Virus record (IMG/VR): IMGVR_UViG_3300009184_000039
Coordinates: 1 to 64,000 of that record
DNA length: 64,000 nucleotides
Reading direction: 5' to 3' (one strand)
Source: a virus
This document shows, one piece after another, positions 1-64,000 of the stretch (its first letter is position 1; every line of letters starts with the position of its first letter). The notes below the pieces were generated by a model. That model saw only the letters and a list, made by a program, of their open reading frames with translations, searched no databases and had not been told where the DNA came from. The translations under genes were made by a program, and so were the position numbers.

Positions 1-2
1 CA

Positions 3-359
3 GGACATTTTAGAACCAATGTGTTACCATTTGATGATCGAGAAGGCCAAAGTGTGACTGATTTAGAGACCTGGACCAGATCTAGAAACCAACAACGTAA
101 CTGGGAAACCATACTACAGATCATTGGCTTGTATACACAAGCACAAGATATCACACCCACAGAACATACTGACGGAAAATGGCAATTTGAATTCTCCACT
201 GACTTTGATGATGTGTTCAGTTCCCAAGGTGACCCATTGGGCTTGTTAAAAACAGCCTGCCGTGGTGTACCTATGTTTTATAATCTAGACACCCAACCCA
301 AAACTGCTCAGTTGGACCCGGATCAGAACATTGAATTCACCATAGTGGACCATAAATAA
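3..359 (+). CDS. 3' part of an unrecognised phage protein (partial)
   Basis: The frame is open from the left edge to a TAA, so only the last 118 residues are visible and the true start lies outside the window. A GTG at 21 is probably internal. The visible part has no membrane segment or signal peptide and carries a charged RSRNQQRNWET stretch. I do not recognise a named family. The stop codon sits inside an ATAAATA late-promoter-like element, and the following genes look like late genes, so a virion or assembly role is plausible but only inferred. Confidence 0.6.
   Translation, partial: GHFRTNVLPFDDREGQSVTDLETWTRSRNQQRNWETILQIIGLYTQAQDITPTEHTDGKWQFEFSTDFDDVFSSQGDPLGLLKTACRGVPMFYNLDTQPKTAQLDPDQNIEFTIVDHK
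351..358 (+). promoter_or_regulatory. Late promoter-like element CATAAATA
   Basis: CATAAATA matches the T4-type late promoter core TATAAATA at 7 of 8 positions. It overlaps the stop codon of the upstream gene and lies 16 bases before the next start codon, which has its own GGAG ribosome site. Confidence 0.45.
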
Positions 360-374
360 TAGATTGGAGCACAC

Positions 375-638
375 ATGGTTGACACAACTGATATCGAAAA
401 GAAAAGTCTTGAAGCCCACGTTGAACTATGTGCTCAACGCTATACCGCTTTAGAGCAACGTATTGACGATGTCAAACAAGACACCGCAGAATTAAAAACC
501 ACCATTCAAGAAGTACATAGATTGGTGCATAAAATGAGTGACAGTCGTAACACACAATTGATTGGCTGGGGAGTGGGAATCATTGGATTCTTGACAGCAG
601 TCATAGGATACTTGGTCACTCACTACGTACTAAAATGA
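375..638 (+). CDS. Small coiled-coil protein with C-terminal membrane anchor
   Basis: 87 residues. Residues 1-55 are charged and heptad-like, as in a coiled coil. Residues about 62-85 (IGWGVGIIGFLTAVIGYLV core) form one hydrophobic helix, so the protein would be tail-anchored in the inner membrane. The layout resembles XhlA-type small phage membrane proteins, but no family motif is decisive. TTGGAG precedes the ATG, and the stop overlaps the next start in an ATGA arrangement, which implies translational coupling. Confidence 0.75.
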   Translation: MVDTTDIEKKSLEAHVELCAQRYTALEQRIDDVKQDTAELKTTIQEVHRLVHKMSDSRNTQLIGWGVGIIGFLTAVIGYLVTHYVLK

Positions 639-1126
639 AAACCAGTCAAAAACTTGCGGCACTTGCTGAGCAAGAATTGCCTAAATTACTAGATCATGTG
701 ATTGTGGCAGACGGCGAGAAATACCGTGTGTTTGGCTCATATGTGTTGCGTCAAACCGTACAGGGCTATACACTGACCTATCAAGACCGCCCAGTAGGCA
801 CATTTACCAGCACCAGAAGCGCCGTGGCCTGGTGCATAGCCGACAAAAATCGCCAATATCGCTTGGCTAACGAAATACAACACTTGGATTTTACTCTGTT
901 AAGACTACGCAACGATATTGAAACCCGTAGCGGGCAAGCCCAAAAAAGTTATGGAAATTTTTGGGAAACAGTCAGTGCCAAAGCCGCACACAAAAGATCA
1001 CAAAGCCAGCAGATAGAAAATGAATTAACAAAATGTATAAATTCGGCTAAATACTGGCAACTTCGAGGAAGCAACAATGAAACTGCAAGAACTGGCCGTA
1101 ACACGCCCTACAAAACAAATCGCTAA
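635..1126 (+). CDS. Conserved-type phage protein of unknown function
   Basis: 163 residues with no signal or membrane segment. The N-terminal half has a short beta-like region (KYRVFGSYVLRQ) and the middle is helical and charged (about 85-130). The ATG overlaps the preceding stop, and the 3' end overlaps the next gene by 50 bases. I do not recognise a function. The overlap and context suggest it is co-expressed with the next two probable structural genes. Confidence 0.7.
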   Translation: MKTSQKLAALAEQELPKLLDHVIVADGEKYRVFGSYVLRQTVQGYTLTYQDRPVGTFTSTRSAVAWCIADKNRQYRLANEIQHLDFTLLRLRNDIETRSGQAQKSYGNFWETVSAKAAHKRSQSQQIENELTKCINSAKYWQLRGSNNETARTGRNTPYKTNR

Positions 1127-1964
1127 AGTATTCGAGAGTCACTTTGACCAACGCTTATCTTTTGATTCAATGAATCGCAACCAAGTGCGTGGCATGCTCA
1201 ATCGTGTGCGTGGCCTGGTCAACGAACACCGTGCAAGCCCTGCATTTCATTATAGCGAAAAGAATCCTGCCTATCTCAAACTCATGATGATGGAACAGGC
1301 TCTAACACAACAATTGCAAGAGTTTGGTGCTACTCCAGCCACTGGTGCTCCAGGCGCTCCTGGTGCTACTGCCGCTTTGTCTACTGTACAACAACAGCAG
1401 AAAAAGAAACAGATGCAGGACGAAATCAAACAAAAGCAAAAAGAAATTCAAGACTTGCAAAAGGCCATGATGAACCCGACAATGGCAGCAGAAAACAACA
1501 CAGGCAACTTCTTGCGTGAATCAGAAATTCAACAAGCACAAGTTGTGTTGGCCGCACAAGACATGGTCGACCGTGTGCAGAAAATGCTGGAAGACACAAC
1601 AGAAATGCAATTTAAAGAATTACCTGCCTTGGTTGATTCTATTAAAAATGAAGTTGGTATGGATCAAGCCGCACAGTTTAACGCAGATGCTGCCGCCGCA
1701 CTGTCGGGACTTGTACAAAATCTACAGGCCAGCAAAGGTCAATTGGAAGCCGCACTGGGTGTGGTAACTGGTACCGGTGGTGGTGCTGTTGTACCTGGAG
1801 CCGAAATGGGCGCAGACATCGGTGCTGAAATGGGCGCAGACATGGGTGCCGAACTAGGCGCAGAGGCTGGGCTTGATGCCGCTGCCGCTGATGCAGGCGC
1901 TGAACTTGAACCAGAACCCGAAGCCACTACACCAGCCGCCAGTTTGGGCCGCGGACGTAGATAA
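1077..1964 (+). CDS. Probable virion or assembly protein with acidic repeat tail
   Basis: 295 residues. Residues 1-80 include a compact helical region (NRNQVRGMLNRVRGLVNEHR). Residues 105-130 form a Lys/Gln-rich coiled coil. Residues about 236-275 are a short-period Gly-Ala-Glu/Asp-Met repeat (GAEMGAD-like), ending in a basic GRGRR. GAGGA precedes the chosen ATG, which lies inside the upstream gene. The coiled coil plus low-complexity acidic tail resembles scaffold or core proteins of large myoviruses, but that is an inference; no named family is recognised. Confidence 0.7.
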   Translation: MKLQELAVTRPTKQIAKVFESHFDQRLSFDSMNRNQVRGMLNRVRGLVNEHRASPAFHYSEKNPAYLKLMMMEQALTQQLQEFGATPATGAPGAPGATAALSTVQQQQKKKQMQDEIKQKQKEIQDLQKAMMNPTMAAENNTGNFLRESEIQQAQVVLAAQDMVDRVQKMLEDTTEMQFKELPALVDSIKNEVGMDQAAQFNADAAAALSGLVQNLQASKGQLEAALGVVTGTGGGAVVPGAEMGADIGAEMGADMGAELGAEAGLDAAAADAGAELEPEPEATTPAASLGRGRR

Positions 1965-2302
1965 TGCGTATCGACGAAGTTGGCAACGGCCGGTCAGATG
2001 ACACAGCCGCTCGACTTTTAGGCTTGGCTGAATTCCTGTTGGGTCGTGCAAAAGACACAGGTGGCCAAAAACAAATCGGCATGCAGACTTTTTTAAATCT
2101 GGCCAAAAATATGCAGATCGATCTTACGCCCGAAATTCTTCAAAACATGGCCAGCCAGGCACCACTGAGTGGAGTGTTCATGCCCATTGAACCCAATTCC
2201 GGTGTGATCAAATTCAAAGGCAACGATTCTGGTCCTGTGCCCATGCCAGTAAACAAGGCGCAAGACATTGTTGCCTCTGCGGCAAAACGGGCAATGAAAT
2301 AA
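1964..2302 (+). CDS. Unknown phage protein
   Basis: 112 residues, soluble, mostly helical in its first two thirds, ending in KRAMK. The ATG shares one base with the TAA of the previous gene, so the two are probably translated together. No motif recognised. It closes the leftmost transcription block: a strong promoter for the next block begins 25 bases downstream. Confidence 0.7.
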   Translation: MRIDEVGNGRSDDTAARLLGLAEFLLGRAKDTGGQKQIGMQTFLNLAKNMQIDLTPEILQNMASQAPLSGVFMPIEPNSGVIKFKGNDSGPVPMPVNKAQDIVASAAKRAMK

Positions 2303-2326
2303 AACTCAAATGTAGTCAACCATTAG

Positions 2327-2355
2327 TTGACACAACCGGTTAAATAGTGTATACT
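2327..2355 (+). promoter_or_regulatory. Strong sigma70-type promoter of the Fe-S block
   Basis: TTGACA, a 17-base spacer, then TATACT. A start near 2362 would give a very short leader carrying AGGAGG before the 43-residue gene and iscU. This suggests transcription by unmodified host polymerase. Confidence 0.8.
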
Positions 2356-2373
2356 CAACTGTAGGAGGCATAT

Positions 2374-2505
2374 ATGAAACTGCGTAAATTAAGAGATAAA
2401 TTATATCAAGCAATCTTCAAACATGATAGTGCTAAAGAAAAAAAGATTTGGTTCAAGATTCTTCGAAAATCTACCAAACACAAACACACCGAGGACATAC
2501 GATAA
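2374..2505 (+). CDS. 43-residue basic small protein upstream of iscU
   Basis: A strong GTAGGAGG ribosome site sits 6 bases before the ATG and just behind a near-consensus promoter. The product is lysine-rich and helical (starts MKLRKLRDKLYQAIF). Its TAA shares a base with the iscU ATG, so it may act as a leader cistron coupling translation into iscU. It could also be a small protein in its own right. No family recognised. Confidence 0.65.
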   Translation: MKLRKLRDKLYQAIFKHDSAKEKKIWFKILRKSTKHKHTEDIR

Positions 2506-2885
2506 TGGCATATTCAGACCGAGTGATTGATCACTATGAGAATCCACGTAACGTGGGTAAATTTGAAATTGACGACACTGTCGGTACAGGCATGGTAGGT
2601 GCACCTGCTTGCGGTGATGTTATGAAACTACAGATCAAGGTAGGCAGTGATGGCATAATCACCGATGCAAGATTCAAAACATATGGTTGTGGAAGTGCAA
2701 TTGCCAGCAGTTCATTGATCACAGAGATGGTAAAAGGCATGACCCTGGACCAAGCAGGCAAGATCAAAAATAGCGACATTGCTGAAGAACTGGCTCTACC
2801 ACCTGTGAAAATTCATTGTAGCATCCTGGCCGAAGACGCCATCAAAGCCGCAGTAGCAGACTATCGCAAAAAACATTTGCAGTGA
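2505..2885 (+). CDS. iscU: IscU Fe-S cluster scaffold protein
   Basis: 126 residues, the usual length for IscU. All key parts are present: Cys36 and Asp38 in PACGD, Cys62 in GCGSAI, Cys105 in KIHCS, and the LPPVK motif (98-102) that binds the HscA chaperone. The sequence is close to proteobacterial IscU from MAYSDRVIDHYENPRNVG onward, which fixes the start even though the frame is open further upstream. IscU assembles [2Fe-2S] clusters from sulfur supplied by a cysteine desulfurase (IscS). No iscS is seen here, so the phage protein would have to use the host desulfurase. Likely clients in this window are the radical SAM enzyme and possibly other metalloproteins. The stop overlaps the GTG of the next gene. 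Confidence 0.96.
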   Translation: MAYSDRVIDHYENPRNVGKFEIDDTVGTGMVGAPACGDVMKLQIKVGSDGIITDARFKTYGCGSAIASSSLITEMVKGMTLDQAGKIKNSDIAEELALPPVKIHCSILAEDAIKAAVADYRKKHLQ

Positions 2886-3820
2886 AAAGTGTAAACTGTT
2901 GGTTCTCTGATGATCAAAAATTCCTTGCCAACTGGTTCAAACACGATATAACCTGCACCGAATACTGGGTTAATTTACACGAAATTAATCTTCAATGTCT
3001 TGAACAAATCACTAAATCTGCCAGTCAAATTGTGTTTTATGATTGGACTCATGCTGATCCCAAGATGTCATCATATTGGACTAATTTGGTTGAGTACGCC
3101 AACAACAAATGCGATACTATTTGGTACACCGTAAATCAATTACCAATAGATAATTTACCTGTTAAAAAGTTTGATTTTTATTGGAATCGTTGCAAATCTA
3201 ATCATGCACATGGTCACTGGCGCTGGAGATACAAATGTACAGGTGAAGAGTTGCCGCATCATCCATTGCATTGGCAGCCGAGAACGCACAAATATCTCAG
3301 TCTAATCCGCAGACCTAACAACTATCGAGACCAATTATATAAATTTTTAGAATCTTTTAAAGGTTTTTCCAGTAACAAATCTAAAGGACATATCTTAGAA
3401 TCAGATATTGGAACAGAAAAGGATGTCTTGAATGGTTTAAATGTACCACCTGCTAAACATTATTTTGACAACAGTTATGTGAGTTGTCAGGTGGAAAGCC
3501 AACATCTCACTGGAGGATCAGTGGTATTCAGTGAAAAAACTTACGATCATTTGATTCAGGGCCGTTTTGTTTTGAACTTTGGTCCACAACATTTTTATCG
3601 CTGTCTCGAACAACAAGGATGGAAACTCTGGCAAGGAATTGACCTTGCATGGGACTCTGTTGAGTACGATGCTGTTAGATGGCAAGGATATGTTGACACA
3701 TTGAAACACATCCTTGAATTGAGTACGGCTGATTTACATGATCTTTTTTTGTTAAATAAATACAACATAGAGCACAATTGGCAAATGCTCTATGATAAAC
3801 CTTATGATATCCTTAACTGA
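2882..3820 (+). CDS. Glycosyltransferase-like protein, SEK-motif family, copy 1
   Basis: 312 residues, GTG start overlapping the iscU stop. Near residues 218-240 it carries VVFSEKTYDHLIQGRFVLNFG, matching the (S/T)EK-x(4)-P/L-I-x-G-x-PF motif in three other proteins of this window (minus-strand gene ending at 26658, and genes at 46372 and 47376). The SEK-x-G pattern resembles the C-terminal nucleotide-sugar-binding motif of GT10-type fucosyltransferases, so a GT-B sugar transferase is inferred. The gene is clearly more AT-rich than iscU and iscA on either side, which suggests later insertion between them. Its end overlaps iscA. Confidence 0.6.
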   Translation: MKSVNCWFSDDQKFLANWFKHDITCTEYWVNLHEINLQCLEQITKSASQIVFYDWTHADPKMSSYWTNLVEYANNKCDTIWYTVNQLPIDNLPVKKFDFYWNRCKSNHAHGHWRWRYKCTGEELPHHPLHWQPRTHKYLSLIRRPNNYRDQLYKFLESFKGFSSNKSKGHILESDIGTEKDVLNGLNVPPAKHYFDNSYVSCQVESQHLTGGSVVFSEKTYDHLIQGRFVLNFGPQHFYRCLEQQGWKLWQGIDLAWDSVEYDAVRWQGYVDTLKHILELSTADLHDLFLLNKYNIEHNWQMLYDKPYDILN

Positions 3821-4127
3821 CACAGCCAGAAACAAAATACAAAAATTAGTCACAGCCAAAGGTTACGCTGGTATTCGTCTTGGGGTAAAAACTACAGGTT
3901 GCAGTGGCCTTGCTTATGTGTTAGAATACGTTAAAGAATACACACCTGAACAGTATGTTATTAACTACGCACAAAATGATTTTGTGGTATTAGTAAATCA
4001 AAAAGACAATGTGTATCTTCAAAACATGACAGTAGACTATGTGCGTCAAGGCCTCAACGAAGGCTTTGACTTTTCAAATCCCAATGAACGTGATCGCTGT
4101 GGTTGCGGAGAAAGTTTTAGAGTTTAA
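3804..4127 (+). CDS. iscA: IscA/HesB-type Fe-S cluster carrier
   Basis: 107 residues from the second in-frame ATG, chosen because homologues begin MxITLTDxA; an ATG four codons upstream is possible. The three cluster ligands are present: Cys33 in TTGCSGLAY and Cys99/Cys101 in DRCGCGESF. IscA-type proteins pass Fe-S clusters or iron to target enzymes. With iscU two genes away this makes a minimal scaffold-plus-carrier set. The start lies inside the preceding glycosyltransferase-like gene, so expression is coupled. Confidence 0.93.
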   Translation: MISLTDTARNKIQKLVTAKGYAGIRLGVKTTGCSGLAYVLEYVKEYTPEQYVINYAQNDFVVLVNQKDNVYLQNMTVDYVRQGLNEGFDFSNPNERDRCGCGESFRV

Positions 4128-4845
4128 TTTGTACAATCCAAAATTTGATTATCAACCAATTCCTCGCGTGACAATAGAGGGTAAGCGTTACTATGCCACC
4201 CCAGATGGCAACAACTTACCCAGTGTGACCACAATCCTGGACCGAACAAAACCCCCAGAAAAAGTTGAAGCACTTGCTCAATGGCGACGTCGTGTGGGCG
4301 CAGAAAAAGCACAACAAATCACAACCGAAGCCGCCAATCGTGGCACACGTATGCATACCTATCTTGAACAGTATGTCAAGGAGGGAGCGATCAAAGAGCG
4401 CGGATCAAATCCTTTCTCCTGGCCCAGCCATGTGATGGCAGAAACTGTGATCAGAGATGGACTTAAAAATGTTACAGAATTTTGGGGTATTGAAGTTCCC
4501 TTATACTTTCCCTCCATTTACGCAGGCACAACAGATGGTGCAGGTATACACTTAAATGAAGAAAGCATATTAGATTACAAGCAAACCAACAAGCCCAAAA
4601 AGCGTGAATGGATTGACGATTATTTTGTACAACTGTGCGCCTACGCAGAAGCACACAATGAATTACACGGCACAAAAATACGCAAAGGTGTTATTTTGAT
4701 GTGTGTCAAACCCGATCTAGATGAGCAACACAATATCATTGGAAAACCCGAATACCAGGAATTTGTGTTAGAAGGTGCAGAATTTGATCGTTACCGAGAT
4801 CTATGGTGGCGAAAGGTCGAGCAGTACTACATGCTAAATACATGA
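4084..4845 (+). CDS. PD-(D/E)XK exonuclease, MGME1/cyanophage-type
   Basis: 253 residues from the ATG at 4084; a TTG at 4129, just after the iscA stop, is an alternative start (product NLYNPKFDY...). The motif order is that of RecB-family nucleases: LPSVTTILD, NRGTRMHTYLEQY with the conserved His, GTTDGAG (Asp), ILDYKQT (D-x-K core), then a Gln-Tyr-type helix (VQLCAYAEAHN). Homologues in marine T4-like phages and mitochondrial MGME1 degrade single-stranded DNA ends. A role in replication, recombination or recycling host DNA is likely. Confidence 0.8.
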   Translation: MNVIAVVAEKVLEFNLYNPKFDYQPIPRVTIEGKRYYATPDGNNLPSVTTILDRTKPPEKVEALAQWRRRVGAEKAQQITTEAANRGTRMHTYLEQYVKEGAIKERGSNPFSWPSHVMAETVIRDGLKNVTEFWGIEVPLYFPSIYAGTTDGAGIHLNEESILDYKQTNKPKKREWIDDYFVQLCAYAEAHNELHGTKIRKGVILMCVKPDLDEQHNIIGKPEYQEFVLEGAEFDRYRDLWWRKVEQYYMLNT

Positions 4846-4864
4846 TAGCAAGAGGACAACCACT

Positions 4865-5353
4865 GTGGCAATTGTACAAGTATCCCGAATAACAAACCGT
4901 AAAGGCCTAGAAGAAAATCTACCGCAATTGGCCGGAGCCGAACTAGGTTGGGCAACAGATGCCCGCAAATTATACATTGGTAATGGCACACTCGAGGACG
5001 GCGCTCCTGTGATTGGTAATACTGAAATTCTTACTGAATTCAGCGCAGTGCCTTTTCCAACTGCTGTGACTCTAGCAGATAATACAGCATCGGCCACCAC
5101 AGCATTCAGTCTTGCGGCCAACACCGCAGTGATCGCTTATACCATCATTAGAAACACTGCACTCAGCGCAGGAACTATTTTGGTGGCCGCTTCAGGTGCT
5201 GGGGTAGCATTTAATGCCACTGCACAAACAGTTGGTACTACCGGCATAGTCTTGAGTGCAATCTATGCTGATGATCTAATTCAAATACAGTATACCAGTA
5301 CCTCCACTGGGTCAAGTGCCCAACTAACATACGCAGTTACAATCTCATCCTAA
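4865..5353 (+). CDS. Tail-fibre-like protein with tropism-determinant N-terminal domain
   Basis: 162 residues, GTG start with AGAGGA upstream. Residues 1-50 carry the well-known phage fibre signature: VSRITNRKGLEENLPQL, AELGWATD and KLYIGNGT, followed by GAPVIGNTEILT. This domain caps the N-terminus of many fibre, tropism-determinant and virion decoration proteins. The rest is Ala/Thr/Ser-rich beta sequence. A virion adhesin or structural role is likely. A CTAAATA late-type element lies about 25 bases upstream. Confidence 0.75.
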   Translation: MAIVQVSRITNRKGLEENLPQLAGAELGWATDARKLYIGNGTLEDGAPVIGNTEILTEFSAVPFPTAVTLADNTASATTAFSLAANTAVIAYTIIRNTALSAGTILVAASGAGVAFNATAQTVGTTGIVLSAIYADDLIQIQYTSTSTGSSAQLTYAVTISS

Positions 5354-5778
5354 TGTGGCCTGCTACCTTTGAACAGCGCCTGCATGCGTGGGGTGTTCTT
5401 CGTGAATCAATCCGATACGCACCATTACCACAAGCACTTGCGGACATCAATGCCTGGTGGTTTCACGCACCCTGGCGAGCCTATCATTTGCACTGGGATG
5501 ATCAGGTCGTTTGGCCAGATCCCTGGCAATTATTGAGTGATAATCTCTATTGTGATCTTGCTCGAGGGCTGGGAATCCTGTATACTATTACTATGTTAGA
5601 TCGACCTGATCTGCAGGATTTGTTATTGGCCGAGACTGAACAGGGGAATTTAGTCCTGGACCAGGATCGGAAATATATACTGAATTGGGACTCAGAGCAG
5701 GTGTTAAATATCAATCCGGGGCAGATCAATGTCCGTCACAGCATTACGCAAGAGCAAATAAAACAACAAATTAGGTAA
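5353..5778 (+). CDS. Unknown Trp-rich phage protein
   Basis: 141 residues, very rich in tryptophan (NAWWFHAPWRAYHLHWDD, then WPDPWQLL). No membrane segment. The ATG shares a base with the upstream stop. It probably belongs with the fibre-type gene before it, perhaps as a virion or chaperone-like partner, but no family function is known to me. Confidence 0.7.
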   Translation: MWPATFEQRLHAWGVLRESIRYAPLPQALADINAWWFHAPWRAYHLHWDDQVVWPDPWQLLSDNLYCDLARGLGILYTITMLDRPDLQDLLLAETEQGNLVLDQDRKYILNWDSEQVLNINPGQINVRHSITQEQIKQQIR

Positions 5779-5780
5779 CA

Positions 5781-8096
5781 ATGAAGCAAATTACAGTACA
5801 AAAACGCAGTGGTCGCCGCGAGCCGCTAGCGTTGGAAAAATGGCAGGCACAGATAGCCAAGGTATGTGCAGGCATAGCAGACGTGAGCCAGAGCATGATT
5901 GAGATCAAGGCACAACTGCATTTTTATGATGGCATTACAACTAACGAAATTGATGGTATCACATTACGAGCAATAGTGGACTTGATTGACGTAGAATCAA
6001 ATCCCGACGTTGGACACACCAACTATCAATATGTAGCAGGCAAACAACGACTATCAATGTTGCGTAAAGATGTCTACGGATCATATGATCCTCCCCACTT
6101 GTATGAGATTGTAAAGAAGAATGTGGCCACTGGCCTATACACTCCTGAACTGCTGGAGTGGTACAGTGAAGACGACTGGAATCGTATGGAAGACATGATT
6201 GATCATGCCAAGGACGAACAGTACTCATATGCGGCGGTGGAACAACTGATTGAAAAGTATCTTGTGCGTAACAGAAGCACAAAAGAAATTTATGAAACGC
6301 CACAAGTGCGTTACATGATTGCGGCTGCTACGGTGTTCCACAAGGAAGAACCCAACACAGCCCGTATGCGTTACATAAAGGAATACTACAATGCCGCAAG
6401 TGATGGATTGTTTACCCTTGCTACTCCCGTCCTTGCTGGTCTCGGTACCCCTACTAAGCAATTCAGTTCGTGCGTACTCATTCGCAGTGATGATGACCTG
6501 GATAGTATTTTTGCTAGTGGCGAGATGATGGCCAAGTATGCCAGCAAGCGAGCAGGCATTGGTTTAGAAATTGGACGCTTACGTCCGCTAGGTTCGCCCA
6601 TACGTGGCGGCGAAATCATGCACACCGGCATGATACCATTTTTAAAGAAGTGGTTCGGAGATTTACGCTCATGCTCACAAGGAGGTATTCGCAATGCAAG
6701 TGCTACTGTATTTTATCCCATTTGGCATCATCAGTTTGATGATCTTATCGTTCTTAAGAACAATCAAGGAACAGAAGAAACCCGTGTCCGGCACATGGAC
6801 TATGGGGTTGTTCTTTCCGCATTTTTCTGGAGGCGATTCAAGAATAAAGAAAACATAACTTTCTTTGATCCCAACCAAGTACCTGAACTGTACGAAGCGT
6901 TCTATGCCAACACCGAACGTTTTGAAAAACTCTATGTGGAATACGAAAAGCGTCGGGACCTGCGCACTAAGACCATGAGTGCTGAAGAAGTATTCAAGTC
7001 AGGCATACTCAAAGAGCGCACTGACACAGGACGTATCTATCTTGTGTTTATTGACAATGTTCAGAATCAAGGACCGTTTGATACTGAATATCACACCATT
7101 TACCAGAGTAACCTTTGCTGTGAAATCTTACTTCCTACAAAACCTTTTAAACGCTTGGACGACGCCGAAGGCCGAATCGCTTTATGTACTCTTGGATCGA
7201 TCAACTGGGGTGCGTTTCGCAATCCTGAAGACATGCGTCGTGCTTGCAGAATTCTGCAACGCAGTCTCTGTAACATTCTCGACTACCAAGACTTCCTGTC
7301 GATCCAGAGTCAGTTATCAAATGACGAAATTCAGCCGCTTGGTATCGGCATTACTAACCTTGCTTACTGGCATGCCAAGCGAGGACTGCAATATGGTAAC
7401 AAAGACGCTCTTGGAGAGGTCAAATCTTGGATGGAACACCAGGCCTTCTATCTTACCGAAGCAACAGTTGAACTTGCTAAAGAAAGAGGCCGTTGCAAAG
7501 ATTCTGACCGCACCTGGTACGGTCGTGGTATTTTTCCTTGGGAACGCCGTGCCAAAGGCGTAAATGAATTAACGGACTTCTCTCCTGAACTAAACTGGGA
7601 AGGCCTACGTGCCGAAATGAGATCATATGGTGTTCGTAATGCTACCTTGATGGCTATTGCACCTGTTGAAAGTTCTAGTGTAGTAATCAATTCAACCAAT
7701 GGCATTGAAATGCCTATGTCACTTATTTCAGTTAAGGAAAGCAAAGCAGGTTCCCTTACACAAGTTGTCCCTGAGTATCATAAACTCAAGAACAAGTATC
7801 AAATGATGTGGGCGCAGAAAGACTGTGATGGTTATTTAAAAACAGCGGCTGTATTAGCGGCCTACGTTGATCAGAGTATCAGTACTAACACATTCTATAA
7901 TCCAGCACACTTTGCTGATCGTAAAGTTCCCACAACATTGATTGCTCGGAACTTGATGCAAGCACACCACTGGGGATTGAAAACATTCTACTACAGCCTG
8001 ATCAACAAAGCAGGATCAAAACAAACTGCCGAAGCGGCACCTCTTGAGGTCATTGACTTTGATCTTGAGGAAGACTGCGAAGCCTGCAAGTTATGA
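5781..8096 (+). CDS. nrdA: Ribonucleotide reductase class Ia, large subunit
   Basis: 771 residues. An ATP-cone starts the protein (VQKRSGRREPLALEKW). Catalytic cysteines appear as Cys231 (FSSCVLI), Cys446 within NLCCE (with Asn444 and Glu448) and Cys469 (ALCTLGSIN). The radical-relay pair is in FYYSLINKAG, and the C-terminal swinging arm ends CEACK (Cys766/Cys769). It reduces ribonucleoside diphosphates to deoxyribonucleotides for phage DNA synthesis, together with NrdB and the glutaredoxin downstream. The operon nrdA-small membrane gene-radical SAM-nrdB-glutaredoxin overlaps or nearly abuts throughout. Confidence 0.97.
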   Translation: MKQITVQKRSGRREPLALEKWQAQIAKVCAGIADVSQSMIEIKAQLHFYDGITTNEIDGITLRAIVDLIDVESNPDVGHTNYQYVAGKQRLSMLRKDVYGSYDPPHLYEIVKKNVATGLYTPELLEWYSEDDWNRMEDMIDHAKDEQYSYAAVEQLIEKYLVRNRSTKEIYETPQVRYMIAAATVFHKEEPNTARMRYIKEYYNAASDGLFTLATPVLAGLGTPTKQFSSCVLIRSDDDLDSIFASGEMMAKYASKRAGIGLEIGRLRPLGSPIRGGEIMHTGMIPFLKKWFGDLRSCSQGGIRNASATVFYPIWHHQFDDLIVLKNNQGTEETRVRHMDYGVVLSAFFWRRFKNKENITFFDPNQVPELYEAFYANTERFEKLYVEYEKRRDLRTKTMSAEEVFKSGILKERTDTGRIYLVFIDNVQNQGPFDTEYHTIYQSNLCCEILLPTKPFKRLDDAEGRIALCTLGSINWGAFRNPEDMRRACRILQRSLCNILDYQDFLSIQSQLSNDEIQPLGIGITNLAYWHAKRGLQYGNKDALGEVKSWMEHQAFYLTEATVELAKERGRCKDSDRTWYGRGIFPWERRAKGVNELTDFSPELNWEGLRAEMRSYGVRNATLMAIAPVESSSVVINSTNGIEMPMSLISVKESKAGSLTQVVPEYHKLKNKYQMMWAQKDCDGYLKTAAVLAAYVDQSISTNTFYNPAHFADRKVPTTLIARNLMQAHHWGLKTFYYSLINKAGSKQTAEAAPLEVIDFDLEEDCEACKL

Positions 8097-8290
8097 ACAG
8101 TTTAGAAAAGATCTGGGCCCGGGCCACCGGGCACTTGATGGGCGAGAGTGACCATGATCGCCCGGATGTACCTATACTGACCTTGCGAGAAGCCCGAATA
8201 GCACTATTTTTCAAAACGTTCTGGGTTATAATACATGTTATAACTTGTGGCTTTATCATAGCCAACACAATTAGACACTGGAACAATTAA
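8093..8290 (+). CDS. Small membrane protein between nrdA and nrdB
   Basis: 65 residues. The C-terminal part (about 37-60, FFKTFWVIIHVITCGFIIAN) is one transmembrane helix and the N-terminal half is soluble and charged. The ATG overlaps the nrdA stop (ATGA), so it is translated with nrdA. Function unknown. Its position suggests a link to nucleotide metabolism or simply co-expression. Confidence 0.7.
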   Translation: MNSLEKIWARATGHLMGESDHDRPDVPILTLREARIALFFKTFWVIIHVITCGFIIANTIRHWNN

Positions 8291-8295
8291 ATTCA

Positions 8296-9441
8296 ATGAA
8301 TTCAAAAACTTTTTGTTTAGCCCCTTGGGTTAGTACCTGTGTATTACCAACTGGAAAATTGGCACCCTGTTGCCAATGGACAGGAATGTCGGACATTAAT
8401 TTTCAAGAGTTTGATTCTTGGATAAATTCAGATTATCTCCAAAATATTAGAAAACGCATGTATGAAGGAGAACAAATTTCAGAGTGTAACAAGTGCTGGA
8501 AGGATGAAAGTGTTGGCAAACAAAGTTTAAGAGAGATTTATAATCGTGAGTTTTCTAAATTTTCGATTCGAGACAGTATTAATAAAACTTGGCAAGTAAA
8601 AGACAGTGTATGTGCCTTGGATCTTAAACTTGGAAATTTGTGCAATTTAAAATGTGTCATGTGTAACCCATTTTCAAGTAGCCAATTATTAACTGAATAC
8701 AAAACACATTCAGAACAATTTGACAATTTAAAAACTTATTCAATAGAGTTCTTAGAGGAAGATTTTTCATGGCCGCTGACGGAGGCTTTTAAGATGTTTC
8801 TAAGTAAGTTTCAAAATCAAATTAAATGGATTAAATTTACTGGCGGCGAACCAACAATCATTCCGCATGTGTTGGATGTACTAGATAATATAAATTGTGC
8901 CTCAGAGACAACAGTAAGTTTTACTACCAATGCTACAAAACTTGACCAAAAATTTATCGACAAAATTAAAAAATTTAATACAGTCTGGTTAAGTGTCAGT
9001 CTTGAAGGAATAGAAGAACATAACGATCAGATTAGATTTTTATCCAACTGGAATGAAGTAGAAAAAAATATCTTGAGAGTTTGTAATTTACCAAACGTAT
9101 ATTTTAATATTAATTATGTTTTGCAATGCTTTAGTGTGTCTACTTTTATACCTCTATTAAAGTGGTGTGAAAAACATCAAATTACACTATGTATTCTAAA
9201 ATTATCAAACCCGGACTATTTGAGTATAGACGGAGTAGACATAAATATCATAAACAAATTTGCAGATAGTCTTAGCGAATTAAATTTAACTAAAAATCAA
9301 AATGTAATATTGCAAGTGCTGGGCCACCTGCAAACACACAAATACAGTAAAGACCTTGCCCGACAACGGCATGAATATTTACAACTAATAGATTCTATTA
9401 GATCAACAAAAACAGATCAAATTATTCAGGAAATGACATGA
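8296..9441 (+). CDS. Radical SAM protein with SPASM/twitch-like cysteines
   Basis: 381 residues. The radical SAM cluster motif is C116-x3-C120-x2-C123 (NLCNLKCVMCNP), followed by FTGGEPTI (the GGE motif) and SVSLEG. Extra cysteines at the N-terminus (CLAPWVSTC, LAPCCQW and a CNKCW pair) resemble the auxiliary-cluster part of 'twitch' or SPASM proteins. Such enzymes use S-adenosylmethionine radicals to modify peptides or small molecules; the substrate here is unknown. The gene is strikingly AT-rich compared with nrdA and nrdB on either side, so it looks inserted. It overlaps nrdB by 4 bases. Confidence 0.85.
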   Translation: MNSKTFCLAPWVSTCVLPTGKLAPCCQWTGMSDINFQEFDSWINSDYLQNIRKRMYEGEQISECNKCWKDESVGKQSLREIYNREFSKFSIRDSINKTWQVKDSVCALDLKLGNLCNLKCVMCNPFSSSQLLTEYKTHSEQFDNLKTYSIEFLEEDFSWPLTEAFKMFLSKFQNQIKWIKFTGGEPTIIPHVLDVLDNINCASETTVSFTTNATKLDQKFIDKIKKFNTVWLSVSLEGIEEHNDQIRFLSNWNEVEKNILRVCNLPNVYFNINYVLQCFSVSTFIPLLKWCEKHQITLCILKLSNPDYLSIDGVDINIINKFADSLSELNLTKNQNVILQVLGHLQTHKYSKDLARQRHEYLQLIDSIRSTKTDQIIQEMT

Positions 9442-10538
9442 GTCAAGCACAATACAATTTAAAAACAAAAACAGATTATCTCAGTCGCAAGATGTTCTTG
9501 GATCCAGCAGGGCCTGTGACCGTACAACGATTTGAAGAAGTCAAATATAACAAACTGGTCAAGTACGAACAAGAAGCACGTGGTTTCTTTTGGGTGCCAG
9601 AGGAAATATCTTTGACCAAAGACGCACAAGACTTCAAAGACGCCAGTGACACTGTCAAGCATATCTTTACATCAAACTTGCTACGTCAAACAGCACTAGA
9701 CAGTTTGCAAGGTCGTGGTCCTAGTCAAATTTTTACGCCGGTAGTGTCAATCCCAGAACTAGAAGCACTAGTATACAACTGGACATTCTTTGAAACAAAC
9801 ATTCACTCACGCAGTTATAGTCATATCATTCGCAACATCTACAACGTGCCCAAGGATGTGTTCAACACAATTCATGATACACAAGAGATTGTGGACATGG
9901 CATCAAGTGTTGGCAACTACTACGACCGACTACACATGATCAACTGTCGCAAAGAACTGTTAGAAGAATTTCCTGAGCGTGAACATATCAAAGCCGTCTG
10001 GTTGGCACTCAATGCCAGTTATGCGTTAGAAGCATTCCGCTTTATGGTATCATTTGCCACAAGCCTAGCCATGGTAGAGAACAAGATCTTTATCGGCAAC
10101 GGCAACATTATTCAGTTGATCCTGCAAGATGAAATGCTACACAAAGAGTGGACAGCATGGTTGATCAATCAAGTGATCAAAGAGGATGCACGTTTTGCCG
10201 CTGTCAAAACTGAATGTGAAGCAGAAGTATACCAAATGTATCTAGATGTTATTCGTGAAGAAAAAGCCTGGGCTGACTACTTGTTTAACAAAGGTCCGGT
10301 GATTGGTCTTAATGCAAACATTCTTAAAGACTTTGTGGACTTCACAGCATTCAATGCACTCAAAGAAATTGGCATCAAGTACACAGAAGATCATCCACGT
10401 TCAACACCCATTCCTTGGTTTACCAAGCACGTGGACACCAGCAAGAAACAAACTGCACTGCAAGAGAACGAATCAACTAACTATGTTATTGGAGTCATGA
10501 GTGACAGCATTGATTACGACGAATTACCAGAATTATAA
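9438..10538 (+). CDS. nrdB: Ribonucleotide reductase class Ia, small (radical) subunit
   Basis: 366 residues. The di-iron and tyrosyl-radical region reads ETNIHSRSYSHI (Glu119, His123, Tyr127), with further ligands in ALEAFRF and DEMLHKEW. The C-terminus DYDELPEL is the acidic tail that docks on NrdA. It generates the tyrosyl radical needed by NrdA. Compared with E. coli there appears to be one extra residue between the Glu ligand and the His ligand. The start overlaps the stop of the radical SAM gene. Confidence 0.96.
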   Translation: MSQAQYNLKTKTDYLSRKMFLDPAGPVTVQRFEEVKYNKLVKYEQEARGFFWVPEEISLTKDAQDFKDASDTVKHIFTSNLLRQTALDSLQGRGPSQIFTPVVSIPELEALVYNWTFFETNIHSRSYSHIIRNIYNVPKDVFNTIHDTQEIVDMASSVGNYYDRLHMINCRKELLEEFPEREHIKAVWLALNASYALEAFRFMVSFATSLAMVENKIFIGNGNIIQLILQDEMLHKEWTAWLINQVIKEDARFAAVKTECEAEVYQMYLDVIREEKAWADYLFNKGPVIGLNANILKDFVDFTAFNALKEIGIKYTEDHPRSTPIPWFTKHVDTSKKQTALQENESTNYVIGVMSDSIDYDELPEL

Positions 10539-10552
10539 CAAGGAAAATAAAA

Positions 10553-10783
10553 ATGAAAGCAATTGTATGGTCAAAAGACCAGTGCCCTTATTGCACTCAA
10601 GCAAAGGCATTGTTAGAAAGCCGAGGTATCGAGTATGAAGAACGCAATATCAATAACGGTTGGGACAAAGAAGATTTACTGGCGGCAGTACCAACGGCTA
10701 GAACATTACCACAAATTTTCCTAGATGAAGAATTAGTGGGCGGATTCACAGAACTTAGACAAAGGTTAACACATGCTACTTGA
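10553..10783 (+). CDS. grx: Glutaredoxin, electron donor for ribonucleotide reductase
   Basis: 76 residues. The active site is CPYC at residues 11-14, followed by the TLPQIFLDE cis-proline segment and VGGFTEL glutathione-binding turn. AAGGA precedes the ATG. Placed right after nrdB, it most likely reduces the NrdA C-terminal cysteines using host glutathione. It overlaps the next gene by 11 bases. Confidence 0.95.
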   Translation: MKAIVWSKDQCPYCTQAKALLESRGIEYEERNINNGWDKEDLLAAVPTARTLPQIFLDEELVGGFTELRQRLTHAT

Positions 10784-11069
10784 AATTGACAAAGGACTCG
10801 CCGAAGGCGACGTGGTTACACTCAAACTCACATCAGGTGAGGAGATTGTGGCACGATTGGACAAAGAGACTGACACACACTACAGACTAACCAAGCCCAT
10901 GGTGATTGCCATGGGACCGAACGGTCCAGGGTTGTTGCCTTACTTGTTTACAGTGAGTCCGGACAAGACTATTGGCCTATCCAAAGGTACCGTGACTGTG
11001 GCTGTGACTTCGGACAAACAGTTTGCAAGTCAATACATGCAGAGCACAACCAACATACAAATGGTTTAA
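10773..11069 (+). CDS. Small beta-rich protein, Sm-like fold possible
   Basis: 98 residues, no membrane segment. Residues 10-60 alternate in a strand pattern around LKLTSGEEIVARL, which resembles the first strands of Sm/Hfq-like or SH3-like barrels. This is a weak resemblance, not a firm family call. It is translated from within the glutaredoxin gene, so it belongs to the nrd operon. Confidence 0.65.
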   Translation: MLLEIDKGLAEGDVVTLKLTSGEEIVARLDKETDTHYRLTKPMVIAMGPNGPGLLPYLFTVSPDKTIGLSKGTVTVAVTSDKQFASQYMQSTTNIQMV

Positions 11070-11088
11070 CGCACCAGATTTCTACTTC

Positions 11089-11096
11089 CATAAATA
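11089..11096 (+). promoter_or_regulatory. Late promoter-like element CATAAATA
   Basis: The element ends four bases before the next ATG. If transcription starts about six bases after its last A, as at T4 late promoters, the message would begin at the start codon. Confidence 0.45.
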
Positions 11097-11100
11097 ATCA

Positions 11101-11316
11101 ATGGGACATCGCTTTGTAATCATGCACAACGAACAGTTGTCGGAATACACCGAGTACGAGCAAATTCCCAGTGAATTTGATCACGTGATAGAGTTTGCTC
11201 CTGAAATCCCGCCAGGACCGCACACTGATCAAGATCATGAAGAAATTGATCAGTGGCAGACTAAATTTGAAAGATTAATGGAAATAGAATATGCCAGCAG
11301 CCGCAAGAAAGAGTGA
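11101..11316 (+). CDS. Small acidic phage protein
   Basis: 71 residues, rich in Glu, Asp and His, no membrane segment. No family recognised. It starts directly behind a CATAAATA element without a clear ribosome site, and its 3' end overlaps the PAAR gene by 26 bases, so it belongs with the tail-tip block. Confidence 0.65.
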   Translation: MGHRFVIMHNEQLSEYTEYEQIPSEFDHVIEFAPEIPPGPHTDQDHEEIDQWQTKFERLMEIEYASSRKKE

Positions 11317-11674
11317 TAAGTGTGTGCCACATTGCTCGCCTTTTACCGTGGCAAAGGGCAGTGCCGATGTGTTTACTGATGGCAAAGCGGCATCTCGCGT
11401 GGGCGACACAGTTACCTCTCACAAAACACCCGGTGGCGGTGCGGCAGCGGGACAAGCAGCCAGCATAGGAGCAAAGTTTGCTCCACCTCCTTACAGTTTT
11501 GCTTTGATGGCCGTGGGCTTTGTGATGAAAAAATGTACTGACCATGCGCCGGCAATTGCCACAGGTTCCAGTAGTGTTTTTATAAATGGCAAGCCAGCCG
11601 CCTTTGTTGGTAGTAGTATAACTGGATGTACCAGTGTGTCTGCTGGCAGTCAAACTGTGTTTATTGGTAGATAA
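11291..11674 (+). CDS. PAAR-domain tail spike tip protein
   Basis: 127 residues. The repeated PAAR pattern is clear: MPAAARKSD at the start, SADVFTDGKAASRVGD, then GSSSVFINGKPAAFVGS and AGSQTVFIGR at the end. PAAR proteins form the sharp cone at the end of contractile tail spikes and type VI secretion spikes, binding metal near the tip. Cysteines and histidines (KCVPHCSPF) could be ligands. This supports a contractile-tailed (myovirus) phage. Confidence 0.92.
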   Translation: MPAAARKSDKCVPHCSPFTVAKGSADVFTDGKAASRVGDTVTSHKTPGGGAAAGQAASIGAKFAPPPYSFALMAVGFVMKKCTDHAPAIATGSSSVFINGKPAAFVGSSITGCTSVSAGSQTVFIGR

Positions 11675-11675
11675 C

Positions 11676-12965
11676 GTGCCTTCAATTTTGACCCCATTAC
11701 AAATGATCGCGGGTGCCACACTCAGCAACAATCAAGGTGTGGCCATTGCTACCAATTTTACCAACGCCATCTCTTCTTATACCGGCACCACGTTACTTGC
11801 ACCATTGTTTGTGGCCTTGGGCAACAGCGCCAATGCCAACTTGAGCGTGACTACTCTCAACAGTCTTGAGGTCATGGCCGCCAACAGTTGTCCTGCATTG
11901 GCAGACAGCACACCTGTATCATATGCCAGCAACATAGGCAACATACTAGGTCCACGAATACAAACAACATTCACCACAAACTATACCACATTCAGCGGAA
12001 ATATTAACGGTAATGTATTGACTGTGACCAGTACGCCGGCACCAAATCTCATATACGTGGGATTACAAATAGGTGCTGTGGGGACCAGTGCCAACACTTT
12101 TATCACAGCCGACATCAGCGGTGGTGGCGGCGCAGGCGATTATGAAATAACTCCTGACCAAGATGTTCCTGATACCACAATAGCCGCCAATCCATCATAT
12201 GCCTCTTATGGCAATAGTATTGCAGGATTTACTGGAGTCATAACTGACATTGGTAATACCTATCTTGGTCAAGGCAATACTACAGTTTTTGCACAGGTGT
12301 TTTCAGCCGCACAAGGTTACATAAATCAAAACAATGATTTTATCAACACTGCCTACAACAGTCAAACCTATCTAGGCAGTACGTTTACTTCCATGAACAG
12401 TTTGATAACTGGTAACTTGACCGATGTCAACCTGGCCTTGCCTTCTTTTGGTAGTGATCTAGCAAGACTTGGATATTTGATTGATCTAGCCAACCTGGGC
12501 AACTTTGGATTACCTAGTACTGTGTTCCGGCAGTTGGCCACAGTGACCAACCTAACTCCCAGAATCACCATAGCACTCAAACAGGTGGGATTCACTACCA
12601 TACAAATTGAACGCATTACTGACCCTGACGCCACACTGACTGATACTGAAGAAGCCAAACTATATCGAGCCATGTTGTTGGTAACTGATGTGGCACTACA
12701 ACAGGTATGTGACATTCTCAGAATCACTTTGCCAGTGGCAGGTGTGAACACAACTCAACCACAGAATCCTGGACTGACCTCCATGGCCGACTTGTTGAAT
12801 CCTGTAAAAATCTTTCCTACCAGTTATGCCAGCCTCACAGTGAGAACTTACAATCAAAATACCACCAGTGAGTTGCGAGCCATCTATCTAGATGCAACTG
12901 GTAATGTCAACAGCAATTTGTTACAGTACCTGCCAAGGTATGTATTAACGGTGGTGCCAGCATGA
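11676..12965 (+). CDS. Probable tail or baseplate protein
   Basis: 429 residues from a GTG one base after the PAAR stop; a longer frame inside the PAAR gene is less likely. The protein is Ala/Thr/Asn/Ser-rich with no signal peptide, typical of virion proteins. Position directly behind PAAR and before a similar-looking gene suggests a tail-tip or baseplate component. No named family recognised. Confidence 0.7.
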   Translation: MPSILTPLQMIAGATLSNNQGVAIATNFTNAISSYTGTTLLAPLFVALGNSANANLSVTTLNSLEVMAANSCPALADSTPVSYASNIGNILGPRIQTTFTTNYTTFSGNINGNVLTVTSTPAPNLIYVGLQIGAVGTSANTFITADISGGGGAGDYEITPDQDVPDTTIAANPSYASYGNSIAGFTGVITDIGNTYLGQGNTTVFAQVFSAAQGYINQNNDFINTAYNSQTYLGSTFTSMNSLITGNLTDVNLALPSFGSDLARLGYLIDLANLGNFGLPSTVFRQLATVTNLTPRITIALKQVGFTTIQIERITDPDATLTDTEEAKLYRAMLLVTDVALQQVCDILRITLPVAGVNTTQPQNPGLTSMADLLNPVKIFPTSYASLTVRTYNQNTTSELRAIYLDATGNVNSNLLQYLPRYVLTVVPA

Positions 12966-13909
12966 TTACCTATGAACGATTGAGCAAAATTATACCTGCT
13001 GACCAAGCCTTGGCCTGCAAGGCTGTAAGTGTGAGCCTGCAACAAATAAAAAATGTCAGCACACTGTCATCGCCGCAGTTGGCTGTGGCCTTTGTGGCCA
13101 CTGTGACCACCAAGGATCTTGATCAAATCAATGCACTCACAGTGGCAGTACCAGCCAACGTGGCTGCCTACTATACTGACACCTACGCCACAGGCACCGG
13201 CACAGGTAACACCTTGGTACTGACAGACTTGCTGGGTGCCGCTGTGGGTATAACCTATATAGATCAATTGAACAATGTGGTGACCACACTGAACTCAGTT
13301 GGTAACGTGGGCGGCTTATCTAATCTAACAACCATTTACACCAGAATGGAAAACACAGTAAACGGTGTTTATGGCAATGCTGTGTCGGGTCCGGTTACCA
13401 TCCCTGCAGGTTATGCCGCGGGTACCTATGCCAATGCAGATGTGGCATTTAGTACAGCACTGATTCCCAATGCTGTGGTTGAAATTGGCAATGTTGTCAC
13501 AGCATACCCAACCGAAACCACATCAATGAATACAGAGTTTGATACCATGGCACAAAAGGTTCTAACTGAAAGCAACAACTTGACCTTGGCCACTATAAAC
13601 ATAGCCGAACTAACCACTACTGATCGTGGTCCGGTCATGAGTTTTGTTGAAAGCCTGCCCACATATGGCGTCAACCGAGAGCAAAATGGGCCCACCTGGT
13701 TCCTGGAGCAAGTGGCAGATTTAACCACACTGGGCGGGCAAGCAATTGTGGGCTGTTTGCGTGAGGGGCAAAATCTTGTGATTCTTAATAATGCGGGAAT
13801 TGGGGTAGATACCAATATCCCCAGCCAGCCCAGTTCGCCCAATCCGGTTGCAAATCTTATCCCAGCCACGTATACTGAAGCACAAGCAGCCAATTTAGTG
13901 GTAAAATAA
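12962..13909 (+). CDS. Probable tail or baseplate protein
   Basis: 315 residues, overlapping the previous gene by 4 bases. Composition resembles its neighbour (Ala, Thr, Val, Asn-rich, few charges), and both contain repeated NLTT/TLNS-like segments. Residues around 205-260 are richer in Gly, Pro and Trp. A virion role is inferred from context. Confidence 0.68.
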   Translation: MITYERLSKIIPADQALACKAVSVSLQQIKNVSTLSSPQLAVAFVATVTTKDLDQINALTVAVPANVAAYYTDTYATGTGTGNTLVLTDLLGAAVGITYIDQLNNVVTTLNSVGNVGGLSNLTTIYTRMENTVNGVYGNAVSGPVTIPAGYAAGTYANADVAFSTALIPNAVVEIGNVVTAYPTETTSMNTEFDTMAQKVLTESNNLTLATINIAELTTTDRGPVMSFVESLPTYGVNREQNGPTWFLEQVADLTTLGGQAIVGCLREGQNLVILNNAGIGVDTNIPSQPSSPNPVANLIPATYTEAQAANLVVK

Positions 13910-13930
13910 ACATCTAATACGTGTTTCTAC

Positions 13931-13962
13931 TAAATATTATTCTGTGTTTATAACTGAACACA
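13931..13962 (+). promoter_or_regulatory. Late-type promoter followed by a 5' stem-loop
   Basis: TAAATA is followed, exactly where a T4-type start would lie, by TGTGTT-8-AACACA (6-base arms). AAAAGGA then precedes the outer-membrane protein gene. The same order (promoter, hairpin at the transcript start) recurs at six other places in the window. Confidence 0.45.
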
Positions 13963-13985
13963 ATCTTTTTAAAAGGAAAAACTAA

Positions 13986-14525
13986 ATGAAGAAAATCTTC
14001 GCAATCTTGGCTTTGGCCATCACAGGTACTGCATTTGCAGCCGACAGTTTCACTGTCGAAGGTCAGCACATCAACAACGCAGGTGCTGCCGCTCAACAAC
14101 AATATGTTTTGGGTGTAAAGAAAGAGTTCAACGGCTTCGCTGGTGACTTGGCAGTGTCTAATGCACAAACTGAAGGTACCAACGCTTTGAGCACACGCCT
14201 TGAAGCCGGTGCTACAGTACCCGGTCCAGTTGGATTGTATGCTCGTGCCGCAATTGGTCAAAAGTATAGCAACACCACAGACTTCTCATACTACTCAGTT
14301 GAGCCAGGCATTGCCGCTCCAATTGGTTATGGGTTGACTGCTAAGTTTGGATATCGTTTCCGTAGTGCTTTTGATGGCTCACAGAACAATGACCAAACAC
14401 AAACAGCACGTTACTCATTGGCTTATGCTTTGAGTAAAGACGATACTGTTGCTGTCAAGTATGACCGTGTCAAAGGCGACAGCAATCAAAAGGTTGTTAG
14501 TGTAGCATACACACGTGGTTTCTAA
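13986..14525 (+). CDS. Outer-membrane beta-barrel protein
   Basis: 179 residues. Residues 1-19 form a clean signal peptide (MKKIFAILALAITGTAFA, cleaved before AD). The mature part alternates polar and hydrophobic residues in strands of about ten, and the chain ends in aromatic Phe (YTRGF), the usual signal recognised by the BAM machinery. A small eight-stranded OmpA/OmpW-like or porin-like barrel is likely. In a phage this could alter host permeability or mask receptors against superinfection; both are inferences. It is followed by a strong terminator. Confidence 0.8.
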   Translation: MKKIFAILALAITGTAFAADSFTVEGQHINNAGAAAQQQYVLGVKKEFNGFAGDLAVSNAQTEGTNALSTRLEAGATVPGPVGLYARAAIGQKYSNTTDFSYYSVEPGIAAPIGYGLTAKFGYRFRSAFDGSQNNDQTQTARYSLAYALSKDDTVAVKYDRVKGDSNQKVVSVAYTRGF

Positions 14526-14554
14526 AAAGTAACACTTTTTATTACCCCGAAAAG

Positions 14555-14572
14555 GTAATACTCAAGTACTAC
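14555..14572 (+). repeat. Recurring short hairpin (GTARTACT-type), copy 1
   Basis: GTAATACT-CA-AGTACTAC forms 8-base arms with one G-T wobble and a 2-base turn. Close relatives occur at 41969, 50455, 53075 and 62842, always between genes and always just before a sigma70-type promoter. Confidence 0.6.
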
Positions 14573-14602
14573 AAAACCCTGCCCAGTGCAGGGTTTTCTT
14601 TT
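14573..14602 (+). terminator. Rho-independent terminator
   Basis: AAAACCCTGC, loop CCAGT, GCAGGGTTTT followed by CTTTT. It ends the outer-membrane protein transcript just upstream of the next promoter. Confidence 0.85.
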
Positions 14603-14605
14603 GAT

Positions 14606-14634
14606 TTGACCAAATATTCAAGATCGGTTATAAT
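14606..14634 (+). promoter_or_regulatory. Sigma70-type promoter, predicted leaderless
   Basis: TTGACC, 17 bases, TATAAT, then only six bases before the next ATG. The start site would fall on the A of the start codon, so the message would lack a leader. Confidence 0.75.
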
Positions 14635-14640
14635 AATAAC

Positions 14641-14874
14641 ATGAAGTTAGAAATCAATGAAATACTACAGTGGGCCGGAGCGGTGTTTATCATCGCGGGA
14701 CACAGTCTTAATGCTGTAGGCCCTAGTGCTTACCCCTATAACATACTTGCCTTCTTTTTAGGCACAATTTTGTTTATGGCCTGGACCATACGTGTTGCAA
14801 ATAAGCCACAGTTGATGGTGAACATTGTGGCATTGTGCATTGGAGCATCGGGACTGGTAAAAGCATTTGGTTGA
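14641..14874 (+). CDS. Small three-helix membrane protein
   Basis: 77 residues with three hydrophobic segments (about 8-25, 32-50, 56-76). The YPYNILAFFLG and PQLMVNIVALCIG pattern faintly recalls half-transporters of the PQ-loop/SemiSWEET or PnuC type, but no diagnostic motif is seen. No ribosome site lies upstream; the promoter's -10 box is six bases away. Transcript probably starts at the ATG. Confidence 0.7.
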   Translation: MKLEINEILQWAGAVFIIAGHSLNAVGPSAYPYNILAFFLGTILFMAWTIRVANKPQLMVNIVALCIGASGLVKAFG

Positions 14875-14899
14875 CTCAAAATTGTCTATTTGCTATAAT
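14871..14899 (+). promoter_or_regulatory. Sigma70-type promoter
   Basis: TTGACT, 17 bases, TATAAT. The -35 box overlaps the stop codon of the upstream gene. A leader of about 25 bases with AAAGGA leads into the 46-residue gene. Confidence 0.8.
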
Positions 14900-14929
14900 A
14901 TACACATAAAGAAACAAAAGGAACTCAAA

Positions 14930-15070
14930 ATGACCGTAGCAGACTTTATTGAAATTCTCCGCACCATGCCCGCAGACGCTCGTGTGGTTGCACATGACAG
15001 CGACTGGGGTTACACCACTCCTCTTGTGGAAGTGGATGACGACGGCGAAGTTGTAATCTCCGCAGGTTGA
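14930..15070 (+). CDS. 46-residue acidic small protein
   Basis: Begins at the ATG after AAAAGGAACTC. The product (MTVADFIEILRTMPADARVV...) has an amphipathic helix followed by strands and an acidic VDDDGEVV turn. Similar short proteins are common in large phages, function unknown. The reading frame extends upstream of this ATG, but only this start has a ribosome site and lies after the promoter. Confidence 0.75.
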   Translation: MTVADFIEILRTMPADARVVAHDSDWGYTTPLVEVDDDGEVVISAG

Positions 15071-15095
15071 CCCAAAATTACCATTTTGTTATAAT
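15067..15095 (+). promoter_or_regulatory. Sigma70-type promoter
   Basis: TTGACC, 17 bases, TATAAT. The -35 box overlaps the preceding stop codon. AAAAAGGAGCC precedes the next ATG. Confidence 0.8.
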
Positions 15096-15125
15096 ACTTG
15101 TATAGAAACTAAAAAGGAGCCTAAG

Positions 15126-15386
15126 ATGACAGAACAACAAAATCGCGAAATTAAAATGTACGGCACCACCGAATCCGCATTGCGTGAAAGTATTGAGCGT
15201 TCAATGACTTTCAAGGTCTCTGGGCCTGCAATGATTGTGGCTGGCATGTTGAGCGACGTGCAAGAAATGATGGCGTATGGCCCTTATGACAGCGACACAC
15301 TTGCTGTGATTCAAGAAGACCAGCGTCAACAACTCAATCGTGCCAAGTGGGTTTTATTTGAATACATGAGCGAGGAAAGAGTATGA
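15126..15386 (+). CDS. Unknown small early-type protein
   Basis: 86 residues, soluble and helical (ALRESIERSMTFKV, then DQRQQLNRAKWVLFEYM). Strong AAGGAGCC ribosome site behind its own promoter. The last bases overlap the next gene's ATG. No family recognised. Confidence 0.72.
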   Translation: MTEQQNREIKMYGTTESALRESIERSMTFKVSGPAMIVAGMLSDVQEMMAYGPYDSDTLAVIQEDQRQQLNRAKWVLFEYMSEERV

Positions 15387-15580
15387 GCAAAATGAGTGAC
15401 ATTAGCACAATGGTAGATGCCATTTGTGAAGACCGTGGCTATGACAGCCTTAAAGAATTTGACTACAGTGACGTTGAGTATCTTGCACAAGAACTTGGCA
15501 TGTCGGTGGTGGCTGTGTGTGCAATCGTGCGCATTGAGGTTCCAGAAAACTGTAGTCCTTTTGCAACAGTCAACAGTTGA
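15383..15580 (+). CDS. Unknown small protein
   Basis: 65 residues, acidic and helical, with a segment (YLAQELGMSVVAVCAIVRI) that could form a helix-turn-helix-like pair, though this is weak. It overlaps the upstream gene by 4 bases and so shares its transcript. Confidence 0.68.
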   Translation: MSKMSDISTMVDAICEDRGYDSLKEFDYSDVEYLAQELGMSVVAVCAIVRIEVPENCSPFATVNS

Positions 15581-15605
15581 CCAAAAATTCGTTTTCGGTT
15601 ACAAT
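15577..15605 (+). promoter_or_regulatory. Sigma70-type promoter
   Basis: TTGACC, 17 bases, TACAAT. The -35 box overlaps the stop of the upstream gene, the same layout as the two promoters before it. Confidence 0.75.
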
Positions 15606-15635
15606 ACAATTTTAATCACTAACAAAGGAAATTTT

Positions 15636-16004
15636 ATGAGTTATACATTTGCAGGTACCAGTGTTACCAAAGGTGTTCTTAAAGTTCGTTTTGCCAACTC
15701 AGATGCTCGTGCAAAACAGTTGGCCAAATTAGGTGACACAGACGTAAACATTGTGCCCTTGCCCCATGTCATGGACAAGATTGCGGCAGTGGCACACTTG
15801 CTAAACTCCGACTTTGCCAAGGATATCTTGGTTCGTGCTGTGCTAGAAGCAGAGATTGCACCCAAGGCAAAAGTCAAAGCACCTCGCACTGTCAAGGTGC
15901 GTGTGAAGTCAGCCCGGCCCAAGGCAAAGGCAAAGACAAAGTCTACAGATGCAACTGAGGCTGAAGTTGATGCGTTGTATGCGGCAGTTTACGGCAACAA
16001 ATAA
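15636..16004 (+). CDS. Unknown protein with basic Lys/Ala-rich tail
   Basis: 122 residues from the ATG after AAAGGAAATTTT; a longer frame reaches upstream through the preceding gene and promoter and is rejected. Residues 1-75 look globular. Residues about 80-108 are strongly basic (KAKVKAPRTVKVRVKSARPK), and the end is acidic. Nucleic-acid binding is possible. Translation runs into the next gene through a shared base. Confidence 0.72.
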   Translation: MSYTFAGTSVTKGVLKVRFANSDARAKQLAKLGDTDVNIVPLPHVMDKIAAVAHLLNSDFAKDILVRAVLEAEIAPKAKVKAPRTVKVRVKSARPKAKAKTKSTDATEAEVDALYAAVYGNK

Positions 16005-16150
16005 TGATAGTCAACGCCTTTTTTGTTTGGCTCAATTGGCGCATTGCTGATTGGTGCTTTGAAAACAACAGCCCCGGTTGGGGCTGGGCAAACATTTTCT
16101 TCAGCGCCTACAACGGTGCTATTATTGCATTTCAGTTATTCGGAGGTTAA
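16004..16150 (+). CDS. 48-residue membrane-associated small protein
   Basis: The ATG shares a base with the stop of the upstream gene. The product is rich in Trp, Phe and Asn (VWLNWRIADWCFENN, then IFFSAYNGAIIAF) and likely inserts in or lies on the membrane. Its last codons supply the CGGAGG ribosome site of the next gene, so it may also act as a coupling cistron. Unknown function. Confidence 0.6.
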   Translation: MIVNAFFVWLNWRIADWCFENNSPGWGWANIFFSAYNGAIIAFQLFGG

Positions 16151-16151
16151 C

Positions 16152-16508
16152 ATGGGATTGGACATGTATGCATACACTGCCGCTAAAGAACAAGCGGACT
16201 CGGAAACTAGCCAGCGTGAAATTGCCTACTGGCGTAAGCATCCTAATCTGCATGGCTGGATGGAACGACTTGCTGAATCAAAAAATGTAGAGTACAGCAC
16301 ATTTAACGGCGTTGAATTGGAACTTACTTGGCAGGATCTAGACGATCTAGAACGTGCAATAACACATGGCCAATTGCCCTCCACATCGGGATTCTTTTTT
16401 GGCAACGAAGCAGATGACTTTTACAAAGAACAAGATCTTGAATTTGTTCGCAAGGCCCGAGCAGAATTGTTCTTGGGACTAAAAGTATTTTATAACTCTT
16501 CATGGTAA
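16152..16508 (+). CDS. Conserved-type phage/bacterial protein of unknown function
   Basis: 118 residues starting MGLDMYAY after CGGAGG; the frame is open further upstream but that part belongs to another gene. Motifs IAYWRKHPNLHGWME and TSGFFFGN, and an ending VFYNSSW, are shared with a widespread uncharacterised family I have seen in phages and bacteria. No catalytic residues can be named. Confidence 0.75.
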   Translation: MGLDMYAYTAAKEQADSETSQREIAYWRKHPNLHGWMERLAESKNVEYSTFNGVELELTWQDLDDLERAITHGQLPSTSGFFFGNEADDFYKEQDLEFVRKARAELFLGLKVFYNSSW

Positions 16509-16519
16509 GGCTGTAAATA

Positions 16520-17893
16520 ATGAATGAAACTGATTTCTCCAACGAAAGGTTTGACGGTGTAATGGCCGCAGGCTGGATACGTGATCTAGAAAGTTCAGAC
16601 AGTCGCATACACAAAGAAAAAACAATTGAAAAAGCACTAATGGCCGCCAAGTTGGGCAGTGCCGATGCACAATGTTTTCTCTTTAACTGCTACCAGGCTT
16701 ACAATCCTTTCTATACTTTTAATATCCGTCAAGTGCCTGAAACAGAGGGCTTAACCGGACGGCCTAACCCTTGGGTAAGTTTTTGGGCCTTGCTAGAAGC
16801 CCTGCGTACCCGATACATCACAGGTAATCGTGCCAGGGAAGCCATTGAACAAATGAGCCAAGAGTTTGACAGTGACGAGTGGAACAACTTGGCTCGTAGA
16901 GTCATGATCAAAGATCTGCGTTGTGGCATTTCAGAAAAAACACTAAACAAAGTCTTGGGCAAAACCGAATACCGGATTCCTGTGTTTACTTGTCAGTTGG
17001 CACAGGACTCCACAGACCAACCCAAGAAACTCAAAGGCATCAAGCGCCTAGAAGTCAAACTGGATGGTGTACGTGTGTTGGCAGTAATTGATGGCGACAA
17101 TATTACCCTGTTCAGTCGCAATGGCAAAGAGTTTGAGAACTTTCCACAGATTGCAGATGCCATTGAAGATGCCCGCAAGCACTTTCAATTTGGACGTGGC
17201 ACAGGCGGTCGCTTTGTGTTAGATGGTGAGATTGTGGGTGAAAGTTTCCAGAAACTCATGAAGCAGGCACATCGCAAGAGTGATGCTAAGACTGAAGGCA
17301 TGGTATATCATATTTTTGATATACTTCCATTAGAGTCATTGCAAGAAGGCCATTGTAACATACAACAGTACAAACGTATTGAGTGGATTGAGAGTGCAAA
17401 AGATCGTCTTAAAGATACACCTTGTCTGCGAATCATGAATGGCTTGGAAGTAGACCTAGATACCGCTGAAGGGCATGACATCATGCAACGATTTGCCGAA
17501 GCGTCGGTAGCAGAAGGCTTTGAAGGCATCATGATCAAGAGTATGGACGCACCTTATGAGTGCAAACGCTCAGACTTCTGGATGAAATGGAAACCCACTA
17601 TTAGTGTTGATCTCAATATTGTGGGTTTTGAACAAGGTACTGGTCGCAATGCAGACCGGTTGGGTGCTATAATTTGTGAAGGAACAGATAATGACCGTAG
17701 AATTCGTGTTAATGTTGGTAGTGGGTTTAGTGATACTCTTCGTGATGAGTATTGGGCCAATAGGGATCAGTTACTTGGTCACTTGGTTGAAGTCCAAGCG
17801 GACGCAGTTACCCAAAACCAAGACGGAACCTACAGTCTCCGATTCCCAAGGTTCTTGAGATTTAGAGATTTTGAGGCCGGAGAAAAAGTTTGA
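16520..17893 (+). CDS. ATP-dependent DNA ligase, T4 gp30-like
   Basis: 457 residues. Nucleotidyltransferase motifs are in order: motif I EVKLDGVR with the adenylated Lys near residue 180, SRNGKEFENFP (motif Ia), LDGEIVGES (III), VAEGFEGIMIKS (IV) and FWMKWKP (V), followed by an OB-fold region. The N-terminal 150 residues form the helical DNA-binding part seen in T4 ligase. It seals nicks during phage replication and repair. A GTAAATA element directly abuts the ATG. Confidence 0.94.
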   Translation: MNETDFSNERFDGVMAAGWIRDLESSDSRIHKEKTIEKALMAAKLGSADAQCFLFNCYQAYNPFYTFNIRQVPETEGLTGRPNPWVSFWALLEALRTRYITGNRAREAIEQMSQEFDSDEWNNLARRVMIKDLRCGISEKTLNKVLGKTEYRIPVFTCQLAQDSTDQPKKLKGIKRLEVKLDGVRVLAVIDGDNITLFSRNGKEFENFPQIADAIEDARKHFQFGRGTGGRFVLDGEIVGESFQKLMKQAHRKSDAKTEGMVYHIFDILPLESLQEGHCNIQQYKRIEWIESAKDRLKDTPCLRIMNGLEVDLDTAEGHDIMQRFAEASVAEGFEGIMIKSMDAPYECKRSDFWMKWKPTISVDLNIVGFEQGTGRNADRLGAIICEGTDNDRRIRVNVGSGFSDTLRDEYWANRDQLLGHLVEVQADAVTQNQDGTYSLRFPRFLRFRDFEAGEKV

Positions 17894-18096
17894 TGATCCC
17901 CTTGTATGAAATAGTGTTGGTGGCTGTGATGGTAACTCAAGGTCCTGCAGGCGGACCGTTGACGTTGGAGTACCAGCCACTGGACTACTACACGTCTTGG
18001 AGTACCTGTTTAAAAGAGGAACGTAAACTACAGGCACGACTCAAGGAACGAGAAAGAATCAAAGCCTATATTTGTTTAAAAGTTGATAGAGTATAA
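17893..18096 (+). CDS. Small secreted or membrane-anchored protein
   Basis: 67 residues. The ATG overlaps the ligase stop. The N-terminus (IPLYEIVLVAVMVTQ) is hydrophobic and could be a signal anchor. The rest is basic and helical (KEERKLQARLKERERIKAY) with two cysteines. Unknown function. Confidence 0.6.
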   Translation: MIPLYEIVLVAVMVTQGPAGGPLTLEYQPLDYYTSWSTCLKEERKLQARLKERERIKAYICLKVDRV

Positions 18097-18100
18097 CGCA

Positions 18101-18328
18101 ATGACAGCAAAATCAGCCAATGGTGTTCGTGGACACCTATTAAATTTAATTGACGGAACAGTTGTTTTTCGTGTGTACGATGCGGAGCACAACTTTATAG
18201 ACTATGACTTGCATCATAGTGATTTGTGTGTTACAATTACAGATCCTGATGCATATTTTTATCATCAAGGTGGCCAAGACATACTGGATCACGCACCTAT
18301 GACATTGGGAATTAAAAATGATACTTGA
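18101..18328 (+). CDS. Unknown conserved-type small phage protein
   Basis: 75 residues from the ATG after the upstream stop. The core ANGVRGHLLNLIDGTVVFRVYD has a beta-hairpin look and recurs, as I recall, in many uncultured phage genomes. No named function. It overlaps the next small gene by 11 bases. Confidence 0.7.
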   Translation: MTAKSANGVRGHLLNLIDGTVVFRVYDAEHNFIDYDLHHSDLCVTITDPDAYFYHQGGQDILDHAPMTLGIKNDT

Positions 18329-18437
18329 AATATTTGTAGCAGGAATGATCACGGCCTTTGGTTGGTGGACTAGCACACACTACATAATCGAACCTTACTT
18401 CCCACCACCTATCGAAAAGAAAGTGGAACAAAAATGA
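18318..18437 (+). CDS. 39-residue single-helix membrane protein
   Basis: The product starts MILEIFVAGMITAFGWW, one membrane helix, followed by a proline-rich acidic/basic tail (EPYFPPPIEKKVEQK). Both ends overlap neighbours (11 bases upstream, ATGA downstream), which supports real translation. Function unknown. Confidence 0.65.
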   Translation: MILEIFVAGMITAFGWWTSTHYIIEPYFPPPIEKKVEQK

Positions 18438-18874
18438 AAATTGGACTCAGTTACAGTCGTTGTGTTCGTGACATTGTAGACGGTGTAGTGGACATTGATG
18501 ATGTATTGGTGCTGATCACTCGTACAGATTTTGATCCGCACAATGATGAACAGTGGCAGAGTATTTGGATTGGTTATGGCGGCGGTACAGAAAATGTCTA
18601 TAGCCGTGGATTCTTCAGTCACAGCAATCCTGAATGGGCTGGATATCATGACGAGGATCAATTCCGTAGTGTCAGTATTGAACTTTGGGAAACTGGCAAG
18701 TTACATCAGCCACGCAAGTTTGGTGTAAAGCCTGCTCGTCGTCCTGAAATATGGTTGGAAACTGTGCTACCAGATTCAGAGTTAGAATCTCGTCCGGCAG
18801 TAAAAGAGGCTTGGGATCAGTTCCAGACCCTTGCAGGCTTGACCAATACCCGACTAGACAAGAGTTACAGATGA
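18434..18874 (+). CDS. Unknown conserved-type phage protein
   Basis: 146 residues, soluble. The start MKIGLSYSRCVRDIVDG and the WIGYGGG...SHSNPEWAGY segment look like a compact fold shared by several large phages, but the function is not known. Translation is coupled to the small membrane gene upstream. GAAGGAGAACAAGC after its stop is the ribosome site for the next gene. Confidence 0.72.
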   Translation: MKIGLSYSRCVRDIVDGVVDIDDVLVLITRTDFDPHNDEQWQSIWIGYGGGTENVYSRGFFSHSNPEWAGYHDEDQFRSVSIELWETGKLHQPRKFGVKPARRPEIWLETVLPDSELESRPAVKEAWDQFQTLAGLTNTRLDKSYR

Positions 18875-18886
18875 AGGAGAACAAGC

Positions 18887-20125
18887 GTGCCTAAAAAAAT
18901 CAAAACAGCAGAAGTAGAAACTGTAAATCCCGAGTATGACAAACTCTTAGAGGTGTTAAAGTTCACACCACGCACCTACAAGATTAGTATGTGGGGGTAT
19001 GGTGGTGAAAAGGTCATGGGCACAGTAGACCGTGCGGTCTGGGACTATTGCATGGAGAACCAAGTTGACTTGTCTGAAATTGCGTGGAGTGATGAAGAAA
19101 CAGTGCAAGATGAAATGGGTCTTGATATCGATATGCTACCATTTACTCCTGGTAGTTGGTATGAATGTGATGACATGGTACACACTAACGGTGTTAGTCG
19201 TAATGCCGGAACACTACAAATCGAAGATGAAAATGGCACAGTAGTGTTTGAAAAATCCTTAGACGATTGTGACGGCAGTAGTGAAGACAGCCCAGTATGG
19301 AGTTGTAATGATGAAGCATGGGTTGGTAGTAAGCCTGCAGGTACTGTGGTGTTCATTGGCACCAGTAATGAAAAAGGCACATTCTTTGAAGGTGAGATTG
19401 AACTTACACAACCATTTGACATTGAAAAGTTGGTGCTGGGTTACGATGACATCGACGGTGAAGAACTAGTTAATAGTGTTGAATACGATGGTGAAGATAT
19501 TGATAACTGGGGTGGTAGCACAGACGGTAAGAGCAGTGACTTTGGAATGTATCTTGTGAAAGACAGCAACACCTGGGAAACTTATGCTCCTGAAGAAAAA
19601 GACTGGGGTCATCCCCCGCATGGCACCAGTCCCGCCACTTGGGAACGATCCGAGACATTCAAGTTTGATAAAGTCAAACCCACCTTGCCCGGTTACTATA
19701 GTTGTACCTGGAAGCATTTTGGAACCACATATGGGTCGGCCTACTGGGATGGCACACAGTTTGGTGAATGGGAATACGGCAAGTTCACGCCCATCACCGG
19801 AGAGATTGTGACTTGGTCAGGATACAACTGGGACACCACATCATGGGTTAATCAACCACCAGAACCTGTAGATGTTGCCTGTGACAACAAAAAGTGCGGT
19901 TGGATAGGAATGGCTGAAGAGCGTCGTACCGATGATGACTATAACGACCATTGTCCCGAGTGTGATGGCACCGAGTTTACTTATATTGACTATGACCCAG
20001 ACTCGGCAGTTGGACGTAAGAATCGTGCTAAGTACTGCAAAGAGTGGGATCCAGCAGTGGCACTAGATCGAATCGTAGCATCTGCAGATGAAGAACCGGC
20101 CAAGTGGCCAGCAACAAGACCTTAA
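18887..20125 (+). CDS. Large acidic protein with C-terminal zinc ribbon
   Basis: 412 residues, GTG start after AAGGAGAACAAGC. The protein is very acidic, with many Asp/Glu/Trp residues (CDGSSEDSPVWSCND, DDIDGEELVNSVEYDGEDID). Near residues 333-360 two cysteine pairs (CDNKKCGW and CPECDG) form a likely zinc ribbon. The acidity suggests DNA mimicry or a scaffolding role, but this is only a guess. No family recognised. Confidence 0.72.
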   Translation: MPKKIKTAEVETVNPEYDKLLEVLKFTPRTYKISMWGYGGEKVMGTVDRAVWDYCMENQVDLSEIAWSDEETVQDEMGLDIDMLPFTPGSWYECDDMVHTNGVSRNAGTLQIEDENGTVVFEKSLDDCDGSSEDSPVWSCNDEAWVGSKPAGTVVFIGTSNEKGTFFEGEIELTQPFDIEKLVLGYDDIDGEELVNSVEYDGEDIDNWGGSTDGKSSDFGMYLVKDSNTWETYAPEEKDWGHPPHGTSPATWERSETFKFDKVKPTLPGYYSCTWKHFGTTYGSAYWDGTQFGEWEYGKFTPITGEIVTWSGYNWDTTSWVNQPPEPVDVACDNKKCGWIGMAEERRTDDDYNDHCPECDGTEFTYIDYDPDSAVGRKNRAKYCKEWDPAVALDRIVASADEEPAKWPATRP

Positions 20126-20136
20126 AGGAGAAAACT

Positions 20137-20826
20137 ATGAATGATACACTTATATTTAATGATGAACAATATCGTTCAGCCGAACAAATCAACTCGGCCA
20201 TGGGCCGTGTTTACGGACATATGAGTTTAGCAGTGATTGTGAGTATGCTGATCAGTTACTGGGTAGGAACCACACCTGAGTTACTACAGTTCTTTTTTAC
20301 TGGCATAACAAAATGGATTGTAATCTTTGCACCGCTAGCGGCAATATTTGGTGTGAGCATGGTACTGGGTAACAATCCAAGTAAATCTGTAGCACAGTTG
20401 TGTTTGCATGGTTTCGCGGCCCTGATGGGGCTGAGTTTTTCAATGATCTTTGCTGTGTTTGCTATGGGATCGATTGTTAGTGCATTTATGGGTGCGGCAA
20501 TCTTGTTTGGTGTAATGAGTGGCTATGGCTACTTTACCAAGCGCAGTTTAGACAGTGTTGGTAAGTTTATGTTTGTAGGATTGATCGCCATCTGTATTGC
20601 CAGTATTGTGAACATCTTTATTGGCAGCACCGTGATGCAGATGGTGATCTCCGCATTGGCTATCATTATCTTCTTGGGCCTTACTGCCTATGACACACAA
20701 CAGATCCGCGAAGAACTTAGTGTGGAGACTACCGATGCCGCAGAAGTACGTGGTGCGTTGACACTCTATATGGACTTTATCAACTTGTTCTTGAACTTAT
20801 TGCAATTGTTTGGCGATAGAAAATAA
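20137..20826 (+). CDS. Bax inhibitor-1/YccA-family membrane protein
   Basis: 229 residues from the ATG after AAAGGAGAAAAC. It has seven hydrophobic helices and the family's late motif GLTAYDTQQIRE before the last helix. In E. coli, YccA and related proteins bind and restrain the FtsH membrane protease; other members leak calcium. A phage copy could protect phage or host membrane proteins from FtsH during infection, which is an inference. It is probably co-transcribed with the acidic protein upstream. Confidence 0.87.
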   Translation: MNDTLIFNDEQYRSAEQINSAMGRVYGHMSLAVIVSMLISYWVGTTPELLQFFFTGITKWIVIFAPLAAIFGVSMVLGNNPSKSVAQLCLHGFAALMGLSFSMIFAVFAMGSIVSAFMGAAILFGVMSGYGYFTKRSLDSVGKFMFVGLIAICIASIVNIFIGSTVMQMVISALAIIIFLGLTAYDTQQIREELSVETTDAAEVRGALTLYMDFINLFLNLLQLFGDRK

Positions 20827-20854
20827 ACATTACTGATTTTAGAACAACAATAAG

Positions 20855-20884
20855 TTGACACCGCCACCTGATTCCTTGTATAAT
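20855..20884 (+). promoter_or_regulatory. Sigma70-type promoter of the structured leader
   Basis: TTGACA, 18 bases, TATAAT. A start near 20891 would produce a leader of about 190 bases before the next gene, far longer than other leaders here. Confidence 0.75.
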
Positions 20885-20890
20885 GTACGT

Positions 20891-21066
20891 GTGCATGAGC
20901 AAGGAGATGGTGGCGATCTAATGGCATGAGCGGGGTGATTGAACGCCCGGGCCCGACATAGCCGTGGCAGGTAGATATAATGCCCACGAGGTTGAGACAC
21001 TGACCAAGACTCAGAAATGAGTCAAAACCGACTGATACTCGGTGTATGCTCAAGTTGGAATTATCA
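20891..21066 (+). ncRNA. Structured 5' leader or small RNA of unknown class
   Basis: The stretch between the promoter and the next gene has no convincing reading frame but pairs well. TGAGCA (20896) and TGCTCA (21047) can close the whole element. Inside lie CGTGGCA/TGCCCACG with one bulge, GACTCA-GAAA-TGAGTC (a 6-base stem with a GAAA loop) and ACCGA/TCGGT, plus a GC-rich patch around GCCCGGGCCCG. It is not a tRNA: no acceptor stem or T-loop. It could be a riboswitch, a translational operator or a separate small RNA. No known class is matched. Confidence 0.5.
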
Positions 21067-21082
21067 GTGAAAGGAAGTTTAA

Positions 21083-21400
21083 ATGTCTGTTAAAATAGAA
21101 GCCCCTGACGCCATGCTTCCGTCCCTTGACTCTCTTAAAACAACGGCTTTGCCCATGCACAAATTATATTTCGAATTGTCAAGTGTGGACACATGGTATG
21201 CTATCATGCGAGAAGCACGGGCACAGTTTGGCAAAAACTGGCGTAGTCAAAGTCATGTTAGACGCAGACTAGAACATGCCAGCCTATGGACCATAGGTGG
21301 TTGTTCAGAACGTGTGTGGTTTGAAGTACCAGATCCCAAGTTTGGTACCTGGATAGCAATTAAACATGCTGTTAGACAGGTCGAACCATCCGGTAAATAA
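21083..21400 (+). CDS. Unknown phage protein behind the structured leader
   Basis: 105 residues, ribosome site GAAAGGAAG. Basic and helical in the middle (FGKNWRSQSHVRRRLEHASLW) with Trp/Cys later. No family recognised. It is the only gene whose expression would depend directly on the 190-base leader, so knowing its role would help explain that element. Confidence 0.7.
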   Translation: MSVKIEAPDAMLPSLDSLKTTALPMHKLYFELSSVDTWYAIMREARAQFGKNWRSQSHVRRRLEHASLWTIGGCSERVWFEVPDPKFGTWIAIKHAVRQVEPSGK

Positions 21401-21406
21401 TACTCT

Positions 21407-22978
21407 ATGATATTTGGTTTCAGCATCCTGGCCACAGCAATCTTACTCAGTTGTGTGGCCGCTTATTACTCTGTGGCAGGTCTTACCGCCATCTTCTCCG
21501 CGGCAACCATCCCTGTGATCATCATGGGTGGCAGCCTCGAACTTGGCAAGATTGTGGCCACTGTTTGGTTGCACAACAATTGGCGACGTGCTGGATTCCT
21601 GTTCAAAGCATATCTAGTGCCTGCGGTGGCATTCCTAATGTTACTGACATCAATGGGAATTTTTGGCTATCTCTCCAAGGCCCATTCAGATCAAAGTCTA
21701 GTTTCAGGCGATGCAGTAGCAAAAGTAGCAATCTATGATGAAAAGATCAAAATATCTCGTGACAATATTGAAGCCGACCGCAAGGCACTTAAACAGATGG
21801 ATGAGGCTGTGGACCAAGTTATGGGCCGATCAGCAGATGAAAAAGGTGCCGACAAAGCAGTTGCAATACGAAGAGGCCAGCAACGAGAACGGGCTAGGAT
21901 ACTTGCTGACATCGAAACCGAACAGAAAAAGATTACTAATCTTAATGAAGAGCGGGCACCACTAGCGGCCGAGTTCCGCAAGGTTGAAAGCGAAGTTGGG
22001 CCTATCAAATACATTGCCGCACTTGTATATGGAGACAATCCTGACTCTAATGTGCTAGAGCGAGCAGTACGTTTAGTAATCATTATGATTGTGTTGGTAT
22101 TTGACCCACTGGCCTTGACTTTGATCCTGGCAGCCAACAAACAATTTCAATGGGCCAGAGAAGGCACCGGAGGCTTTGTGCATGACGAGCCCCGGTACGA
22201 GCCTGATAATGGTCCGCTAACTGAAAATCAAATTGAACAACTAAAAGAATCAGTGCCAGAGCCGCCTGATGATCCTATACCTTGTTACAAGTGTGGTACC
22301 TCGTTAGTTGACGCTCCGGGTATTGGACTGTTCTGCCCCAACAAAGAATGTGACGTTATAGATAATGTCAAAGGTGAGGAACCTGTTGAATTTGAATCAA
22401 TTGAAATTGAATACAAGTTTTTAGACGAACATCATGAACCTGATCTCCATGTATACGATGATGAACGCTTGGTATCAAAATTTGACAAGATGCAAAATTT
22501 AGAACGACCAGGAGACTACATAACACCACCTGACGAGACTGATGCAGAAAAAGAAGCCAAGCGGCTGTGGAAAGCCGAACACCCTGATGGAACTGTAAAA
22601 GAACAAAGAAGATTGCACGAAGTAGGCGCCATAGACACATTACCGTGGCAGGGCTATATCAATCTTCAAGCAGACAATGATGGTAGTATTTCAAGTACCG
22701 GTCGATTGCTGGGCTTTGGTATCAAGTTCCCAGAGAATCCAGCCAAAGGTGATTCATTTATTAGGGTAGATCAAATGCCCAGTGCCCTGTACAAATACAA
22801 TGGCACCAAGTGGATTGAGGTTGACAAAGGGCTCAGTGACCAGTATGCTTATGACACGGCCTATATTGATCATTTGATTGAAAAACTCACTACCGGTGAG
22901 TATGATCCTGAATTATTAAACGAAGCAGAAAGAGAACAAGTGGCACAACGCTTACAAACCAACACAAAAGGTGCATGA
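21407..22978 (+). CDS. Membrane protein with coiled coil and zinc ribbon
   Basis: 523 residues. Three hydrophobic helices open the protein (about 1-25, 28-45, 66-86), followed by a long charged coiled coil (about 98-190) and a fourth helix (VIIMIVLVFDPLALTLILA). A zinc-ribbon-like pair follows (CYKCG and CPNKEC, near 296-316), then an acidic region and a small C-terminal domain. Similar 'coil-containing' membrane proteins occur in marine T4-like phages, function unknown. A GTAAATA element ends seven bases before the ATG, so the transcript could be nearly leaderless. The stop overlaps the clpX start. Confidence 0.75.
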   Translation: MIFGFSILATAILLSCVAAYYSVAGLTAIFSAATIPVIIMGGSLELGKIVATVWLHNNWRRAGFLFKAYLVPAVAFLMLLTSMGIFGYLSKAHSDQSLVSGDAVAKVAIYDEKIKISRDNIEADRKALKQMDEAVDQVMGRSADEKGADKAVAIRRGQQRERARILADIETEQKKITNLNEERAPLAAEFRKVESEVGPIKYIAALVYGDNPDSNVLERAVRLVIIMIVLVFDPLALTLILAANKQFQWAREGTGGFVHDEPRYEPDNGPLTENQIEQLKESVPEPPDDPIPCYKCGTSLVDAPGIGLFCPNKECDVIDNVKGEEPVEFESIEIEYKFLDEHHEPDLHVYDDERLVSKFDKMQNLERPGDYITPPDETDAEKEAKRLWKAEHPDGTVKEQRRLHEVGAIDTLPWQGYINLQADNDGSISSTGRLLGFGIKFPENPAKGDSFIRVDQMPSALYKYNGTKWIEVDKGLSDQYAYDTAYIDHLIEKLTTGEYDPELLNEAEREQVAQRLQTNTKGA

Positions 22979-24186
22979 TGGCATCAGATTTACACAACAC
23001 CTGCAGTTTCTGCGGCAAGCACAAAGACTCGGTAAAAAAACTCATAGTAGGCGAAAAAGTAGGCATTTGTAATGAGTGCGTGGATTTTTGTCAAGGCTTG
23101 TTAATTGACGAAACCCCTCAAGACAGCACAACTGCTCCAGTAACCCCTAGAAAACTAGATCCTGTTGTACTCAAAGAATATTTAGATCAGTACGTGATTG
23201 GACAAGACTCGGCCAAGATCATGTTGAGTGTGGCCATTGTGAATCACTACAAACGTATCAACAAGACCACAAACGAACCTGAACTAGAAAAAGCCAATGT
23301 GCTTATGTTGGGGCCTACAGGTTCGGGCAAGACCTTGTTGGCCAAGAGTGTGGCACGTTATCTTGATGTACCATTTGCTATTGCTGATGCCACTAGTATT
23401 ACAGAAGCAGGCTATGTGGGCGATGATGTGGAAAGTCTTATCACAAGATTGTATACTGCGGCTGATGGTGACATAAACAGAACACAACGTGGCATTATTT
23501 TTGTGGACGAGATTGACAAAATTGCTCGCAAAGGTGAGAGTGCCAGTATCACTAGAGATGTGTCAGGTGAAGGAGTACAACAGGCCTTGCTCAAGATGGT
23601 AGAAGGTACTGTGTGTCGTATACCAGCAGGTGGCGGCCGGAAACACCCATCAGGGGACATGATTGAAATCAACACACGCAACATCTTGTTTATTGCAGGT
23701 GGTGCATTTGTGGGCCTGGATTCAATTGTTAAAAATCGTGTGCAAGGTACCAGTATCGGCTTTGGTGCCAAGGTAGAAAGCGATGCAGACACTAACCTTG
23801 CACTTACCACACCTGACGACTTGGTCAAGTATGGAATGATTCCAGAATTTGTGGGACGTTTTCCTAACTGGGTTGGTCTACAAGAACTTTCTAAATCAGA
23901 TCTAGTACACATTCTTACTGGTGTAAAAAACAACTTTGTTGATCAATATAAATGGTTGTTTGCTGAAGATGGTGTAGAGTTACAGTTTACAGACCCAGCA
24001 TTGGATACTATTGCTGAACGAACTCTACTTAGCAAAACAGGTGCTCGAGGACTGCACAGCGAACTAGAACGTGTGCTGATGCCACACATGTACAACCTCA
24101 AACGCTACCCTGGCATGGGAATAAAGTGCGTGGAAATTGGCCCTGCTTTGGTAAATATTCCTATAGCACTAGAGGGCACAAATTGA
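22975..24186 (+). CDS. clpX: ClpX ATPase, unfoldase of the ClpXP protease
   Basis: 403 residues, near full length. The N-terminal zinc domain has Cys10, Cys13, Cys32 and Cys35. Walker A is GPTGSGKT (about 112-119), the pore loop is AGYVGDD, and Walker B is IIFVDEID. Near residue 260 the IGF loop (TSIGFGA) that docks into ClpP is kept, so this protein should be able to work with ClpP, either the phage copy at 48353 or the host's. ClpX recognises, unfolds and feeds substrates into ClpP. The ATG overlaps the upstream stop, and bS21 starts on its own stop. Confidence 0.96.
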
Positions 24187-24404
24187 AATTACACGGAAGA
24201 TCAGTATTGGTAACAGATGGCAACGTTGAGCGAGCACTGCGCAAATTCAAAAAGAAAATTGCAGAATCTAATCTTTTAAATGATCTCCGTGACCGTGAAT
24301 TTTACGAAAAACCCACTACTGAACGCAAACGCAAAAAGTCTGCAGCCAAGAATCGTTGGCGCAAGAAACTAGCGGCGCAACAACTGCCCCAAAAACTCTA
24401 CTGA
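24183..24404 (+). CDS. rpsU: Ribosomal protein bS21 homologue
   Basis: 73 residues from a TTG that overlaps the clpX TGA; the frame extends upstream inside clpX, but bS21 homology begins here. The hallmarks are [31 protein letters not shown] and a strongly basic tail ([16 protein letters not shown]). bS21 sits near the anti-Shine-Dalgarno end of 16S rRNA and helps select start sites. Phage copies may replace the host protein and favour phage messages, which is of interest here given the many genes lacking a ribosome site. No zinc site. Confidence 0.92.
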
Positions 24405-24646
24405 TGTTTATCGAATTCCAATTGCTGGATCAACCAGGAATGGCATTACATCTGATAGAACAAGAACTAGACCAATGGGGCGAACGTTATAATATTCCCT
24501 ACACCAGCAAAACAGTCAAGTACACACATCGAGTGTGTTTTGAAGAAGACAAACTGTATGATTTTTTTGTAATGAGTTGGAATCCTCGAGGAATTGATTA
24601 CCTAAATCGGTACGTGGTTGTATCTGACCGAAATAATAGACAATAA
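24404..24646 (+). CDS. Unknown conserved-type phage protein
   Basis: 80 residues, ATG sharing a base with the bS21 stop. Sequence FIEFQLLDQPGMALHLIEQ, then ERYNIPYTSKTVKYTHRVCFEED, looks like a small alpha/beta fold. Function unknown. It ends the clpX-bS21 translational chain. Confidence 0.7.
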   Translation: MFIEFQLLDQPGMALHLIEQELDQWGERYNIPYTSKTVKYTHRVCFEEDKLYDFFVMSWNPRGIDYLNRYVVVSDRNNRQ

Positions 24647-24659
24647 ATAAGATTTCGTG

Positions 24660-24695
24660 TATAAATACACATGTAGTGCCGATGGTCGGGCTACA
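24660..24695 (+). promoter_or_regulatory. Exact late promoter TATAAATA followed by a stem-loop
   Basis: TATAAATA is a full match to the T4-type late core. A hairpin follows at the expected start (TGTAG-TG-CCGA, loop TGG, TCGG-G-CTACA, one bulge). AATAGGAG then leads to the hsp20 ATG. Confidence 0.6.
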
Positions 24696-24725
24696 AGTCA
24701 TAACTTGCTTAATAGGAGAAAAAAC

Positions 24726-25157
24726 ATGACAAAAATCACATCTTTAGATCTCACCCCCTTCTACCGTAACACAATTGGCATGGACCGCCTGTTTGACAGG
24801 ATTGTCAGTCAATTTGATCATGCTACGCAGACCAACTATCCACCCTATGACATTGTCAAAACAGCCGAAGATAGTTACGAAATTCGTGTGGCAGTGGCCG
24901 GCTTTGGCCAAGGTGAAGTTGACGTGACTTTCCATGAAGGTCAGTTGGTTATCACAGGCGAAAAGCACACGGAAGAAAACGTGAATTATCTACATCACGG
25001 CATCAGTGCTCGTAAATTTACACGCAGTTTCCAACTGGCGGAGTATGTGGAAGTGAAGTCAGCAATTGCCCAGGATGGCATTCTCACAGTATGCTTGGAG
25101 CGTACTGTGCCAGAAACAGCCAAGCCAAAGACTATTGCTATCACCTACACTTCCTAA
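24726..25157 (+). CDS. Small heat-shock protein Hsp20/IbpA type
   Basis: 143 residues from the ATG after AATAGGAGAAAAAAC. The alpha-crystallin domain is clear: YEIRVAVAGFGQGEVDVTF, LVITGEKH, and the closing GILTVCLER, followed by an extension containing TIAITYTS. IbpA-like proteins hold unfolding proteins in a refoldable state; phage copies are common in T4-like marine phages and may aid virion assembly under stress. It is expressed from a late promoter with a 5' stem-loop. Confidence 0.93.
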   Translation: MTKITSLDLTPFYRNTIGMDRLFDRIVSQFDHATQTNYPPYDIVKTAEDSYEIRVAVAGFGQGEVDVTFHEGQLVITGEKHTEENVNYLHHGISARKFTRSFQLAEYVEVKSAIAQDGILTVCLERTVPETAKPKTIAITYTS

Positions 25158-25166
25158 TATAATAGT

Positions 25167-25198
25167 GTAAATACAGTAGCGGGATGGTCCCGCTACTG
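25167..25198 (+). promoter_or_regulatory. Late-type promoter and perfect 11-base stem-loop before clpS
   Basis: GTAAATA is followed directly by CAGTAGCGGGA, loop TGG, TCCCGCTACTG, perfect 11-base arms. The loop matches that of the hsp20 hairpin. There is no T-run after it, so it is not a terminator; it would form the 5' end of the clpS message. Confidence 0.6.
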
Positions 25199-25216
25199 AA
25201 CAAACAAGGACTCGAA

Positions 25217-25525
25217 ATGTCGCAAGCAGAAACTATTGTAGCAACAAGAACAAAAACCGCCGTCAAAGAACCAAGTCTGTATCGGGTAATTTACCTCAAC
25301 GACAACACAACCACAATGGAATTTGTTGTGGAAACCTTGATAGAATTCTTTGGCTATACAGAAGAAACAGCCGCACAAATTACTGTGGACATACATGACG
25401 CAGGATCAGCCACAGTGGCAGTATTGCCATTTGAAATTGCCGAACAAAAGGGCGGTGAAGTCACGCTGAGTGCTAGAGCACAGAATTTCCCACTACAGGT
25501 CAGAATTGAACCTGATGTGACCTAA
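25217..25525 (+). CDS. clpS: ClpS-like adaptor protein
   Basis: 102 residues from the ATG after AAGGACTCGAA. The core YRVIYLNDNTTTMEFVVETL matches the ClpS LLNDDxTPMEFV signature, and the later DIHDAGSATVAVLPFEIAEQK matches the family's second half. ClpS delivers N-end-rule substrates to ClpA. No clpA is seen here, so it would work with host ClpA or redirect it. Its stop abuts the stop of the convergent phosphoesterase gene. Confidence 0.88.
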   Translation: MSQAETIVATRTKTAVKEPSLYRVIYLNDNTTTMEFVVETLIEFFGYTEETAAQITVDIHDAGSATVAVLPFEIAEQKGGEVTLSARAQNFPLQVRIEPDVT

Positions 25526-26329
25526 TCACCAATTAATTTCAATACGTTTGGGATAATACACATGAGTGCGATGCAGAGTATCGCCTCGTCCACGACAGTT
25601 GTTGACATAACGTATGCCATTTAGAATTCTGTCAACTGTGCCGTGATAATGGCCGAAACACCAGGTGTGTATTTTGTGTTCAGTATCATTGGTGTGTACT
25701 AGATGCATGAGTCTGTTGCCCATGACATTGAAATGATATTGCCCGTCTAGATCAATATCGTGTTTGATAAGTTCTGCTTCGGGCACAGTATGAGTAACAA
25801 TTACAATTTTCTTTACATCTTGATGAGTTTGTAATCGTTGTACACTACTCACTAGATATGCCGCATCTGTTCTACTGGCATCCAGAATCATTTGCGTATC
25901 CACTACAACTTCTGGATGTCGTTCTTCGTAACGATCCTTCATCCATTGCTTGGAGCCTTCTGTATCTAAATTTTCGTCTAGATCAAAACCCCACCATCCA
26001 TTGGTGCCCAAGATAGCCACACCATCAATCACAACAACATTGTCCTGTAAATAGGTCACACGTGGGATTCTGCGTATGGCCTGATTTAATTTTGAGTAAC
26101 TGGCACCCAGATCACCCAGTTGAAAACGATGTTCGTCATTGCCATCTATGTAAAACACAGCGGCATAGCATTCTGATAGATGCTTTAGAAACTTTTTGAC
26201 CATGTTATGATCTCTAGAGACGTCGCCTGCTACTACACATACTGGGCTCGTGGCTTGCCCACTAAAGTTCAGCGGCTCATCCCAGGTTTCTAAATGCAAG
26301 TCAGAAATTAAATCAAATGTCATTGTCAT
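25526..26329 (-). CDS. Calcineurin-type metallophosphoesterase
   Basis: 267 residues. The metal-binding blocks are in order: DLISDLHLE, VVAGDVS, DGNDEH, VTHTVPE and CFGHYHG. The fold cuts phosphomonoesters or diesters; the substrate cannot be read from the sequence. A second enzyme of the same broad family (57261) shares the D-x-H-L-E start. It lies on the minus strand, tail to tail with clpS with no gap. Confidence 0.88.
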   Translation of the reverse strand: MTMTFDLISDLHLETWDEPLNFSGQATSPVCVVAGDVSRDHNMVKKFLKHLSECYAAVFYIDGNDEHRFQLGDLGASYSKLNQAIRRIPRVTYLQDNVVVIDGVAILGTNGWWGFDLDENLDTEGSKQWMKDRYEERHPEVVVDTQMILDASRTDAAYLVSSVQRLQTHQDVKKIVIVTHTVPEAELIKHDIDLDGQYHFNVMGNRLMHLVHTNDTEHKIHTWCFGHYHGTVDRILNGIRYVNNCRGRGDTLHRTHVYYPKRIEINW

Positions 26330-26353
26330 GATACATATTTAAAAGGAAACGCA

Positions 26354-26722
26354 ATGAACATAATATTTGGAACAGAAATGGCCAAGCAAGCACAGGAACG
26401 CTATACGGTACTTGAACTAGACACATTTAACTTGTTGCCCACAGATGAAATAGTCACCGCCTATTGCATTGTTGAAACTATACCCTTTGAAGAAATGGCT
26501 GCTGTAGAGAGTCTCAAAGATCTTCACATAAATCTCATGGCAGAATACAGAAAACGCAACTGGAAATATTGCGAAGATGCTATTGCACACCTAACTGGAA
26601 AATGGCATGGAGAGTTAAACAGTTTCTATACCGAACTATATCAACGAATTTCCAAACTCAAACAAGAGGATCTTCCCCAGGAGTGGACGGGTCGACTTGA
26701 CAAGACTGTCGAAGTTGTCTAA
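26354..26722 (+). CDS. Unknown phage protein
   Basis: 122 residues after AAAAGGAAACGCA. Acidic and helical, resembling a family seen in freshwater phages but without a known role (YTVLELDTFNLLPT, then LMAEYRKRNWKYCEDAI). Its 3' end overlaps by 65 bases the end of the glycosyltransferase-like gene on the other strand, so transcripts from the two would pair. Confidence 0.7.
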   Translation: MNIIFGTEMAKQAQERYTVLELDTFNLLPTDEIVTAYCIVETIPFEEMAAVESLKDLHINLMAEYRKRNWKYCEDAIAHLTGKWHGELNSFYTELYQRISKLKQEDLPQEWTGRLDKTVEVV

Positions 26723-28061
26723 GACGCCTAGTGGATATTCTACGAGAAACTATGCCCATATCTAGCATGTTGTGTTCTCTGAGTATTGTTAACCATCCAA
26801 AATAATATTTGCCTCGTGACTTTGCCACTTGTTGCATGGCTGATTTTAGATTGTCTTTTAATTCATTTTCAATTTGATAGGAGAAATCGGCACTGAAAAA
26901 ATGTTTTTTATTAAATTGTGCAATAGATTGAATTTTTTGGAAAAATTCTTTACGATCTTGTCCTTGAAGATTTTGTATTTGTTTCATTGACTCAATGATT
27001 TTTTCCATTCTAGTGAGACTGTCAGATTCGTGATCATACGATTCATCTATCCATGGACTAAATGTTTGGAAGCCATAACTCTTTAAGTACTGCAATGCGC
27101 CAGGTCCTGCTGCCAATATAAATGGATGTCCACAAGCAATGGGTTTTAATATTTTTTCTGTCAAATGTATTCTACTGTCATCGAACACTGTTTCTAAAAC
27201 TACACTGATCTGTGTTGAAACAAAATCGTTATAACTGTAATCTGCGCTTGCTGTACTAGAAAAATTGTTGTTGGGTATCTGGCCTAAGAGTTGTGGATTA
27301 TTGAGTTTAAATTTTGGATTTACAAATTCATAGTTTGCAAAATGCACATTGTCGGTGTTGGTGTGCATTACACTTGTTTGGCATATGTGATCAAGATTGT
27401 TCTCTATCAGTAATTCTAAAAACTTCAATCTATATTCTCTACGATGACTCCAGTCTCTACAGTAGATTAAAAATATGTTTTCGGGTAGATCATGATGTAC
27501 AGTGAGCCTGGAGTCATGTTCTGCAAATCTAAACCAATCTCTAGCAATAACTGCATGTGCCCAATAATGAACACAAATAAATTCATTACTTTCATATTTT
27601 AATAAATCCTGAGAGTTTTTTTCTGAATGTATCAAAATAGTTTTATCATAGATCAGGGCATTTTTACGAAGAACCTCAGATCTCAAATTGAATTTAGAAC
27701 AATATTTAAATCTTAAATCAAAAAACTCTGGAGAAAAAACAATCCAATCCGAGTCATTGGTACTGATTTCTTTTTCAAAGTCTGCTTGGGATTCAAATTT
27801 TTCTTTCCAACGCGACTGTCGAGTTAGTGTACTCCAAAATTGTTGCCATTGTTTGGAATCGTTGTAAAGATCCCAGTCCAGTGGTTCCTGATCATGCATG
27901 ATTACAGCAGGCATTTGCCATTTTTCTCTAAGATTATAATCTTTTAACCAACGTAAATTGGAAATATTTTTACTACCATGTGGATGGAATACATATACAC
28001 ATGCTGGTGCAGGCAACAACCCGTCTACCCAGTTATAAAGATTATCTAAAGGAATACTCAT
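26658..28061 (-). CDS. Glycosyltransferase-like protein, SEK-motif family, copy 2
   Basis: 467 residues from the ATG that abuts the divergent neighbour's ATG; a longer start (at 28133) inside the neighbour is less likely. The C-terminal motif TEKILKPIACGHPFILAAG, then GFQTFSPWIDESYD, is shared with the copies at 46372 and 47376 (DESYD or equivalent) and more distantly with the one after iscU. The pattern resembles the donor-binding end of GT10/GT-B enzymes. The gene is AT-rich compared with its neighbours. Confidence 0.65.
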   Translation of the reverse strand: MSIPLDNLYNWVDGLLPAPACVYVFHPHGSKNISNLRWLKDYNLREKWQMPAVIMHDQEPLDWDLYNDSKQWQQFWSTLTRQSRWKEKFESQADFEKEISTNDSDWIVFSPEFFDLRFKYCSKFNLRSEVLRKNALIYDKTILIHSEKNSQDLLKYESNEFICVHYWAHAVIARDWFRFAEHDSRLTVHHDLPENIFLIYCRDWSHRREYRLKFLELLIENNLDHICQTSVMHTNTDNVHFANYEFVNPKFKLNNPQLLGQIPNNNFSSTASADYSYNDFVSTQISVVLETVFDDSRIHLTEKILKPIACGHPFILAAGPGALQYLKSYGFQTFSPWIDESYDHESDSLTRMEKIIESMKQIQNLQGQDRKEFFQKIQSIAQFNKKHFFSADFSYQIENELKDNLKSAMQQVAKSRGKYYFGWLTILREHNMLDMGIVSRRISTRRLRQLRQSCQVDPSTPGEDPLV

Positions 28062-29300
28062 ATGAAAAAAATTGGATTTATTGGAATCGGCAAATTGGGT
28101 CTTGATTGTGCTGAAGTCATGGCAGAGAAGCATGAAGTCAGGGGATATGATATTTACCCACGTGCCAGCGACTCGGTAAAAGTTTGTGACATTGACGAAT
28201 TAGTCAACGAAAGTGAGTGGATCTTTATTGCTGTGCCCACTCCACATGCAGAAGGTTATGATGGATCAGTTCCATCAAGCCACATGGAGCCACGAGATTT
28301 TGGTCACGACGCTGTGATTGATGCTATCCATAAAGTCAATGCTCATGCTAGATCACCCAAGAAGGTGGTGTTGATTTCCACAGTACTACCGGGCACCACA
28401 CGCCGCAAGTTCTATCCCTTGCTGGACAAGCAACACCAGTTCCTGTACAACCCATACTTGATTGCCATGGGTTCGGTCAAGTGGGACATGGTCAATCCTG
28501 AAATGATCATGATCGGCACAGAAGATGGTGCCTGGAATGGCATCGCTGGCGAACTCAAAGACTTGTATGACACAGTGATGCAAAACAATCCACGTTACGA
28601 AATTGGCACCTGGGACGAGTGCGAAAGTGTCAAGATCTTTTATAACACATTCATCTCTGCAAAAGTTGGCTTGGTCAACATGATCCAGGACTTTGCCTTG
28701 CGTATTGGCAACATCGACGTTGATGTGGTTACAAATGCTCTGGCACGTAGCACTATGCGTATCATGGGACCTAAGTACATGACTGCAGGCATGGGAGATG
28801 CAGGTGCCTGCCATCCACGTGACAACATTGCTCTGCGTTGGTTGGCCAAAGAATACGACATTGGTTATGACCTGTTTGACACAGTGATGCATGCTAGAGA
28901 AATTCAAGCAAAGAACCTTGCATTGTTCCTGGTAGATCAAGCCAAACAACGCACCATGAGCATAGTGATTCATGGTAAGGCCTACAAACCGGATGTGCCT
29001 TACTGTATCGGATCATACTCTACCTTGGTCGGGCACTACATCAAAGAAGCAGGACATAATGTTAGATATTTAGATCCATTGGCAGATGATCCTACTGAAG
29101 TAATTTCAGAATTGGTTGGTCCTGTTGTTATCCTGTGGGCACACAATCGCAAGATCACATATGAATACACAGGTGATCAACCTGACACACTGCCGTACTG
29201 TGCTATTCCTCGAGGAAGTGTAATTGTTGATCCCTGGCGCAAACTACCCAATATTGAAGGACTGACTGTGGTCCACTATGGCAACACCCGCAAAAAATAA
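28062..29300 (+). CDS. UDP-sugar 6-dehydrogenase family protein
   Basis: 412 residues. The N-terminal NAD site is GIGKLG (G8-x-G10-x-x-G13). The middle has the helical dimer region, with GMGDAGACHPRDN (catalytic Cys near 250, matching the GFGGSCFPKD block) and a C-terminal GKAYKPDVPYCIGS (matching GLAFKPNTDDxRxS). Members oxidise UDP-glucose, UDP-GlcNAc or GDP-mannose to uronic acids. With the nearby sugar-transferase-like genes it may feed surface or virion glycan synthesis. AAAGGA inside the divergent gene serves as its ribosome site. Confidence 0.85.
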   Translation: MKKIGFIGIGKLGLDCAEVMAEKHEVRGYDIYPRASDSVKVCDIDELVNESEWIFIAVPTPHAEGYDGSVPSSHMEPRDFGHDAVIDAIHKVNAHARSPKKVVLISTVLPGTTRRKFYPLLDKQHQFLYNPYLIAMGSVKWDMVNPEMIMIGTEDGAWNGIAGELKDLYDTVMQNNPRYEIGTWDECESVKIFYNTFISAKVGLVNMIQDFALRIGNIDVDVVTNALARSTMRIMGPKYMTAGMGDAGACHPRDNIALRWLAKEYDIGYDLFDTVMHAREIQAKNLALFLVDQAKQRTMSIVIHGKAYKPDVPYCIGSYSTLVGHYIKEAGHNVRYLDPLADDPTEVISELVGPVVILWAHNRKITYEYTGDQPDTLPYCAIPRGSVIVDPWRKLPNIEGLTVVHYGNTRKK

Positions 29301-29799
29301 CACTTGGGCTCAAGGACATGCTGAGCCCTGGTGGGGACTGCGCCACCGCGACCTGGCTTATTTCAATGAAGCATTCAATGATCCTGTGAGTCTCAGTGAA
29401 TGGCGCGGCCTGGGCTACACCCAGAAAAAATTCACAGGTGACATGTATGACATGCGCATGCCCGAACCTGAATGGATGCGCAAGTTTACAGATATTTTTC
29501 CGTTTCGAAATCTAAGTTGGAGTGTGTATCGCATGACTCCGGGTTGCGTGTTGCCCATGCACAGCGATACCTATAACCGATTCAAGGAAATATATGCTGT
29601 GCCAGACACTGCCACTGTGGTGCGTGTTATTGTGTACCTAGAAGATTGGGCCAGTGGCCACTACTGTGAAATGGCTGGTCGGCCCATTACAGGATGGCGT
29701 GCCGGAGATTGGGTGAGTTGGCACGATGACTTCCCTCACCTGGCAGCCAATATGGGCCGAACTGATCGTTATACATTACAACTCACAGGAACCTTATGA
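29278..29799 (+). CDS. 2-oxoglutarate/Fe(II)-dependent oxygenase-like protein
   Basis: 173 residues. The metal triad is visible as His95-x-Asp97 (PMHSDTYNRF) and His154 (FPHLAANMG), with Arg164 (RTDRYTLQL) placed to hold 2-oxoglutarate. The layout is that of small aspartyl/prolyl-hydroxylase-like enzymes often found in aquatic phages. The substrate is unknown; the neighbours suggest a sugar or amino acid. It overlaps the dehydrogenase by 23 bases. Confidence 0.8.
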   Translation: MATPAKNNTWAQGHAEPWWGLRHRDLAYFNEAFNDPVSLSEWRGLGYTQKKFTGDMYDMRMPEPEWMRKFTDIFPFRNLSWSVYRMTPGCVLPMHSDTYNRFKEIYAVPDTATVVRVIVYLEDWASGHYCEMAGRPITGWRAGDWVSWHDDFPHLAANMGRTDRYTLQLTGTL

Positions 29800-30707
29800 T
29801 ATCAAGCGTCAACGAATGGAGTCCATTAAAGAAGATTGTGGTAGGAAGTGCCACCGATGCCAACTGGCCTGTTAATGATCCTGTGTTTGCTAAAGAAGGT
29901 GAAAAGACTACCTGGAAAGAAACGCCTGTTCCACGTGGACCTGTCTCACAGCGTATAATCGAAGAAACCAACGAGGACTTGGATGGTCTGGCATGGACCC
30001 TGATGAGCCTGGGTGTGGAAGTAGTACGTCCGGATCCACTCAACTTCCAGGTCTACGACGGCATGTACAATTATTGTCCACGTGACCGGCTACTGGTGCA
30101 TGGTTCAACAGTGATCGATACTGCCATGATGTATCCCTGCAGAGACATGGAACTGCAATGCTATCACGATATTGTCGAAGATGCTGAAGTGATTCACATG
30201 CCACGTGGTCAAGGTCTGGTACTGGATGCGGCTAACGTATGTAGACTAGGCGATAGTATGCTGTTTTTGGAGTCAGCAAGTGGCAATCGTGCCGCTTATG
30301 ATTGGCTATGCGAGCAATTTCCTGATGTGACTATCGAACTGTGTAACTTTTATGCTGGTGTGCATATTGATTCAACTATTGTGCCGCTACGTGAAGGCTT
30401 GGTCATGCTCAATGCTAGCCGTGTTAGTTTTGATACTGTACCCAAGGTATTTGATGGTTGGCACAAGATTTGGGTCACGGATGTGGTAGCACAGGACTTT
30501 TATAAATATCCTTATGCATCAAAATGGATAGCCATGAATATGTTAGTAGTCGACCCTCACACTGTCATATGCGATCGTAATCAAATTGAATTGATTAAAA
30601 CTTTAAAAAGTTATCAATTTGAAGTTATTCCTCTTGAACTTAGACACAGTCGCACACTAGGTGGTGGCTTTCATTGTGTCACACTAGACCTGCACCGTGA
30701 GTCATGA
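29796..30707 (+). CDS. Glycine amidinotransferase-family protein
   Basis: 303 residues. The catalytic trio of the family is recognisable: Asp near 144 in VLDAANV, His near 189 in AGVHIDSTIVPL and Cys294 in GGGFHCVTLDL. The start (NEWSPLKKIVVGSA) also fits. The family moves an amidino group from arginine to an amine (as in creatine or antibiotic synthesis) or hydrolyses arginine-like substrates. The acceptor here is unknown. It is linked by 4-base overlaps to the genes on both sides. Confidence 0.85.
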   Translation: MISSVNEWSPLKKIVVGSATDANWPVNDPVFAKEGEKTTWKETPVPRGPVSQRIIEETNEDLDGLAWTLMSLGVEVVRPDPLNFQVYDGMYNYCPRDRLLVHGSTVIDTAMMYPCRDMELQCYHDIVEDAEVIHMPRGQGLVLDAANVCRLGDSMLFLESASGNRAAYDWLCEQFPDVTIELCNFYAGVHIDSTIVPLREGLVMLNASRVSFDTVPKVFDGWHKIWVTDVVAQDFYKYPYASKWIAMNMLVVDPHTVICDRNQIELIKTLKSYQFEVIPLELRHSRTLGGGFHCVTLDLHRES

Positions 30708-31258
30708 ACATTGCTTGGTTGTTTGCCGAAAACACCCTGCTACCTCCTGCCACAGATGTACAGGCCATAAAGAATGTGGCACCCATATGGGGCTCATGGC
30801 GCACACAACGTGGCTATCAAACTGACAATGTAATCTGTTGGGATCCTGAGCAAGCCACGCAACTGGTAGCGCAAGGTTATAATGCTATCTGTAATCTTTT
30901 TGTACATCAGTTGGTTTATGACGAACTAGATAAACCAGATGGTGTGCGGGCGTTCGGCGGAGAGTTTGTGCATGAGGTAGACTCACACGATGATGTTGTG
31001 GGCATGCATCTAGTGGCCAGCGCCGCAGATGTTATTCTTATGGTGGGATTTGATTTCGCCGAACCAAAAAACCCAACTGAATCCCGAACCAACTATTTGG
31101 GTTTAGCCGCACAAGTGGTAAAGGATTACCCAAAACAGCAATGGGTCTTGATTGATCACTCAACCGAATTGGCCAAACCATTTCATGGCCAGGAAAATAT
31201 CACTTGCGACAAAATGAAAAATGTGTTACAATTACTGATGTTTAACACAACCGAATGA
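30704..31258 (+). CDS. Unknown alpha/beta phage protein
   Basis: 184 residues, coupled to the amidinotransferase gene by an ATGA overlap. Alternating strands and helices (VICWDPEQATQLVAQGYNAI, then ADVILMVGFDFAEP and QQWVLIDHSTE) suggest a Rossmann-like fold. No catalytic motif recognised. It may belong to the same small pathway as the oxygenase and amidinotransferase. Confidence 0.68.
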   Translation: MNIAWLFAENTLLPPATDVQAIKNVAPIWGSWRTQRGYQTDNVICWDPEQATQLVAQGYNAICNLFVHQLVYDELDKPDGVRAFGGEFVHEVDSHDDVVGMHLVASAADVILMVGFDFAEPKNPTESRTNYLGLAAQVVKDYPKQQWVLIDHSTELAKPFHGQENITCDKMKNVLQLLMFNTTE

Positions 31259-31261
31259 CGT

Positions 31262-32281
31262 ATGACTGCTCGAATTGGCTTTTGTTGTAAATGGCTTAAT
31301 GACCCTAGTGAGTGTGGGGGTATGAAAGTCAATGCTGTGGACCGTGACCTAAACGGCAGATCTACCACCATGCGCTGGTTGCGTGAACATCCTGCAGACG
31401 CCGATCAGCGTCAGTGGGACATCATGAACCACAATGCGGCAGCCGCAGTGCGATTGATTGAGCGTGTGGCCACATTACCTGAGGGTCGTAGAATGGTCCG
31501 TCTAGGCAGTGAGATGCTACAAGGCTACACTGAGAAAGATTGGATCAACTGGTGGCAACGTACTGAAATTCAAGATCACTGTGCTAAAATATTTGCTCCT
31601 GTGGGCGATACTGCTCGGAGGCTTGGCGTTCGGCTATCCTTCCATCCAGGGCAATTTTGTGTGCTGGCAAGTGAAAGTGATGAGATTGTGGAACGATCCA
31701 TCCTCGAGTTTGAATACCATGCTGACATGGCACGGTGGATGGGCTACGGAGAAACCTGGCATGATCATGGATTCAAGATCAACGTACACTTGTCGGGCAA
31801 AGGCGGCCCTGCTAAGTTTTTGCAAACACTCAAGCGATTGAGTCCCGAGGCTCGCAACCTCATAACTATCGAAAATGATGAGATGACAAATGGATTGGAC
31901 ACTACTTTGGCTGTGGCTCAGCATGTGGCTCTTGTGTTGGATGTACATCACCACTGGATCAACTCAGGCGAATACATCTCGCCCACGGACGTTCGCACAA
32001 GTAGGGTTATTGACTCTTGGCGTGGTGTTCGTCCTGCAATGCATTTTAGTACTAGTCGCGAGGACGTTTTGGTCGACCATGATCGAACAGTTCGACCAGA
32101 CCTTGCTGAACTTCTTGCTAGAGGTTATAAAAAGCAGAAACTCCGAGCGCACAGTGACTTCTGTTGGAATCGGGCTGTGAACGACTGGGTCTTGGGCTTT
32201 GCTGACGACTTTGACATACAAGTAGAAGCCAAAGGCAAGAACTTGGCTAGTCAGCAGTTGTTTGACCAGTCAAATCTGTAA
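31262..32281 (+). CDS. uvdE: UvdE/UVDE-type UV damage endonuclease
   Basis: 339 residues. Features of the TIM-barrel UV damage endonuclease are present: RIGFCCKWL at the start, LSFHPGQFCVLAS with metal-binding His, KINVHLSGKGG, ITIENDEM and LVLDVHHHWI. UVDE nicks DNA 5' of UV photoproducts and starts an alternative excision repair path. It would help a phage living in sunlit water. Its stop codon lies inside the Pho-box-like site for pstS. Confidence 0.9.
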   Translation: MTARIGFCCKWLNDPSECGGMKVNAVDRDLNGRSTTMRWLREHPADADQRQWDIMNHNAAAAVRLIERVATLPEGRRMVRLGSEMLQGYTEKDWINWWQRTEIQDHCAKIFAPVGDTARRLGVRLSFHPGQFCVLASESDEIVERSILEFEYHADMARWMGYGETWHDHGFKINVHLSGKGGPAKFLQTLKRLSPEARNLITIENDEMTNGLDTTLAVAQHVALVLDVHHHWINSGEYISPTDVRTSRVIDSWRGVRPAMHFSTSREDVLVDHDRTVRPDLAELLARGYKKQKLRAHSDFCWNRAVNDWVLGFADDFDIQVEAKGKNLASQQLFDQSNL

Positions 32282-32310
32282 CAAAATTGTAACACAAATT
32301 GGCCTAAATA
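32276..32310 (+). promoter_or_regulatory. Pho-box-like repeats and -10 element of pstS
   Basis: CTGTAAC-AAAA-TTGTAAC: two 7-base repeats with a 4-base A spacer, the layout of the PhoB box (CTGTCAT-AWAW-CTGTCAY), four to six bases of each half matching. After ACAAATTGGC follows CTAAATA, placed where a PhoB-dependent -10 would lie. Confidence 0.6.
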
Positions 32311-32333
32311 ATTGTCTAACCAAGGAGACTTTA

Positions 32334-33338
32334 GTGAAACAATTATTTGCAATCTTACTAGCGTCAATATCAATCTCAGCATCAGCACAGACCATAACAG
32401 GTGCTGGTGCAACATTCCCATACCCTATCTATTCCAAGTGGTCAGAACTTTATAACAAAGAAACTGGCGTAGCACTCAACTATCAATCAATTGGGTCCAG
32501 TGGCGGCATTCGTCAAATTGATGCCCGTACAGTCACATTTGGTGCAACTGATGCGCCTGTGCCTGGCGACAAACTAGACAAGAACGGTCAAGTACAGTTT
32601 CCCGCTATCATTGGCGGCACAGTTCCTATTGTGAACCTGGATGGATTCAAGCCCGGCGAGTTGCGTATTACAGGTCCTGTAATGGCAGAAGTGTTCTTGG
32701 GTGAAATCTCCAAATGGAATGATCCAAAGTTGGCGGCACTTAATCCAGGTAAAAAATTGCCTGACTTAGAAATTACTATTGTGCATCGTGCAGACGGTTC
32801 AGGTACTACATTTAACTGGACAGACTACTTGACAGTGGTCAGCACCAAATGGGCCGAAAAAGTAGGCAAAGGCGCCGCAGTTAAATGGCCAGCCGCAACA
32901 TCAGTGGGCGGCAAAGGCAACGAAGGTGTTGCTGCCAATGTACAACGTGTTAAGGGCTCCATTGGCTATGTTGAATATGCCTATGTTAAAAAGAACAACT
33001 TGACTTTCTTGCAGTTGCAAAACAAGTCAGGCAAGTATGTCAGTCCAGATGATCTAACATTTGCTGCCGCGGCAGCCGGTGCTGATTGGTTCTCAGTCTC
33101 AGGTATGGGCGTGAGCATTGTGGATCAAAAGGGTGATGCTGTTTGGCCAGTGAGTACAGCCAGTTTTATCATCATGTACAAAGATCCCACAGACAAGAAA
33201 GCCAGCCAAGATACGTTGAAGTTCTTTGACTGGGCGTTCAAGAACGGTAAGAAAGCCGCAGAGGAATTGGACTATGTGGCCTTACCAGATAGCCTAACAA
33301 AGCAAATTCGCGAGCGAGTCTGGAGCCAGATTAAATAA
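32334..33338 (+). CDS. pstS: PstS periplasmic phosphate-binding protein
   Basis: 334 residues from a GTG after CAAGGAGACTTTA; the frame extends upstream into uvdE but the signal peptide fixes the start (MKQLFAILLASISISASA, cut before QTITGAG). The phosphate site parts are GAGATFPYPIYSKW, IGSSGGIRQI, GATDAP and HRADGSGTTFNWTDYL. It captures phosphate for the host PstCAB importer; phage copies are typical of phosphate-poor waters. A Pho-box-like site lies upstream and a terminator downstream. Confidence 0.96.
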   Translation: MKQLFAILLASISISASAQTITGAGATFPYPIYSKWSELYNKETGVALNYQSIGSSGGIRQIDARTVTFGATDAPVPGDKLDKNGQVQFPAIIGGTVPIVNLDGFKPGELRITGPVMAEVFLGEISKWNDPKLAALNPGKKLPDLEITIVHRADGSGTTFNWTDYLTVVSTKWAEKVGKGAAVKWPAATSVGGKGNEGVAANVQRVKGSIGYVEYAYVKKNNLTFLQLQNKSGKYVSPDDLTFAAAAAGADWFSVSGMGVSIVDQKGDAVWPVSTASFIIMYKDPTDKKASQDTLKFFDWAFKNGKKAAEELDYVALPDSLTKQIRERVWSQIK

Positions 33339-33387
33339 ACAAACCGCACACAACGATAGAGTGTGACCAGAACTCGTAACTGGTACT

Positions 33388-33411
33388 AAGCACCGCAAGG
33401 TGCTTTTTTTT
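33388..33411 (+). terminator. Rho-independent terminator after pstS
   Basis: AAGCACC, loop GCAA, GGTGCTT followed by a run of T. It isolates pstS from the tail-fibre gene. Confidence 0.88.
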
Positions 33412-33462
33412 GGGCTAGTTTTAAACTTAGACACGGTAAATACATCAAAAGGGCTGTTTACT

Positions 33463-35913
33463 GTGTCTATAAAAAAACCTTCCGCTGTTGAGTCAATATA
33501 CGTTACTACCACTGATATTACTCCTGTTAAAAAACCTTCCGCGGTTAATTCGGCATACGTTACTACTGCTAATACCACTGACATTACTCCTGTTACAAAA
33601 CCTTCCGCGGTTAATGCACCGCAAGTTATCACCGATACTAATCCGGTTACAAAACCTTCTACGGTTGATTCCCCATATGTTACTCCGGATACTACTCCTA
33701 CTAGACTTGCTGCCGCACCTGTAGCCGGTGGTGTAATCTCCACTGTAGTTGCCGCTGTCGCTAATACTGTGTCTGCTGATGCTAATACAGATACTAGCAC
33801 ATCCAGCACAGGATCAAATGTTTCTTATTACGCCTCAGGAATCGAGGGCATTGCTGGCCTGGTCAACTATGGCCGAGTGTTTGATGGAGCCAATGTGTAT
33901 GTTACCCTGGAGCAACAGCAATACAATACCTACAATCAAACAATTGGAATCGGCAACAGTATCAGTGTAACAGGCAATATTACCAGTGGTGGATACTTTA
34001 TTGGCAATGGTTCACAACTAACAGGATTGGCCGCAACTTATGGCAACGCAAATGTAATCACTTTGTTGTCTAGTTTGGGCAGTAATATCATCAGTGGTAC
34101 AGGTAACATCACAACCACTGCCAACATCAGTGGCGGTTATATCCTAGGTAACGGCAGTCAATTGAGTGGTATTCCTGCCAGTTATGGCAATGCTAATGTT
34201 GTGGCTAACTTGGCGTTGCTAGGTTCAAACCCGGTCAGCACCACAGGTAATGTGACTGCTGGCTACGTGATTGGTAATGGATCCACATTGACCAGTATTG
34301 CTGGCGCCAACGTCACAGGCACTGTGGCCAATGCAACCTATGCGGTGTCAGCAGGATCAGCAACCAGTGCAACCACATCTAGTACAGTGACAACTGCGGC
34401 ACAGTCAAATATAACTTCAGTTGGTATATTAAGCAGTTTAAGTTCTACAGGTAATGTCACAGGTGGCAACATACTAACTGCTGGTATAATAAGTGCCACA
34501 GGTAACATTGCTGGCAACGTATTCATTGGTAATGGTTCACAGTTGACTGGTCTACCAGCAACGTATGGCAATGCCAACGTTGTGGCCAATTTAGCAGCCT
34601 TGGGTTCAAATCCGGTAAGCACTACAGGCAATGTGACTGGTGGTAATTTATTATTTGGACCGGGCATCATTAGTGGCACCGGCAACATAACTGGTGGCAA
34701 CTTAGATTTATCTTACATGGGCGGCGCGGCAAAAGGTAATCTTACCGGTGGTAATATATCAGTAACTGGCAACATCACTGGTGGTAACTTGTTAACAGGT
34801 GGACTGTTATCAACTGGTGGCAATGTAACTGGTGGAAATATTTTAACAGCCGGAGCCGTGAGTGCCTCCAGTACAATTACTGGTGCCAACTTATCAACAG
34901 GTGGAACGGTAAGTGCTACCGGTAATGTCGCAGGTGGCAATATCGTAACTGGTGGACTGATCTCCGCCACAGGCAATATAACTTCAGCCGGTAACATATT
35001 AAATCAAGGCTTTGTATCAAGTACTGGCAATGCCATACACGGCAACATCTTAACTGGTGGGCTTGTGAGTGCAACTGGTAATATTACTAGTGGTAATTTG
35101 TCAGTAGTAGGAACTATCAATGGTAGCAATATTAATTTAGGATTTAACTTATCGGCAACTGGTACAGTGACTGGTTCAAATTTCAATACTACTGGGCTAA
35201 TAAGTGCAGGCGGTAATGTCACAGTCGGTAACCTACTAACTGCTGGCATAATATCAGCAACATCAACAATTACAAGTGCCGCCAACGTAACAGGTGGCAA
35301 CATCTTAACTGCTGGTGTTGTGACTGCCACAGGCAATATTGTCACAGCCGGTAACTTTGTGGGCAACGGTGCCGCATTAACCAATGTCACTGTGAGTGTG
35401 GCCGGTAACATCATTGGCACACAGTCAAATGTAACCTTGGTAGCCGGCTCATACAATTGGACATTTAACAACACCGGTAACTTGACTTTGCCCGGCAACA
35501 CGTTTGCTGTAAACTACGCCAACAACACACAGGTGAATGCGGTCACAAGATTTGAAGGTGCTTGGACTGTGCCCGTGGGCAACAGCACCCAAAGTTTCAC
35601 TGTGACACCCAGCGAGACCTACTACATGTGGGTTGATTGCAATATCCCCAATGGTATCTTGTCCTGGAACGCCACGGCCTCCGTTACCAACACCAACGTA
35701 CCTGTTGTGGGTGTTCAGTATGCCTGGGTCTACAACGGTGGTGGAACACCTATTGATTTTACCAGCATACCCAATCAGTTTATAGGCACTGCCAACACCA
35801 TAGTTCGTAGCAATGTGGCTCCTAGTTCAACTACCAATAGATTTGACTTTGGAATCAACAACACCAGCGGCGCCAGTCAGACGGTGCGTTACGGTTGGAT
35901 CGCAATCAGTTGA
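33463..35913 (+). CDS. Repeat-rich tail-fibre protein
   Basis: 816 residues from a GTG preceded by AAAAGGG and a GTAAATA element; the exact start is uncertain. Residues 1-75 contain about four copies of a 20-residue unit (KPSAVNSAYVTTxxTTDITPV). Residues about 165-660 are built from short Gly/Asn/Thr repeats (TGNVTGGNILTAG, SATGNI, GNGSQLTGLPATYGNANV), the pattern of a long trimeric beta-helical shaft. The last 150 residues differ and may be the receptor-binding tip. It probably forms the long fibre together with the next gene. Confidence 0.85.
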   Translation: MSIKKPSAVESIYVTTTDITPVKKPSAVNSAYVTTANTTDITPVTKPSAVNAPQVITDTNPVTKPSTVDSPYVTPDTTPTRLAAAPVAGGVISTVVAAVANTVSADANTDTSTSSTGSNVSYYASGIEGIAGLVNYGRVFDGANVYVTLEQQQYNTYNQTIGIGNSISVTGNITSGGYFIGNGSQLTGLAATYGNANVITLLSSLGSNIISGTGNITTTANISGGYILGNGSQLSGIPASYGNANVVANLALLGSNPVSTTGNVTAGYVIGNGSTLTSIAGANVTGTVANATYAVSAGSATSATTSSTVTTAAQSNITSVGILSSLSSTGNVTGGNILTAGIISATGNIAGNVFIGNGSQLTGLPATYGNANVVANLAALGSNPVSTTGNVTGGNLLFGPGIISGTGNITGGNLDLSYMGGAAKGNLTGGNISVTGNITGGNLLTGGLLSTGGNVTGGNILTAGAVSASSTITGANLSTGGTVSATGNVAGGNIVTGGLISATGNITSAGNILNQGFVSSTGNAIHGNILTGGLVSATGNITSGNLSVVGTINGSNINLGFNLSATGTVTGSNFNTTGLISAGGNVTVGNLLTAGIISATSTITSAANVTGGNILTAGVVTATGNIVTAGNFVGNGAALTNVTVSVAGNIIGTQSNVTLVAGSYNWTFNNTGNLTLPGNTFAVNYANNTQVNAVTRFEGAWTVPVGNSTQSFTVTPSETYYMWVDCNIPNGILSWNATASVTNTNVPVVGVQYAWVYNGGGTPIDFTSIPNQFIGTANTIVRSNVAPSSTTNRFDFGINNTSGASQTVRYGWIAIS
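33475..33700 (+). repeat. Tandem DNA repeat coding the fibre N-terminus
   Basis: Units of about 60 bases share the blocks ACTCCTGTTA, AAAACCTTCCGCGGTTAAT and TATGTTACTAC-like segments in three to four copies, with only a few differences. The high DNA identity suggests recent duplication and a possible site of copy-number change. Confidence 0.7.
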
Positions 35914-35914
35914 T

Positions 35915-36619
35915 ATGATCATACAAGGTGTAACACTGACTGGCGTTGCTGTATATGATGGTGTTGTATCCAGTGGGCTACAATTATATCTTGATGCGGC
36001 CAGTTCCTCAAGTTATCCAGGTTCGGGCACCACTTGGTTTGATCTAAGCGGCAACGGCAACGACGTTGCGATGCAGAATTCGGGCAGTATCTCGTACACT
36101 GCATCAGGTGGTGGATACTTTACTTTGGCCAGCAACGGCTATTTTAACCGAGCCTCAACCACTGGCATTCCCACAGGCACAAGTGCTTATACATTTAGTG
36201 TATGGATACAAAAGGGAGCAAGTTGGGGCGGCAACGGCATGATTGGTGTGGGTAGTTCAACTACTACTAATCAAACCAATCAATTTAGAACTACCAGCAC
36301 AAATGCGTATGTAAACTATTGGTATGGTAACGATCTAGCCGCAACCAGCACACTTAGTCCTGCATCACAATGGTTTAATGCTGTGGCACAATGGGATGGG
36401 ACCACTAGAAAAATCTGGGTCAACGGTACACAACTCAGCAGTGCCGGGGCCAGTGGACTCAATGTATCCTCAAGTCTACTACAAGTCGGTGCAACCAATG
36501 TTGGCGGTAGTGAACCTTTACAAGGCAACATTGGTCAAGCATTGATCTATAACCGTGCATTAACTTCAACAGAAATTCAACAAAATTACACTGCAACCCG
36601 AACAAGGTACGGAGTCTAA
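35915..36619 (+). CDS. Fibre-associated adhesin with LamG/concanavalin-like domain
   Basis: 234 residues from the ATG right after the fibre stop. The middle reads GLQLYLDAASSSSYPGSG, WFDLSGNGNDV, FSVWIQKG, WFNAVAQWDG, KIWVNGTQL and GNIGQALIYNRALTSTEI, the strand series of a LamG-type carbohydrate-binding sandwich. It probably binds a host surface sugar at the fibre tip. Confidence 0.82.
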   Translation: MIIQGVTLTGVAVYDGVVSSGLQLYLDAASSSSYPGSGTTWFDLSGNGNDVAMQNSGSISYTASGGGYFTLASNGYFNRASTTGIPTGTSAYTFSVWIQKGASWGGNGMIGVGSSTTTNQTNQFRTTSTNAYVNYWYGNDLAATSTLSPASQWFNAVAQWDGTTRKIWVNGTQLSSAGASGLNVSSSLLQVGATNVGGSEPLQGNIGQALIYNRALTSTEIQQNYTATRTRYGV

Positions 36620-36647
36620 TAAATACTCCAGCCCAAAGGAATTGCCT

Positions 36648-36812
36648 ATGAGTTGGTTCAGAAGACTCCCACACCGTTATCCGCCTGCAACCCCTGCTCC
36701 TGCACCGCATAGAACCAGTCCTGCTAGTGATCTAGCACTAGAACAAGCCAAAAAAATTGGCCCAAGCAGTCATAAAAATGTCAAAAAATCCCGCCCTATA
36801 AATAAGGAATGA
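36648..36812 (+). CDS. 54-residue proline-rich small protein
   Basis: Starts after CAAAGGAATTGCCT and ends overlapping the next ATG. The product is Pro/Ala-rich in the middle (YPPATPAPAP) and basic at the end. No family recognised. An ATAAATA element sits about 25 bases before it, and another TATAAATA lies within its last codons. Confidence 0.6.
   Translation: MSWFRRLPHRYPPATPAPAPHRTSPASDLALEQAKKIGPSSHKNVKKSRPINKE
36797..36804 (+). promoter_or_regulatory. Exact late promoter TATAAATA
   Basis: A full match ending four bases before the next ATG, inside the 3' end of the small gene upstream. The predicted start falls on that ATG, giving a leaderless message. Confidence 0.55.
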
Positions 36813-37456
36813 AACCCACTATAGCCCTGTTCATTTACGATCCCAAGTGTAGTGTACAAAGCGGCAACGGCATTATTCGAGCATTACAATCACACTACAA
36901 CTTCAAGATATTCGGCAAGAATGAACTGGAAAAAGTTTTCTTTGACGATGTGGACATGATTGCAGTTCCGGGCGGACTGGGTGATGCCAGTAGTTATGAA
37001 ACTGCATTTAGGTACAATGCTCAGCCAGTACGAGATTTTGTAGCACAGGGTGGTCGATACCTTGGCATCTGTATGGGTGCTTACTGGGCCGGAAGTCACT
37101 ATCTTGATATACTGCAAGATGCGGATGCTGAACAATACATTTGTCGCCCTGGAACAGACACACGTAGGCCACATGCTAAAAATTTAGATGTGCATTGGAA
37201 TCATGTTCCTCAAAAAATGTTCTTTTATGATGGCTGTGCCTTGGTAGGCGATACAAACAAATTCCGAACTGTGGCAACCTATGCTAATGGTGATCCCATG
37301 GCTATTCAGCAAAACAACATTGGCCTAATAGGATGTCATCCCGAAAGTGAACAGTTCTGGTTCGACAGTTATTCATGGATGCGGGGTCGATATCACGGCG
37401 GAGAGCATCACAGGCTCTTACTTGAATTTGTTGATCAAATGTTTGTCACAAAATAG
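36809..37456 (+). CDS. Class I glutamine amidotransferase-like protein (BPL-N type)
   Basis: 215 residues. The flavodoxin-like fold has the nucleophile elbow YLGICMGAYWAG (Cys near 87) and a later His-Pro-Glu in LIGCHPESEQFW, as in biotin-protein-ligase N-terminal-like domains. Early VPGGLGDASSY also fits. These proteins are uncharacterised; an amidase, peptidase or glutaminase role is possible. It starts directly behind TATAAATA. Confidence 0.75.
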   Translation: MKPTIALFIYDPKCSVQSGNGIIRALQSHYNFKIFGKNELEKVFFDDVDMIAVPGGLGDASSYETAFRYNAQPVRDFVAQGGRYLGICMGAYWAGSHYLDILQDADAEQYICRPGTDTRRPHAKNLDVHWNHVPQKMFFYDGCALVGDTNKFRTVATYANGDPMAIQQNNIGLIGCHPESEQFWFDSYSWMRGRYHGGEHHRLLLEFVDQMFVTK

Positions 37457-37477
37457 TAACACAGATCTGCCTAAATA
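37443..37477 (+). promoter_or_regulatory. Pho-box-like repeats and -10 element of the plcP operon
   Basis: TTGTCAC-AAAA-TAGTAAC repeats the 7-4-7 layout found upstream of pstS. The following bases read ACAGATCTGCCTAAATA against ACAAATTGGCCTAAATA at pstS, the same length and nearly the same sequence. The start site would fall at or one base before the plcP ATG. Confidence 0.6.
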
Positions 37478-37483
37478 CTTGCT

Positions 37484-38278
37484 ATGCTAAAAACATACCG
37501 CAGTATTTTTATCAGTGACGTACATCTTGGCACAAGAGACTGCAAGGCAGAAGAACTAAACAATTTTTTAAAACATAACTCATGTGATACGCTGTATCTA
37601 GTGGGAGACATCATCGATGCGTGGAAGATACAACAAAATAAATTGCGATGGAAACAAAGCCACACCAATGTGGTACGCAGAGTACTTGGACATGCCAAAC
37701 GTGGCACTAGGGTGGTATACGTAGCCGGTAATCATGACGAATTCCTGCGACCCATGATACCATACGCGGCGTCATTTGGCACTGTGGAAATTTGTAACCA
37801 ATGCGAACATATAGGTGCAGACGGTCGACATTATCTTGTGGTACACGGCGACTTATTCGATGGCATCACACGATTAGCACCGTGGTTGAGTTTTTTAGGA
37901 GACAAGGCATATGATTTTATCTTGGGACTTAATAGTAGATTTAATTGGATCCGCCATCGTATGGGTTTTGGTTATTGGAGTCTTAGCCAGTTTCTTAAGC
38001 ATAGGGTCAAAAAAGCCATTGACTTCATGTTCCACTTTGAACGGAACCTCGCAACCTACTGTAAGAAAAGAGGATTTGATGGCGTGGTCTGCGGTCACAT
38101 ACACCACGCAGAAATAAAAGAAATTGACGGTGTTACATACATGAACGATGGCGACTGGGTTGAGAGTTGTACAGCCTTAGTTGAACATCATGACGGACGT
38201 TGGGAAATTGTAACTTGGACAAAAACACATGACGAAAAAGATACTGATAATAACGGACAACTTACCGGACCAAATTAA
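37484..38278 (+). CDS. plcP: PlcP-type metallophosphoesterase (phospholipid phospholipase C)
   Basis: 264 residues. Metal blocks: SDVHLG (Asp12, His14), GDIID (41-45), GNHDE (82-86), HGDLFD (His121) and GHIHH (204-208), then DGDWVESCTALVEH. GNHDE rather than the GNRDF of LpxH, and the DWVESCTA ending, match PlcP, which splits membrane phospholipids into diacylglycerol and the phosphorylated head group in phosphate-starved marine bacteria and Rhizobiales. An LpxH-like role is the alternative. It is followed by a glycosyltransferase that can use diacylglycerol, which favours the PlcP reading. The gene overlaps the next by 50 bases, giving a short extra C-terminal tail. Confidence 0.85.
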   Translation: MLKTYRSIFISDVHLGTRDCKAEELNNFLKHNSCDTLYLVGDIIDAWKIQQNKLRWKQSHTNVVRRVLGHAKRGTRVVYVAGNHDEFLRPMIPYAASFGTVEICNQCEHIGADGRHYLVVHGDLFDGITRLAPWLSFLGDKAYDFILGLNSRFNWIRHRMGFGYWSLSQFLKHRVKKAIDFMFHFERNLATYCKKRGFDGVVCGHIHHAEIKEIDGVTYMNDGDWVESCTALVEHHDGRWEIVTWTKTHDEKDTDNNGQLTGPN

Positions 38279-39239
38279 TGGCGTGGTCACCACTTACAAG
38301 AACATCGAGGCTTGTGCGGTACTGGATGGTTATCACGTTGATTATATTGATCCCGGGCGGTTCCGCTACATTAATTGCCCTCGCTACCACGAAGTCAAGA
38401 TTGCCTATCCCCGGAACTTGGGCGCGAAGATTGAGGAGATTGCTCCGGATTATATCCATATCGCCACAGAGGGTCCTCTTGGTCTGTGGGCTAGAGCATA
38501 TCTTTCACTGGGCGATATTCGTCACAATACCGCTTATCACACTAAGTTTCCTGAAGGGCTCAAAAAGTTATTTGGAATACCTGAGTCTATTACCTGGCGT
38601 TTTGTACGATGGTTTCATAAACATAGTGGCAAGGTTTTAACAACAACCGATTCAATGGTAGCAGAGTTGCAATCGCACGGATTCAATGGCGAGGTAGTTC
38701 CTTGGACACGCGGTGTTGACCGTGAAATCTTTACTCCTGCACTTAGAGAAGATGCGCCAGCAAAATATCTCTTATGTGTTAGTCGTGTGAGTAAAGAAAA
38801 GAATCTTGAACAATTCCTCGAACTTGACTATCCTGGATATCAAAAGATCATGGTAGGGGATGGACCCATGCTTGACACTTACAAGAAAAAGTATCCTGAT
38901 GTACACTTTACAGGTTTTAAAACAGGTCGAGATTTAGCACGTTACTATGCCAATGCTGACGTATTTGTGTTCCCAAGCCAGTGGGAAACATTTGGTATTG
39001 TGATGATTGAAGCCATGGCCTGCGGAACCCCAGTTGCGGCTTACCCTGTTCAGGGGCCTGAAGATGTCATAGATGAAGGCATTACTGGCTGTATGAATCT
39101 TGATCTAAAGCAGGCAGTTACTGATTGTTTATTTTTAAATAGACAGAAAGTATGGGAAGGTAGTCAACGTTGGAGTTGGGAGAGAGCATGGGCAATATTC
39201 CGCGACAATCTTACTCCCAATCACCTGTGGACCAATTAA
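38229..39239 (+). CDS. GT4 glycosyltransferase, probable glycolipid synthase (Agt-like)
   Basis: 336 residues. The N-terminus KKILIITDNLPDQINGVVTTY and the E-x7-E block ETFGIVMIEAMACGTPVA mark a GT4 retaining enzyme of the GT-B fold; the opening is like SqdX/DGDG-synthase/Agt enzymes that glycosylate diacylglycerol. Translated from within plcP, it would use the diacylglycerol released by PlcP to make non-phosphorus glycolipids. In marine bacteria plcP and agt are commonly neighbours. The sugar donor cannot be told from sequence. Confidence 0.82.
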   Translation: MTKKILIITDNLPDQINGVVTTYKNIEACAVLDGYHVDYIDPGRFRYINCPRYHEVKIAYPRNLGAKIEEIAPDYIHIATEGPLGLWARAYLSLGDIRHNTAYHTKFPEGLKKLFGIPESITWRFVRWFHKHSGKVLTTTDSMVAELQSHGFNGEVVPWTRGVDREIFTPALREDAPAKYLLCVSRVSKEKNLEQFLELDYPGYQKIMVGDGPMLDTYKKKYPDVHFTGFKTGRDLARYYANADVFVFPSQWETFGIVMIEAMACGTPVAAYPVQGPEDVIDEGITGCMNLDLKQAVTDCLFLNRQKVWEGSQRWSWERAWAIFRDNLTPNHLWTN

Positions 39240-39256
39240 ACAAACAAAGGAAAAAT

Positions 39257-39865
39257 ATGAAAGAAATCTTACAAACACTTCGCGAGCAACGCTGGGACGA
39301 CCATCGTTACTATCATCACAGTAGAATCAATCAATTCTTACACTTAATCTCAGCCTCAAGTTTCTTGATTGCTTATGTGTATCTGTTTATTGATCCTGTT
39401 GTGAGTGCCTGGATTGCCTGGTTAGTTGCCATGACCACTCGCCAAGCCGGACACTTCTTCTTTGAACCACACGGCTACGATGAATACAACAAGGCCACAT
39501 TCGAATACAAAGAAAAAATTAAGATTGGTTTCAATCTAAAACGCAAACGAGTATTGTTATCTTGTTGGATAGCAGTTCCTATCTTGGCATTCTTTGATGC
39601 TGAGTTGATGAACTTGTTAATACCTGACAATGATCCCATGACATTTGTAAATCGTGTGGGCATGGGATGGTTATGGTTGGGTGCCGCCGGCGTTGTGTTT
39701 AGAATGATTCAACTGACTGCATTACAAAGCCGAAAGGTTGCACTGGTCTGGTGTCTAAAGATCATAACTGATCCATTCCATGATGTATGGATCTATCGTA
39801 AGAGCCCTATATATCTGATGCAGGGTCAGTTAATAGATCCTGACCTAAGACAAGATTATGCCTGA
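39257..39865 (+). CDS. Polytopic membrane protein of the lipid operon
   Basis: 202 residues from the ATG after AAAGGAAAAAT; an upstream in-frame start lies inside the glycosyltransferase. It has about three to four helices. His-rich segments HRYYHHSRINQFLH and RQAGHFFFEPHG, spaced around the first helices, recall the HxxNxxxH and GHxxxE pattern of Mpo1/DUF962-like lipid oxygenases; this resemblance is weak. Gene order plcP-glycosyltransferase-this gene suggests it modifies, flips or binds the glycolipid. Confidence 0.65.
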   Translation: MKEILQTLREQRWDDHRYYHHSRINQFLHLISASSFLIAYVYLFIDPVVSAWIAWLVAMTTRQAGHFFFEPHGYDEYNKATFEYKEKIKIGFNLKRKRVLLSCWIAVPILAFFDAELMNLLIPDNDPMTFVNRVGMGWLWLGAAGVVFRMIQLTALQSRKVALVWCLKIITDPFHDVWIYRKSPIYLMQGQLIDPDLRQDYA

Positions 39866-39945
39866 TTGCAAAGACTAGCAAGTCTTGCTTCATTGACAAT
39901 TTTGTATGTGCTTTAGTTTTAAGCACCGTAGTTTAAATACTTGCT

Positions 39946-40086
39946 ATGAGCAGTATTTTTGAAGAACTAAACGACTTAATAACAGAGAACCCTGTTGGCA
40001 AAGTGCTGGGGATCACTCTGCTGGTTCTTGTTTTCTCTGGAGCCATTGCTCTTGGGTTTGCCTATTGGATAACTCACAGACATTGA
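39946..40086 (+). CDS. 46-residue single-helix membrane protein
   Basis: Begins MSSIFEELNDLITENP, then one helix (VLGITLLVLVFSGAIALGFAYW) and a basic end. The start follows TTTAAATACTTGCT, identical over TAAATACTTGCTATG to the plcP start region, so the message may be leaderless. Two small stem-loops lie between the lipid operon and this gene. Unknown function. Confidence 0.62.
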   Translation: MSSIFEELNDLITENPVGKVLGITLLVLVFSGAIALGFAYWITHRH

Positions 40087-40866
40087 TCATCTTCCCAAAT
40101 ATTTTTTAGGTTCGGCTTCTAATTGTCGTTGACGTTCTGACTTTGGTATGATGCCAGTGCCCAATTGAGGATACTTCTCAATTCTGTCTTGTATCACCAA
40201 CGCCATCATTAGCCCAACTGAACAGGCAATAACCACAGCCACCACTCCCCATATGGCATTGGCCCACACAGCGTCTATACGTCTTTTTCTACGGACTGCA
40301 CGAACATGATCTTCTCGCATTTGTCGGGCAATAAGAATTTTTTGTTGCTTACCCATCTTCTCCATCATGTCTTCAACTTCTGAGTGCAATGCACCCAGTT
40401 CGGGAGGTGATTGATACACCATTATTTCACGCAGTTCTGTACCCATCTGTTCTAACTGCTTTTTCATCAGCACACGTTGTAAGGCACGTTTGCCTAGACT
40501 GGCATCGCCTGAATAAATCTCGTGTTGACTGTGTTTTTCTTCTTCTTCAAAGATGGCCATGCACTTGTAGTAGTTGTCGTAGTATGCGCCAAGATGCTCG
40601 CCCAGTTCGGTGTAGATGCCCGCTGTTTCACCGTCGCGTTTGTTTAATTCAATAACACGATTTTTTTCTTTTACAAATTGATTGCGTTGTTCAACAGTAG
40701 GTGTTTTGCCTTTTCCTTCGTATGTACCATGGAACTGTTCGTCGAGATCCTTGAGTACAGCCTTGACATCGCCAGCGGCACCCTTGATGTCTTTATAAAG
40801 TTGGCAACCTTTTTTGACAGCAGCCACAGCACCATTGGCCAGAGCAAAGAGGGTTATGGGATCCAT
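40087..40866 (-). CDS. Membrane-anchored coiled-coil protein
   Basis: 259 residues. Residues 1-30 are mildly hydrophobic (ITLFALANGAVAAVKKG), residues 35-195 are long charged helices, and residues about 203-227 (AIWGVVAVVIACSVGLMMALVI) form a membrane helix. No enzyme motif. Similar phage proteins are known to me only as hypothetical. The start overlaps the stop of the gene before it on the minus strand. Confidence 0.7.
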   Translation of the reverse strand: MDPITLFALANGAVAAVKKGCQLYKDIKGAAGDVKAVLKDLDEQFHGTYEGKGKTPTVEQRNQFVKEKNRVIELNKRDGETAGIYTELGEHLGAYYDNYYKCMAIFEEEEKHSQHEIYSGDASLGKRALQRVLMKKQLEQMGTELREIMVYQSPPELGALHSEVEDMMEKMGKQQKILIARQMREDHVRAVRRKRRIDAVWANAIWGVVAVVIACSVGLMMALVIQDRIEKYPQLGTGIIPKSERQRQLEAEPKKYLGR

Positions 40867-41120
40867 TACTTGACCTCTTTCTTCAAGCGATACTCGACAC
40901 AGATCAGTGTTCTGCGGTTGAGGTCACCAATCCAGGCAGTCCTTACACATTCAGCAACACCGTGATTGAGTCGGACTTCTCGTTCTCGGGCAGGTAATTC
41001 TTGTGCTACACTGGGCCGATTGCCGCCGTACATGGGACTAGATGACACAATCGCAGAACCACACAGTATTAACAATAATACCAAGATTACAGTTCTATAG
41101 ATGGCCCCATATTTTTTCAT
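40866..41120 (-). CDS. Small exported or membrane-anchored protein
   Basis: 84 residues with an N-terminal hydrophobic helix (IYRTVILVLLLILCGSAIVSSS). The following part is polar with two cysteines (AECVRTAWIG and TLICVEYRL) that could form a disulfide in the periplasm. A minus-strand TAAATA element with a stem-loop at its start site precedes it. Unknown function. Confidence 0.65.
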   Translation of the reverse strand: MKKYGAIYRTVILVLLLILCGSAIVSSSPMYGGNRPSVAQELPAREREVRLNHGVAECVRTAWIGDLNRRTLICVEYRLKKEVK

Positions 41121-41130
41121 CGTACTCCGT

Positions 41131-41160
41131 GCCCTTGTTGATCAGGGCTTAAAGTATTTA
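41131..41160 (-). promoter_or_regulatory. Minus-strand late-type promoter with 5' stem-loop
   Basis: Read on the minus strand: TAAATA, then GCCCT-8-AGGGC starting at the predicted first transcribed bases, then ACGGAG before the ATG. Confidence 0.45.
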
Positions 41161-41206
41161 AAGCAATGTTTGCTTTAGATTAAACAGCGGTTAATTATTT
41201 CAGCCA

Positions 41207-41228
41207 ATAAAAAAGCCCCTTGCGGGGC
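41207..41228 (-). terminator. Rho-independent terminator (minus strand)
   Basis: On the minus strand GCCCC, loop GCAA, GGGGC followed by TTTTTTATT. It ends the CDGSH-like gene transcript. Confidence 0.85.
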
Positions 41229-41232
41229 AGTG

Positions 41233-41553
41233 TTATTTTGCAGGAGTTTTTCGGACTCGGGGTTTCTTGAGCACAACTGGCTTTTCAGCAGGTGCTTTCT
41301 TTGCCCGGGTCTTTTTGGGTTTAGCAGGATTGTCTGCGTGTACTGACCACTCTTCAGGTGTCAACGAATGTAACCCAACACAGAACCCAGTTTGACTACG
41401 TCCGCAACCACATTTGGTTTGAGTGCTCGGCTTGGCATCCACATGTGCCTTGGGAAACGGCCAATCGCTTGTGGGTGCCTCAACCTTGTAGGGTGCTTCG
41501 GGTGCTGACTCTTTTGGTTTGCCCAAAAAGAATTCTTTGATCTTGTTAAACAT
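41233..41553 (-). CDS. Small protein with CDGSH-like cysteine/histidine motif
   Basis: 106 residues from the ATG after CAAGGAGAACATT. Cys48-x-Cys50-x7-Cys58-x3-His62 (KCGCGRSQTGFCVGLH) resembles the CDGSH [2Fe-2S] motif but is one residue shorter and lacks the Asp. The tail is a basic Lys/Pro/Ala repeat (PKKTRAKKAPAEKP). An Fe-S or zinc site is possible. With iscU and iscA in the same genome, an Fe-S client is worth considering. Confidence 0.6.
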   Translation of the reverse strand: MFNKIKEFFLGKPKESAPEAPYKVEAPTSDWPFPKAHVDAKPSTQTKCGCGRSQTGFCVGLHSLTPEEWSVHADNPAKPKKTRAKKAPAEKPVVLKKPRVRKTPAK

Positions 41554-41606
41554 AATGTTCTCCTTGAAGTATTTATATTCTAGTGATCGCTCACTAGTAA
41601 AAACCA

Positions 41607-41669
41607 TTGATTTACAATTATGTTATCATATATAATAGCACATAGGACGCTGGATAGGCCGGGTCCTAT
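41607..41669 (+). promoter_or_regulatory. Promoter and 5' stem-loop of the phasin-like gene
   Basis: TTGATT, 18 bases, TATAAT, then ATAGGAC-14-GTCCTAT, a 7-base stem that begins where transcription should start. The inner part can pair further. TATAGGAG follows as ribosome site. Confidence 0.6.
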
Positions 41670-41696
41670 AGTAAACTCGCTTTATAGGAGAATCAT

Positions 41697-41972
41697 ATGT
41701 TTACAGCAGACGCACTCATCGATACAGTTCAAACTGGTAAAAAAACTTTCGTTAACACATTCGTCACAAACGAATCAGTAAAAGACGCAATGATCAAGTT
41801 CATTGACGCACAAGCCGATTACACCAAAAAAGCCTCCAAGGTTGGTTTGGACACAGCAACCACGCTCACAAGCGAAGCAATGAAACAAGTGCAAGAAGTG
41901 GTTAAATTTGACTATGTCAAAGCCGGACAAGAATTCTTCAAAGCATTCCAGCCAGCAACAGCCAAAAAGTAA
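41697..41972 (+). CDS. Phasin-like small helical protein
   Basis: 91 residues, almost entirely helical. FIDAQADYTKKASKVGLDTATTL and FDYVKAGQEFFKAFQ resemble phasins, amphipathic proteins coating polyhydroxyalkanoate granules in betaproteobacteria and others. The family is weakly conserved, so this is tentative. It is a single-gene unit with its own promoter, 5' stem-loop and terminator. Confidence 0.6.
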   Translation: MFTADALIDTVQTGKKTFVNTFVTNESVKDAMIKFIDAQADYTKKASKVGLDTATTLTSEAMKQVQEVVKFDYVKAGQEFFKAFQPATAKK

Positions 41973-41986
41973 TACATTAGTATTAC
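41969..41986 (+). repeat. Recurring short hairpin, copy 2
   Basis: GTAATAC-ATTA-GTATTAC, perfect 7-base arms, just before a terminator and promoter. It is related to the hairpins at 14555, 50455, 53075 and 62842. Confidence 0.55.
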
Positions 41987-41992
41987 CATTTA

Positions 41993-42018
41993 CAAGCCCT
42001 GTTAGCACAGGGCTTTGT
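41993..42018 (+). terminator. Rho-independent terminator
   Basis: CAAGCCCTGT, loop TAGC, ACAGGGCTTTG, then TCTT. It ends the phasin-like transcript. Confidence 0.8.
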
Positions 42019-42019
42019 C

Positions 42020-42048
42020 TTGACCAATAATGGCTATTCTGCTATACT
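42020..42048 (+). promoter_or_regulatory. Sigma70-type promoter, predicted leaderless
   Basis: TTGACC, 17 bases, TATACT, then six bases to the ATG of the lipoprotein gene; the start site would be the A of ATG. Confidence 0.75.
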
Positions 42049-42054
42049 TGCCAC

Positions 42055-42291
42055 ATGAGATACTTAATACCGTTAGTTGTTGTGGTAGCAGGTTGTGCCA
42101 ATGTGCGGCCACCTGTGGACGTGAGTCTTATTCCCAATGACTGTGCCAATCAATCCGCCATCATCAACTGGCTGGAAGAACAGAGCCGAATTTCCCCTTC
42201 AACCTTTTCAGACAAGGACCAATATGCAAGACATCGTGCCTCGATTCGCCAGCGTGTATGGAATATGCGTTACACTTGCAATCTTGTGTAG
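42055..42291 (+). CDS. Small lipoprotein
   Basis: 78 residues. The signal peptide ends in lipobox VVAGC (Cys14), then NVRPPVD, so the mature protein would be lipid-anchored, probably in the outer membrane. Two more cysteines could pair. It is the first of four exported proteins in a row. The message looks leaderless. Function unknown; its overlap with a second lipoprotein recalls nested spanin genes, but no Rz-like partner is present. Confidence 0.72.
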   Translation: MRYLIPLVVVVAGCANVRPPVDVSLIPNDCANQSAIINWLEEQSRISPSTFSDKDQYARHRASIRQRVWNMRYTCNLV

Positions 42292-42565
42292 TGCAGGTTG
42301 TTCAACTGTGCAACAAACGCCCATGGGCTTTCAAGACCTAGATCACTTCAAAGTCAATTGCAAGAAAAAAGCAGAACAAATTGCATTCTTACAAAGCATG
42401 AGACCCACACGAGATGAAAAATTACTTGCTGGGTTCAGTGTCATGTTGCAACCCTGGAACTATCTTGTGGAGCCTTATGAACACGACAGCAAACGAGCAG
42501 TATCAACAGGAAGATCAGAATGGGTAATAAATCAATTGTTAATGGAACTTCGCGACAACTGCTGA
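42224..42565 (+). CDS. Lipoprotein nested at the end of the previous lipoprotein gene
   Basis: 113 residues from the ATG before QDIVPRFASVYG; the frame opens further upstream but only this start gives a signal peptide ending in lipobox LCSAGC. The mature part is helical with a Cys pair. The two lipoprotein genes overlap by 68 bases in different frames, and its end overlaps the next exported protein by 46 bases. Confidence 0.72.
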   Translation: MQDIVPRFASVYGICVTLAILCSAGCSTVQQTPMGFQDLDHFKVNCKKKAEQIAFLQSMRPTRDEKLLAGFSVMLQPWNYLVEPYEHDSKRAVSTGRSEWVINQLLMELRDNC

Positions 42566-43113
42566 TTGCAAGTTTGTTGGCACCTGTCATGGCCATGGCC
42601 CAACAGTGTGTGATGCAGACCAAAACAGTCACGCAAAGTCAAGTTCAAATTGAAGAGCGCAGTCAGATCACTGCACAGATTGTGCCGGTTCCCGGTGGCG
42701 ATCAACGATGCATGATCTCCATGCGAGGTCGCGTGGGTGCCACATGGTACACTGGATTTGGTGACTTTGTGTTTGCACGAACAGGCGTTCCTGAACAGGC
42801 CTGTGCTTCGGCTCAGCAACGTGCTGAAGCCAGTATTGTGACACAAGCAGGTCCAAAACGAGTGGCAACTGATAACACTTTGATTTGTCGAGAAGACCCC
42901 ACACTGGATACAATACGTAAAACGGATCCAGGTACAGTGGCCAAATTGGCACAGTACCGCCCACATCCGGATTACCCGCGAGAATTCCACTACAACGGAT
43001 CACGGTGCCGTTGGTTTTTGGATCCTGCTTGGACCGGACGTGATCTGCGTACAGGACAGGGCATAATTTGTCACTTACAAGAAAACAATTGGGTTGTGGT
43101 TGACAAATTTTGA
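42520..43113 (+). CDS. Exported cysteine-rich protein
   Basis: 197 residues. The N-terminus SRQLLIASLLAPVMAMA reads as a signal peptide (cleaved before QQCVM). The mature part has about six cysteines spread along the chain, fitting disulfides in the periplasm, and ends FHYNGSRCRWFLDPAW...WVVVDKF. No family recognised. Confidence 0.68.
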   Translation: MGNKSIVNGTSRQLLIASLLAPVMAMAQQCVMQTKTVTQSQVQIEERSQITAQIVPVPGGDQRCMISMRGRVGATWYTGFGDFVFARTGVPEQACASAQQRAEASIVTQAGPKRVATDNTLICREDPTLDTIRKTDPGTVAKLAQYRPHPDYPREFHYNGSRCRWFLDPAWTGRDLRTGQGIICHLQENNWVVVDKF

Positions 43114-43128
43114 CAGATCAGTTATACT
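43100..43128 (+). promoter_or_regulatory. Sigma70-type promoter
   Basis: TTGACA, 17 bases, TATACT, overlapping the stop of the exported protein gene. AAAGAGGTAGAT precedes the next ATG. Confidence 0.72.
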
Positions 43129-43159
43129 ACAAACATCGTTAATCACCAAAGAGGTAGAT

Positions 43160-43909
43160 ATGAAACTTTCAGTAATCGCTTTAGCACTTGTTGCAGTCAT
43201 GGGGACAGCACAAGCACAAACACAACCGCATCCTTATGCAATGAATCAAGCACCGGTCTCGGCACCGCCTAGTGCTCCTGCATGGTTCACAAGACTGCCC
43301 GAAGACACCGCGGACATGATCTTTTCGGCCGCAGTGGGTTCTAGCGTGGACGAGCAGATGGCCTATGACAAGGCACGTATGCAAGCCGAACGTAAGTTGG
43401 TAGAACTCATGAGTTCTAGAGTTCGCTCAAATGTAAAAAGTTACCGCAATGACCGTGGTGATTCAATGCAAGAAAGCACAGAAGTCACAATCAACAAAAC
43501 AGCCGATGGCGAGTTGATTGGCGCACAACGTGTGGACAGTCAGGCCACATTTGATGGTCGTGTGTATCGTGTTTATGTATTGCTACGTTACCCACTGGCA
43601 CAGAACAACACCTTGCGTAAAGAGCGTGAAGGTGCGCAGGGCAAGCGTGAAGCAGACTTGAGAGCCGCAAGGGCACAGCAAGACCTTGAGCGTGAGACTC
43701 AACGTCAACGTTCGGAAGCAGAGGCCGCAGATCGTAGATTGAAAGAGGAAATCGGACCACGCTCTGATGCTCCAGCACCGGCCTCAACAGTCAACACCAC
43801 TGAAGGTCCTGTGAAGTTACTGGATGTGGACAATGCTGAGTACCGGCAAAAACGCACAGAAGCACTGGCCAAACCCGGCGCAGTGATTGGACAAACAGTC
43901 GTCAGATAA
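43160..43909 (+). CDS. Exported LPP20-like protein with coiled coil
   Basis: 249 residues from the ATG after AAAGAGGTAGAT. A signal peptide (LSVIALALVAVMGTAQA) is followed by FSAAVGSSVDEQMAYDKARMQAERKLVE, the pattern of the LPP20 domain found in FlgP and similar envelope proteins, then strands VYRVYVLLRYPL. Residues 170-215 form a charged coiled coil. No lipobox cysteine, so it is periplasmic rather than lipid-anchored. Role in the phage unknown. Confidence 0.72.
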   Translation: MKLSVIALALVAVMGTAQAQTQPHPYAMNQAPVSAPPSAPAWFTRLPEDTADMIFSAAVGSSVDEQMAYDKARMQAERKLVELMSSRVRSNVKSYRNDRGDSMQESTEVTINKTADGELIGAQRVDSQATFDGRVYRVYVLLRYPLAQNNTLRKEREGAQGKREADLRAARAQQDLERETQRQRSEAEAADRRLKEEIGPRSDAPAPASTVNTTEGPVKLLDVDNAEYRQKRTEALAKPGAVIGQTVVR

Positions 43910-43914
43910 TAACC

Positions 43915-43942
43915 TATAAATAACAGCGGTCTTCGGACCGCT
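43915..43942 (+). promoter_or_regulatory. Exact late promoter followed by a UUCG stem-loop
   Basis: TATAAATA, then AGCGGTC-TTCG-GACCGCT and a TTCTTTCTTT tract up to the next ATG. The hairpin could end the upstream transcript, or form the 5' end of the late message. No ribosome site lies between it and the ATG, which is unusual. Confidence 0.55.
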
Positions 43943-43952
43943 TTCTTTCTTT

Positions 43953-44537
43953 ATGACCATGCCCACACAAGAAACTATTCAAACGGAACAAAATCATTCA
44001 CAGTCCCTGGCCGACAATGGCATGTATGTTTTCATGGGTGACGTGGATGACGAAAACATCAAGCCAGTAGTGGAATGGGTTTTGTACGAAAACTATGTGA
44101 CCAAGAAAAAGAAAAAGGAACTGTTACTAATGATCTGCTCCGGTGGAGGAGACATGGGCGCGGCCTTTGCCCTGATTGACGTCATGATGAGTTCGCAGAT
44201 TCCAATTAAAACTGTGGGTCTTGGTACTATTGCATCAGCAGGCTTGCTGATCTTTATATCCGGCACTCATGGACGCAGAATACTCACACCCAACACCAGT
44301 ATTCTAAGTCATCAGTTTTCGTGGTACAATGAAGGCAAAGTGCATGAGTTGTTTGCCACAATGAAAGAGTTTGAACTCACACAGGCTCGAATGTTGGCAC
44401 ACTATGAATTGTGTACTGGTCTGGGTAGAGAAGAGATACGCACGAACCTGTTGCCAGCACAGGATGTTTGGCTGAGTGCATCGGAAGCCCTGGCTCTGGG
44501 CGTGTGCGATGATATCAGCGTTTTAAATAGGTCTTAA
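43953..44537 (+). CDS. Divergent ClpP-like serine protease
   Basis: 194 residues. The ClpP fold markers are MICSGGGDMGAAFALIDVM, then the nucleophile Ser95 in TIASAG, His120 in ILSHQF and Asp171 in LPAQDVWLSASEAL, so the catalytic triad is complete. It is much more divergent than the canonical clpP at 48353; the N-terminal loops that gate the pore and touch ClpX are different. It could mix with ClpP rings, cut its own substrates or act in head maturation. The start follows a late promoter and hairpin and lacks a ribosome site; ATG at 43959 is another option. Confidence 0.83.
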   Translation: MTMPTQETIQTEQNHSQSLADNGMYVFMGDVDDENIKPVVEWVLYENYVTKKKKKELLLMICSGGGDMGAAFALIDVMMSSQIPIKTVGLGTIASAGLLIFISGTHGRRILTPNTSILSHQFSWYNEGKVHELFATMKEFELTQARMLAHYELCTGLGREEIRTNLLPAQDVWLSASEALALGVCDDISVLNRS

Positions 44538-44710
44538 CCGCCACGTGCGCTTCGGCGTGTGACATTGGCACCACCGAAGCCTTTGGTGTTTGCTTTGGGA
44601 CCTTGCTTTTTAGGTGCCTTGCCCAGGCCAGGATGCAGTTCCTGGTTTTTCTTTTTGGCATCGTTGGCCATGTTGATAAATGGATTGGAACTTTTCTTTG
44701 GTTCTGTCAT
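44534..44710 (-). CDS. 58-residue basic small protein
   Basis: Minus-strand gene with TAAGGAG eight bases before its ATG. The product is Lys/Asn/Gly-rich (NAKKKNQ-like stretches and KGFGGANVTRRSARGG end) and probably disordered, perhaps binding nucleic acid. Its stop overlaps the stop of the ClpP-like gene. It follows the virion-like gene on the same strand by 10 bases. Confidence 0.65.
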   Translation of the reverse strand: MTEPKKSSNPFINMANDAKKKNQELHPGLGKAPKKQGPKANTKGFGGANVTRRSARGG

Positions 44711-44719
44711 AACAACTCC

Positions 44720-46339
44720 TTAGCGTTTTCTTACATTTCGACCCAGCACATCCTTGGTCATTCGCGGTGCTTGAGTTTGTCTGGCTGCCTTGGCGCCAGG
44801 ACCAGTCAAGCGTTTTTTGTCAGTTTCTGCATCCAAGGTGTCGGCACTGACTCCAGGTCCCATATAGTCCACAAGTTCCCCGGCGTTGTTATCACCAGGT
44901 GCGTCGGTAGTGGCAGTCTTTTCAACGTTGTCTATAGCCCGGGGTTCTTTGTTGATATTGAATACTAGTTTGCCGCCCGAACTGGCAGTTGAACTGTAAC
45001 TCTTTTGTGCTTCTAGTGTGACTTGAGTAAACAACTTGCTGGGCCATATGGTTCTAAATCCTTGGATAACAAATTCGCCATCTTTGGTCTTGGAAGCATC
45101 GGTGTACATTTGCACAAAGGCCGAGTGGTTAAGGATGTCAGCGGCTGCCTCAGAGAAGTTGGTTTTCAAGTTGATTTCATTACAAACTTTATACGCAATA
45201 GAACTCACCAAGTGATTGAGAGGAACTATCTTGCTGGGATCTTCTGCATTGCGATCTTGATACAGTTGTTTGAGATTTTTTGATAACTTGGTTTTTTTGA
45301 TGTCAAAGTCAGGATCGCCAGCCGATTGTTTGAGACTCATCACTTGAGATATTTCATCCGGAGTAATAATTTCCAACTGCACAGCCAAGTTTAACGGACC
45401 AGAGTTGTGGTCGCCTCGGTCAATTGTGTTAAGGATCTCAACAACTTCGGGATAATTCTGAGCAAACTCGGGCATGCCAGCGGCTTCAAGTTCACGTAAA
45501 GCAACCAACAAGTTCACACTACTGGCCATGGCACCTTTGGCACCCTTGCTTGACAGTTTGATTTGCTTGCCTTCGGGACTGACCAACAATGAGTCGTATA
45601 ACTCGCCACTCACATTGGTATTAAAACTAACGGTACAATCTGCAAACCCGTTTTGGCCCATGAACAATGCGGCTGCCTCGCCGGCATTGCCTTGAACCTC
45701 ACCTCCGTTGATTAACACACAGGGCTGGAGCATTTCACAAAAGTAATCACGGAAACCTTTGAAGTCCATGCCTTCACCATCTACTGCTACAGGGAATGTG
45801 GGCGAGTTCATGATGGTTGCGGCGGCCCGATATTCAGGACTTTCTGTAGTGAACTTTGCACCAATCTGTGCCAAGATACTCTTGGGGGTTTGTTTCTTGA
45901 AATTGGTCAGCACATCGCTGGGTTTGTAACCGGCTTTTTCTTTGCTACCGCGAGCATCAGTTTGGCCAAAGCCACCAGGTATGTCTTTGGTCTGGAAAAA
46001 TGTATTCTGTGTTCTTACAGGTTTGATATCTCGAGTGAACTTTGCTAGATATCTAGTGCCCACGGCGGTGTCAAATGCCGCGATACCAAATGCTCTCATG
46101 CTGGCATTGGGCTGATTGACTTTTTCAATTGGATGACCAGCGGCTTTTTCCACATCCATCCAAGCATCCATAAAATCATGTGCATTTGCGTAACTGCCAA
46201 CTTCGGGGTAAAATGTCAAGGATTTAAACACAATTTTATCATCAACTGTTTCTCCCCGGGAATATATTTCACCGGGTTTACGGGCACTGAGTCCACGGCT
46301 TTCCACAATTGAATCTAATAGGTTGATTAAATCTCTCAT
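44720..46339 (-). CDS. Probable virion protein
   Basis: 539 residues. The start MRDLINLLDSIVESRGL with ARKPGE resembles the N-terminal helix of structural proteins in T4-like marine phages, where it can act as a propeptide. The rest is alpha/beta without enzyme motifs I recognise, and the tail is charged and low-complexity (ends RNVRKR). Divergent from the gene at 46372, with 32 bases between. Confidence 0.65.
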   Translation of the reverse strand: MRDLINLLDSIVESRGLSARKPGEIYSRGETVDDKIVFKSLTFYPEVGSYANAHDFMDAWMDVEKAAGHPIEKVNQPNASMRAFGIAAFDTAVGTRYLAKFTRDIKPVRTQNTFFQTKDIPGGFGQTDARGSKEKAGYKPSDVLTNFKKQTPKSILAQIGAKFTTESPEYRAAATIMNSPTFPVAVDGEGMDFKGFRDYFCEMLQPCVLINGGEVQGNAGEAAALFMGQNGFADCTVSFNTNVSGELYDSLLVSPEGKQIKLSSKGAKGAMASSVNLLVALRELEAAGMPEFAQNYPEVVEILNTIDRGDHNSGPLNLAVQLEIITPDEISQVMSLKQSAGDPDFDIKKTKLSKNLKQLYQDRNAEDPSKIVPLNHLVSSIAYKVCNEINLKTNFSEAAADILNHSAFVQMYTDASKTKDGEFVIQGFRTIWPSKLFTQVTLEAQKSYSSTASSGGKLVFNINKEPRAIDNVEKTATTDAPGDNNAGELVDYMGPGVSADTLDAETDKKRLTGPGAKAARQTQAPRMTKDVLGRNVRKR

Positions 46340-46371
46340 GCATTACTTATCTCTGCAATAAGTAAACCACA

Positions 46372-47379
46372 ATGAATGTCACAATACCCATAGAAGTCAG
46401 CGGCGATATATGGTACAACGAAATAGAAGTACGACAACAGTTAAGAGAATTGCCCAGCGACGCCAAAATCACATTAGATTTATGCAGTGAAGGGCCCAGT
46501 CTACATCGCCTGGGCATAATGTCTGTAGTAGATGATTGGTTGACCCAACACAACTTGCCGCCCAATGCTGTTACAATCACACGATGGAGCAACGGCGGAG
46601 AATCTGTTGGTTATAAAAAATCCAGATGTAGTTATCCTAGTCATTTTTGGCATTATGCAAGAAACTATCAACTGCCACCTGAACAAAATTTCAGCGGAGT
46701 AAAGGAATATTTGTTTGGCTTGTTTTTGGGACGAGCCACAGTTCATCGTAATGTAATTTTATATCAAGTTCAACAACAATGGACCAATCAATTTTTGATC
46801 AGTCGACTCACCGCACTTACTCCTGAAGGTACTCCAGTGCCTGAGCCCTGGAACATACGTAACTTTAAAGGCTGGCGCTTGCTAGAGACACTAGCAGATT
46901 GGGCACCAGACAATCAGCAGAATATTATTGATTGGTTTGCCACACAAAAATTCTTAAGCCTGGATGGTAGAACTGTTCGAGATCAATATGGGGATCCGGG
47001 CAATCATTTGGTACATAACCGAAGTATGTTAGAACATTATCATAAGTTTAATATAGAACTTGTGTGTGAAAGTTATACTCTAGGACAGACATTTTTCCCC
47101 ACAGAAAAAACAGCAAGGCCTATTGCAGGAACACGGCCTTGGATCATCTACGCCGCACCAGGATATATTCAACAATTGAAACGCATGGGCTTTTGCAGTT
47201 TTGATTCTATATGGGATGAATCTTACGATCAATTGGAAGGGCCTGCTAGATGGACAGCAATGAAAACAGTTATTCAGCAACTGATTGAGTTGGATAACAA
47301 CGCACTAAATTCAGTATTAGAACAAGCACATGCAATTGCTTTGCAAAATCGTCTGCATTTTGAAGTTTTATTCCCATGA
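46372..47379 (+). CDS. Glycosyltransferase-like protein, SEK-motif family, copy 3
   Basis: 335 residues. Near residues 238-275: TEKTARPIAGTRPWIIYAAPG, then GFCSFDSIWDESYDQ, shared with copy 2 and copy 4. The N-terminal half differs and may bind the acceptor. It overlaps the next family member by 4 bases, so the pair is co-translated. The donor-binding motif resembles GT10-type enzymes; the function is inferred. Confidence 0.62.
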   Translation: MNVTIPIEVSGDIWYNEIEVRQQLRELPSDAKITLDLCSEGPSLHRLGIMSVVDDWLTQHNLPPNAVTITRWSNGGESVGYKKSRCSYPSHFWHYARNYQLPPEQNFSGVKEYLFGLFLGRATVHRNVILYQVQQQWTNQFLISRLTALTPEGTPVPEPWNIRNFKGWRLLETLADWAPDNQQNIIDWFATQKFLSLDGRTVRDQYGDPGNHLVHNRSMLEHYHKFNIELVCESYTLGQTFFPTEKTARPIAGTRPWIIYAAPGYIQQLKRMGFCSFDSIWDESYDQLEGPARWTAMKTVIQQLIELDNNALNSVLEQAHAIALQNRLHFEVLFP

Positions 47380-48365
47380 TAATCAAAACATTTGATCAAG
47401 GATGGGGACAACAATATCCTCTCAAACAATATGAACAAGAGATTGTTGCCAGTCTCATAATACCATTTGCAGAGAGCAGCCAACGAATAGTTATGATCAA
47501 CAGCGTTTGGTACACTAACGAAATGCACGAACAAGTAATCTCCTGGTTACGCAATAACACCTGGGATCAAATAGTACTTGTGGCTATGTTGGATGCCGCT
47601 ATTCCCTATCCTGATCGATACGCAGAGTTTGGCCGACCGGTAACAGGTATTGGTTACTACCCAGGGGCAGGACAAGTGGACTTTTGTGCTTTGTTTGTTG
47701 ATCATTTTTTACACGCACCTGATCAACCACTACTGCTAGAGGCTGGCACAATTGACACAGCCTACATGTGCTTGAATCGAAAACCGCACTGGCACAGAAG
47801 ACGACTGTTCAATAGACTGGATACCTTGGGAATTGTGAGCAAGGGTATTGTGAGCATGGGTGGCGAGGGTCAGGCTGTGGTGACTTTAATACAGGATAGA
47901 GAACATGATACTCTTGCACCCAATGCCACACGAAATCACTATGGTGTTCCCAACGACATTGTGAGTCTTGGACATCTAGGAAACTGGCGCAGACATTTGG
48001 TCAACGTGGTTACTGAAACGTTTTATGATATTAATCAAACCGGTTTTGTGAGTGAAAAAATCTACAAACCCATTGTGGGTTGCAGACCTTTTTTGATTTA
48101 TGATCCTGATGGCGGCACACGTTGGTTACATGATCGTGGATTTGAAACCTACACACAGGACTTTCAAGATATTTCAGATCTGGATCTTGCAGAACCACAT
48201 AACCTTCCTGAATTTCTAAAGGTACTATGTGGGCAAACTCCTGCATACTGGCAAAAGAAATTTGTTGACTTACAGGAAAAAATCCTATACAATAAGGATC
48301 ATTTTGCTGATTATGTTAGTCAGCAACAATCTATAGTTAAACAAGGAATATCATGCCCCATTTAG
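47376..48365 (+). CDS. Glycosyltransferase-like protein, SEK-motif family, copy 4
   Basis: 329 residues. The motif is [19 protein letters not shown] followed by GFETYTQDF. Tandem arrangement with copy 3 suggests duplication followed by divergence or two steps of one glycan pathway. Its end overlaps clpP by 13 bases, joining sugar-transfer and protease genes in one transcript. Confidence 0.62.
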
Positions 48366-48946
48366 TACCTATTGTGCTTGAACAAACCGCCAAAGGCGAA
48401 CGCAGTTATGACATCTACAGTCGCCTGTTAAAAGACCGTGTGATCATGCTGGACACAGAAGTTAGTGAACACACGGCCAGTTTGTTGGTAGCACAGATGT
48501 TGTTCTTGGAATCAGAAAATCCTGACAAAGATATCTCCCTGTACATTAACTCACCAGGCGGAAGTGTCACAGCAGGCATGGCAATTTATGACACCATGCA
48601 GTTTATCCGGTGTGATGTGCAGACCATTGTGATGGGGCAAGCCTGCTCCATGGGATCACTATTGGCCATGGCCGGTGCCGCAGGCAAGCGCATGATCCTG
48701 CCCAATGCTCGACACATGATTCATCAACCCTCGGGTGGCGCACATGGACAAGCCACAGACATTCAAATTCAAGCAAGAGAAATCCAAAAAATGAAAGAGT
48801 ATCTAACTAACATCTATGTCCGGCACAATACCGCAGGAAAAAGTTACCAAGAACTAAGCGCAGATATGGAACGTGATTTCTTTATGTCAGCACAAGAGGC
48901 TGTGGACTATGGCCTAGCCGACAAGATCATTAACAAAAGGATATAA
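48353..48946 (+). CDS. clpP: ClpP protease, canonical
   Basis: 197 residues. Catalytic Ser99 (GQACSMGS), His124 ([10 protein letters not shown]) and Asp175 (MERDFFMSA) are all present, as are the N-terminal VPIVLEQT stretch and [14 protein letters not shown]. It should form the usual double heptamer. With the phage ClpX it makes a complete ClpXP machine. The start lies inside the preceding gene, and a TTG-started gene follows two bases after its stop. Confidence 0.96.
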
Positions 48947-48948
48947 TA

Positions 48949-50064
48949 TTGTTCTTTACTCTATCTCTTGATAAAGATTTAAGATTACCTAATCACGCAA
49001 TCATTGGCAATTGGTGTTTCAGTTACGATGATGGGTGGGCTAAAACAAGCAATGGATGGTTTAAAGGTTACAACCAACCCAAAATTAATCATGGCAACTA
49101 TGTTGAGATCGTAAAAGATAAATCAGATATCAGTATTGTTCATGACCAGTATCGCTCTTTTCCACTGTGGTGGAATGAATCCACTGTTACACTTACAAAT
49201 TTACTAGGCAATGGAAAAGTTATATGCGCTGATGACCTGGTGATGTTGACTCCTGATCACAACATCAAATATGCCAAACAAGATGTCATTGGTGCAATTT
49301 CTGAAAATACTATATCTTTAGATCAAGCAGTAGAAAAAATAGAACAAAATCTTTTAAGTAAAACAATAGATTTAGCCATAAGTTATAGTTCTTTACCAAA
49401 AAAATTGTTTGTGTCGGGTGGTGTAGATACCTTGCTGTTGTATGCGTTGATCAAACAACAAGATTTGCCGGTTGATGTAATTAACTATGAACACATAGAA
49501 TATGATTGGTTTTTAAACAATAATTTCAAAGAAATTAAATCCCAACATTGGACCTACAATCAAATACATCATTGGAAAGACAAGACCATGCTGATAACAG
49601 GTTCTTGCGGCGATGAATATTTATTTCGAGGTCCAAACACAATTGCATTATGGGCGGCCTGGCACGACATTGACATTGAAAAATACATCAAGAAACACAA
49701 TTATTATCATACAAATTATTTTTTAAAAGAAAAAAATATCAGTGTGTTTCAAAAGTTTTACAAAAATAAAAAACAAATACAAGAACAGTTTGTTACAAAG
49801 GTTGATCTAGTGCAACAAATACTTGATATTCTCGTCAATGACCATCAACACTGGCACATCGGTAATACTCTTACCTGGACTCCGTTTAAAGATTTGGAAC
49901 TAATTAAAATTGTTTTGCAACTGTCAGTTGATGACTTAATGAAACAAATATTAGATGCCAAAATCAATAAAATGATAATGGAAAGGTTGTACCCCCAAAG
50001 TTTAATTTATCTTAGCAATTCAAAAAATCATAAACCAAGAGAAAATTTGCATCTGTTAAAATAA
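48949..50064 (+). CDS. Asparagine-synthetase-like ATP-pyrophosphatase
   Basis: 371 residues from a TTG. The PP-loop VSGGVDTLLLYALI (about 155-168) and LITGSCGDEYLFRGP (near 215-229) match the ATP-binding and substrate blocks of asparagine synthetase-type enzymes. The N-terminal 150 residues retain the look of the glutaminase domain (VHDQYRSFPLWW), but the catalytic Cys at position 2 is absent, so ammonia or another nucleophile would be used. It may amidate a peptide, sugar or carboxylate. The gene is markedly AT-rich compared with clpP. Confidence 0.75.
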   Translation: MFFTLSLDKDLRLPNHAIIGNWCFSYDDGWAKTSNGWFKGYNQPKINHGNYVEIVKDKSDISIVHDQYRSFPLWWNESTVTLTNLLGNGKVICADDLVMLTPDHNIKYAKQDVIGAISENTISLDQAVEKIEQNLLSKTIDLAISYSSLPKKLFVSGGVDTLLLYALIKQQDLPVDVINYEHIEYDWFLNNNFKEIKSQHWTYNQIHHWKDKTMLITGSCGDEYLFRGPNTIALWAAWHDIDIEKYIKKHNYYHTNYFLKEKNISVFQKFYKNKKQIQEQFVTKVDLVQQILDILVNDHQHWHIGNTLTWTPFKDLELIKIVLQLSVDDLMKQILDAKINKMIMERLYPQSLIYLSNSKNHKPRENLHLLK

Positions 50065-50065
50065 G

Positions 50066-50128
50066 TTAAGGATGTACTTCCCAGCCTTCACGTGCCCAAC
50101 GAAACAATGTTACGAGAGCGTCGATCAT
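50066..50128 (-). CDS. 20-residue possible micro-protein
   Basis: Last of three minus-strand reading frames, one base after the previous stop. Sequence begins MIDALVTLFRWAREGW, an amphipathic Trp-containing helix. Its stop lies beside the stop of the convergent gene. Its short length makes the call uncertain; the tight spacing supports it. Confidence 0.4.
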   Translation of the reverse strand: MIDALVTLFRWAREGWEVHP

Positions 50129-50129
50129 G

Positions 50130-50225
50130 TTAGTACATTCCGTGGCCGCGACGCTTGGACATCTGGTAGCGATGCTCGCCTACAACTTCAAGAAAATACC
50201 AAATTGCGTTTAGAACTTTTTTCAT
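50130..50225 (-). CDS. 31-residue micro-protein
   Basis: Starts in an ATGA overlap with the preceding gene. Sequence MKKVLNAIWYFLEVV, then a basic tail ending RRGHGMY, resembles short proteins I have seen in other aquatic phages. Likely helical and membrane-surface associated. Function unknown. Confidence 0.55.
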   Translation of the reverse strand: MKKVLNAIWYFLEVVGEHRYQMSKRRGHGMY

Positions 50226-50392
50226 ACAAAATTTCTTTCATGATTTTTATCGTACTGGCGTGACCAGTACTCTACGTCTGATGCACTGGTTATGCATTTG
50301 GTGCTTAAATACTGTTCCAAGCGAGATTGGTAATTTTGCTTGGGGAACATCTCAGCAAGACGTTCTACTAATTGAATAAACATTTGTGACAT
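50222..50392 (-). CDS. 56-residue small protein, DUF3563-like
   Basis: Minus-strand gene after GAAGGAGAAAAATAA. The pattern of an N-terminal helix (MFIQLVERLAEMFP), then LEQYLSTKCITSASDVEYWSRQYD, resembles DUF3563 proteins of betaproteobacteria (helix, then 'YLA-S-D-YDLE-R-R-LD'). A minus-strand GTAAATA element lies about 20 bases upstream. Function unknown. Confidence 0.65.
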   Translation of the reverse strand: MSQMFIQLVERLAEMFPKQNYQSRLEQYLSTKCITSASDVEYWSRQYDKNHERNFV

Positions 50393-50454
50393 TTATTTTT
50401 CTCCTTCTCAGTATTTACCACAAGTGACTAGTGGTTTCTACTAATATAATCAAG

Positions 50455-50474
50455 ATTAGTACTCAAGTACTAAT
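50455..50474 (+). repeat. Recurring short hairpin, copy 3
   Basis: ATTAGTACT-CA-AGTACTAAT, perfect 9-base arms. It sits between the divergent micro-ORF operon and the lipoprotein gene and could act on either strand. Confidence 0.6.
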
Positions 50475-50482
50475 TTTGGGGT

Positions 50483-50511
50483 TTGACCAAAAAATTCTGA
50501 TCTGTTAAAAT
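50483..50511 (+). promoter_or_regulatory. Sigma70-type promoter of the FG-GAP lipoprotein
   Basis: TTGACC, 17 bases, TAAAAT. The -10 box overlaps an ATG at 50510, so that ATG cannot be in the message; the TTG at 50543 after TTGGAG must be the start. Confidence 0.7.
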
Positions 50512-50542
50512 GCAGTACAAGATTAAACTTTTGGAGAAAATT

Positions 50543-51733
50543 TTGTCTAAATTTTGGTGTTTATTAATTTGCCTAGCACTTGCGGCCTGCGGCGGAGGTG
50601 GAGGAGGGGGCAGTAGCGATTCTTCTAGTACTCCAGCCACCGGTAATTCGGTTAATTTTGTTCGTACAGTAACACCTAACGACAATGTGGTCAAGAATTT
50701 AGCAGTAGGTGACCTAAACGGTGATGGTTTAGATGATGTGGTCATTGGCGGCTGGAACGGCACAGGTACTGCTTATCTTTATGTACTAATACAAAATGCC
50801 AATGGCACACTAACAGACAAAACTTTGCAACTGTTGAGCAACAATGTCTATGGGGGTAGTCAGCACATATTCATTGAAGATTTTGATAATGATGGCTACA
50901 AAGATATTTTCCTCCCAGGGTTTGATGACTGTTCAAGTTGTCTAACCAAAAGCATAGTATACTGGGGTTCAGCCGCGGGCACATTTACCAAACAAACATT
51001 ACCCGATCAGATATCTGCACACGGAGCCTGCGTGGCCGACGTTAACAACGACGGCACCTTGGATGTGTTAGTGTCAGGATATCAAACTGGTGGACTCTAT
51101 GTAAATCAAGGTTCTAGATCTTTTGTGCTCAACAAGACGTTGTTGGTCAATAACGCATTTAGCACCTGTAGTGTGATCCGCGACGGCACCAGTGGAAATA
51201 TTGCTGTGCTACTGGGCAACAATAACCAAGTGTTAGGCCATCCTTCCAATATCAATGTATACGATAGCAATCTAAATCTGCTAAGTCAACAAGGGGTGTC
51301 TGGGCAAGATGCCACGGCTTTTGATCTTGTGATGAGTACCACAGCAGATGTCAATGGCGATGGCTACAAAGATTTAATATTGGTATTTAATCCATTGGCA
51401 CCAAGTTCTCCGGGGAGGAAGGAAATATGGTTGAATTCAGGCAACAATACTTGGAGTTACAGCACAACAGTTGATTCGATTTATCACAATCAATATGACA
51501 TAACATACGTGGCCAATGGATCCAATTACTTGTATTATTTTTCCGGCGCCTGGAATGGGTCCGGTTTGTATCGCTTGGTCAACGGTGCGTTTGAAACATA
51601 CAAACATACCAGTTTTACATCAATGCTCAACAGTATTGGTGCCAGCATTGATATTGGCACCATTTACCAGGGCAACGGAACAGTTTACATGATGCAGATG
51701 GTTGGCGGATCCATATATACACGAGCACTTTGA
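50543..51733 (+). CDS. Lipoprotein with FG-GAP/VCBS beta-propeller repeats
   Basis: 396 residues from a TTG, chosen because the only longer start overlaps the promoter and because this gives a perfect lipoprotein signal ([16 protein letters not shown], then seven Gly). Four calcium-type loops are seen: [33 protein letters not shown] and [11 protein letters not shown]. The family forms integrin-like propellers on cell surfaces. In a phage, a surface lipoprotein made from a host-type promoter could block superinfection or change adhesion; this is inference. Confidence 0.8.
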
Positions 51734-51758
51734 CTGTGACACAAACATGTGTTATAAT
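51730..51758 (+). promoter_or_regulatory. Sigma70-type promoter
   Basis: TTGACT, 17 bases, TATAAT; the -35 box overlaps the lipoprotein stop codon. AAAGGAATTGAC precedes the next ATG. Confidence 0.78.
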
Positions 51759-51786
51759 GCACTATCGGTTTAACAAAGGAATTGAC

Positions 51787-52011
51787 ATGAACAATTGGGA
51801 CAAAGGAAATTTAGATTTTATCTTGAACAGTTCGGACGCAGATATGGAGGACTTTTTATCCTGGGCATCTGATGAAGATCTAAGATATGCACTAGAATTG
51901 ATTCATGCGGCTAAATCTGAATTGGCTGTGCAAGAAATAGAACTACTAGAAGCAGATGCTGATGAGGACTTGTCACAAGCGCAGGCAGTGCTAGAACGAT
52001 TCCGTTTGTGA
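51787..52011 (+). CDS. Unknown acidic helical protein
   Basis: 74 residues from the ATG after AAAGGAATTGAC. Very acidic (NSSDADMEDFLSWASDEDL, then LLEADADEDLSQ) and helical. No family recognised. The stop overlaps the GTG of the next gene, so it may set the level of that glycosyltransferase. Confidence 0.68.
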   Translation: MNNWDKGNLDFILNSSDADMEDFLSWASDEDLRYALELIHAAKSELAVQEIELLEADADEDLSQAQAVLERFRL

Positions 52012-53081
52012 AAATACGACTGATTGGTAAACGCAACAACTTGGGTATTGGTACCCATTTTGCCAATTTTGCAGACGCACTGCGGCGTGTGAGCCATTGG
52101 GGTGCCTGTGTTGAAGAGTTTGACTGTGAAGATCCGCAGAGACTAGAAGCAGAAGCCAAACTTAGCAAGCCAGGTGATATCAACATCTGTTTTGTGAGCA
52201 TACCCCTACAAGATCATTTCAAAGGCACCAACATTCAATGGGTGGTGTTTGAAAGTACTAGAGTACCGCCCACAGTAATGAGTACCATGCTCACAGCGGA
52301 TCAAGTTTGGGTTCCTAGTGAATGGGGCAGATCAGTGCTGGTTGCTAATGGCCTGGATCCTGCACGTTGTGAGGTAGTGCCAGAAGGAGTGGACACAGAT
52401 CAATACCACCCTTATGCACCTCGAGTCGACAATCCAATTCTAACTTATTTGATCACTGGCAAGTACGAACTAAGAAAAAGTATCATTGAAACAGTGTATG
52501 CCTGGGCACAAGAGTTCGGCAACGATCCCGAGGTTGAACTTGTGGTCAAAACCAATCACTTTATGAATCAAGAAGACAAGTACAACGAAATCACCAGGTG
52601 GCTTGGACAGATGGGTCTGACCAATGTGCGTGTGATGTGGGGATCTATCACAGCCAACGACATGGCTGACCTGTACCAACAAAGTCACATATTTGTTTTG
52701 CCTTCTAAAGGTGAAGGTTGGGGCCTGCCGCTAATTGAAGCCGCGGCAGTGGGCTTGCCTATTATCACCACTTGGTACAGTGCTCATACAGAATTTTTAC
52801 AACACATTCAATCCAGTGTGATCTCAGTGGCGTTTGACATGATTCCGGTGAACTGTCAAGAATATCAGTTCTTTTATCCTGCACCGGACGGTGACTGGGG
52901 CAAATGGGCTCAACCTAGCATTGACAGCCTCAGGCAAGCACTAAGAGAAGCCCGCAAGAATTATGAGCATCTGCATCAAGAAGCCGTTATAAACAGCCAC
53001 ATTATACGTAAGGATTTTTCCTGGGCACAAAGTGCAGATCGTGCCCTGCAAATCTTGCAAAAACACGGTTTTCTAAAGTAA
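52008..53081 (+). CDS. GT4-family glycosyltransferase
   Basis: 357 residues, GTG overlapping the upstream stop. GT-B features: an N-terminal GIGTHFANFADALRR loop, VWVPSEWGRSVL, VVPEGVDTDQYHP and the donor block VLPSKGEGWGLPLIEAAAVGLP. It is unlike the SEK-motif family and unlike the Agt-like enzyme at 38229. Acceptor unknown; a glycan on the virion, on DNA bases or on the host surface is possible. Confidence 0.82.
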   Translation: MKIRLIGKRNNLGIGTHFANFADALRRVSHWGACVEEFDCEDPQRLEAEAKLSKPGDINICFVSIPLQDHFKGTNIQWVVFESTRVPPTVMSTMLTADQVWVPSEWGRSVLVANGLDPARCEVVPEGVDTDQYHPYAPRVDNPILTYLITGKYELRKSIIETVYAWAQEFGNDPEVELVVKTNHFMNQEDKYNEITRWLGQMGLTNVRVMWGSITANDMADLYQQSHIFVLPSKGEGWGLPLIEAAAVGLPIITTWYSAHTEFLQHIQSSVISVAFDMIPVNCQEYQFFYPAPDGDWGKWAQPSIDSLRQALREARKNYEHLHQEAVINSHIIRKDFSWAQSADRALQILQKHGFLK

Positions 53082-53098
53082 TACTAGAGTACTACTTT
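53075..53098 (+). repeat. Recurring short hairpin with T-run, copy 4
   Basis: AAAGTAATACT-AG-AGTACTACTTT followed by TT; 11-base arms with one wobble. It covers the stop codon of the glycosyltransferase and could act as a weak terminator before the next promoter. Confidence 0.6.
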
Positions 53099-53106
53099 TT
53101 GATCGG

Positions 53107-53135
53107 TTGACCAATAATTGCCCATTTGCTATAAT
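53107..53135 (+). promoter_or_regulatory. Sigma70-type promoter
   Basis: TTGACC, 17 bases, TATAAT; then AAAAAGGAGCCCAA before the ATG. Nearly the same spacer and leader occur at 53422 and at 15067. Confidence 0.8.
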
Positions 53136-53164
53136 ATACGCATAGACAGCAAAAAGGAGCCCAA

Positions 53165-53416
53165 ATGCGACACGTATCAGGTTTTAGTAATAGCACAAAA
53201 ATTCGCTATATCGTTAACGGTTTTGGCATGTACGGAACTGTAAACGACATCTATACAAAAACAGCCACAGTCACGCATGGCAAAGCACTGCGCCTTGCAA
53301 TACAAAAATTGGCTTACGATCGCAGACACAGTAGTTTCTCAGGTGAAGGTCGTCCGGTGGGTGTTGGTATCACCTACGAAGGCATTGACGTTCAAATCAC
53401 ATTAATGGCCAACTAA
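53165..53416 (+). CDS. Unknown small early-type protein
   Basis: 83 residues with a strong AAGGAGCCC ribosome site. Basic, with beta-like ends (IRYIVNGFGMYGTV and VGVGITYEGIDVQITL). No family recognised. Own promoter upstream and another directly downstream. Confidence 0.72.
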   Translation: MRHVSGFSNSTKIRYIVNGFGMYGTVNDIYTKTATVTHGKALRLAIQKLAYDRRHSSFSGEGRPVGVGITYEGIDVQITLMAN

Positions 53417-53421
53417 TTTGG

Positions 53422-53450
53422 TTGACCAATATTTCCCAATTTGCTATAAT
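53422..53450 (+). promoter_or_regulatory. Sigma70-type promoter
   Basis: TTGACC, 17 bases, TATAAT; then AAAGGAGCCCC before the ATG. Confidence 0.8.
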
Positions 53451-53481
53451 ATGCACATAGTTTGAAATAAAGGAGCCCCAG

Positions 53482-53766
53482 ATGAGTCATAGTTATTATG
53501 TTGTTAGTAAAGGTTCGGGTGTTATTGTCAACGACGGCCCGAACAAAAATCGTGCATACAAAACTTTTGGCGCGGCAATGGCTACCCGTACTCGTCTTTG
53601 CCGCAAAGGTGGTTGGAACATTAGCGAACTTAGCATTATTGCTACTAGCCACTACCGACCACGCATGGTCACCCGCACTAACTTAATGACCGGACAAGAA
53701 TTTGAGGAAGATGTTAACACCCCAAATTGTTGCTCACCCTCATCAGAAACTTTTTGGAGCATGTGA
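53482..53766 (+). CDS. Unknown small early-type protein
   Basis: 94 residues behind AAAGGAGCCCCAG. Begins with strands (YYVVSKGSGVIVND) and is basic in the middle (RTRLCRKGG). The ending NCCSPSSETFWSM is cysteine-containing. The stop shares a base with the next ATG. Confidence 0.7.
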   Translation: MSHSYYVVSKGSGVIVNDGPNKNRAYKTFGAAMATRTRLCRKGGWNISELSIIATSHYRPRMVTRTNLMTGQEFEEDVNTPNCCSPSSETFWSM

Positions 53767-53888
53767 TGAGTGAGCCAGTTTGGATTATTAGTTGGACACA
53801 GAATTATCCCAACTGGGAACCTGTTGAATTACCTATTACCAACTTTGCACAAGCCCGCGAAGTGTTAGCAAGGATCATGTCCTTATGA
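53766..53888 (+). CDS. 40-residue small protein
   Basis: TGATG overlap with the upstream gene and ATGA overlap with the downstream one. The product (starts MSEPVWIISWTQNYPNW) has a strand then a helix (FAQAREVLARIM). Overlap at both ends supports translation. Unknown. Confidence 0.62.
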   Translation: MSEPVWIISWTQNYPNWEPVELPITNFAQAREVLARIMSL

Positions 53889-54235
53889 AATGGTTTGCAG
53901 AAACAACTGTATTTGCAGGCGCACTCTCGCCCAATCATGTTTACCTGCTGGACGACAGCAAGAGTAAAATGTTTGCCTACAAGCCTTTTGGGCAGGGCAA
54001 GATTCAAATTTTTAAAAACCCCATACGCATCGACGTTCGCGGACGCAAGTTCCAAGTCAATGACGTGCAATTTAAAACTTCAGTAGAACCCGAAGTCCCT
54101 GAAGGACGTGTGATTGAAGTTAAGGGTAGCAAAGGTGACGTATACAAAGTAATCGAACTCAATGGCAACTATTCTTGTACTTGCTCAGGATTTAAGTTCC
54201 GCGGCGACTGTAAACACATCAAGAGCGTGGCATGA
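53885..54235 (+). CDS. SWIM zinc-finger protein
   Basis: 116 residues. At the C-terminus Cys98-x-Cys100-x8-Cys109-x-His111 (YSCTCSGFKFRGDCKH) is a full SWIM motif, used by DNA- or protein-binding zinc domains. The first 90 residues are beta-rich. It may bind nucleic acid or regulate neighbours. Both ends overlap adjacent genes by 4 bases. Confidence 0.8.
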   Translation: MKWFAETTVFAGALSPNHVYLLDDSKSKMFAYKPFGQGKIQIFKNPIRIDVRGRKFQVNDVQFKTSVEPEVPEGRVIEVKGSKGDVYKVIELNGNYSCTCSGFKFRGDCKHIKSVA

Positions 54236-54477
54236 AGTTTCCTTTTAAGAATTCGCCAGAGTGGTTTACCAACTACGTGACTGAAACTTATGTGGACGAG
54301 TTCCACCAAAAAGTAAAAGATGTCAACTGGGACCAAACAGATCGCATTGCATTGTTAGATGCGGCTGTGGAGTTCTTTACCGAAAAAGGTTTTAGGGTTT
54401 ACTGCTACAATAGAGAACTTTGGTTTGACTTGGACGAGACCCAAGAAACCACAATGCTGGCCCTACAGTGGTCCTAA
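54232..54477 (+). CDS. Unknown small protein, distant relative of the LRW tandem family
   Basis: 81 residues. The C-terminus ELWFDLDETQETTMLALQWS resembles the F-x-F-x4-DA-x2-F-x-LRW ending of the five tandem genes near 60000. The rest is helical. It may be a single ancestral-type copy. Stop faces the stop of the minus-strand acetyltransferase-like gene. Confidence 0.65.
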   Translation: MKFPFKNSPEWFTNYVTETYVDEFHQKVKDVNWDQTDRIALLDAAVEFFTEKGFRVYCYNRELWFDLDETQETTMLALQWS

Positions 54478-54478
54478 C

Positions 54479-54910
54479 TTACTTGTAAATGTAGTTGATG
54501 GTATCTGAATTTTCTCTATAGATACCTGCACCATTCTTCAAATGAAAGCGCCGAGCCATTTCTGTTTTAGGGCTTAGTGTAACATAAGTGTCAATGCTAG
54601 GAAACTCTTCCTTAATTGACTGTTGAGTCTTCACAATCAACTCACGCCCAGCCCCTGCTGTGTAACTCCAAATAGTGTAAAATACTGCGGTAGTAGCACT
54701 ACCCACCAACTCGGCCAGGTCGTCTACTGCGGCTGGAATGGCTTGCAAGAACTTAACACAGGTCACTGCTTGGGTTTGATCCCCATCCTTCAACATGTAG
54801 ATTCTGCTGTTCTCGTTTACCCGTTTGGTCATGGGAATTTCGGGACGTACAGGGTCATCCTTGATCAGGGTTTCTAAGTCTTCAGTAATGGTGGTAATGG
54901 TGTGTAACAT
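54479..54910 (-). CDS. GNAT acetyltransferase-like protein
   Basis: 143 residues. The segment AVFYTIWSYTAGAGRELIVK lies where the acetyl-CoA loop of GNAT enzymes is expected, and the end MARRFHLKNGAGIYRENS follows the usual last strand pattern. The classical R/Q-x-x-G-x-G/A loop is only partly matched (GAGRELI). An ATAAATA element lies about 30 bases upstream on the same strand. Substrate unknown. Confidence 0.6.
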   Translation of the reverse strand: MLHTITTITEDLETLIKDDPVRPEIPMTKRVNENSRIYMLKDGDQTQAVTCVKFLQAIPAAVDDLAELVGSATTAVFYTIWSYTAGAGRELIVKTQQSIKEEFPSIDTYVTLSPKTEMARRFHLKNGAGIYRENSDTINYIYK

Positions 54911-54939
54911 AATCTACGCCGTTAATGTTTATGCAAAGG

Positions 54940-54946
54940 TATTTAT
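54940..54946 (-). promoter_or_regulatory. Minus-strand late-type promoter ATAAATA
   Basis: Reads GATAAATAC on the minus strand, 30 bases before the ATG of the acetyltransferase-like gene. Confidence 0.4.
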
Positions 54947-54978
54947 CACAACCTTTGTTACACTAAAATTACAGAAGT

Positions 54979-55311
54979 TTAGGTGTGGAGTTCTCGGTAT
55001 CGAGCCATGGCTCTTGCTCGAGCCACTGCCAGTCTCACAGTCACGTAATCCGAGACCTCGTCATCCACCGGGTCGGTTGGTGGTGTGACCTTGGGCCTGC
55101 GTGTGCTACTGCTACACAGAAAATCATCATCCGGTGCATCATAAGGATCGGTACCTTGCAACCGAATGGCAGTGAATCTGTGAGGATTACTGCGCAAAAG
55201 TTTGATTCTTGGCACTCGCGGACGGGCTGAATGATCGGTGCTCACGTGAACAGGCACCTGGGCCCAAGCGGTGACGGATACCATGGCGACAATGATCAAG
55301 ATTTGTTTCAT
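54979..55311 (-). CDS. Exported proline/arginine-rich protein
   Basis: 110 residues. A signal peptide (KQILIIVAMVSVTAWA) is cut before QVPVHV. The mature part is Pro/Arg/Asp-rich and likely flexible, with a C-terminal helix (LAVARARAMARYREL). No family recognised. Part of a minus-strand pair with the next gene but separated from it by a terminator. Confidence 0.65.
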   Translation of the reverse strand: MKQILIIVAMVSVTAWAQVPVHVSTDHSARPRVPRIKLLRSNPHRFTAIRLQGTDPYDAPDDDFLCSSSTRRPKVTPPTDPVDDEVSDYVTVRLAVARARAMARYRELHT

Positions 55312-55350
55312 GTATATATAACGCCTTGACCCTGGTTTACGCTGACAAAA

Positions 55351-55370
55351 AAAGGCTCCGAAGAGCCTTT
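55351..55370 (-). terminator. Rho-independent terminator (minus strand)
   Basis: AAAGGCTC-TTCG-GAGCCTTT followed by TTTT on the minus strand; 8-base arms and UUCG loop. It ends the membrane protein gene read towards it. Confidence 0.85.
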
Positions 55371-55391
55371 TAAGTAAACTTCCTATACCTT

Positions 55392-55925
55392 TTACATTCC
55401 TGTATCTGGCGGAAGTTGTTGGGATTTTTTATCCAGATCACCAAAGTCGTAGTGACCAACACCCCATATTAGAACCGCTGATACAATATAAAACAATGTT
55501 GCTAAAATATCATGTCCTGCGGCATTCAACGCATTTCCGATAGTACCACCTGTTAGTAAATCTGTAAAACCAACCAATGGGATAATATTAAAAAGACCGG
55601 TTAATACCTTAGTCTTTAAACTAGAGCCTGTCCCAAAAAATGTGCCTGCTTCTTCAGCAACCGGTTGTCCACCTTTTGCAAGTGGTGCTAAATCTTGTTG
55701 TGTGATACCAATAGCCGACATAAACTTATTCTTATCACCACCTGATTGGTCATATGCTTGTTTCAACCCTTGCATTGTTTGTGGGTCTAACTTTCCCATC
55801 AATGCATTGGCTGCTTTTTTGATATAAGGATTTAACATATCCATAATACCTTCATCAAGTTGAACTCGGGGTTGTTCTGCTTCCTTGATAATGTCAATAT
55901 AGTTTCTTAAAAAATCTGTGCTCAT
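55392..55925 (-). CDS. Probable virion-associated membrane protein
   Basis: 177 residues. The start (STDFLRNYIDIIKEAE) looks like the short N-terminal helix found on several virion and core proteins of T4-like phages. Two hydrophobic helices follow (about 108-128 and 138-155). It may sit in the head or be ejected into the inner membrane. A GTAAATA element lies just upstream on the minus strand. Confidence 0.6.
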   Translation of the reverse strand: MSTDFLRNYIDIIKEAEQPRVQLDEGIMDMLNPYIKKAANALMGKLDPQTMQGLKQAYDQSGGDKNKFMSAIGITQQDLAPLAKGGQPVAEEAGTFFGTGSSLKTKVLTGLFNIIPLVGFTDLLTGGTIGNALNAAGHDILATLFYIVSAVLIWGVGHYDFGDLDKKSQQLPPDTGM

Positions 55926-55993
55926 AACATCTCCAAATGATTACTTTTATTTACCTTATGTGCAAGTTTAGGCAAATGTCTTGTCAAAAACGC

Positions 55994-56022
55994 TTGATCT
56001 TATCAGCAAGATGCCTTATACT
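55994..56022 (+). promoter_or_regulatory. Sigma70-type promoter
   Basis: TTGATC, 17 bases, TATACT. A leader of about 40 bases with GAAAGG leads to the HTH gene. Confidence 0.68.
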
Positions 56023-56069
56023 TGTTGAATGCTGTACGCAACGGCTATTTTACATGAAAGGTAATTTAT

Positions 56070-56336
56070 ATGCGTTTTAATCCAGAAACTAAGACTTTTA
56101 AAGTTTTCACCGCTTTACACAATGGCGAGACATTGACTCCTGCTGAAGCCAAGAAGCGTTTTGGCGTGGGCAACTTGAGTGCTGAAGTGTCACGTATCCG
56201 TCAAAACGGATTTGCTGTGTATTCTAACACACGCAAGGCCGGCAACGGTGTTCGCGTAACTGAATACGCAATTGGCAAGCCAAGCCGCAAAATCATTGCA
56301 GCCGGCTACAAAGCAATGGCAATGGGCTTGGTCTAA
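56070..56336 (+). CDS. Winged-helix-like DNA-binding protein
   Basis: 88 residues. TLTPAEAKKRFGVGNLSAEVSRIRQNGFAVYSN reads as a helix-turn-helix followed by a wing (VRVTEYAIG). Small proteins of this type are common phage regulators. It is a single-gene unit with its own promoter and terminator, which fits a regulator. Confidence 0.75.
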   Translation: MRFNPETKTFKVFTALHNGETLTPAEAKKRFGVGNLSAEVSRIRQNGFAVYSNTRKAGNGVRVTEYAIGKPSRKIIAAGYKAMAMGLV

Positions 56337-56374
56337 TTTAGACACGCTGTCCAATTCAGACTGGACACTTGAAC

Positions 56375-56404
56375 AAAACCCTACCCCCGGTAGGGTTTTT
56401 TCTT
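56375..56404 (+). terminator. Rho-independent terminator
   Basis: AAAACCCTACC-CCC-GGTAGGGTTTT then TTCTT; 11-base arms. A weaker stem (TGTCC-10-GGACA at 56348) precedes it. It partly overlaps the next promoter's -35 box. Confidence 0.88.
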
Positions 56405-56431
56405 GACCGAAAACTCTAAATCCTGTATAAT
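56403..56431 (+). promoter_or_regulatory. Sigma70-type promoter, predicted leaderless
   Basis: TTGACC, 17 bases, TATAAT, then six bases to the ATG, so the transcript would begin at the start codon. Confidence 0.78.
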
Positions 56432-56437
56432 AATTGT

Positions 56438-56890
56438 ATGCTTAAAAAACTCTTTGAACGTTTGGGTCGGTATCGTGTAATTATGGACCGTGTGGACAAT
56501 GAACCTTACTTGGAACGCTACTATGTGTTTCTTCGAGATAGAAACCGATTCCCATTCAATATCTTTGTACACAAGTTTTTGAAATCGGATCCGGATGAGG
56601 TTCATGATCATCCTTGGCCCTACTTTACCGTGATCTTGCGTGGCGGTTACTGGGAGTGGGTTCCGCACTTTGATTTACGTGGTCAAAAGATTTGCGAAAT
56701 ACAAAAATGGCGTGGTGCCGGACATTTCCGTTTTAATCGAGCCACCAGTTACCACCGTATTGAACTAGATCCTGATATCACCTGTTGGACCTTGTTCTGT
56801 CCCGGTCCCAAACAACGTGATTGGGGATTTTTAGTTAAGAATAAATGGGTGCAATGGGAACAATACCTAGCCGCCCGCTCAAGTAAATAA
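56438..56890 (+). CDS. Cupin-like small enzyme or binding protein
   Basis: 150 residues. DEVHDHPWPYFTVILRGGYWEW is a cupin first motif (His, His, later Glu/Tyr), and YHRIELDPDITCW contains the second-motif histidine. Metal binding and a small-molecule enzyme role are possible. There is no ribosome site; expression appears leaderless. Confidence 0.72.
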   Translation: MLKKLFERLGRYRVIMDRVDNEPYLERYYVFLRDRNRFPFNIFVHKFLKSDPDEVHDHPWPYFTVILRGGYWEWVPHFDLRGQKICEIQKWRGAGHFRFNRATSYHRIELDPDITCWTLFCPGPKQRDWGFLVKNKWVQWEQYLAARSSK

Positions 56891-56908
56891 ATGCAAGGAA
56901 AAGAGATT

Positions 56909-57280
56909 ATGAACTTGGAAACTATCATTACTGCCATGTTTACCGGAGTAGGATTTGGTGTTATATTATTTTTGCTATTTGTTTGGATAATATCTCGCAG
57001 ACTCCAGTTTCGAGTTGATTCGGAACTGTCAGGTATCATGGAAAAGTTGGCCCAGGACCGGCTGATAGCACTCACAGTAGAGGTTGACCAAAACCAATAT
57101 TTCTGCTATAATGCTATTACTAAAGATTTTGTATGCCAGGGTTACAGTTTAAAAGAAATTGTAGAACGATTTCGTTTGCGTTATCCCAACAAGGCTGCCG
57201 CCATATACGACGGCGACGAAACAGCAGTAAAGACACTTAAATCTCAAATGGAAGACTTGGATGAAAATCTCACTTGTTAG
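56909..57280 (+). CDS. Single-helix membrane protein
   Basis: 123 residues from the ATG after AAGGAAAAGAGATT; an ATG six codons upstream is possible. One membrane helix (about 8-28, FTGVGFGVILFLLFVWII) is followed by a soluble domain. A perfect promoter lies inside the gene. Unknown function. Confidence 0.68.
   Translation: MNLETIITAMFTGVGFGVILFLLFVWIISRRLQFRVDSELSGIMEKLAQDRLIALTVEVDQNQYFCYNAITKDFVCQGYSLKEIVERFRLRYPNKAAAIYDGDETAVKTLKSQMEDLDENLTC
57084..57112 (+). promoter_or_regulatory. Sigma70-type promoter inside a coding region
   Basis: TTGACC, 17 bases, TATAAT, with the same AAAACCAATATTT-type spacer as the intergenic promoters. It would give the phosphoesterase gene its own transcript. 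Confidence 0.6.
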
Positions 57281-58115
57281 CGATGTGCATTTAGAATTTG
57301 GAGACTTGGACTTTGATAATGATCAAGGTGCTGAAGTCCTGATTCTCTCTGGCGACATTTGCGTGGCCCATGATATCACACAACGTGATCCATACGGCGT
57401 GATGGGCCCAGAATATCGTAGCAATCGCTTTCATGATTTCTTTCAACGCTGTCATGCAAGATTCCCACATGTGATTTACATTGTGGGCAATCACGAATAC
57501 TACCATGGTGACTTTGGCACTGCTCTTGCACATCTAAAGGATGTGCTGGGCTACTTGCCCAATTTGCACATTCTAGAAAAAGAGTCAATCACTATCGGCG
57601 ATGTCACATTCTTGTGTGGTACTCTATGGACCGATATGAATCAGGAAGATCCAGACACCTTGTATCGCATTCGCAGTTACATGAATGACTTTAGAATCAT
57701 CCGGGACAGTCGCTATCCTGTGCATTACAAGGACAGCGAAGGCAAACACCACACACGTGAGGGCCGATTCAGTCCCGAAATCAGTGTGGAAGAACACCGG
57801 GCCATGGTGAAGTTTGTAAAGGAGTCAGTTGACGCTGACCCCACTGCTCGGTATGTGGTTGTTGGTCATCACTCGCCTAGCAGATCAAGTACTCACCCAC
57901 AGTATGCAGATCAAACCATGGTGAATGGTGCTTACAGTAGCGACTTGGATCAGTTTATCCTTGATCGCCCACAAATCAAATTGTGGACACATGGACACAC
58001 TCATCATGAGTTTGACTACATGATTGGCTCGTGCCGTGTGGTGTGTAACCCACGTGGTTATGATGGATATGAACAACAGGCAGAACAATGGCAACTAAAA
58101 ACAGTGGATATCTAA
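57261..58115 (+). CDS. Calcineurin-type metallophosphoesterase
   Basis: 284 residues. Metal blocks LVSDVHLEFGD, LSGDICVAHD, YIVGNHEYY, VVGHHSPS and TIGH-type WTHGHTHHEFD are all present and in order. Unlike PlcP it has GNHEYY and no DWVESC end. It may act on cyclic nucleotides or other phosphodiesters; the substrate is not predictable. It overlaps both neighbours. Confidence 0.88.
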   Translation: MKISLVSDVHLEFGDLDFDNDQGAEVLILSGDICVAHDITQRDPYGVMGPEYRSNRFHDFFQRCHARFPHVIYIVGNHEYYHGDFGTALAHLKDVLGYLPNLHILEKESITIGDVTFLCGTLWTDMNQEDPDTLYRIRSYMNDFRIIRDSRYPVHYKDSEGKHHTREGRFSPEISVEEHRAMVKFVKESVDADPTARYVVVGHHSPSRSSTHPQYADQTMVNGAYSSDLDQFILDRPQIKLWTHGHTHHEFDYMIGSCRVVCNPRGYDGYEQQAEQWQLKTVDI

Positions 58116-58294
58116 AATGGTTGCGTTACAGTGGTGTCAGCATCATTGTAACGCTTAACCCACTGCATTGGCGCTGGGTGCCACAAGCACGTTGCGAACG
58201 CAATACTGAGTGGCCCAGTCCCAATGAGGTCACATACATGGCAAGTTGGTTGTTTTTGACCATACGTGGTTGGGTTGACAATGGAGATTGGTAG
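58088..58294 (+). CDS. Unknown small Trp-rich protein
   Basis: 68 residues, basic and Trp-rich (LHWRWVPQARCERNTEWPSP, then ASWLFLTIRGWVDNGDW). Likely associates with membranes or another protein. It overlaps the phosphoesterase by 28 bases and shares a base with the next gene. Confidence 0.65.
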   Translation: MATKNSGYLKWLRYSGVSIIVTLNPLHWRWVPQARCERNTEWPSPNEVTYMASWLFLTIRGWVDNGDW

Positions 58295-58446
58295 TGCGAG
58301 ATCTAGTGTCATACATAGTTTATGCCATACTCATGGTATTGCTGTATATCAACACCTCTGTAGTAGGTGAAGATCGTGAACGTGCGGCATTGGATCGGGT
58401 ACGCAACTCAAGTGGATACTTAATACGATATGAACAAACAGACTAA
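58294..58446 (+). CDS. 50-residue single-helix membrane protein
   Basis: GTG start sharing a base with the upstream TAG. MRDLVSYIVYAILMVLLYIN is a membrane helix, followed by a charged soluble tail. It overlaps the next gene by 17 bases. Unknown. Confidence 0.6.
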   Translation: MRDLVSYIVYAILMVLLYINTSVVGEDRERAALDRVRNSSGYLIRYEQTD

Positions 58447-58702
58447 ACAACTAGCAGAACAGGCAGGATTTGTCCTGGATGAATTACCAGACACGGTTCT
58501 ACAGCCATTGGAAACATTTGCTGACCTATTGCGAGCCGCTAACACTCGTGAAGTGATTGCATTGTGTGCCAACACCATTAACCGCAACCTTAACGAACAA
58601 CAACAAAAAACAAAACGTCGTTGGGATATAGTAGAAGCCGTGGTAATCGTAACAGCATTGGTAGCCTGGGGTGCCTGGTGGTACACTCAATTACACACAT
58701 AA
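58430..58702 (+). CDS. Small tail-anchored membrane protein
   Basis: 90 residues. Starts with QTKQLAEQAGFVLDELP, an opening also seen in the gene at 61681 (QKLIEQAGF), and ends in a membrane helix (VEAVVIVTALVAWGAWWY). This N-terminal 'EQAGF' module may bind a common partner. Confidence 0.65.
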   Translation: MNKQTKQLAEQAGFVLDELPDTVLQPLETFADLLRAANTREVIALCANTINRNLNEQQQKTKRRWDIVEAVVIVTALVAWGAWWYTQLHT

Positions 58703-58712
58703 AGGACCGGAT

Positions 58713-59426
58713 ATGAAAATTTATATTGGCAAACCTCGAGATCACTGGATCTCACCTTACACCATATTGGATTACATGTTCTTTTGGACTGACTGGAGCA
58801 AGTGCAGTCGCGACCGCCGCATTCGCACTCTTGAAGAAGAACGCAATTACGTGGAACATCCTGAGTGGGTAGAACGCTGGAGTGATCGACTGGAACCTGT
58901 CAGCCATGCTATTCGGTGGATCTTGGATCGTGTGCATCCGGCCATCAACTATGTAAAGATTGATCGTTGGGATACCTGGAGCATGGATCATACCTTGAGT
59001 CCCATCATCTTGCCCATGCTCAAGCAACTGAAAACAACTCAGCACGGTGCAGGATTTGTTGACGATGAGGACGTTCCTGAAGAACTAAAAAGTACCAGCG
59101 CACCCGCCAAAGAAAACGAGTGGGACACTGATGCCAATCACTTTGCTCGTTGGGAATATGTGCTGGATGAAATGATCTTTGCATTTACTTGCAAAACAGA
59201 TGACTCCTGGGAAGATGAGTTCCGTTCAGGCGAGATCGACATGCTGTGGGTACCAGTAGACAAAGATGGCAACGAGGTACCCAAGGGAGAACACAAGTTC
59301 TCTGAAATGAGACGTGGTCCCAACGACACATACAAGTGCGATTATGAAGGCATGCGAGTGGTTGAAGCACGTATACAAAACGGCTTCCGCTTGTTTGGCA
59401 AGTATTATCAGAATCTCTGGGACTGA
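58713..59426 (+). CDS. Conserved-type phage protein of unknown function
   Basis: 237 residues from the ATG after AAAGGACCGGAT. KIDRWDTWSMDHTLSPIILPMLKQLK, VDDEDVPEELKSTSAP and HFARWEYVLDEMIFAF form a recognisable, widespread but uncharacterised phage family. Acidic in the second half. No catalytic residues can be named. The stop shares a base with the next ATG. Confidence 0.78.
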   Translation: MKIYIGKPRDHWISPYTILDYMFFWTDWSKCSRDRRIRTLEEERNYVEHPEWVERWSDRLEPVSHAIRWILDRVHPAINYVKIDRWDTWSMDHTLSPIILPMLKQLKTTQHGAGFVDDEDVPEELKSTSAPAKENEWDTDANHFARWEYVLDEMIFAFTCKTDDSWEDEFRSGEIDMLWVPVDKDGNEVPKGEHKFSEMRRGPNDTYKCDYEGMRVVEARIQNGFRLFGKYYQNLWD

Positions 59427-59899
59427 TGGAAGAATCCAACTCCGCCAAAGGCCGGGACAGTTTTGATGTTGCAACCGGCAATACCTTGGTGCATTTTTTT
59501 AATCGTAATGTAACACCTTACGCCACCAGCACACTAGGACCCAAGTTTGATCTAATACCTGTTGAAAAACAAAAAGATCTCATGATCAATCATGCCAGGA
59601 TGTATGCCCAGCAAGAATATGATCGTATCATGGAAATGGTCACAGTTCTACAACGACAGGCAGATGACATTAGACGCAGACTAGAAGTAACTGACGCAGT
59701 ATATGCCGCAGAATACAATTTTCAGATTGTCATGGGCAACTGCTATTGGTTGGTTTGGCACAAGAGGTATGAAAAAACTCTGTTGGTACATAGCGGTCCT
59801 GATGACTGGAATACCGGAGTGCCGGAGGATTATGAATACATGACGCAGGTCAAGTACATGGGTGACCATACTTGGCAAGAAGTTGACTCCAAATTATAA
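59426..59899 (+). CDS. DUF2452-like protein
   Basis: 157 residues. NTLVHFFNRNVTPYATST, FDLIPVEKQKDLMINHARMYAQQEY and a final WLVW...DWNTGVPEDYEYM block follow the DUF2452 pattern. Function unknown. Directly coupled to the gene before it. Confidence 0.75.
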   Translation: MEESNSAKGRDSFDVATGNTLVHFFNRNVTPYATSTLGPKFDLIPVEKQKDLMINHARMYAQQEYDRIMEMVTVLQRQADDIRRRLEVTDAVYAAEYNFQIVMGNCYWLVWHKRYEKTLLVHSGPDDWNTGVPEDYEYMTQVKYMGDHTWQEVDSKL

Positions 59900-59911
59900 A
59901 TGTGTTACAAT
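59883..59911 (+). promoter_or_regulatory. Sigma70-type promoter, predicted leaderless
   Basis: TTGACT, 17 bases, TACAAT, then five bases to the ATG of the first tandem paralogue. The -35 box lies inside the preceding gene. Confidence 0.7.
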
Positions 59912-59916
59912 ACGAT

Positions 59917-60096
59917 ATGACTACTATAACTGTTGAAGGTGCCGATCGAGCAATTGATGCGGGCATATGGCTTAATGAACAATGTATAGACTATCAAATT
60001 GATATGGAGCAAGTTTGGACTAAGACCGAGCCTCGATATCAATTTCAATTTTCTAACACTAAAGACGCAACACACTTTGCATTACGATGGCGATAA
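59917..60096 (+). CDS. LRW tandem family, copy 1
   Basis: 59 residues from the ATG just after the promoter. The C-terminal signature is YQFQFSNTKDATHFALRWR. The N-terminal part (EGADRAIDAGIWLNEQ) is helical. The next four genes end in the same pattern (F-x-F-x4-DA-x2-F-x-L-R/K-W) but differ before it. Confidence 0.68.
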   Translation: MTTITVEGADRAIDAGIWLNEQCIDYQIDMEQVWTKTEPRYQFQFSNTKDATHFALRWR

Positions 60097-60099
60097 GGT

Positions 60100-60327
60100 A
60101 TGTTCGAGCATGAACTACGCATAGAACATGCCAGTCCCGACGACGGCATACGTTGGAGCCATGAATTGCAATGGTCCGGATTGATTCAGGGTCAAGACTA
60201 TGTATGGCAGTACGTGCCGGCCTGGGATGACAACTTTGGATCACACACATCGCCTCGAGCCGTGGTGTTTGCATTTAGCAATCCTGCCATGGCCACATTT
60301 TACCAATTGAAATGGCAACACACTTGA
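60100..60327 (+). CDS. LRW tandem family, copy 2
   Basis: 75 residues. The ending is VVFAFSNPAMATFYQLKWQHT. Acidic and Trp-rich N-terminal part (IRWSHELQWSGLIQGQ). Starts three bases after copy 1 and overlaps copy 3 by a base. Confidence 0.68.
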   Translation: MFEHELRIEHASPDDGIRWSHELQWSGLIQGQDYVWQYVPAWDDNFGSHTSPRAVVFAFSNPAMATFYQLKWQHT

Positions 60328-60545
60328 TGAAACAACACATGTTACCTGAAACTGCTAGGATGTTTAGTCTGTGTGTGCATTGTGTGACTCCACGAAAAGA
60401 TGCATACGGGCCAGACATCATGCGTTGGCTCACTGAAAATATAGCAAAAACAGAAGCAGGGTTCAGGCCCTGGACTAGAACAGATCGAGAATTCAAATTC
60501 ATGCACGAGCGTGATGCTATAATGTTTGCACTCCGATGGTCATGA
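60327..60545 (+). CDS. LRW tandem family, copy 3
   Basis: 72 residues from the ATG that shares a base with the upstream TGA. The ending is EFKFMHERDAIMFALRWS. N-terminal part has a Cys pair (LCVHCVTP). Confidence 0.68.
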   Translation: MKQHMLPETARMFSLCVHCVTPRKDAYGPDIMRWLTENIAKTEAGFRPWTRTDREFKFMHERDAIMFALRWS

Positions 60546-60733
60546 CACATACAGTAAGAATACCCTGGCGAAAAGGCGACACCATCTCCAAGTGGGACGA
60601 AGTATGCATCTGGACCATTGAAGAATTTGGCCTGCCTGGCGAACGCTATACCACACACCCCACATCAGACTACATGGATTTTGTTTTCCAGCACAGCCGG
60701 GACGCTATATACTTCAAACTCCGATGGCTATAA
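60542..60733 (+). CDS. LRW tandem family, copy 4
   Basis: 63 residues. The ending is FVFQHSRDAIYFKLRWL; the N-terminus (TVRIPWRKGDTISKWDE) is basic and Trp-rich. ATGA overlap with copy 3 and a 10-base overlap with copy 5. Confidence 0.68.
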   Translation: MTHTVRIPWRKGDTISKWDEVCIWTIEEFGLPGERYTTHPTSDYMDFVFQHSRDAIYFKLRWL

Positions 60734-60960
60734 AAACTGCTGAAGACACAATCCGACTGGGTGACAGTTTCAATCATGCCTGTAGAATTCAAAAAAACTA
60801 TGGCGTGTTGGAAGAAATATTGGCCTGGTCAAAAGAGTCATTGACTGCAGAATGGCGATGGCAATTGGTCAGTGTGAGTTCAGACGTCCGCCCCGGAGAT
60901 TACATTTTCTACTTTGATAGCGAGCGTGACTACCTGGCATTTGTAATGAAATGGTTATAA
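60724..60960 (+). CDS. LRW tandem family, copy 5
   Basis: 78 residues. The ending is YIFYFDSERDYLAFVMKWL, the most changed version (Asp-Tyr for Asp-Ala). N-terminal helix IRLGDSFNHACRIQKN. Its last bases overlap a possible early start of the next gene. Confidence 0.66.
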   Translation: MAIKTAEDTIRLGDSFNHACRIQKNYGVLEEILAWSKESLTAEWRWQLVSVSSDVRPGDYIFYFDSERDYLAFVMKWL

Positions 60961-60968
60961 GTAAAATT

Positions 60969-61256
60969 ATGCGTACACCCCAAGAACGAGACAAGAAAAA
61001 TCTACGTATTCAACGTGACGAAAATGCTATTCGAAAGCAATCCAAGATTGCCCGAGCACATGGTATGGATGTAAAAGAGCCACACAAGTTCGCCAAGCAT
61101 CATGCCATGGATTGTGGACAACCAGGTTGTGTCTTGTGTGGCAACCCAAGAAAAACATTCAGCGAGTTGACCGCACAAGAAAAACGCCTGTTCCAAGATG
61201 CAGAACAGCCGCGTGACAAACATTCAAACGGCTTGCCCCGGAATCAAGATGATTGA
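60969..61256 (+). CDS. Small protein with Cys-rich GNPRK motif
   Basis: 95 residues from ATG (MRTPQERDKKNLR); a start six codons earlier overlaps copy 5. Basic first half, then KFAKHHAMDCGQPGCVLCGNPRKT: three cysteines and His residues that could bind zinc, followed by FSELTAQEKRLFQD. Similar small proteins occur in phages and bacteria without known function. Confidence 0.7.
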   Translation: MRTPQERDKKNLRIQRDENAIRKQSKIARAHGMDVKEPHKFAKHHAMDCGQPGCVLCGNPRKTFSELTAQEKRLFQDAEQPRDKHSNGLPRNQDD

Positions 61257-61458
61257 CTTTGACATAACCATGCAAAGAATCAAGAACTTGGGCGAGTTTG
61301 AAGTTCAAGTCACTGTGCCTAAAACATTTAGTTTTCGTGGCCAGGTGCCCTGGGACATGCAGATACTAGGCGATCAGGCTTTTGTCACAGTGATCGCACC
61401 CAGCCTTACTGAGGCTCGAAGCAGAGTAGAAGAATATTTTAATTTCAAGGAAGAATAA
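61249..61458 (+). CDS. Unknown small beta-rich protein
   Basis: 69 residues from the ATG before IDFDITMQRIKN; it starts inside the previous gene. Strand pattern EFEVQVTVPKTFSF and AFVTVIAPSLTEARSRVEEYF. No family recognised. Confidence 0.62.
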   Translation: MIDFDITMQRIKNLGEFEVQVTVPKTFSFRGQVPWDMQILGDQAFVTVIAPSLTEARSRVEEYFNFKEE

Positions 61459-61460
61459 AC

Positions 61461-61706
61461 ATGGACATGGATCAAGCGGCTGTATTTTTGGCCGGAAGTA
61501 TATTGACAGCACTGGGGTTTATTGTGGTATTGGTAGCCATAGTGATTGCCAACAACATCATACATCGTTGGTGGAAACCCTTGGGCTGGAACTTTGGATG
61601 GATCAGCGCACCCACAAGATTTGCCACCCCAGAAGAACTAGAACAACCCCCAAAAATAGAACCTGTAATTGACAAGAAAAATGAACCGAAAGCAAAAACT
61701 AATTGA
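61461..61706 (+). CDS. Single-helix membrane protein
   Basis: 81 residues. One membrane helix (about 8-32, FLAGSILTALGFIVVLVAIV), followed by a Trp-rich region and a Pro/Lys tail. Unknown. It overlaps the next gene by 26 bases. Confidence 0.65.
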   Translation: MDMDQAAVFLAGSILTALGFIVVLVAIVIANNIIHRWWKPLGWNFGWISAPTRFATPEELEQPPKIEPVIDKKNEPKAKTN

Positions 61707-61893
61707 GCAAGCAGGCTTCAGCCGGACCTTTGAAGCAGATAGATTGAATCACTTGATTGATCTCACAGTGAACCAGTGCATTGTTGCCATCACCAATTCT
61801 TCGCGAGATCACTGCCCCACCACCTACGATCAGGATCAATGGGCCAGCACTATTGAACGCTGTGTTCGTAGCATAAAACAACAGTTTCGATAA
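61681..61893 (+). CDS. Unknown small protein with EQAGF opening
   Basis: 70 residues from the ATG before NRKQKLIEQAGFSRTF. The first 15 residues resemble the gene at 58430. The rest is helical with two cysteines. Confidence 0.63.
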   Translation: MNRKQKLIEQAGFSRTFEADRLNHLIDLTVNQCIVAITNSSRDHCPTTYDQDQWASTIERCVRSIKQQFR

Positions 61894-61895
61894 GA

Positions 61896-61924
61896 TTGAC
61901 ACACAAATATCCTTGTGTTATACT
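61896..61924 (+). promoter_or_regulatory. Sigma70-type promoter
   Basis: TTGACA, 17 bases, TATACT, at the junction between two coding regions. TTGGAGAGTCGC then precedes the next ATG. Confidence 0.78.
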
Positions 61925-61945
61925 AGACTCAAATTGGAGAGTCGC

Positions 61946-62281
61946 ATGAGTACAAGTACTTTTGTTGTGGTTTGGGATAATTTGGGTTTGGAATATGTGG
62001 GCAACGTCACCGAGGACGAACAACGCCGTGTGTGGGGCAAACTCAACGGCAAGCCTGTGCCAAGCCAACTGCCTAATGTGAATCATCTGTTGCTTCGTGC
62101 TAGATACAACAGCCAACGTCACTATGAAATCTATTTGGTCAACGCCACGGATGGAATAACTACAGACGACATACGTGCGATGTTTGAGGCATCACCACAA
62201 ACTGCCGCAGACACCATACGCACTCTTGGTCATTGCTACTACAGTGACCGAGTGAATAAAGATAAAATATTAATCACATGA
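61946..62281 (+). CDS. Unknown alpha/beta protein
   Basis: 111 residues from the ATG after TTGGAGAGTCGC; the longer frame overlaps the promoter. Strand-helix pattern (TFVVVWDNLGLEYVGNV, LLLRARYNSQRHYEIYLV, then DDIRAMFEASPQ). No family recognised. ATGA overlap with the next gene suggests they work together. Confidence 0.68.
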   Translation: MSTSTFVVVWDNLGLEYVGNVTEDEQRRVWGKLNGKPVPSQLPNVNHLLLRARYNSQRHYEIYLVNATDGITTDDIRAMFEASPQTAADTIRTLGHCYYSDRVNKDKILIT

Positions 62282-62835
62282 ACCAAAATATCATCGACGG
62301 CCTCAAAGCCTTTGACTGGCAAACCATTGTTGAATACGGCAACAGCCTTGACGATCTCAACAGCAGGCAATGGCGTTTTTTAAAAGGACTGGTGTGTGAA
62401 CTCATCACAGAAAAATGTAGCAATGGTAACCTTGTCTATGTTGGCCAAGACCACAAAGATTTTGACTGGCCCAGGCACAATATCTCAATCTCAGTTGAAT
62501 TAAAAAGTCAACTCAGTGCTAGAATGTACACCAAAAAAGGTCGGTTGAGAAAAAACTATCCCATCAAACTCAACAACAGTCACGGAACAAATGAAAAGAA
62601 AAAAATAGATGCCAAGGATGTGGCTGACATAATCATTGTGGTTCGTGATGATGGTGCGTTTATGATCGATCAAGCAACTGCAATCAAACATGCCAAACCA
62701 GCAGGTGATGGCTTTAATGTCACCGTCACCGGGGACGAAGTTATTGAGTTATCAGGTCTCGTTGTTCCAGACAAAGTATACACAACAAATCTCAAAGAAA
62801 AGATCATGACAGTGATCCGAGATTCTTTACCATAA
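62278..62835 (+). CDS. Possible PD-(D/E)XK nuclease
   Basis: 185 residues. DFDWPRHNISISVELKSQL contains a D...E-x-K pattern on a beta strand (Asp, then VELK), typical of restriction-type nuclease cores, and DVADIIIVVRDDGAFMID could be a later strand. The basic region KKGRLRKNYPIKLNN may contact DNA. The evidence is suggestive only. A host-DNA-cutting or anti-phage role is possible. Confidence 0.5.
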   Translation: MNQNIIDGLKAFDWQTIVEYGNSLDDLNSRQWRFLKGLVCELITEKCSNGNLVYVGQDHKDFDWPRHNISISVELKSQLSARMYTKKGRLRKNYPIKLNNSHGTNEKKKIDAKDVADIIIVVRDDGAFMIDQATAIKHAKPAGDGFNVTVTGDEVIELSGLVVPDKVYTTNLKEKIMTVIRDSLP

Positions 62836-62841
62836 TGTAAC

Positions 62842-62865
62842 AAAGTAGTACTTGAGTATTACTTT
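62842..62865 (+). repeat. Recurring short hairpin with T-run, copy 5
   Basis: AAAGTAGTACT-TG-AGTATTACTTT then TGATTTT; 11-base arms with one wobble. Almost the exact reverse complement of copy 4. Confidence 0.6.
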
Positions 62866-62883
62866 TGATTTTGCCATTTAAGG

Positions 62884-62943
62884 TTGACTTTTAATGGCGC
62901 CTATAGTATACTTTGTTCTGTGTTAGCAATTAACACATTTTTT
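62884..62943 (+). promoter_or_regulatory. Sigma70-type promoter and immediate terminator-like stem-loop
   Basis: TTGACT, 17 bases, TATACT. At the predicted start TGTGTTA-GCAAT-TAACACA is followed by TTTTTT. It looks like an early attenuator placed at the very 5' end of the message. Confidence 0.6.
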
Positions 62944-62974
62944 AACTTTATCGGCTTAGGCCAGAAAGACTACT

Positions 62975-63247
62975 ATGAGCGATACTTACACCGTTGCCGT
63001 TTTCAAAGATGAAACTTCTTATAGCATGACCGTTCGCTGTCTTGCTCGCAACAAACATTTCAAGTACAATGTTGGTAACCCCAACTGCATTTACGACTCT
63101 ACACAACCGGATCCCAAGATGTTCACAATCCTGTTTGAGGGTTCTCAAACAGAAGCAGAGAAATTTGCTCATGTGATTGCGGCCGCTTACTCGTTGGTGG
63201 GCGTAAAGCGCGGACTTGTGAAAACTGAAGGAACTGACAATGAATAA
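62975..63247 (+). CDS. Unknown small protein
   Basis: 90 residues. Begins YTVAVFKDETSYSMTVRCL; the pattern is beta-rich with a later helix (SQTEAEKFAHVIAAAYSL). No clear ribosome site. It overlaps the methyltransferase gene by 8 bases. Confidence 0.68.
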   Translation: MSDTYTVAVFKDETSYSMTVRCLARNKHFKYNVGNPNCIYDSTQPDPKMFTILFEGSQTEAEKFAHVIAAAYSLVGVKRGLVKTEGTDNE

Positions 63248-64000
63248 AACAAACCACCGAGCCCTTGACGTTGAACTACAAAGACAACGTTACGGCGAAA
63301 ACTCCGAACTACTCAAAGGTTTAGGATTCAACACAGATGTCATGAACATTCGACGTGTGGCCAGGGAATTAGCCACAGTTGATACTTGGCGTTACATGGA
63401 AACCAAAGGTCTTGAAGACCTCAAGGATTGTGTAACTGACTACGACTTGTATGAGTGGGTCACTAACACACAACTTGATCCCGCTTTGTTAAAAACAGGA
63501 TTAATACTTGAGTTTGGTACTGCAACTGGTCGCACACTGAATCAGTTTGCATATTGGTTACCCAATCAAACTATCTATGGTTTTGATGGTTGGCAAGGAT
63601 TGCCAGAAAAGTTTAACGACTTGGCAGAAGGACATTTTGCACAGGAGTTGCCTGAGGTACTTCCAAACTGTCAACTGGTAAAAGGTTGGTTTGGCAGTAA
63701 GCCTGCATGGGATAATTCTGGTATTGCAGAATTTACAGCACAAAAATTTGCTAGTGAGTGTTCGTTTCCAATTGCATTGTTGCATCTAGATGCAGATTTG
63801 TATGATCCAACTAAGACAGTTTTGGATGTATTTGCAAAACAGATTGTGCCAGGTACTGTGATTTTGTTTAACGAGTACTGGAATCATCCAACTTGGAAGA
63901 AACATGAATACCGGGCCTGGCAAGAGCATTGTAAAATGCATGGCGTTAAATATGAGTATATTGGCTATGCTAGTGATCATCAAGAGGTAGCGGTAAGAAT
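63240..64000 (+). CDS. TylF/MycF-type SAM-dependent methyltransferase (partial)
   Basis: The open frame runs off the right edge; 253 codons are visible. ILEFGTATGRTLNQFA is the SAM-binding motif I, YGFDGWQGLPE is the family's next block, and LLHLDADLYDPTKTVLDVF has the metal-binding Asp residues typical of macrocin O-methyltransferases. The N-terminal 80 residues are helical. It probably methylates a sugar or small molecule and fits with the glycosyltransferases of this genome. The start overlaps the upstream gene by 8 bases. Confidence 0.85.
   Translation, partial: MNKTNHRALDVELQRQRYGENSELLKGLGFNTDVMNIRRVARELATVDTWRYMETKGLEDLKDCVTDYDLYEWVTNTQLDPALLKTGLILEFGTATGRTLNQFAYWLPNQTIYGFDGWQGLPEKFNDLAEGHFAQELPEVLPNCQLVKGWFGSKPAWDNSGIAEFTAQKFASECSFPIALLHLDADLYDPTKTVLDVFAKQIVPGTVILFNEYWNHPTWKKHEYRAWQEHCKMHGVKYEYIGYASDHQEVAVR

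Follow-up and report, generated by a model that had tools for sequence, protein, structure and literature searches.

Five small tandem genes in a viral genome belong to an expanded phage protein family with a predicted one-domain fold

What is the role of a run of very short viral genes whose products end alike but begin differently? The question is raised by a locus at positions 59917-60960 of the window, that is, of the whole 64,000-nucleotide stretch analysed here (positions 1 to 64,000 of IMG/VR record IMGVR_UViG_3300009184_000039), which makes up most of a 74-kb virus record. The window also encodes ribonucleotide reductase and ClpX-like (22975-24186), ClpP-like (43953-44537 and 48353-48946), and IscU-like (2448-2885) proteins, all named by inspection, a set that we take to be jumbo-phage-like.

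The array comprises five open reading frames (ORFs) on the plus strand, with a DUF2452 gene before them and, directly after copy 5, an unrelated phrog_4499 gene (60951-61256, plus strand). Copy 1 (59917-60096; 59 aa), the fastest evolving, carries the signature F-x-F-x4-DA-x2-F-x-LRW in its literal form (codons 60043-60090), as do copy 3 (60312-60545; 77 aa, with an alternative shorter start at the ATG at 60327; signature codons 60492-60539) and copy 4 (60536-60733; 65 aa, or 63 aa if started at ATG 60542; signature codons 60680-60727). Copy 2 (60100-60327; 75 aa) and copy 5 (60724-60960; 78 aa) end in the variants FAFSNPAMATFYQLKW (codons 60268-60315) and FYFDSERDYLAFVMKW (codons 60907-60954), so the identical ending that a preliminary description ascribed to all five holds for three of them. 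The same description called the five genes overlapping, which is true of every junction except the first: copies 1 and 2 are separated by a 3-base gap, copies 2 and 3 share 16 bases (60312-60327) within the codons K-W-Q-H-T-stop, copies 3 and 4 share 10 bases (ATGGTCATGA; 60536-60545) that encode R-W-S-stop of the former and M-V-M of the latter, and the end of copy 4 shares 10 bases with the start of copy 5 (ATGGCTATAA; 60724-60733). Copy 5 in turn overlaps the unrelated gene downstream by 10 bases (ATGGTTATAA; 60951-60960). Farther along, a 185-aa protein without a family match (62278-62835) looks nuclease-like by eye.

The five genes encode divergent versions of a single compact domain and form one homologous family, which bears out their initial description as small paralogues. 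A leave-out profile, built from 44 members from other genomes and containing no sequence from the window, was searched against the 462 window ORFs; the top five were exactly the array copies (E-values of 1e-10, 9e-10, 2e-8, 4e-6, and 7e-5), and the next ORF scored 0.1. A loose form of the signature occurs in six of the 462 ORFs, versus 0.37 expected from shuffles. From 2586 ORFs, the copy-4 family profile retrieved copies 1, 3, and 5 together with relatives of these, and hhalign matched it to the same three copies; the copy-2 subfamily, common to L071, L051, L005, L045, and G014, is strongly linked by hhalign to one L005 array member (E 1e-9). The C-terminal half is the best-conserved part of the five genes, as had been noted. 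Comparison of the window with a relative (L003) gave dN/dS values of 0.42, 0.12, 0.12, 0.14, and 0.05 for copies 1 to 5, indicative of purifying selection and thus of real coding genes.

A sixth relative had been proposed to end at position 54477. The ORF in question (54232-54477, plus strand; 81 aa, ending FDLDETQETTMLALQWS) is 90% conserved in L075 and is under purifying selection (dN/dS 0.07), but its membership in the family is borderline: the iterated profile gave an E-value of 0.017, with the best reversed decoy at 0.069, the ORF was not among the top of the leave-out search of the window, and hhalign gave no meaningful match to the family. It is thus a possible distant member. Its start overlaps the stop of a gene for a SWIM zinc-finger protein (53885-54235), and a small protein encoded nearby on the minus strand (54479-54910), possibly with an acetyltransferase-like fold, matches the malonyl-CoA decarboxylase C-terminal domain (E 2e-7).

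Structure prediction for copies 4 and 5, from two independent alignments, returned the same fold rather than unrelated ones. AlphaFold models copy 4 as a b-a-b-b-a domain (36-sequence alignment; pLDDT 92.8), and the same order was obtained for copy 5 from 12 sequences of its own subfamily, where the confidence of the five models is middling (44 to 76, the best model having a pLDDT of 76). Both copies are predicted to adopt a fold that resembles the ferredoxin-like one but lacks its last strand (b-a-b-b-a versus b-a-b-b-a-b). The nearest PDB structures to both models are ferredoxin-like pieces, including ACT domains, with Z-scores of at most 7.6, a level of similarity that can mean merely a common arrangement; a sequence search of solved structures with family members found nothing convincing. 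In a viral structure library, many proteins from uncultured phages, all uncharacterised, matched the copy-4 model; an E below 0.001 was reached by four of these and by two matches of the copy-5 model.

These models bear on the suggestion that a shared docking tail is joined to variable N-termini. The first halves do differ in sequence, but in both modelled copies they contribute the first two strands and the first helix of a single predicted domain, which the signature completes as strand 3 and helix 2. The conserved C-terminus is therefore probably not a separate docking tail; the signature most likely serves the hydrophobic core of the domain. Nor does the tail appear indispensable, since one wide branch of the copy-4 orthologues ends in K-I-L-L-S-D-R-L instead of L-R-W and keeps the rest of the protein; the conserved neighbours of these genes include a presumably QueE-like and a presumably exonuclease-like one, so named by inspection. 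A tryptophan in helix 1 is aligned in all 50 members of a wide alignment, itself loose (13% mean identity).

Profile searches found the family in other phages, where it is heavily expanded and where homologous loci retain the signature. Profiles are needed to detect it: tblastn of single members against phages gave one weak match in Sinorhizobium phage Phosso and otherwise chance or self matches. From 2082 ORFs, an iterated profile collected 147 members at E < 0.01, the reversed decoys scoring 0.069 at best. Copy 4 belongs to the widespread FGLPGERY family, having 56 relatives, most with that motif, in viral contigs that reach 356 kb in length; in many freshwater contigs its orthologue is the sole member seen in the locus, and a genome scan with its profile added nothing beyond chance, namely two matches of 11 residues in Corynebacterium. 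L004-L011, L030, and L045 contain related arrays with about five to eight members, and a 344-kb freshwater contig (G014) has some twenty members in one 9-kb stretch. Within G014, the interval 4500-15500 (L076) has about twenty small genes in tandem, most of them overlapping, whose products end in x-F-x-L-R-W-A or similar; many of the genes that follow take their M-G-M start from those very bases.

When whole records were searched, the wide profile matched 57 times in Phosso at E <= 0.1 (51 at E <= 0.01) and 23 times in G014, counts that are partly self-matches because the underlying alignment contains many members from both; it had up to six weak matches in Atu_ph07 and zero in RaK2, XacN1, SCTP-2, pT24, BcepSauron, phiKZ, T4, and 121Q. 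Copy number ranges from one to about 51 per record. The Phosso members (about fifty; L080, L081, L094, L095, and L099) are scattered as well as clustered and end in DAMLFKLRW or similar; those fetched form small clusters surrounded by genes for metabolism, tRNAs, and repair, one small cluster being next to a tail-fibre gene. Judged by position, two members appear to be common to Phosso and Atu_ph07, where they flank, in the same order, a peptidyl-tRNA hydrolase gene (L092 and L099), the Atu_ph07 gene being presumably such by inspection. Subfamilies 2, 4, and 5 recur in diverged phages, each with its own conserved first half, as expected for distinct lasting roles.

Taken together, the evidence supports a small domain whose fold has been maintained while its surface has diversified, and whose old subfamilies persist in different phages. 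We propose, with about even confidence, that the array is a piece of this one-domain family and that its copies act as partner-binding adaptors or inhibitors inside the infected cell. The family and fold are the nearly certain part of this explanation, and a function as soluble partner-binding modules in host takeover or counter-defence is our best guess. The genes would have spread by tandem duplication, and the array, with its stop-start overlaps, would be expressed as a single operon; what sets the surface of each copy of the minimal b-a-b-b-a domain apart would be its variable loops, helix 1, and strand 2. Each copy might then bind a different stable partner protein and block or redirect it, and the copies together would equip the phage with adaptors or inhibitors for taking over the host or countering its defences. 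The earlier idea of different targets retains some force, since expansion of the family elsewhere suits a set with different partners; the separate docking tail is not supported. Mixed isoelectric points (4.6 to 9.2 in window members) also argue for different partners. On the other hand, the orthologues are mostly conserved (dN/dS near 0.1), as would be expected of a stable cellular machine no less than of arms-race inhibitors.

The main rival to partner-binding adaptors or inhibitors is that the tandem copies assemble with one another into a hetero-oligomer, a tentative alternative to which we give a minority share of belief. Ferredoxin-like domains such as ACT and PII, both near in the PDB lists, are commonly oligomeric, and absence of the last strand leaves an open sheet edge that could pair with a neighbouring copy; the co-linear genes with their stop-start overlaps, which on the same tentative footing would give matched subunit amounts, and the strong purifying selection are likewise consistent with such a complex. 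A fixed assembly is harder to reconcile with the copy number, which varies some fiftyfold between records, with the Phosso members that stand alone or in scattered small groups, and with the solitary copy-4 orthologues of the freshwater contigs.

Binding of nucleic acid, for example phage or host RNA or tRNA, by an RRM- or KH-like alpha-beta sandwich appears improbable. KH and RRM pieces are present among the weak structural matches, and several Phosso members adjoin tRNA, tRNA-synthetase, or peptidyl-tRNA hydrolase genes, but such neighbours are common in a phage with as many tRNAs as Phosso; RNP-like or GXXG motifs were not noticed in the alignments by eye, and the isoelectric points, under 6 in 63 of the 147 members, argue against one shared nucleic-acid role. 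We think it rather less probable still that the proteins are small virion or whisker components: a study of the relative Atu_ph07 reports 131 virion proteins identified by mass spectrometry, about 102 of them without an assigned function (PMC6102473), which leaves room for such a role, whereas the mostly metabolic, tRNA, and repair setting of the Phosso members, one cluster by the tail fibre apart, weighs weakly against it.

The gene junctions raise a separate matter. In the related arrays (L004-L011, L030, L045, and G014), the typical gene ends in the codons TTG AGG TGG NNA TGA, in the setting TTGAGGTGGNNATGA, with GAGGTG directly before the ATG inside the stop overlap. The motif arginine is encoded by AGG in 21 of 31 cases, versus 20 of 213 other arginines in the same genes (odds ratio 20; Fisher p 4e-12, a value that treats related genes as independent and is overstated by their shared descent), and in 11 of 13 cases in G014 alone. 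Shine-Dalgarno-like sites precede 25% of the long ORFs of these phages, compared with 6% of random positions. Judged by their bases, the L-R-W codons of these arrays look like the ribosome-binding site of the next gene, from which its translation would start. The double role does not apply to the window array, which uses CGA or AAA followed by TGG, with the next gene's start codon lying in these codons, and which has no Shine-Dalgarno site at the starts of copies 3-5. The protein motif also stands on its own, because the tryptophan is kept where no gene overlaps, both in the copy-5 family (L063, L065, L014, and L071) and in Phosso members with CGC codons. That the C-terminal similarity is mainly a coding by-product, the bases of R-W-x-stop holding the start or ribosome-binding site of the next gene, is therefore mostly refuted and very improbable, despite the ATGG and GAGGTGG arrangements at most junctions and the AGG bias, the more so as similarity spans about 60 residues of the fold, well beyond the last three.

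What is unusual is that a conserved protein motif should be coupled to the ribosome-binding site of the gene that follows, which would be a compact way to grow arrays while keeping expression. It is conceivable, although we would not wager on it, that some jumbo phages carry an expandable toolbox of dozens of copies of one minimal alpha-beta domain in which the conserved C-terminal codons couple translation of each copy to that of the next. If so, a new tandem copy would be expressed at once and be free to take a new target, and the family could be seen as the phage counterpart of the repeat-adaptor expansions in giant viruses.

The family of small soluble phage proteins is apparently previously undescribed. 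Pfam, PHROG, NCBIfam, and PADLOC gave no convincing model match for the members tested; for the array proteins, Pfam returned zero matches of any kind at E up to 10, the ACT domain family included, and in longer Phosso proteins carrying the domain at their C-terminus it found no partner domain. In an incomplete coverage of the literature, no paper was found that describes the family or names Phosso, and the main text of the Atu_ph07 and AP-J-162 papers does not mention paralogous families. One profile unites tens of unrelated-looking hypothetical proteins; the family could make up about 7% of the annotated features of Phosso (about 51 of 735), an isolated 469-kb phage, could explain many of the ORFans that uncultured jumbo phages from freshwater carry, and can be tested in a culturable Sinorhizobium phage.

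Among known proteins, the closest are uncharacterised proteins of Phosso (XYS97803.1, XYS97177.1, and XYS97294.1), annotated merely as hypothetical, which have the same domain profile and the tryptophan in helix 1 and share ends such as DAMLFKLRW with the family; they differ in that the four L-R-W members checked show no R-W/ATG overlap and in that their arginine codons are mostly CGC. The ACT domain of Bacillus anthracis TyrA (PDB 5v0s) has a like order and arrangement of strands and helices and aligns with both models over 55-60 residues at Z 6.7-6.8, a level common for unrelated small sandwiches; it differs in having no sequence similarity to the family, and the family models are without its last strand. 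A lineage-specific expansion of about 35 zinc ribbons has been described in Bacillus phage G (PMC7824862). The domain there is another one, the wide profile finding a single marginal match in that phage (E 0.029), but the pattern is similar: a jumbo phage in which one tiny domain is present many times over.
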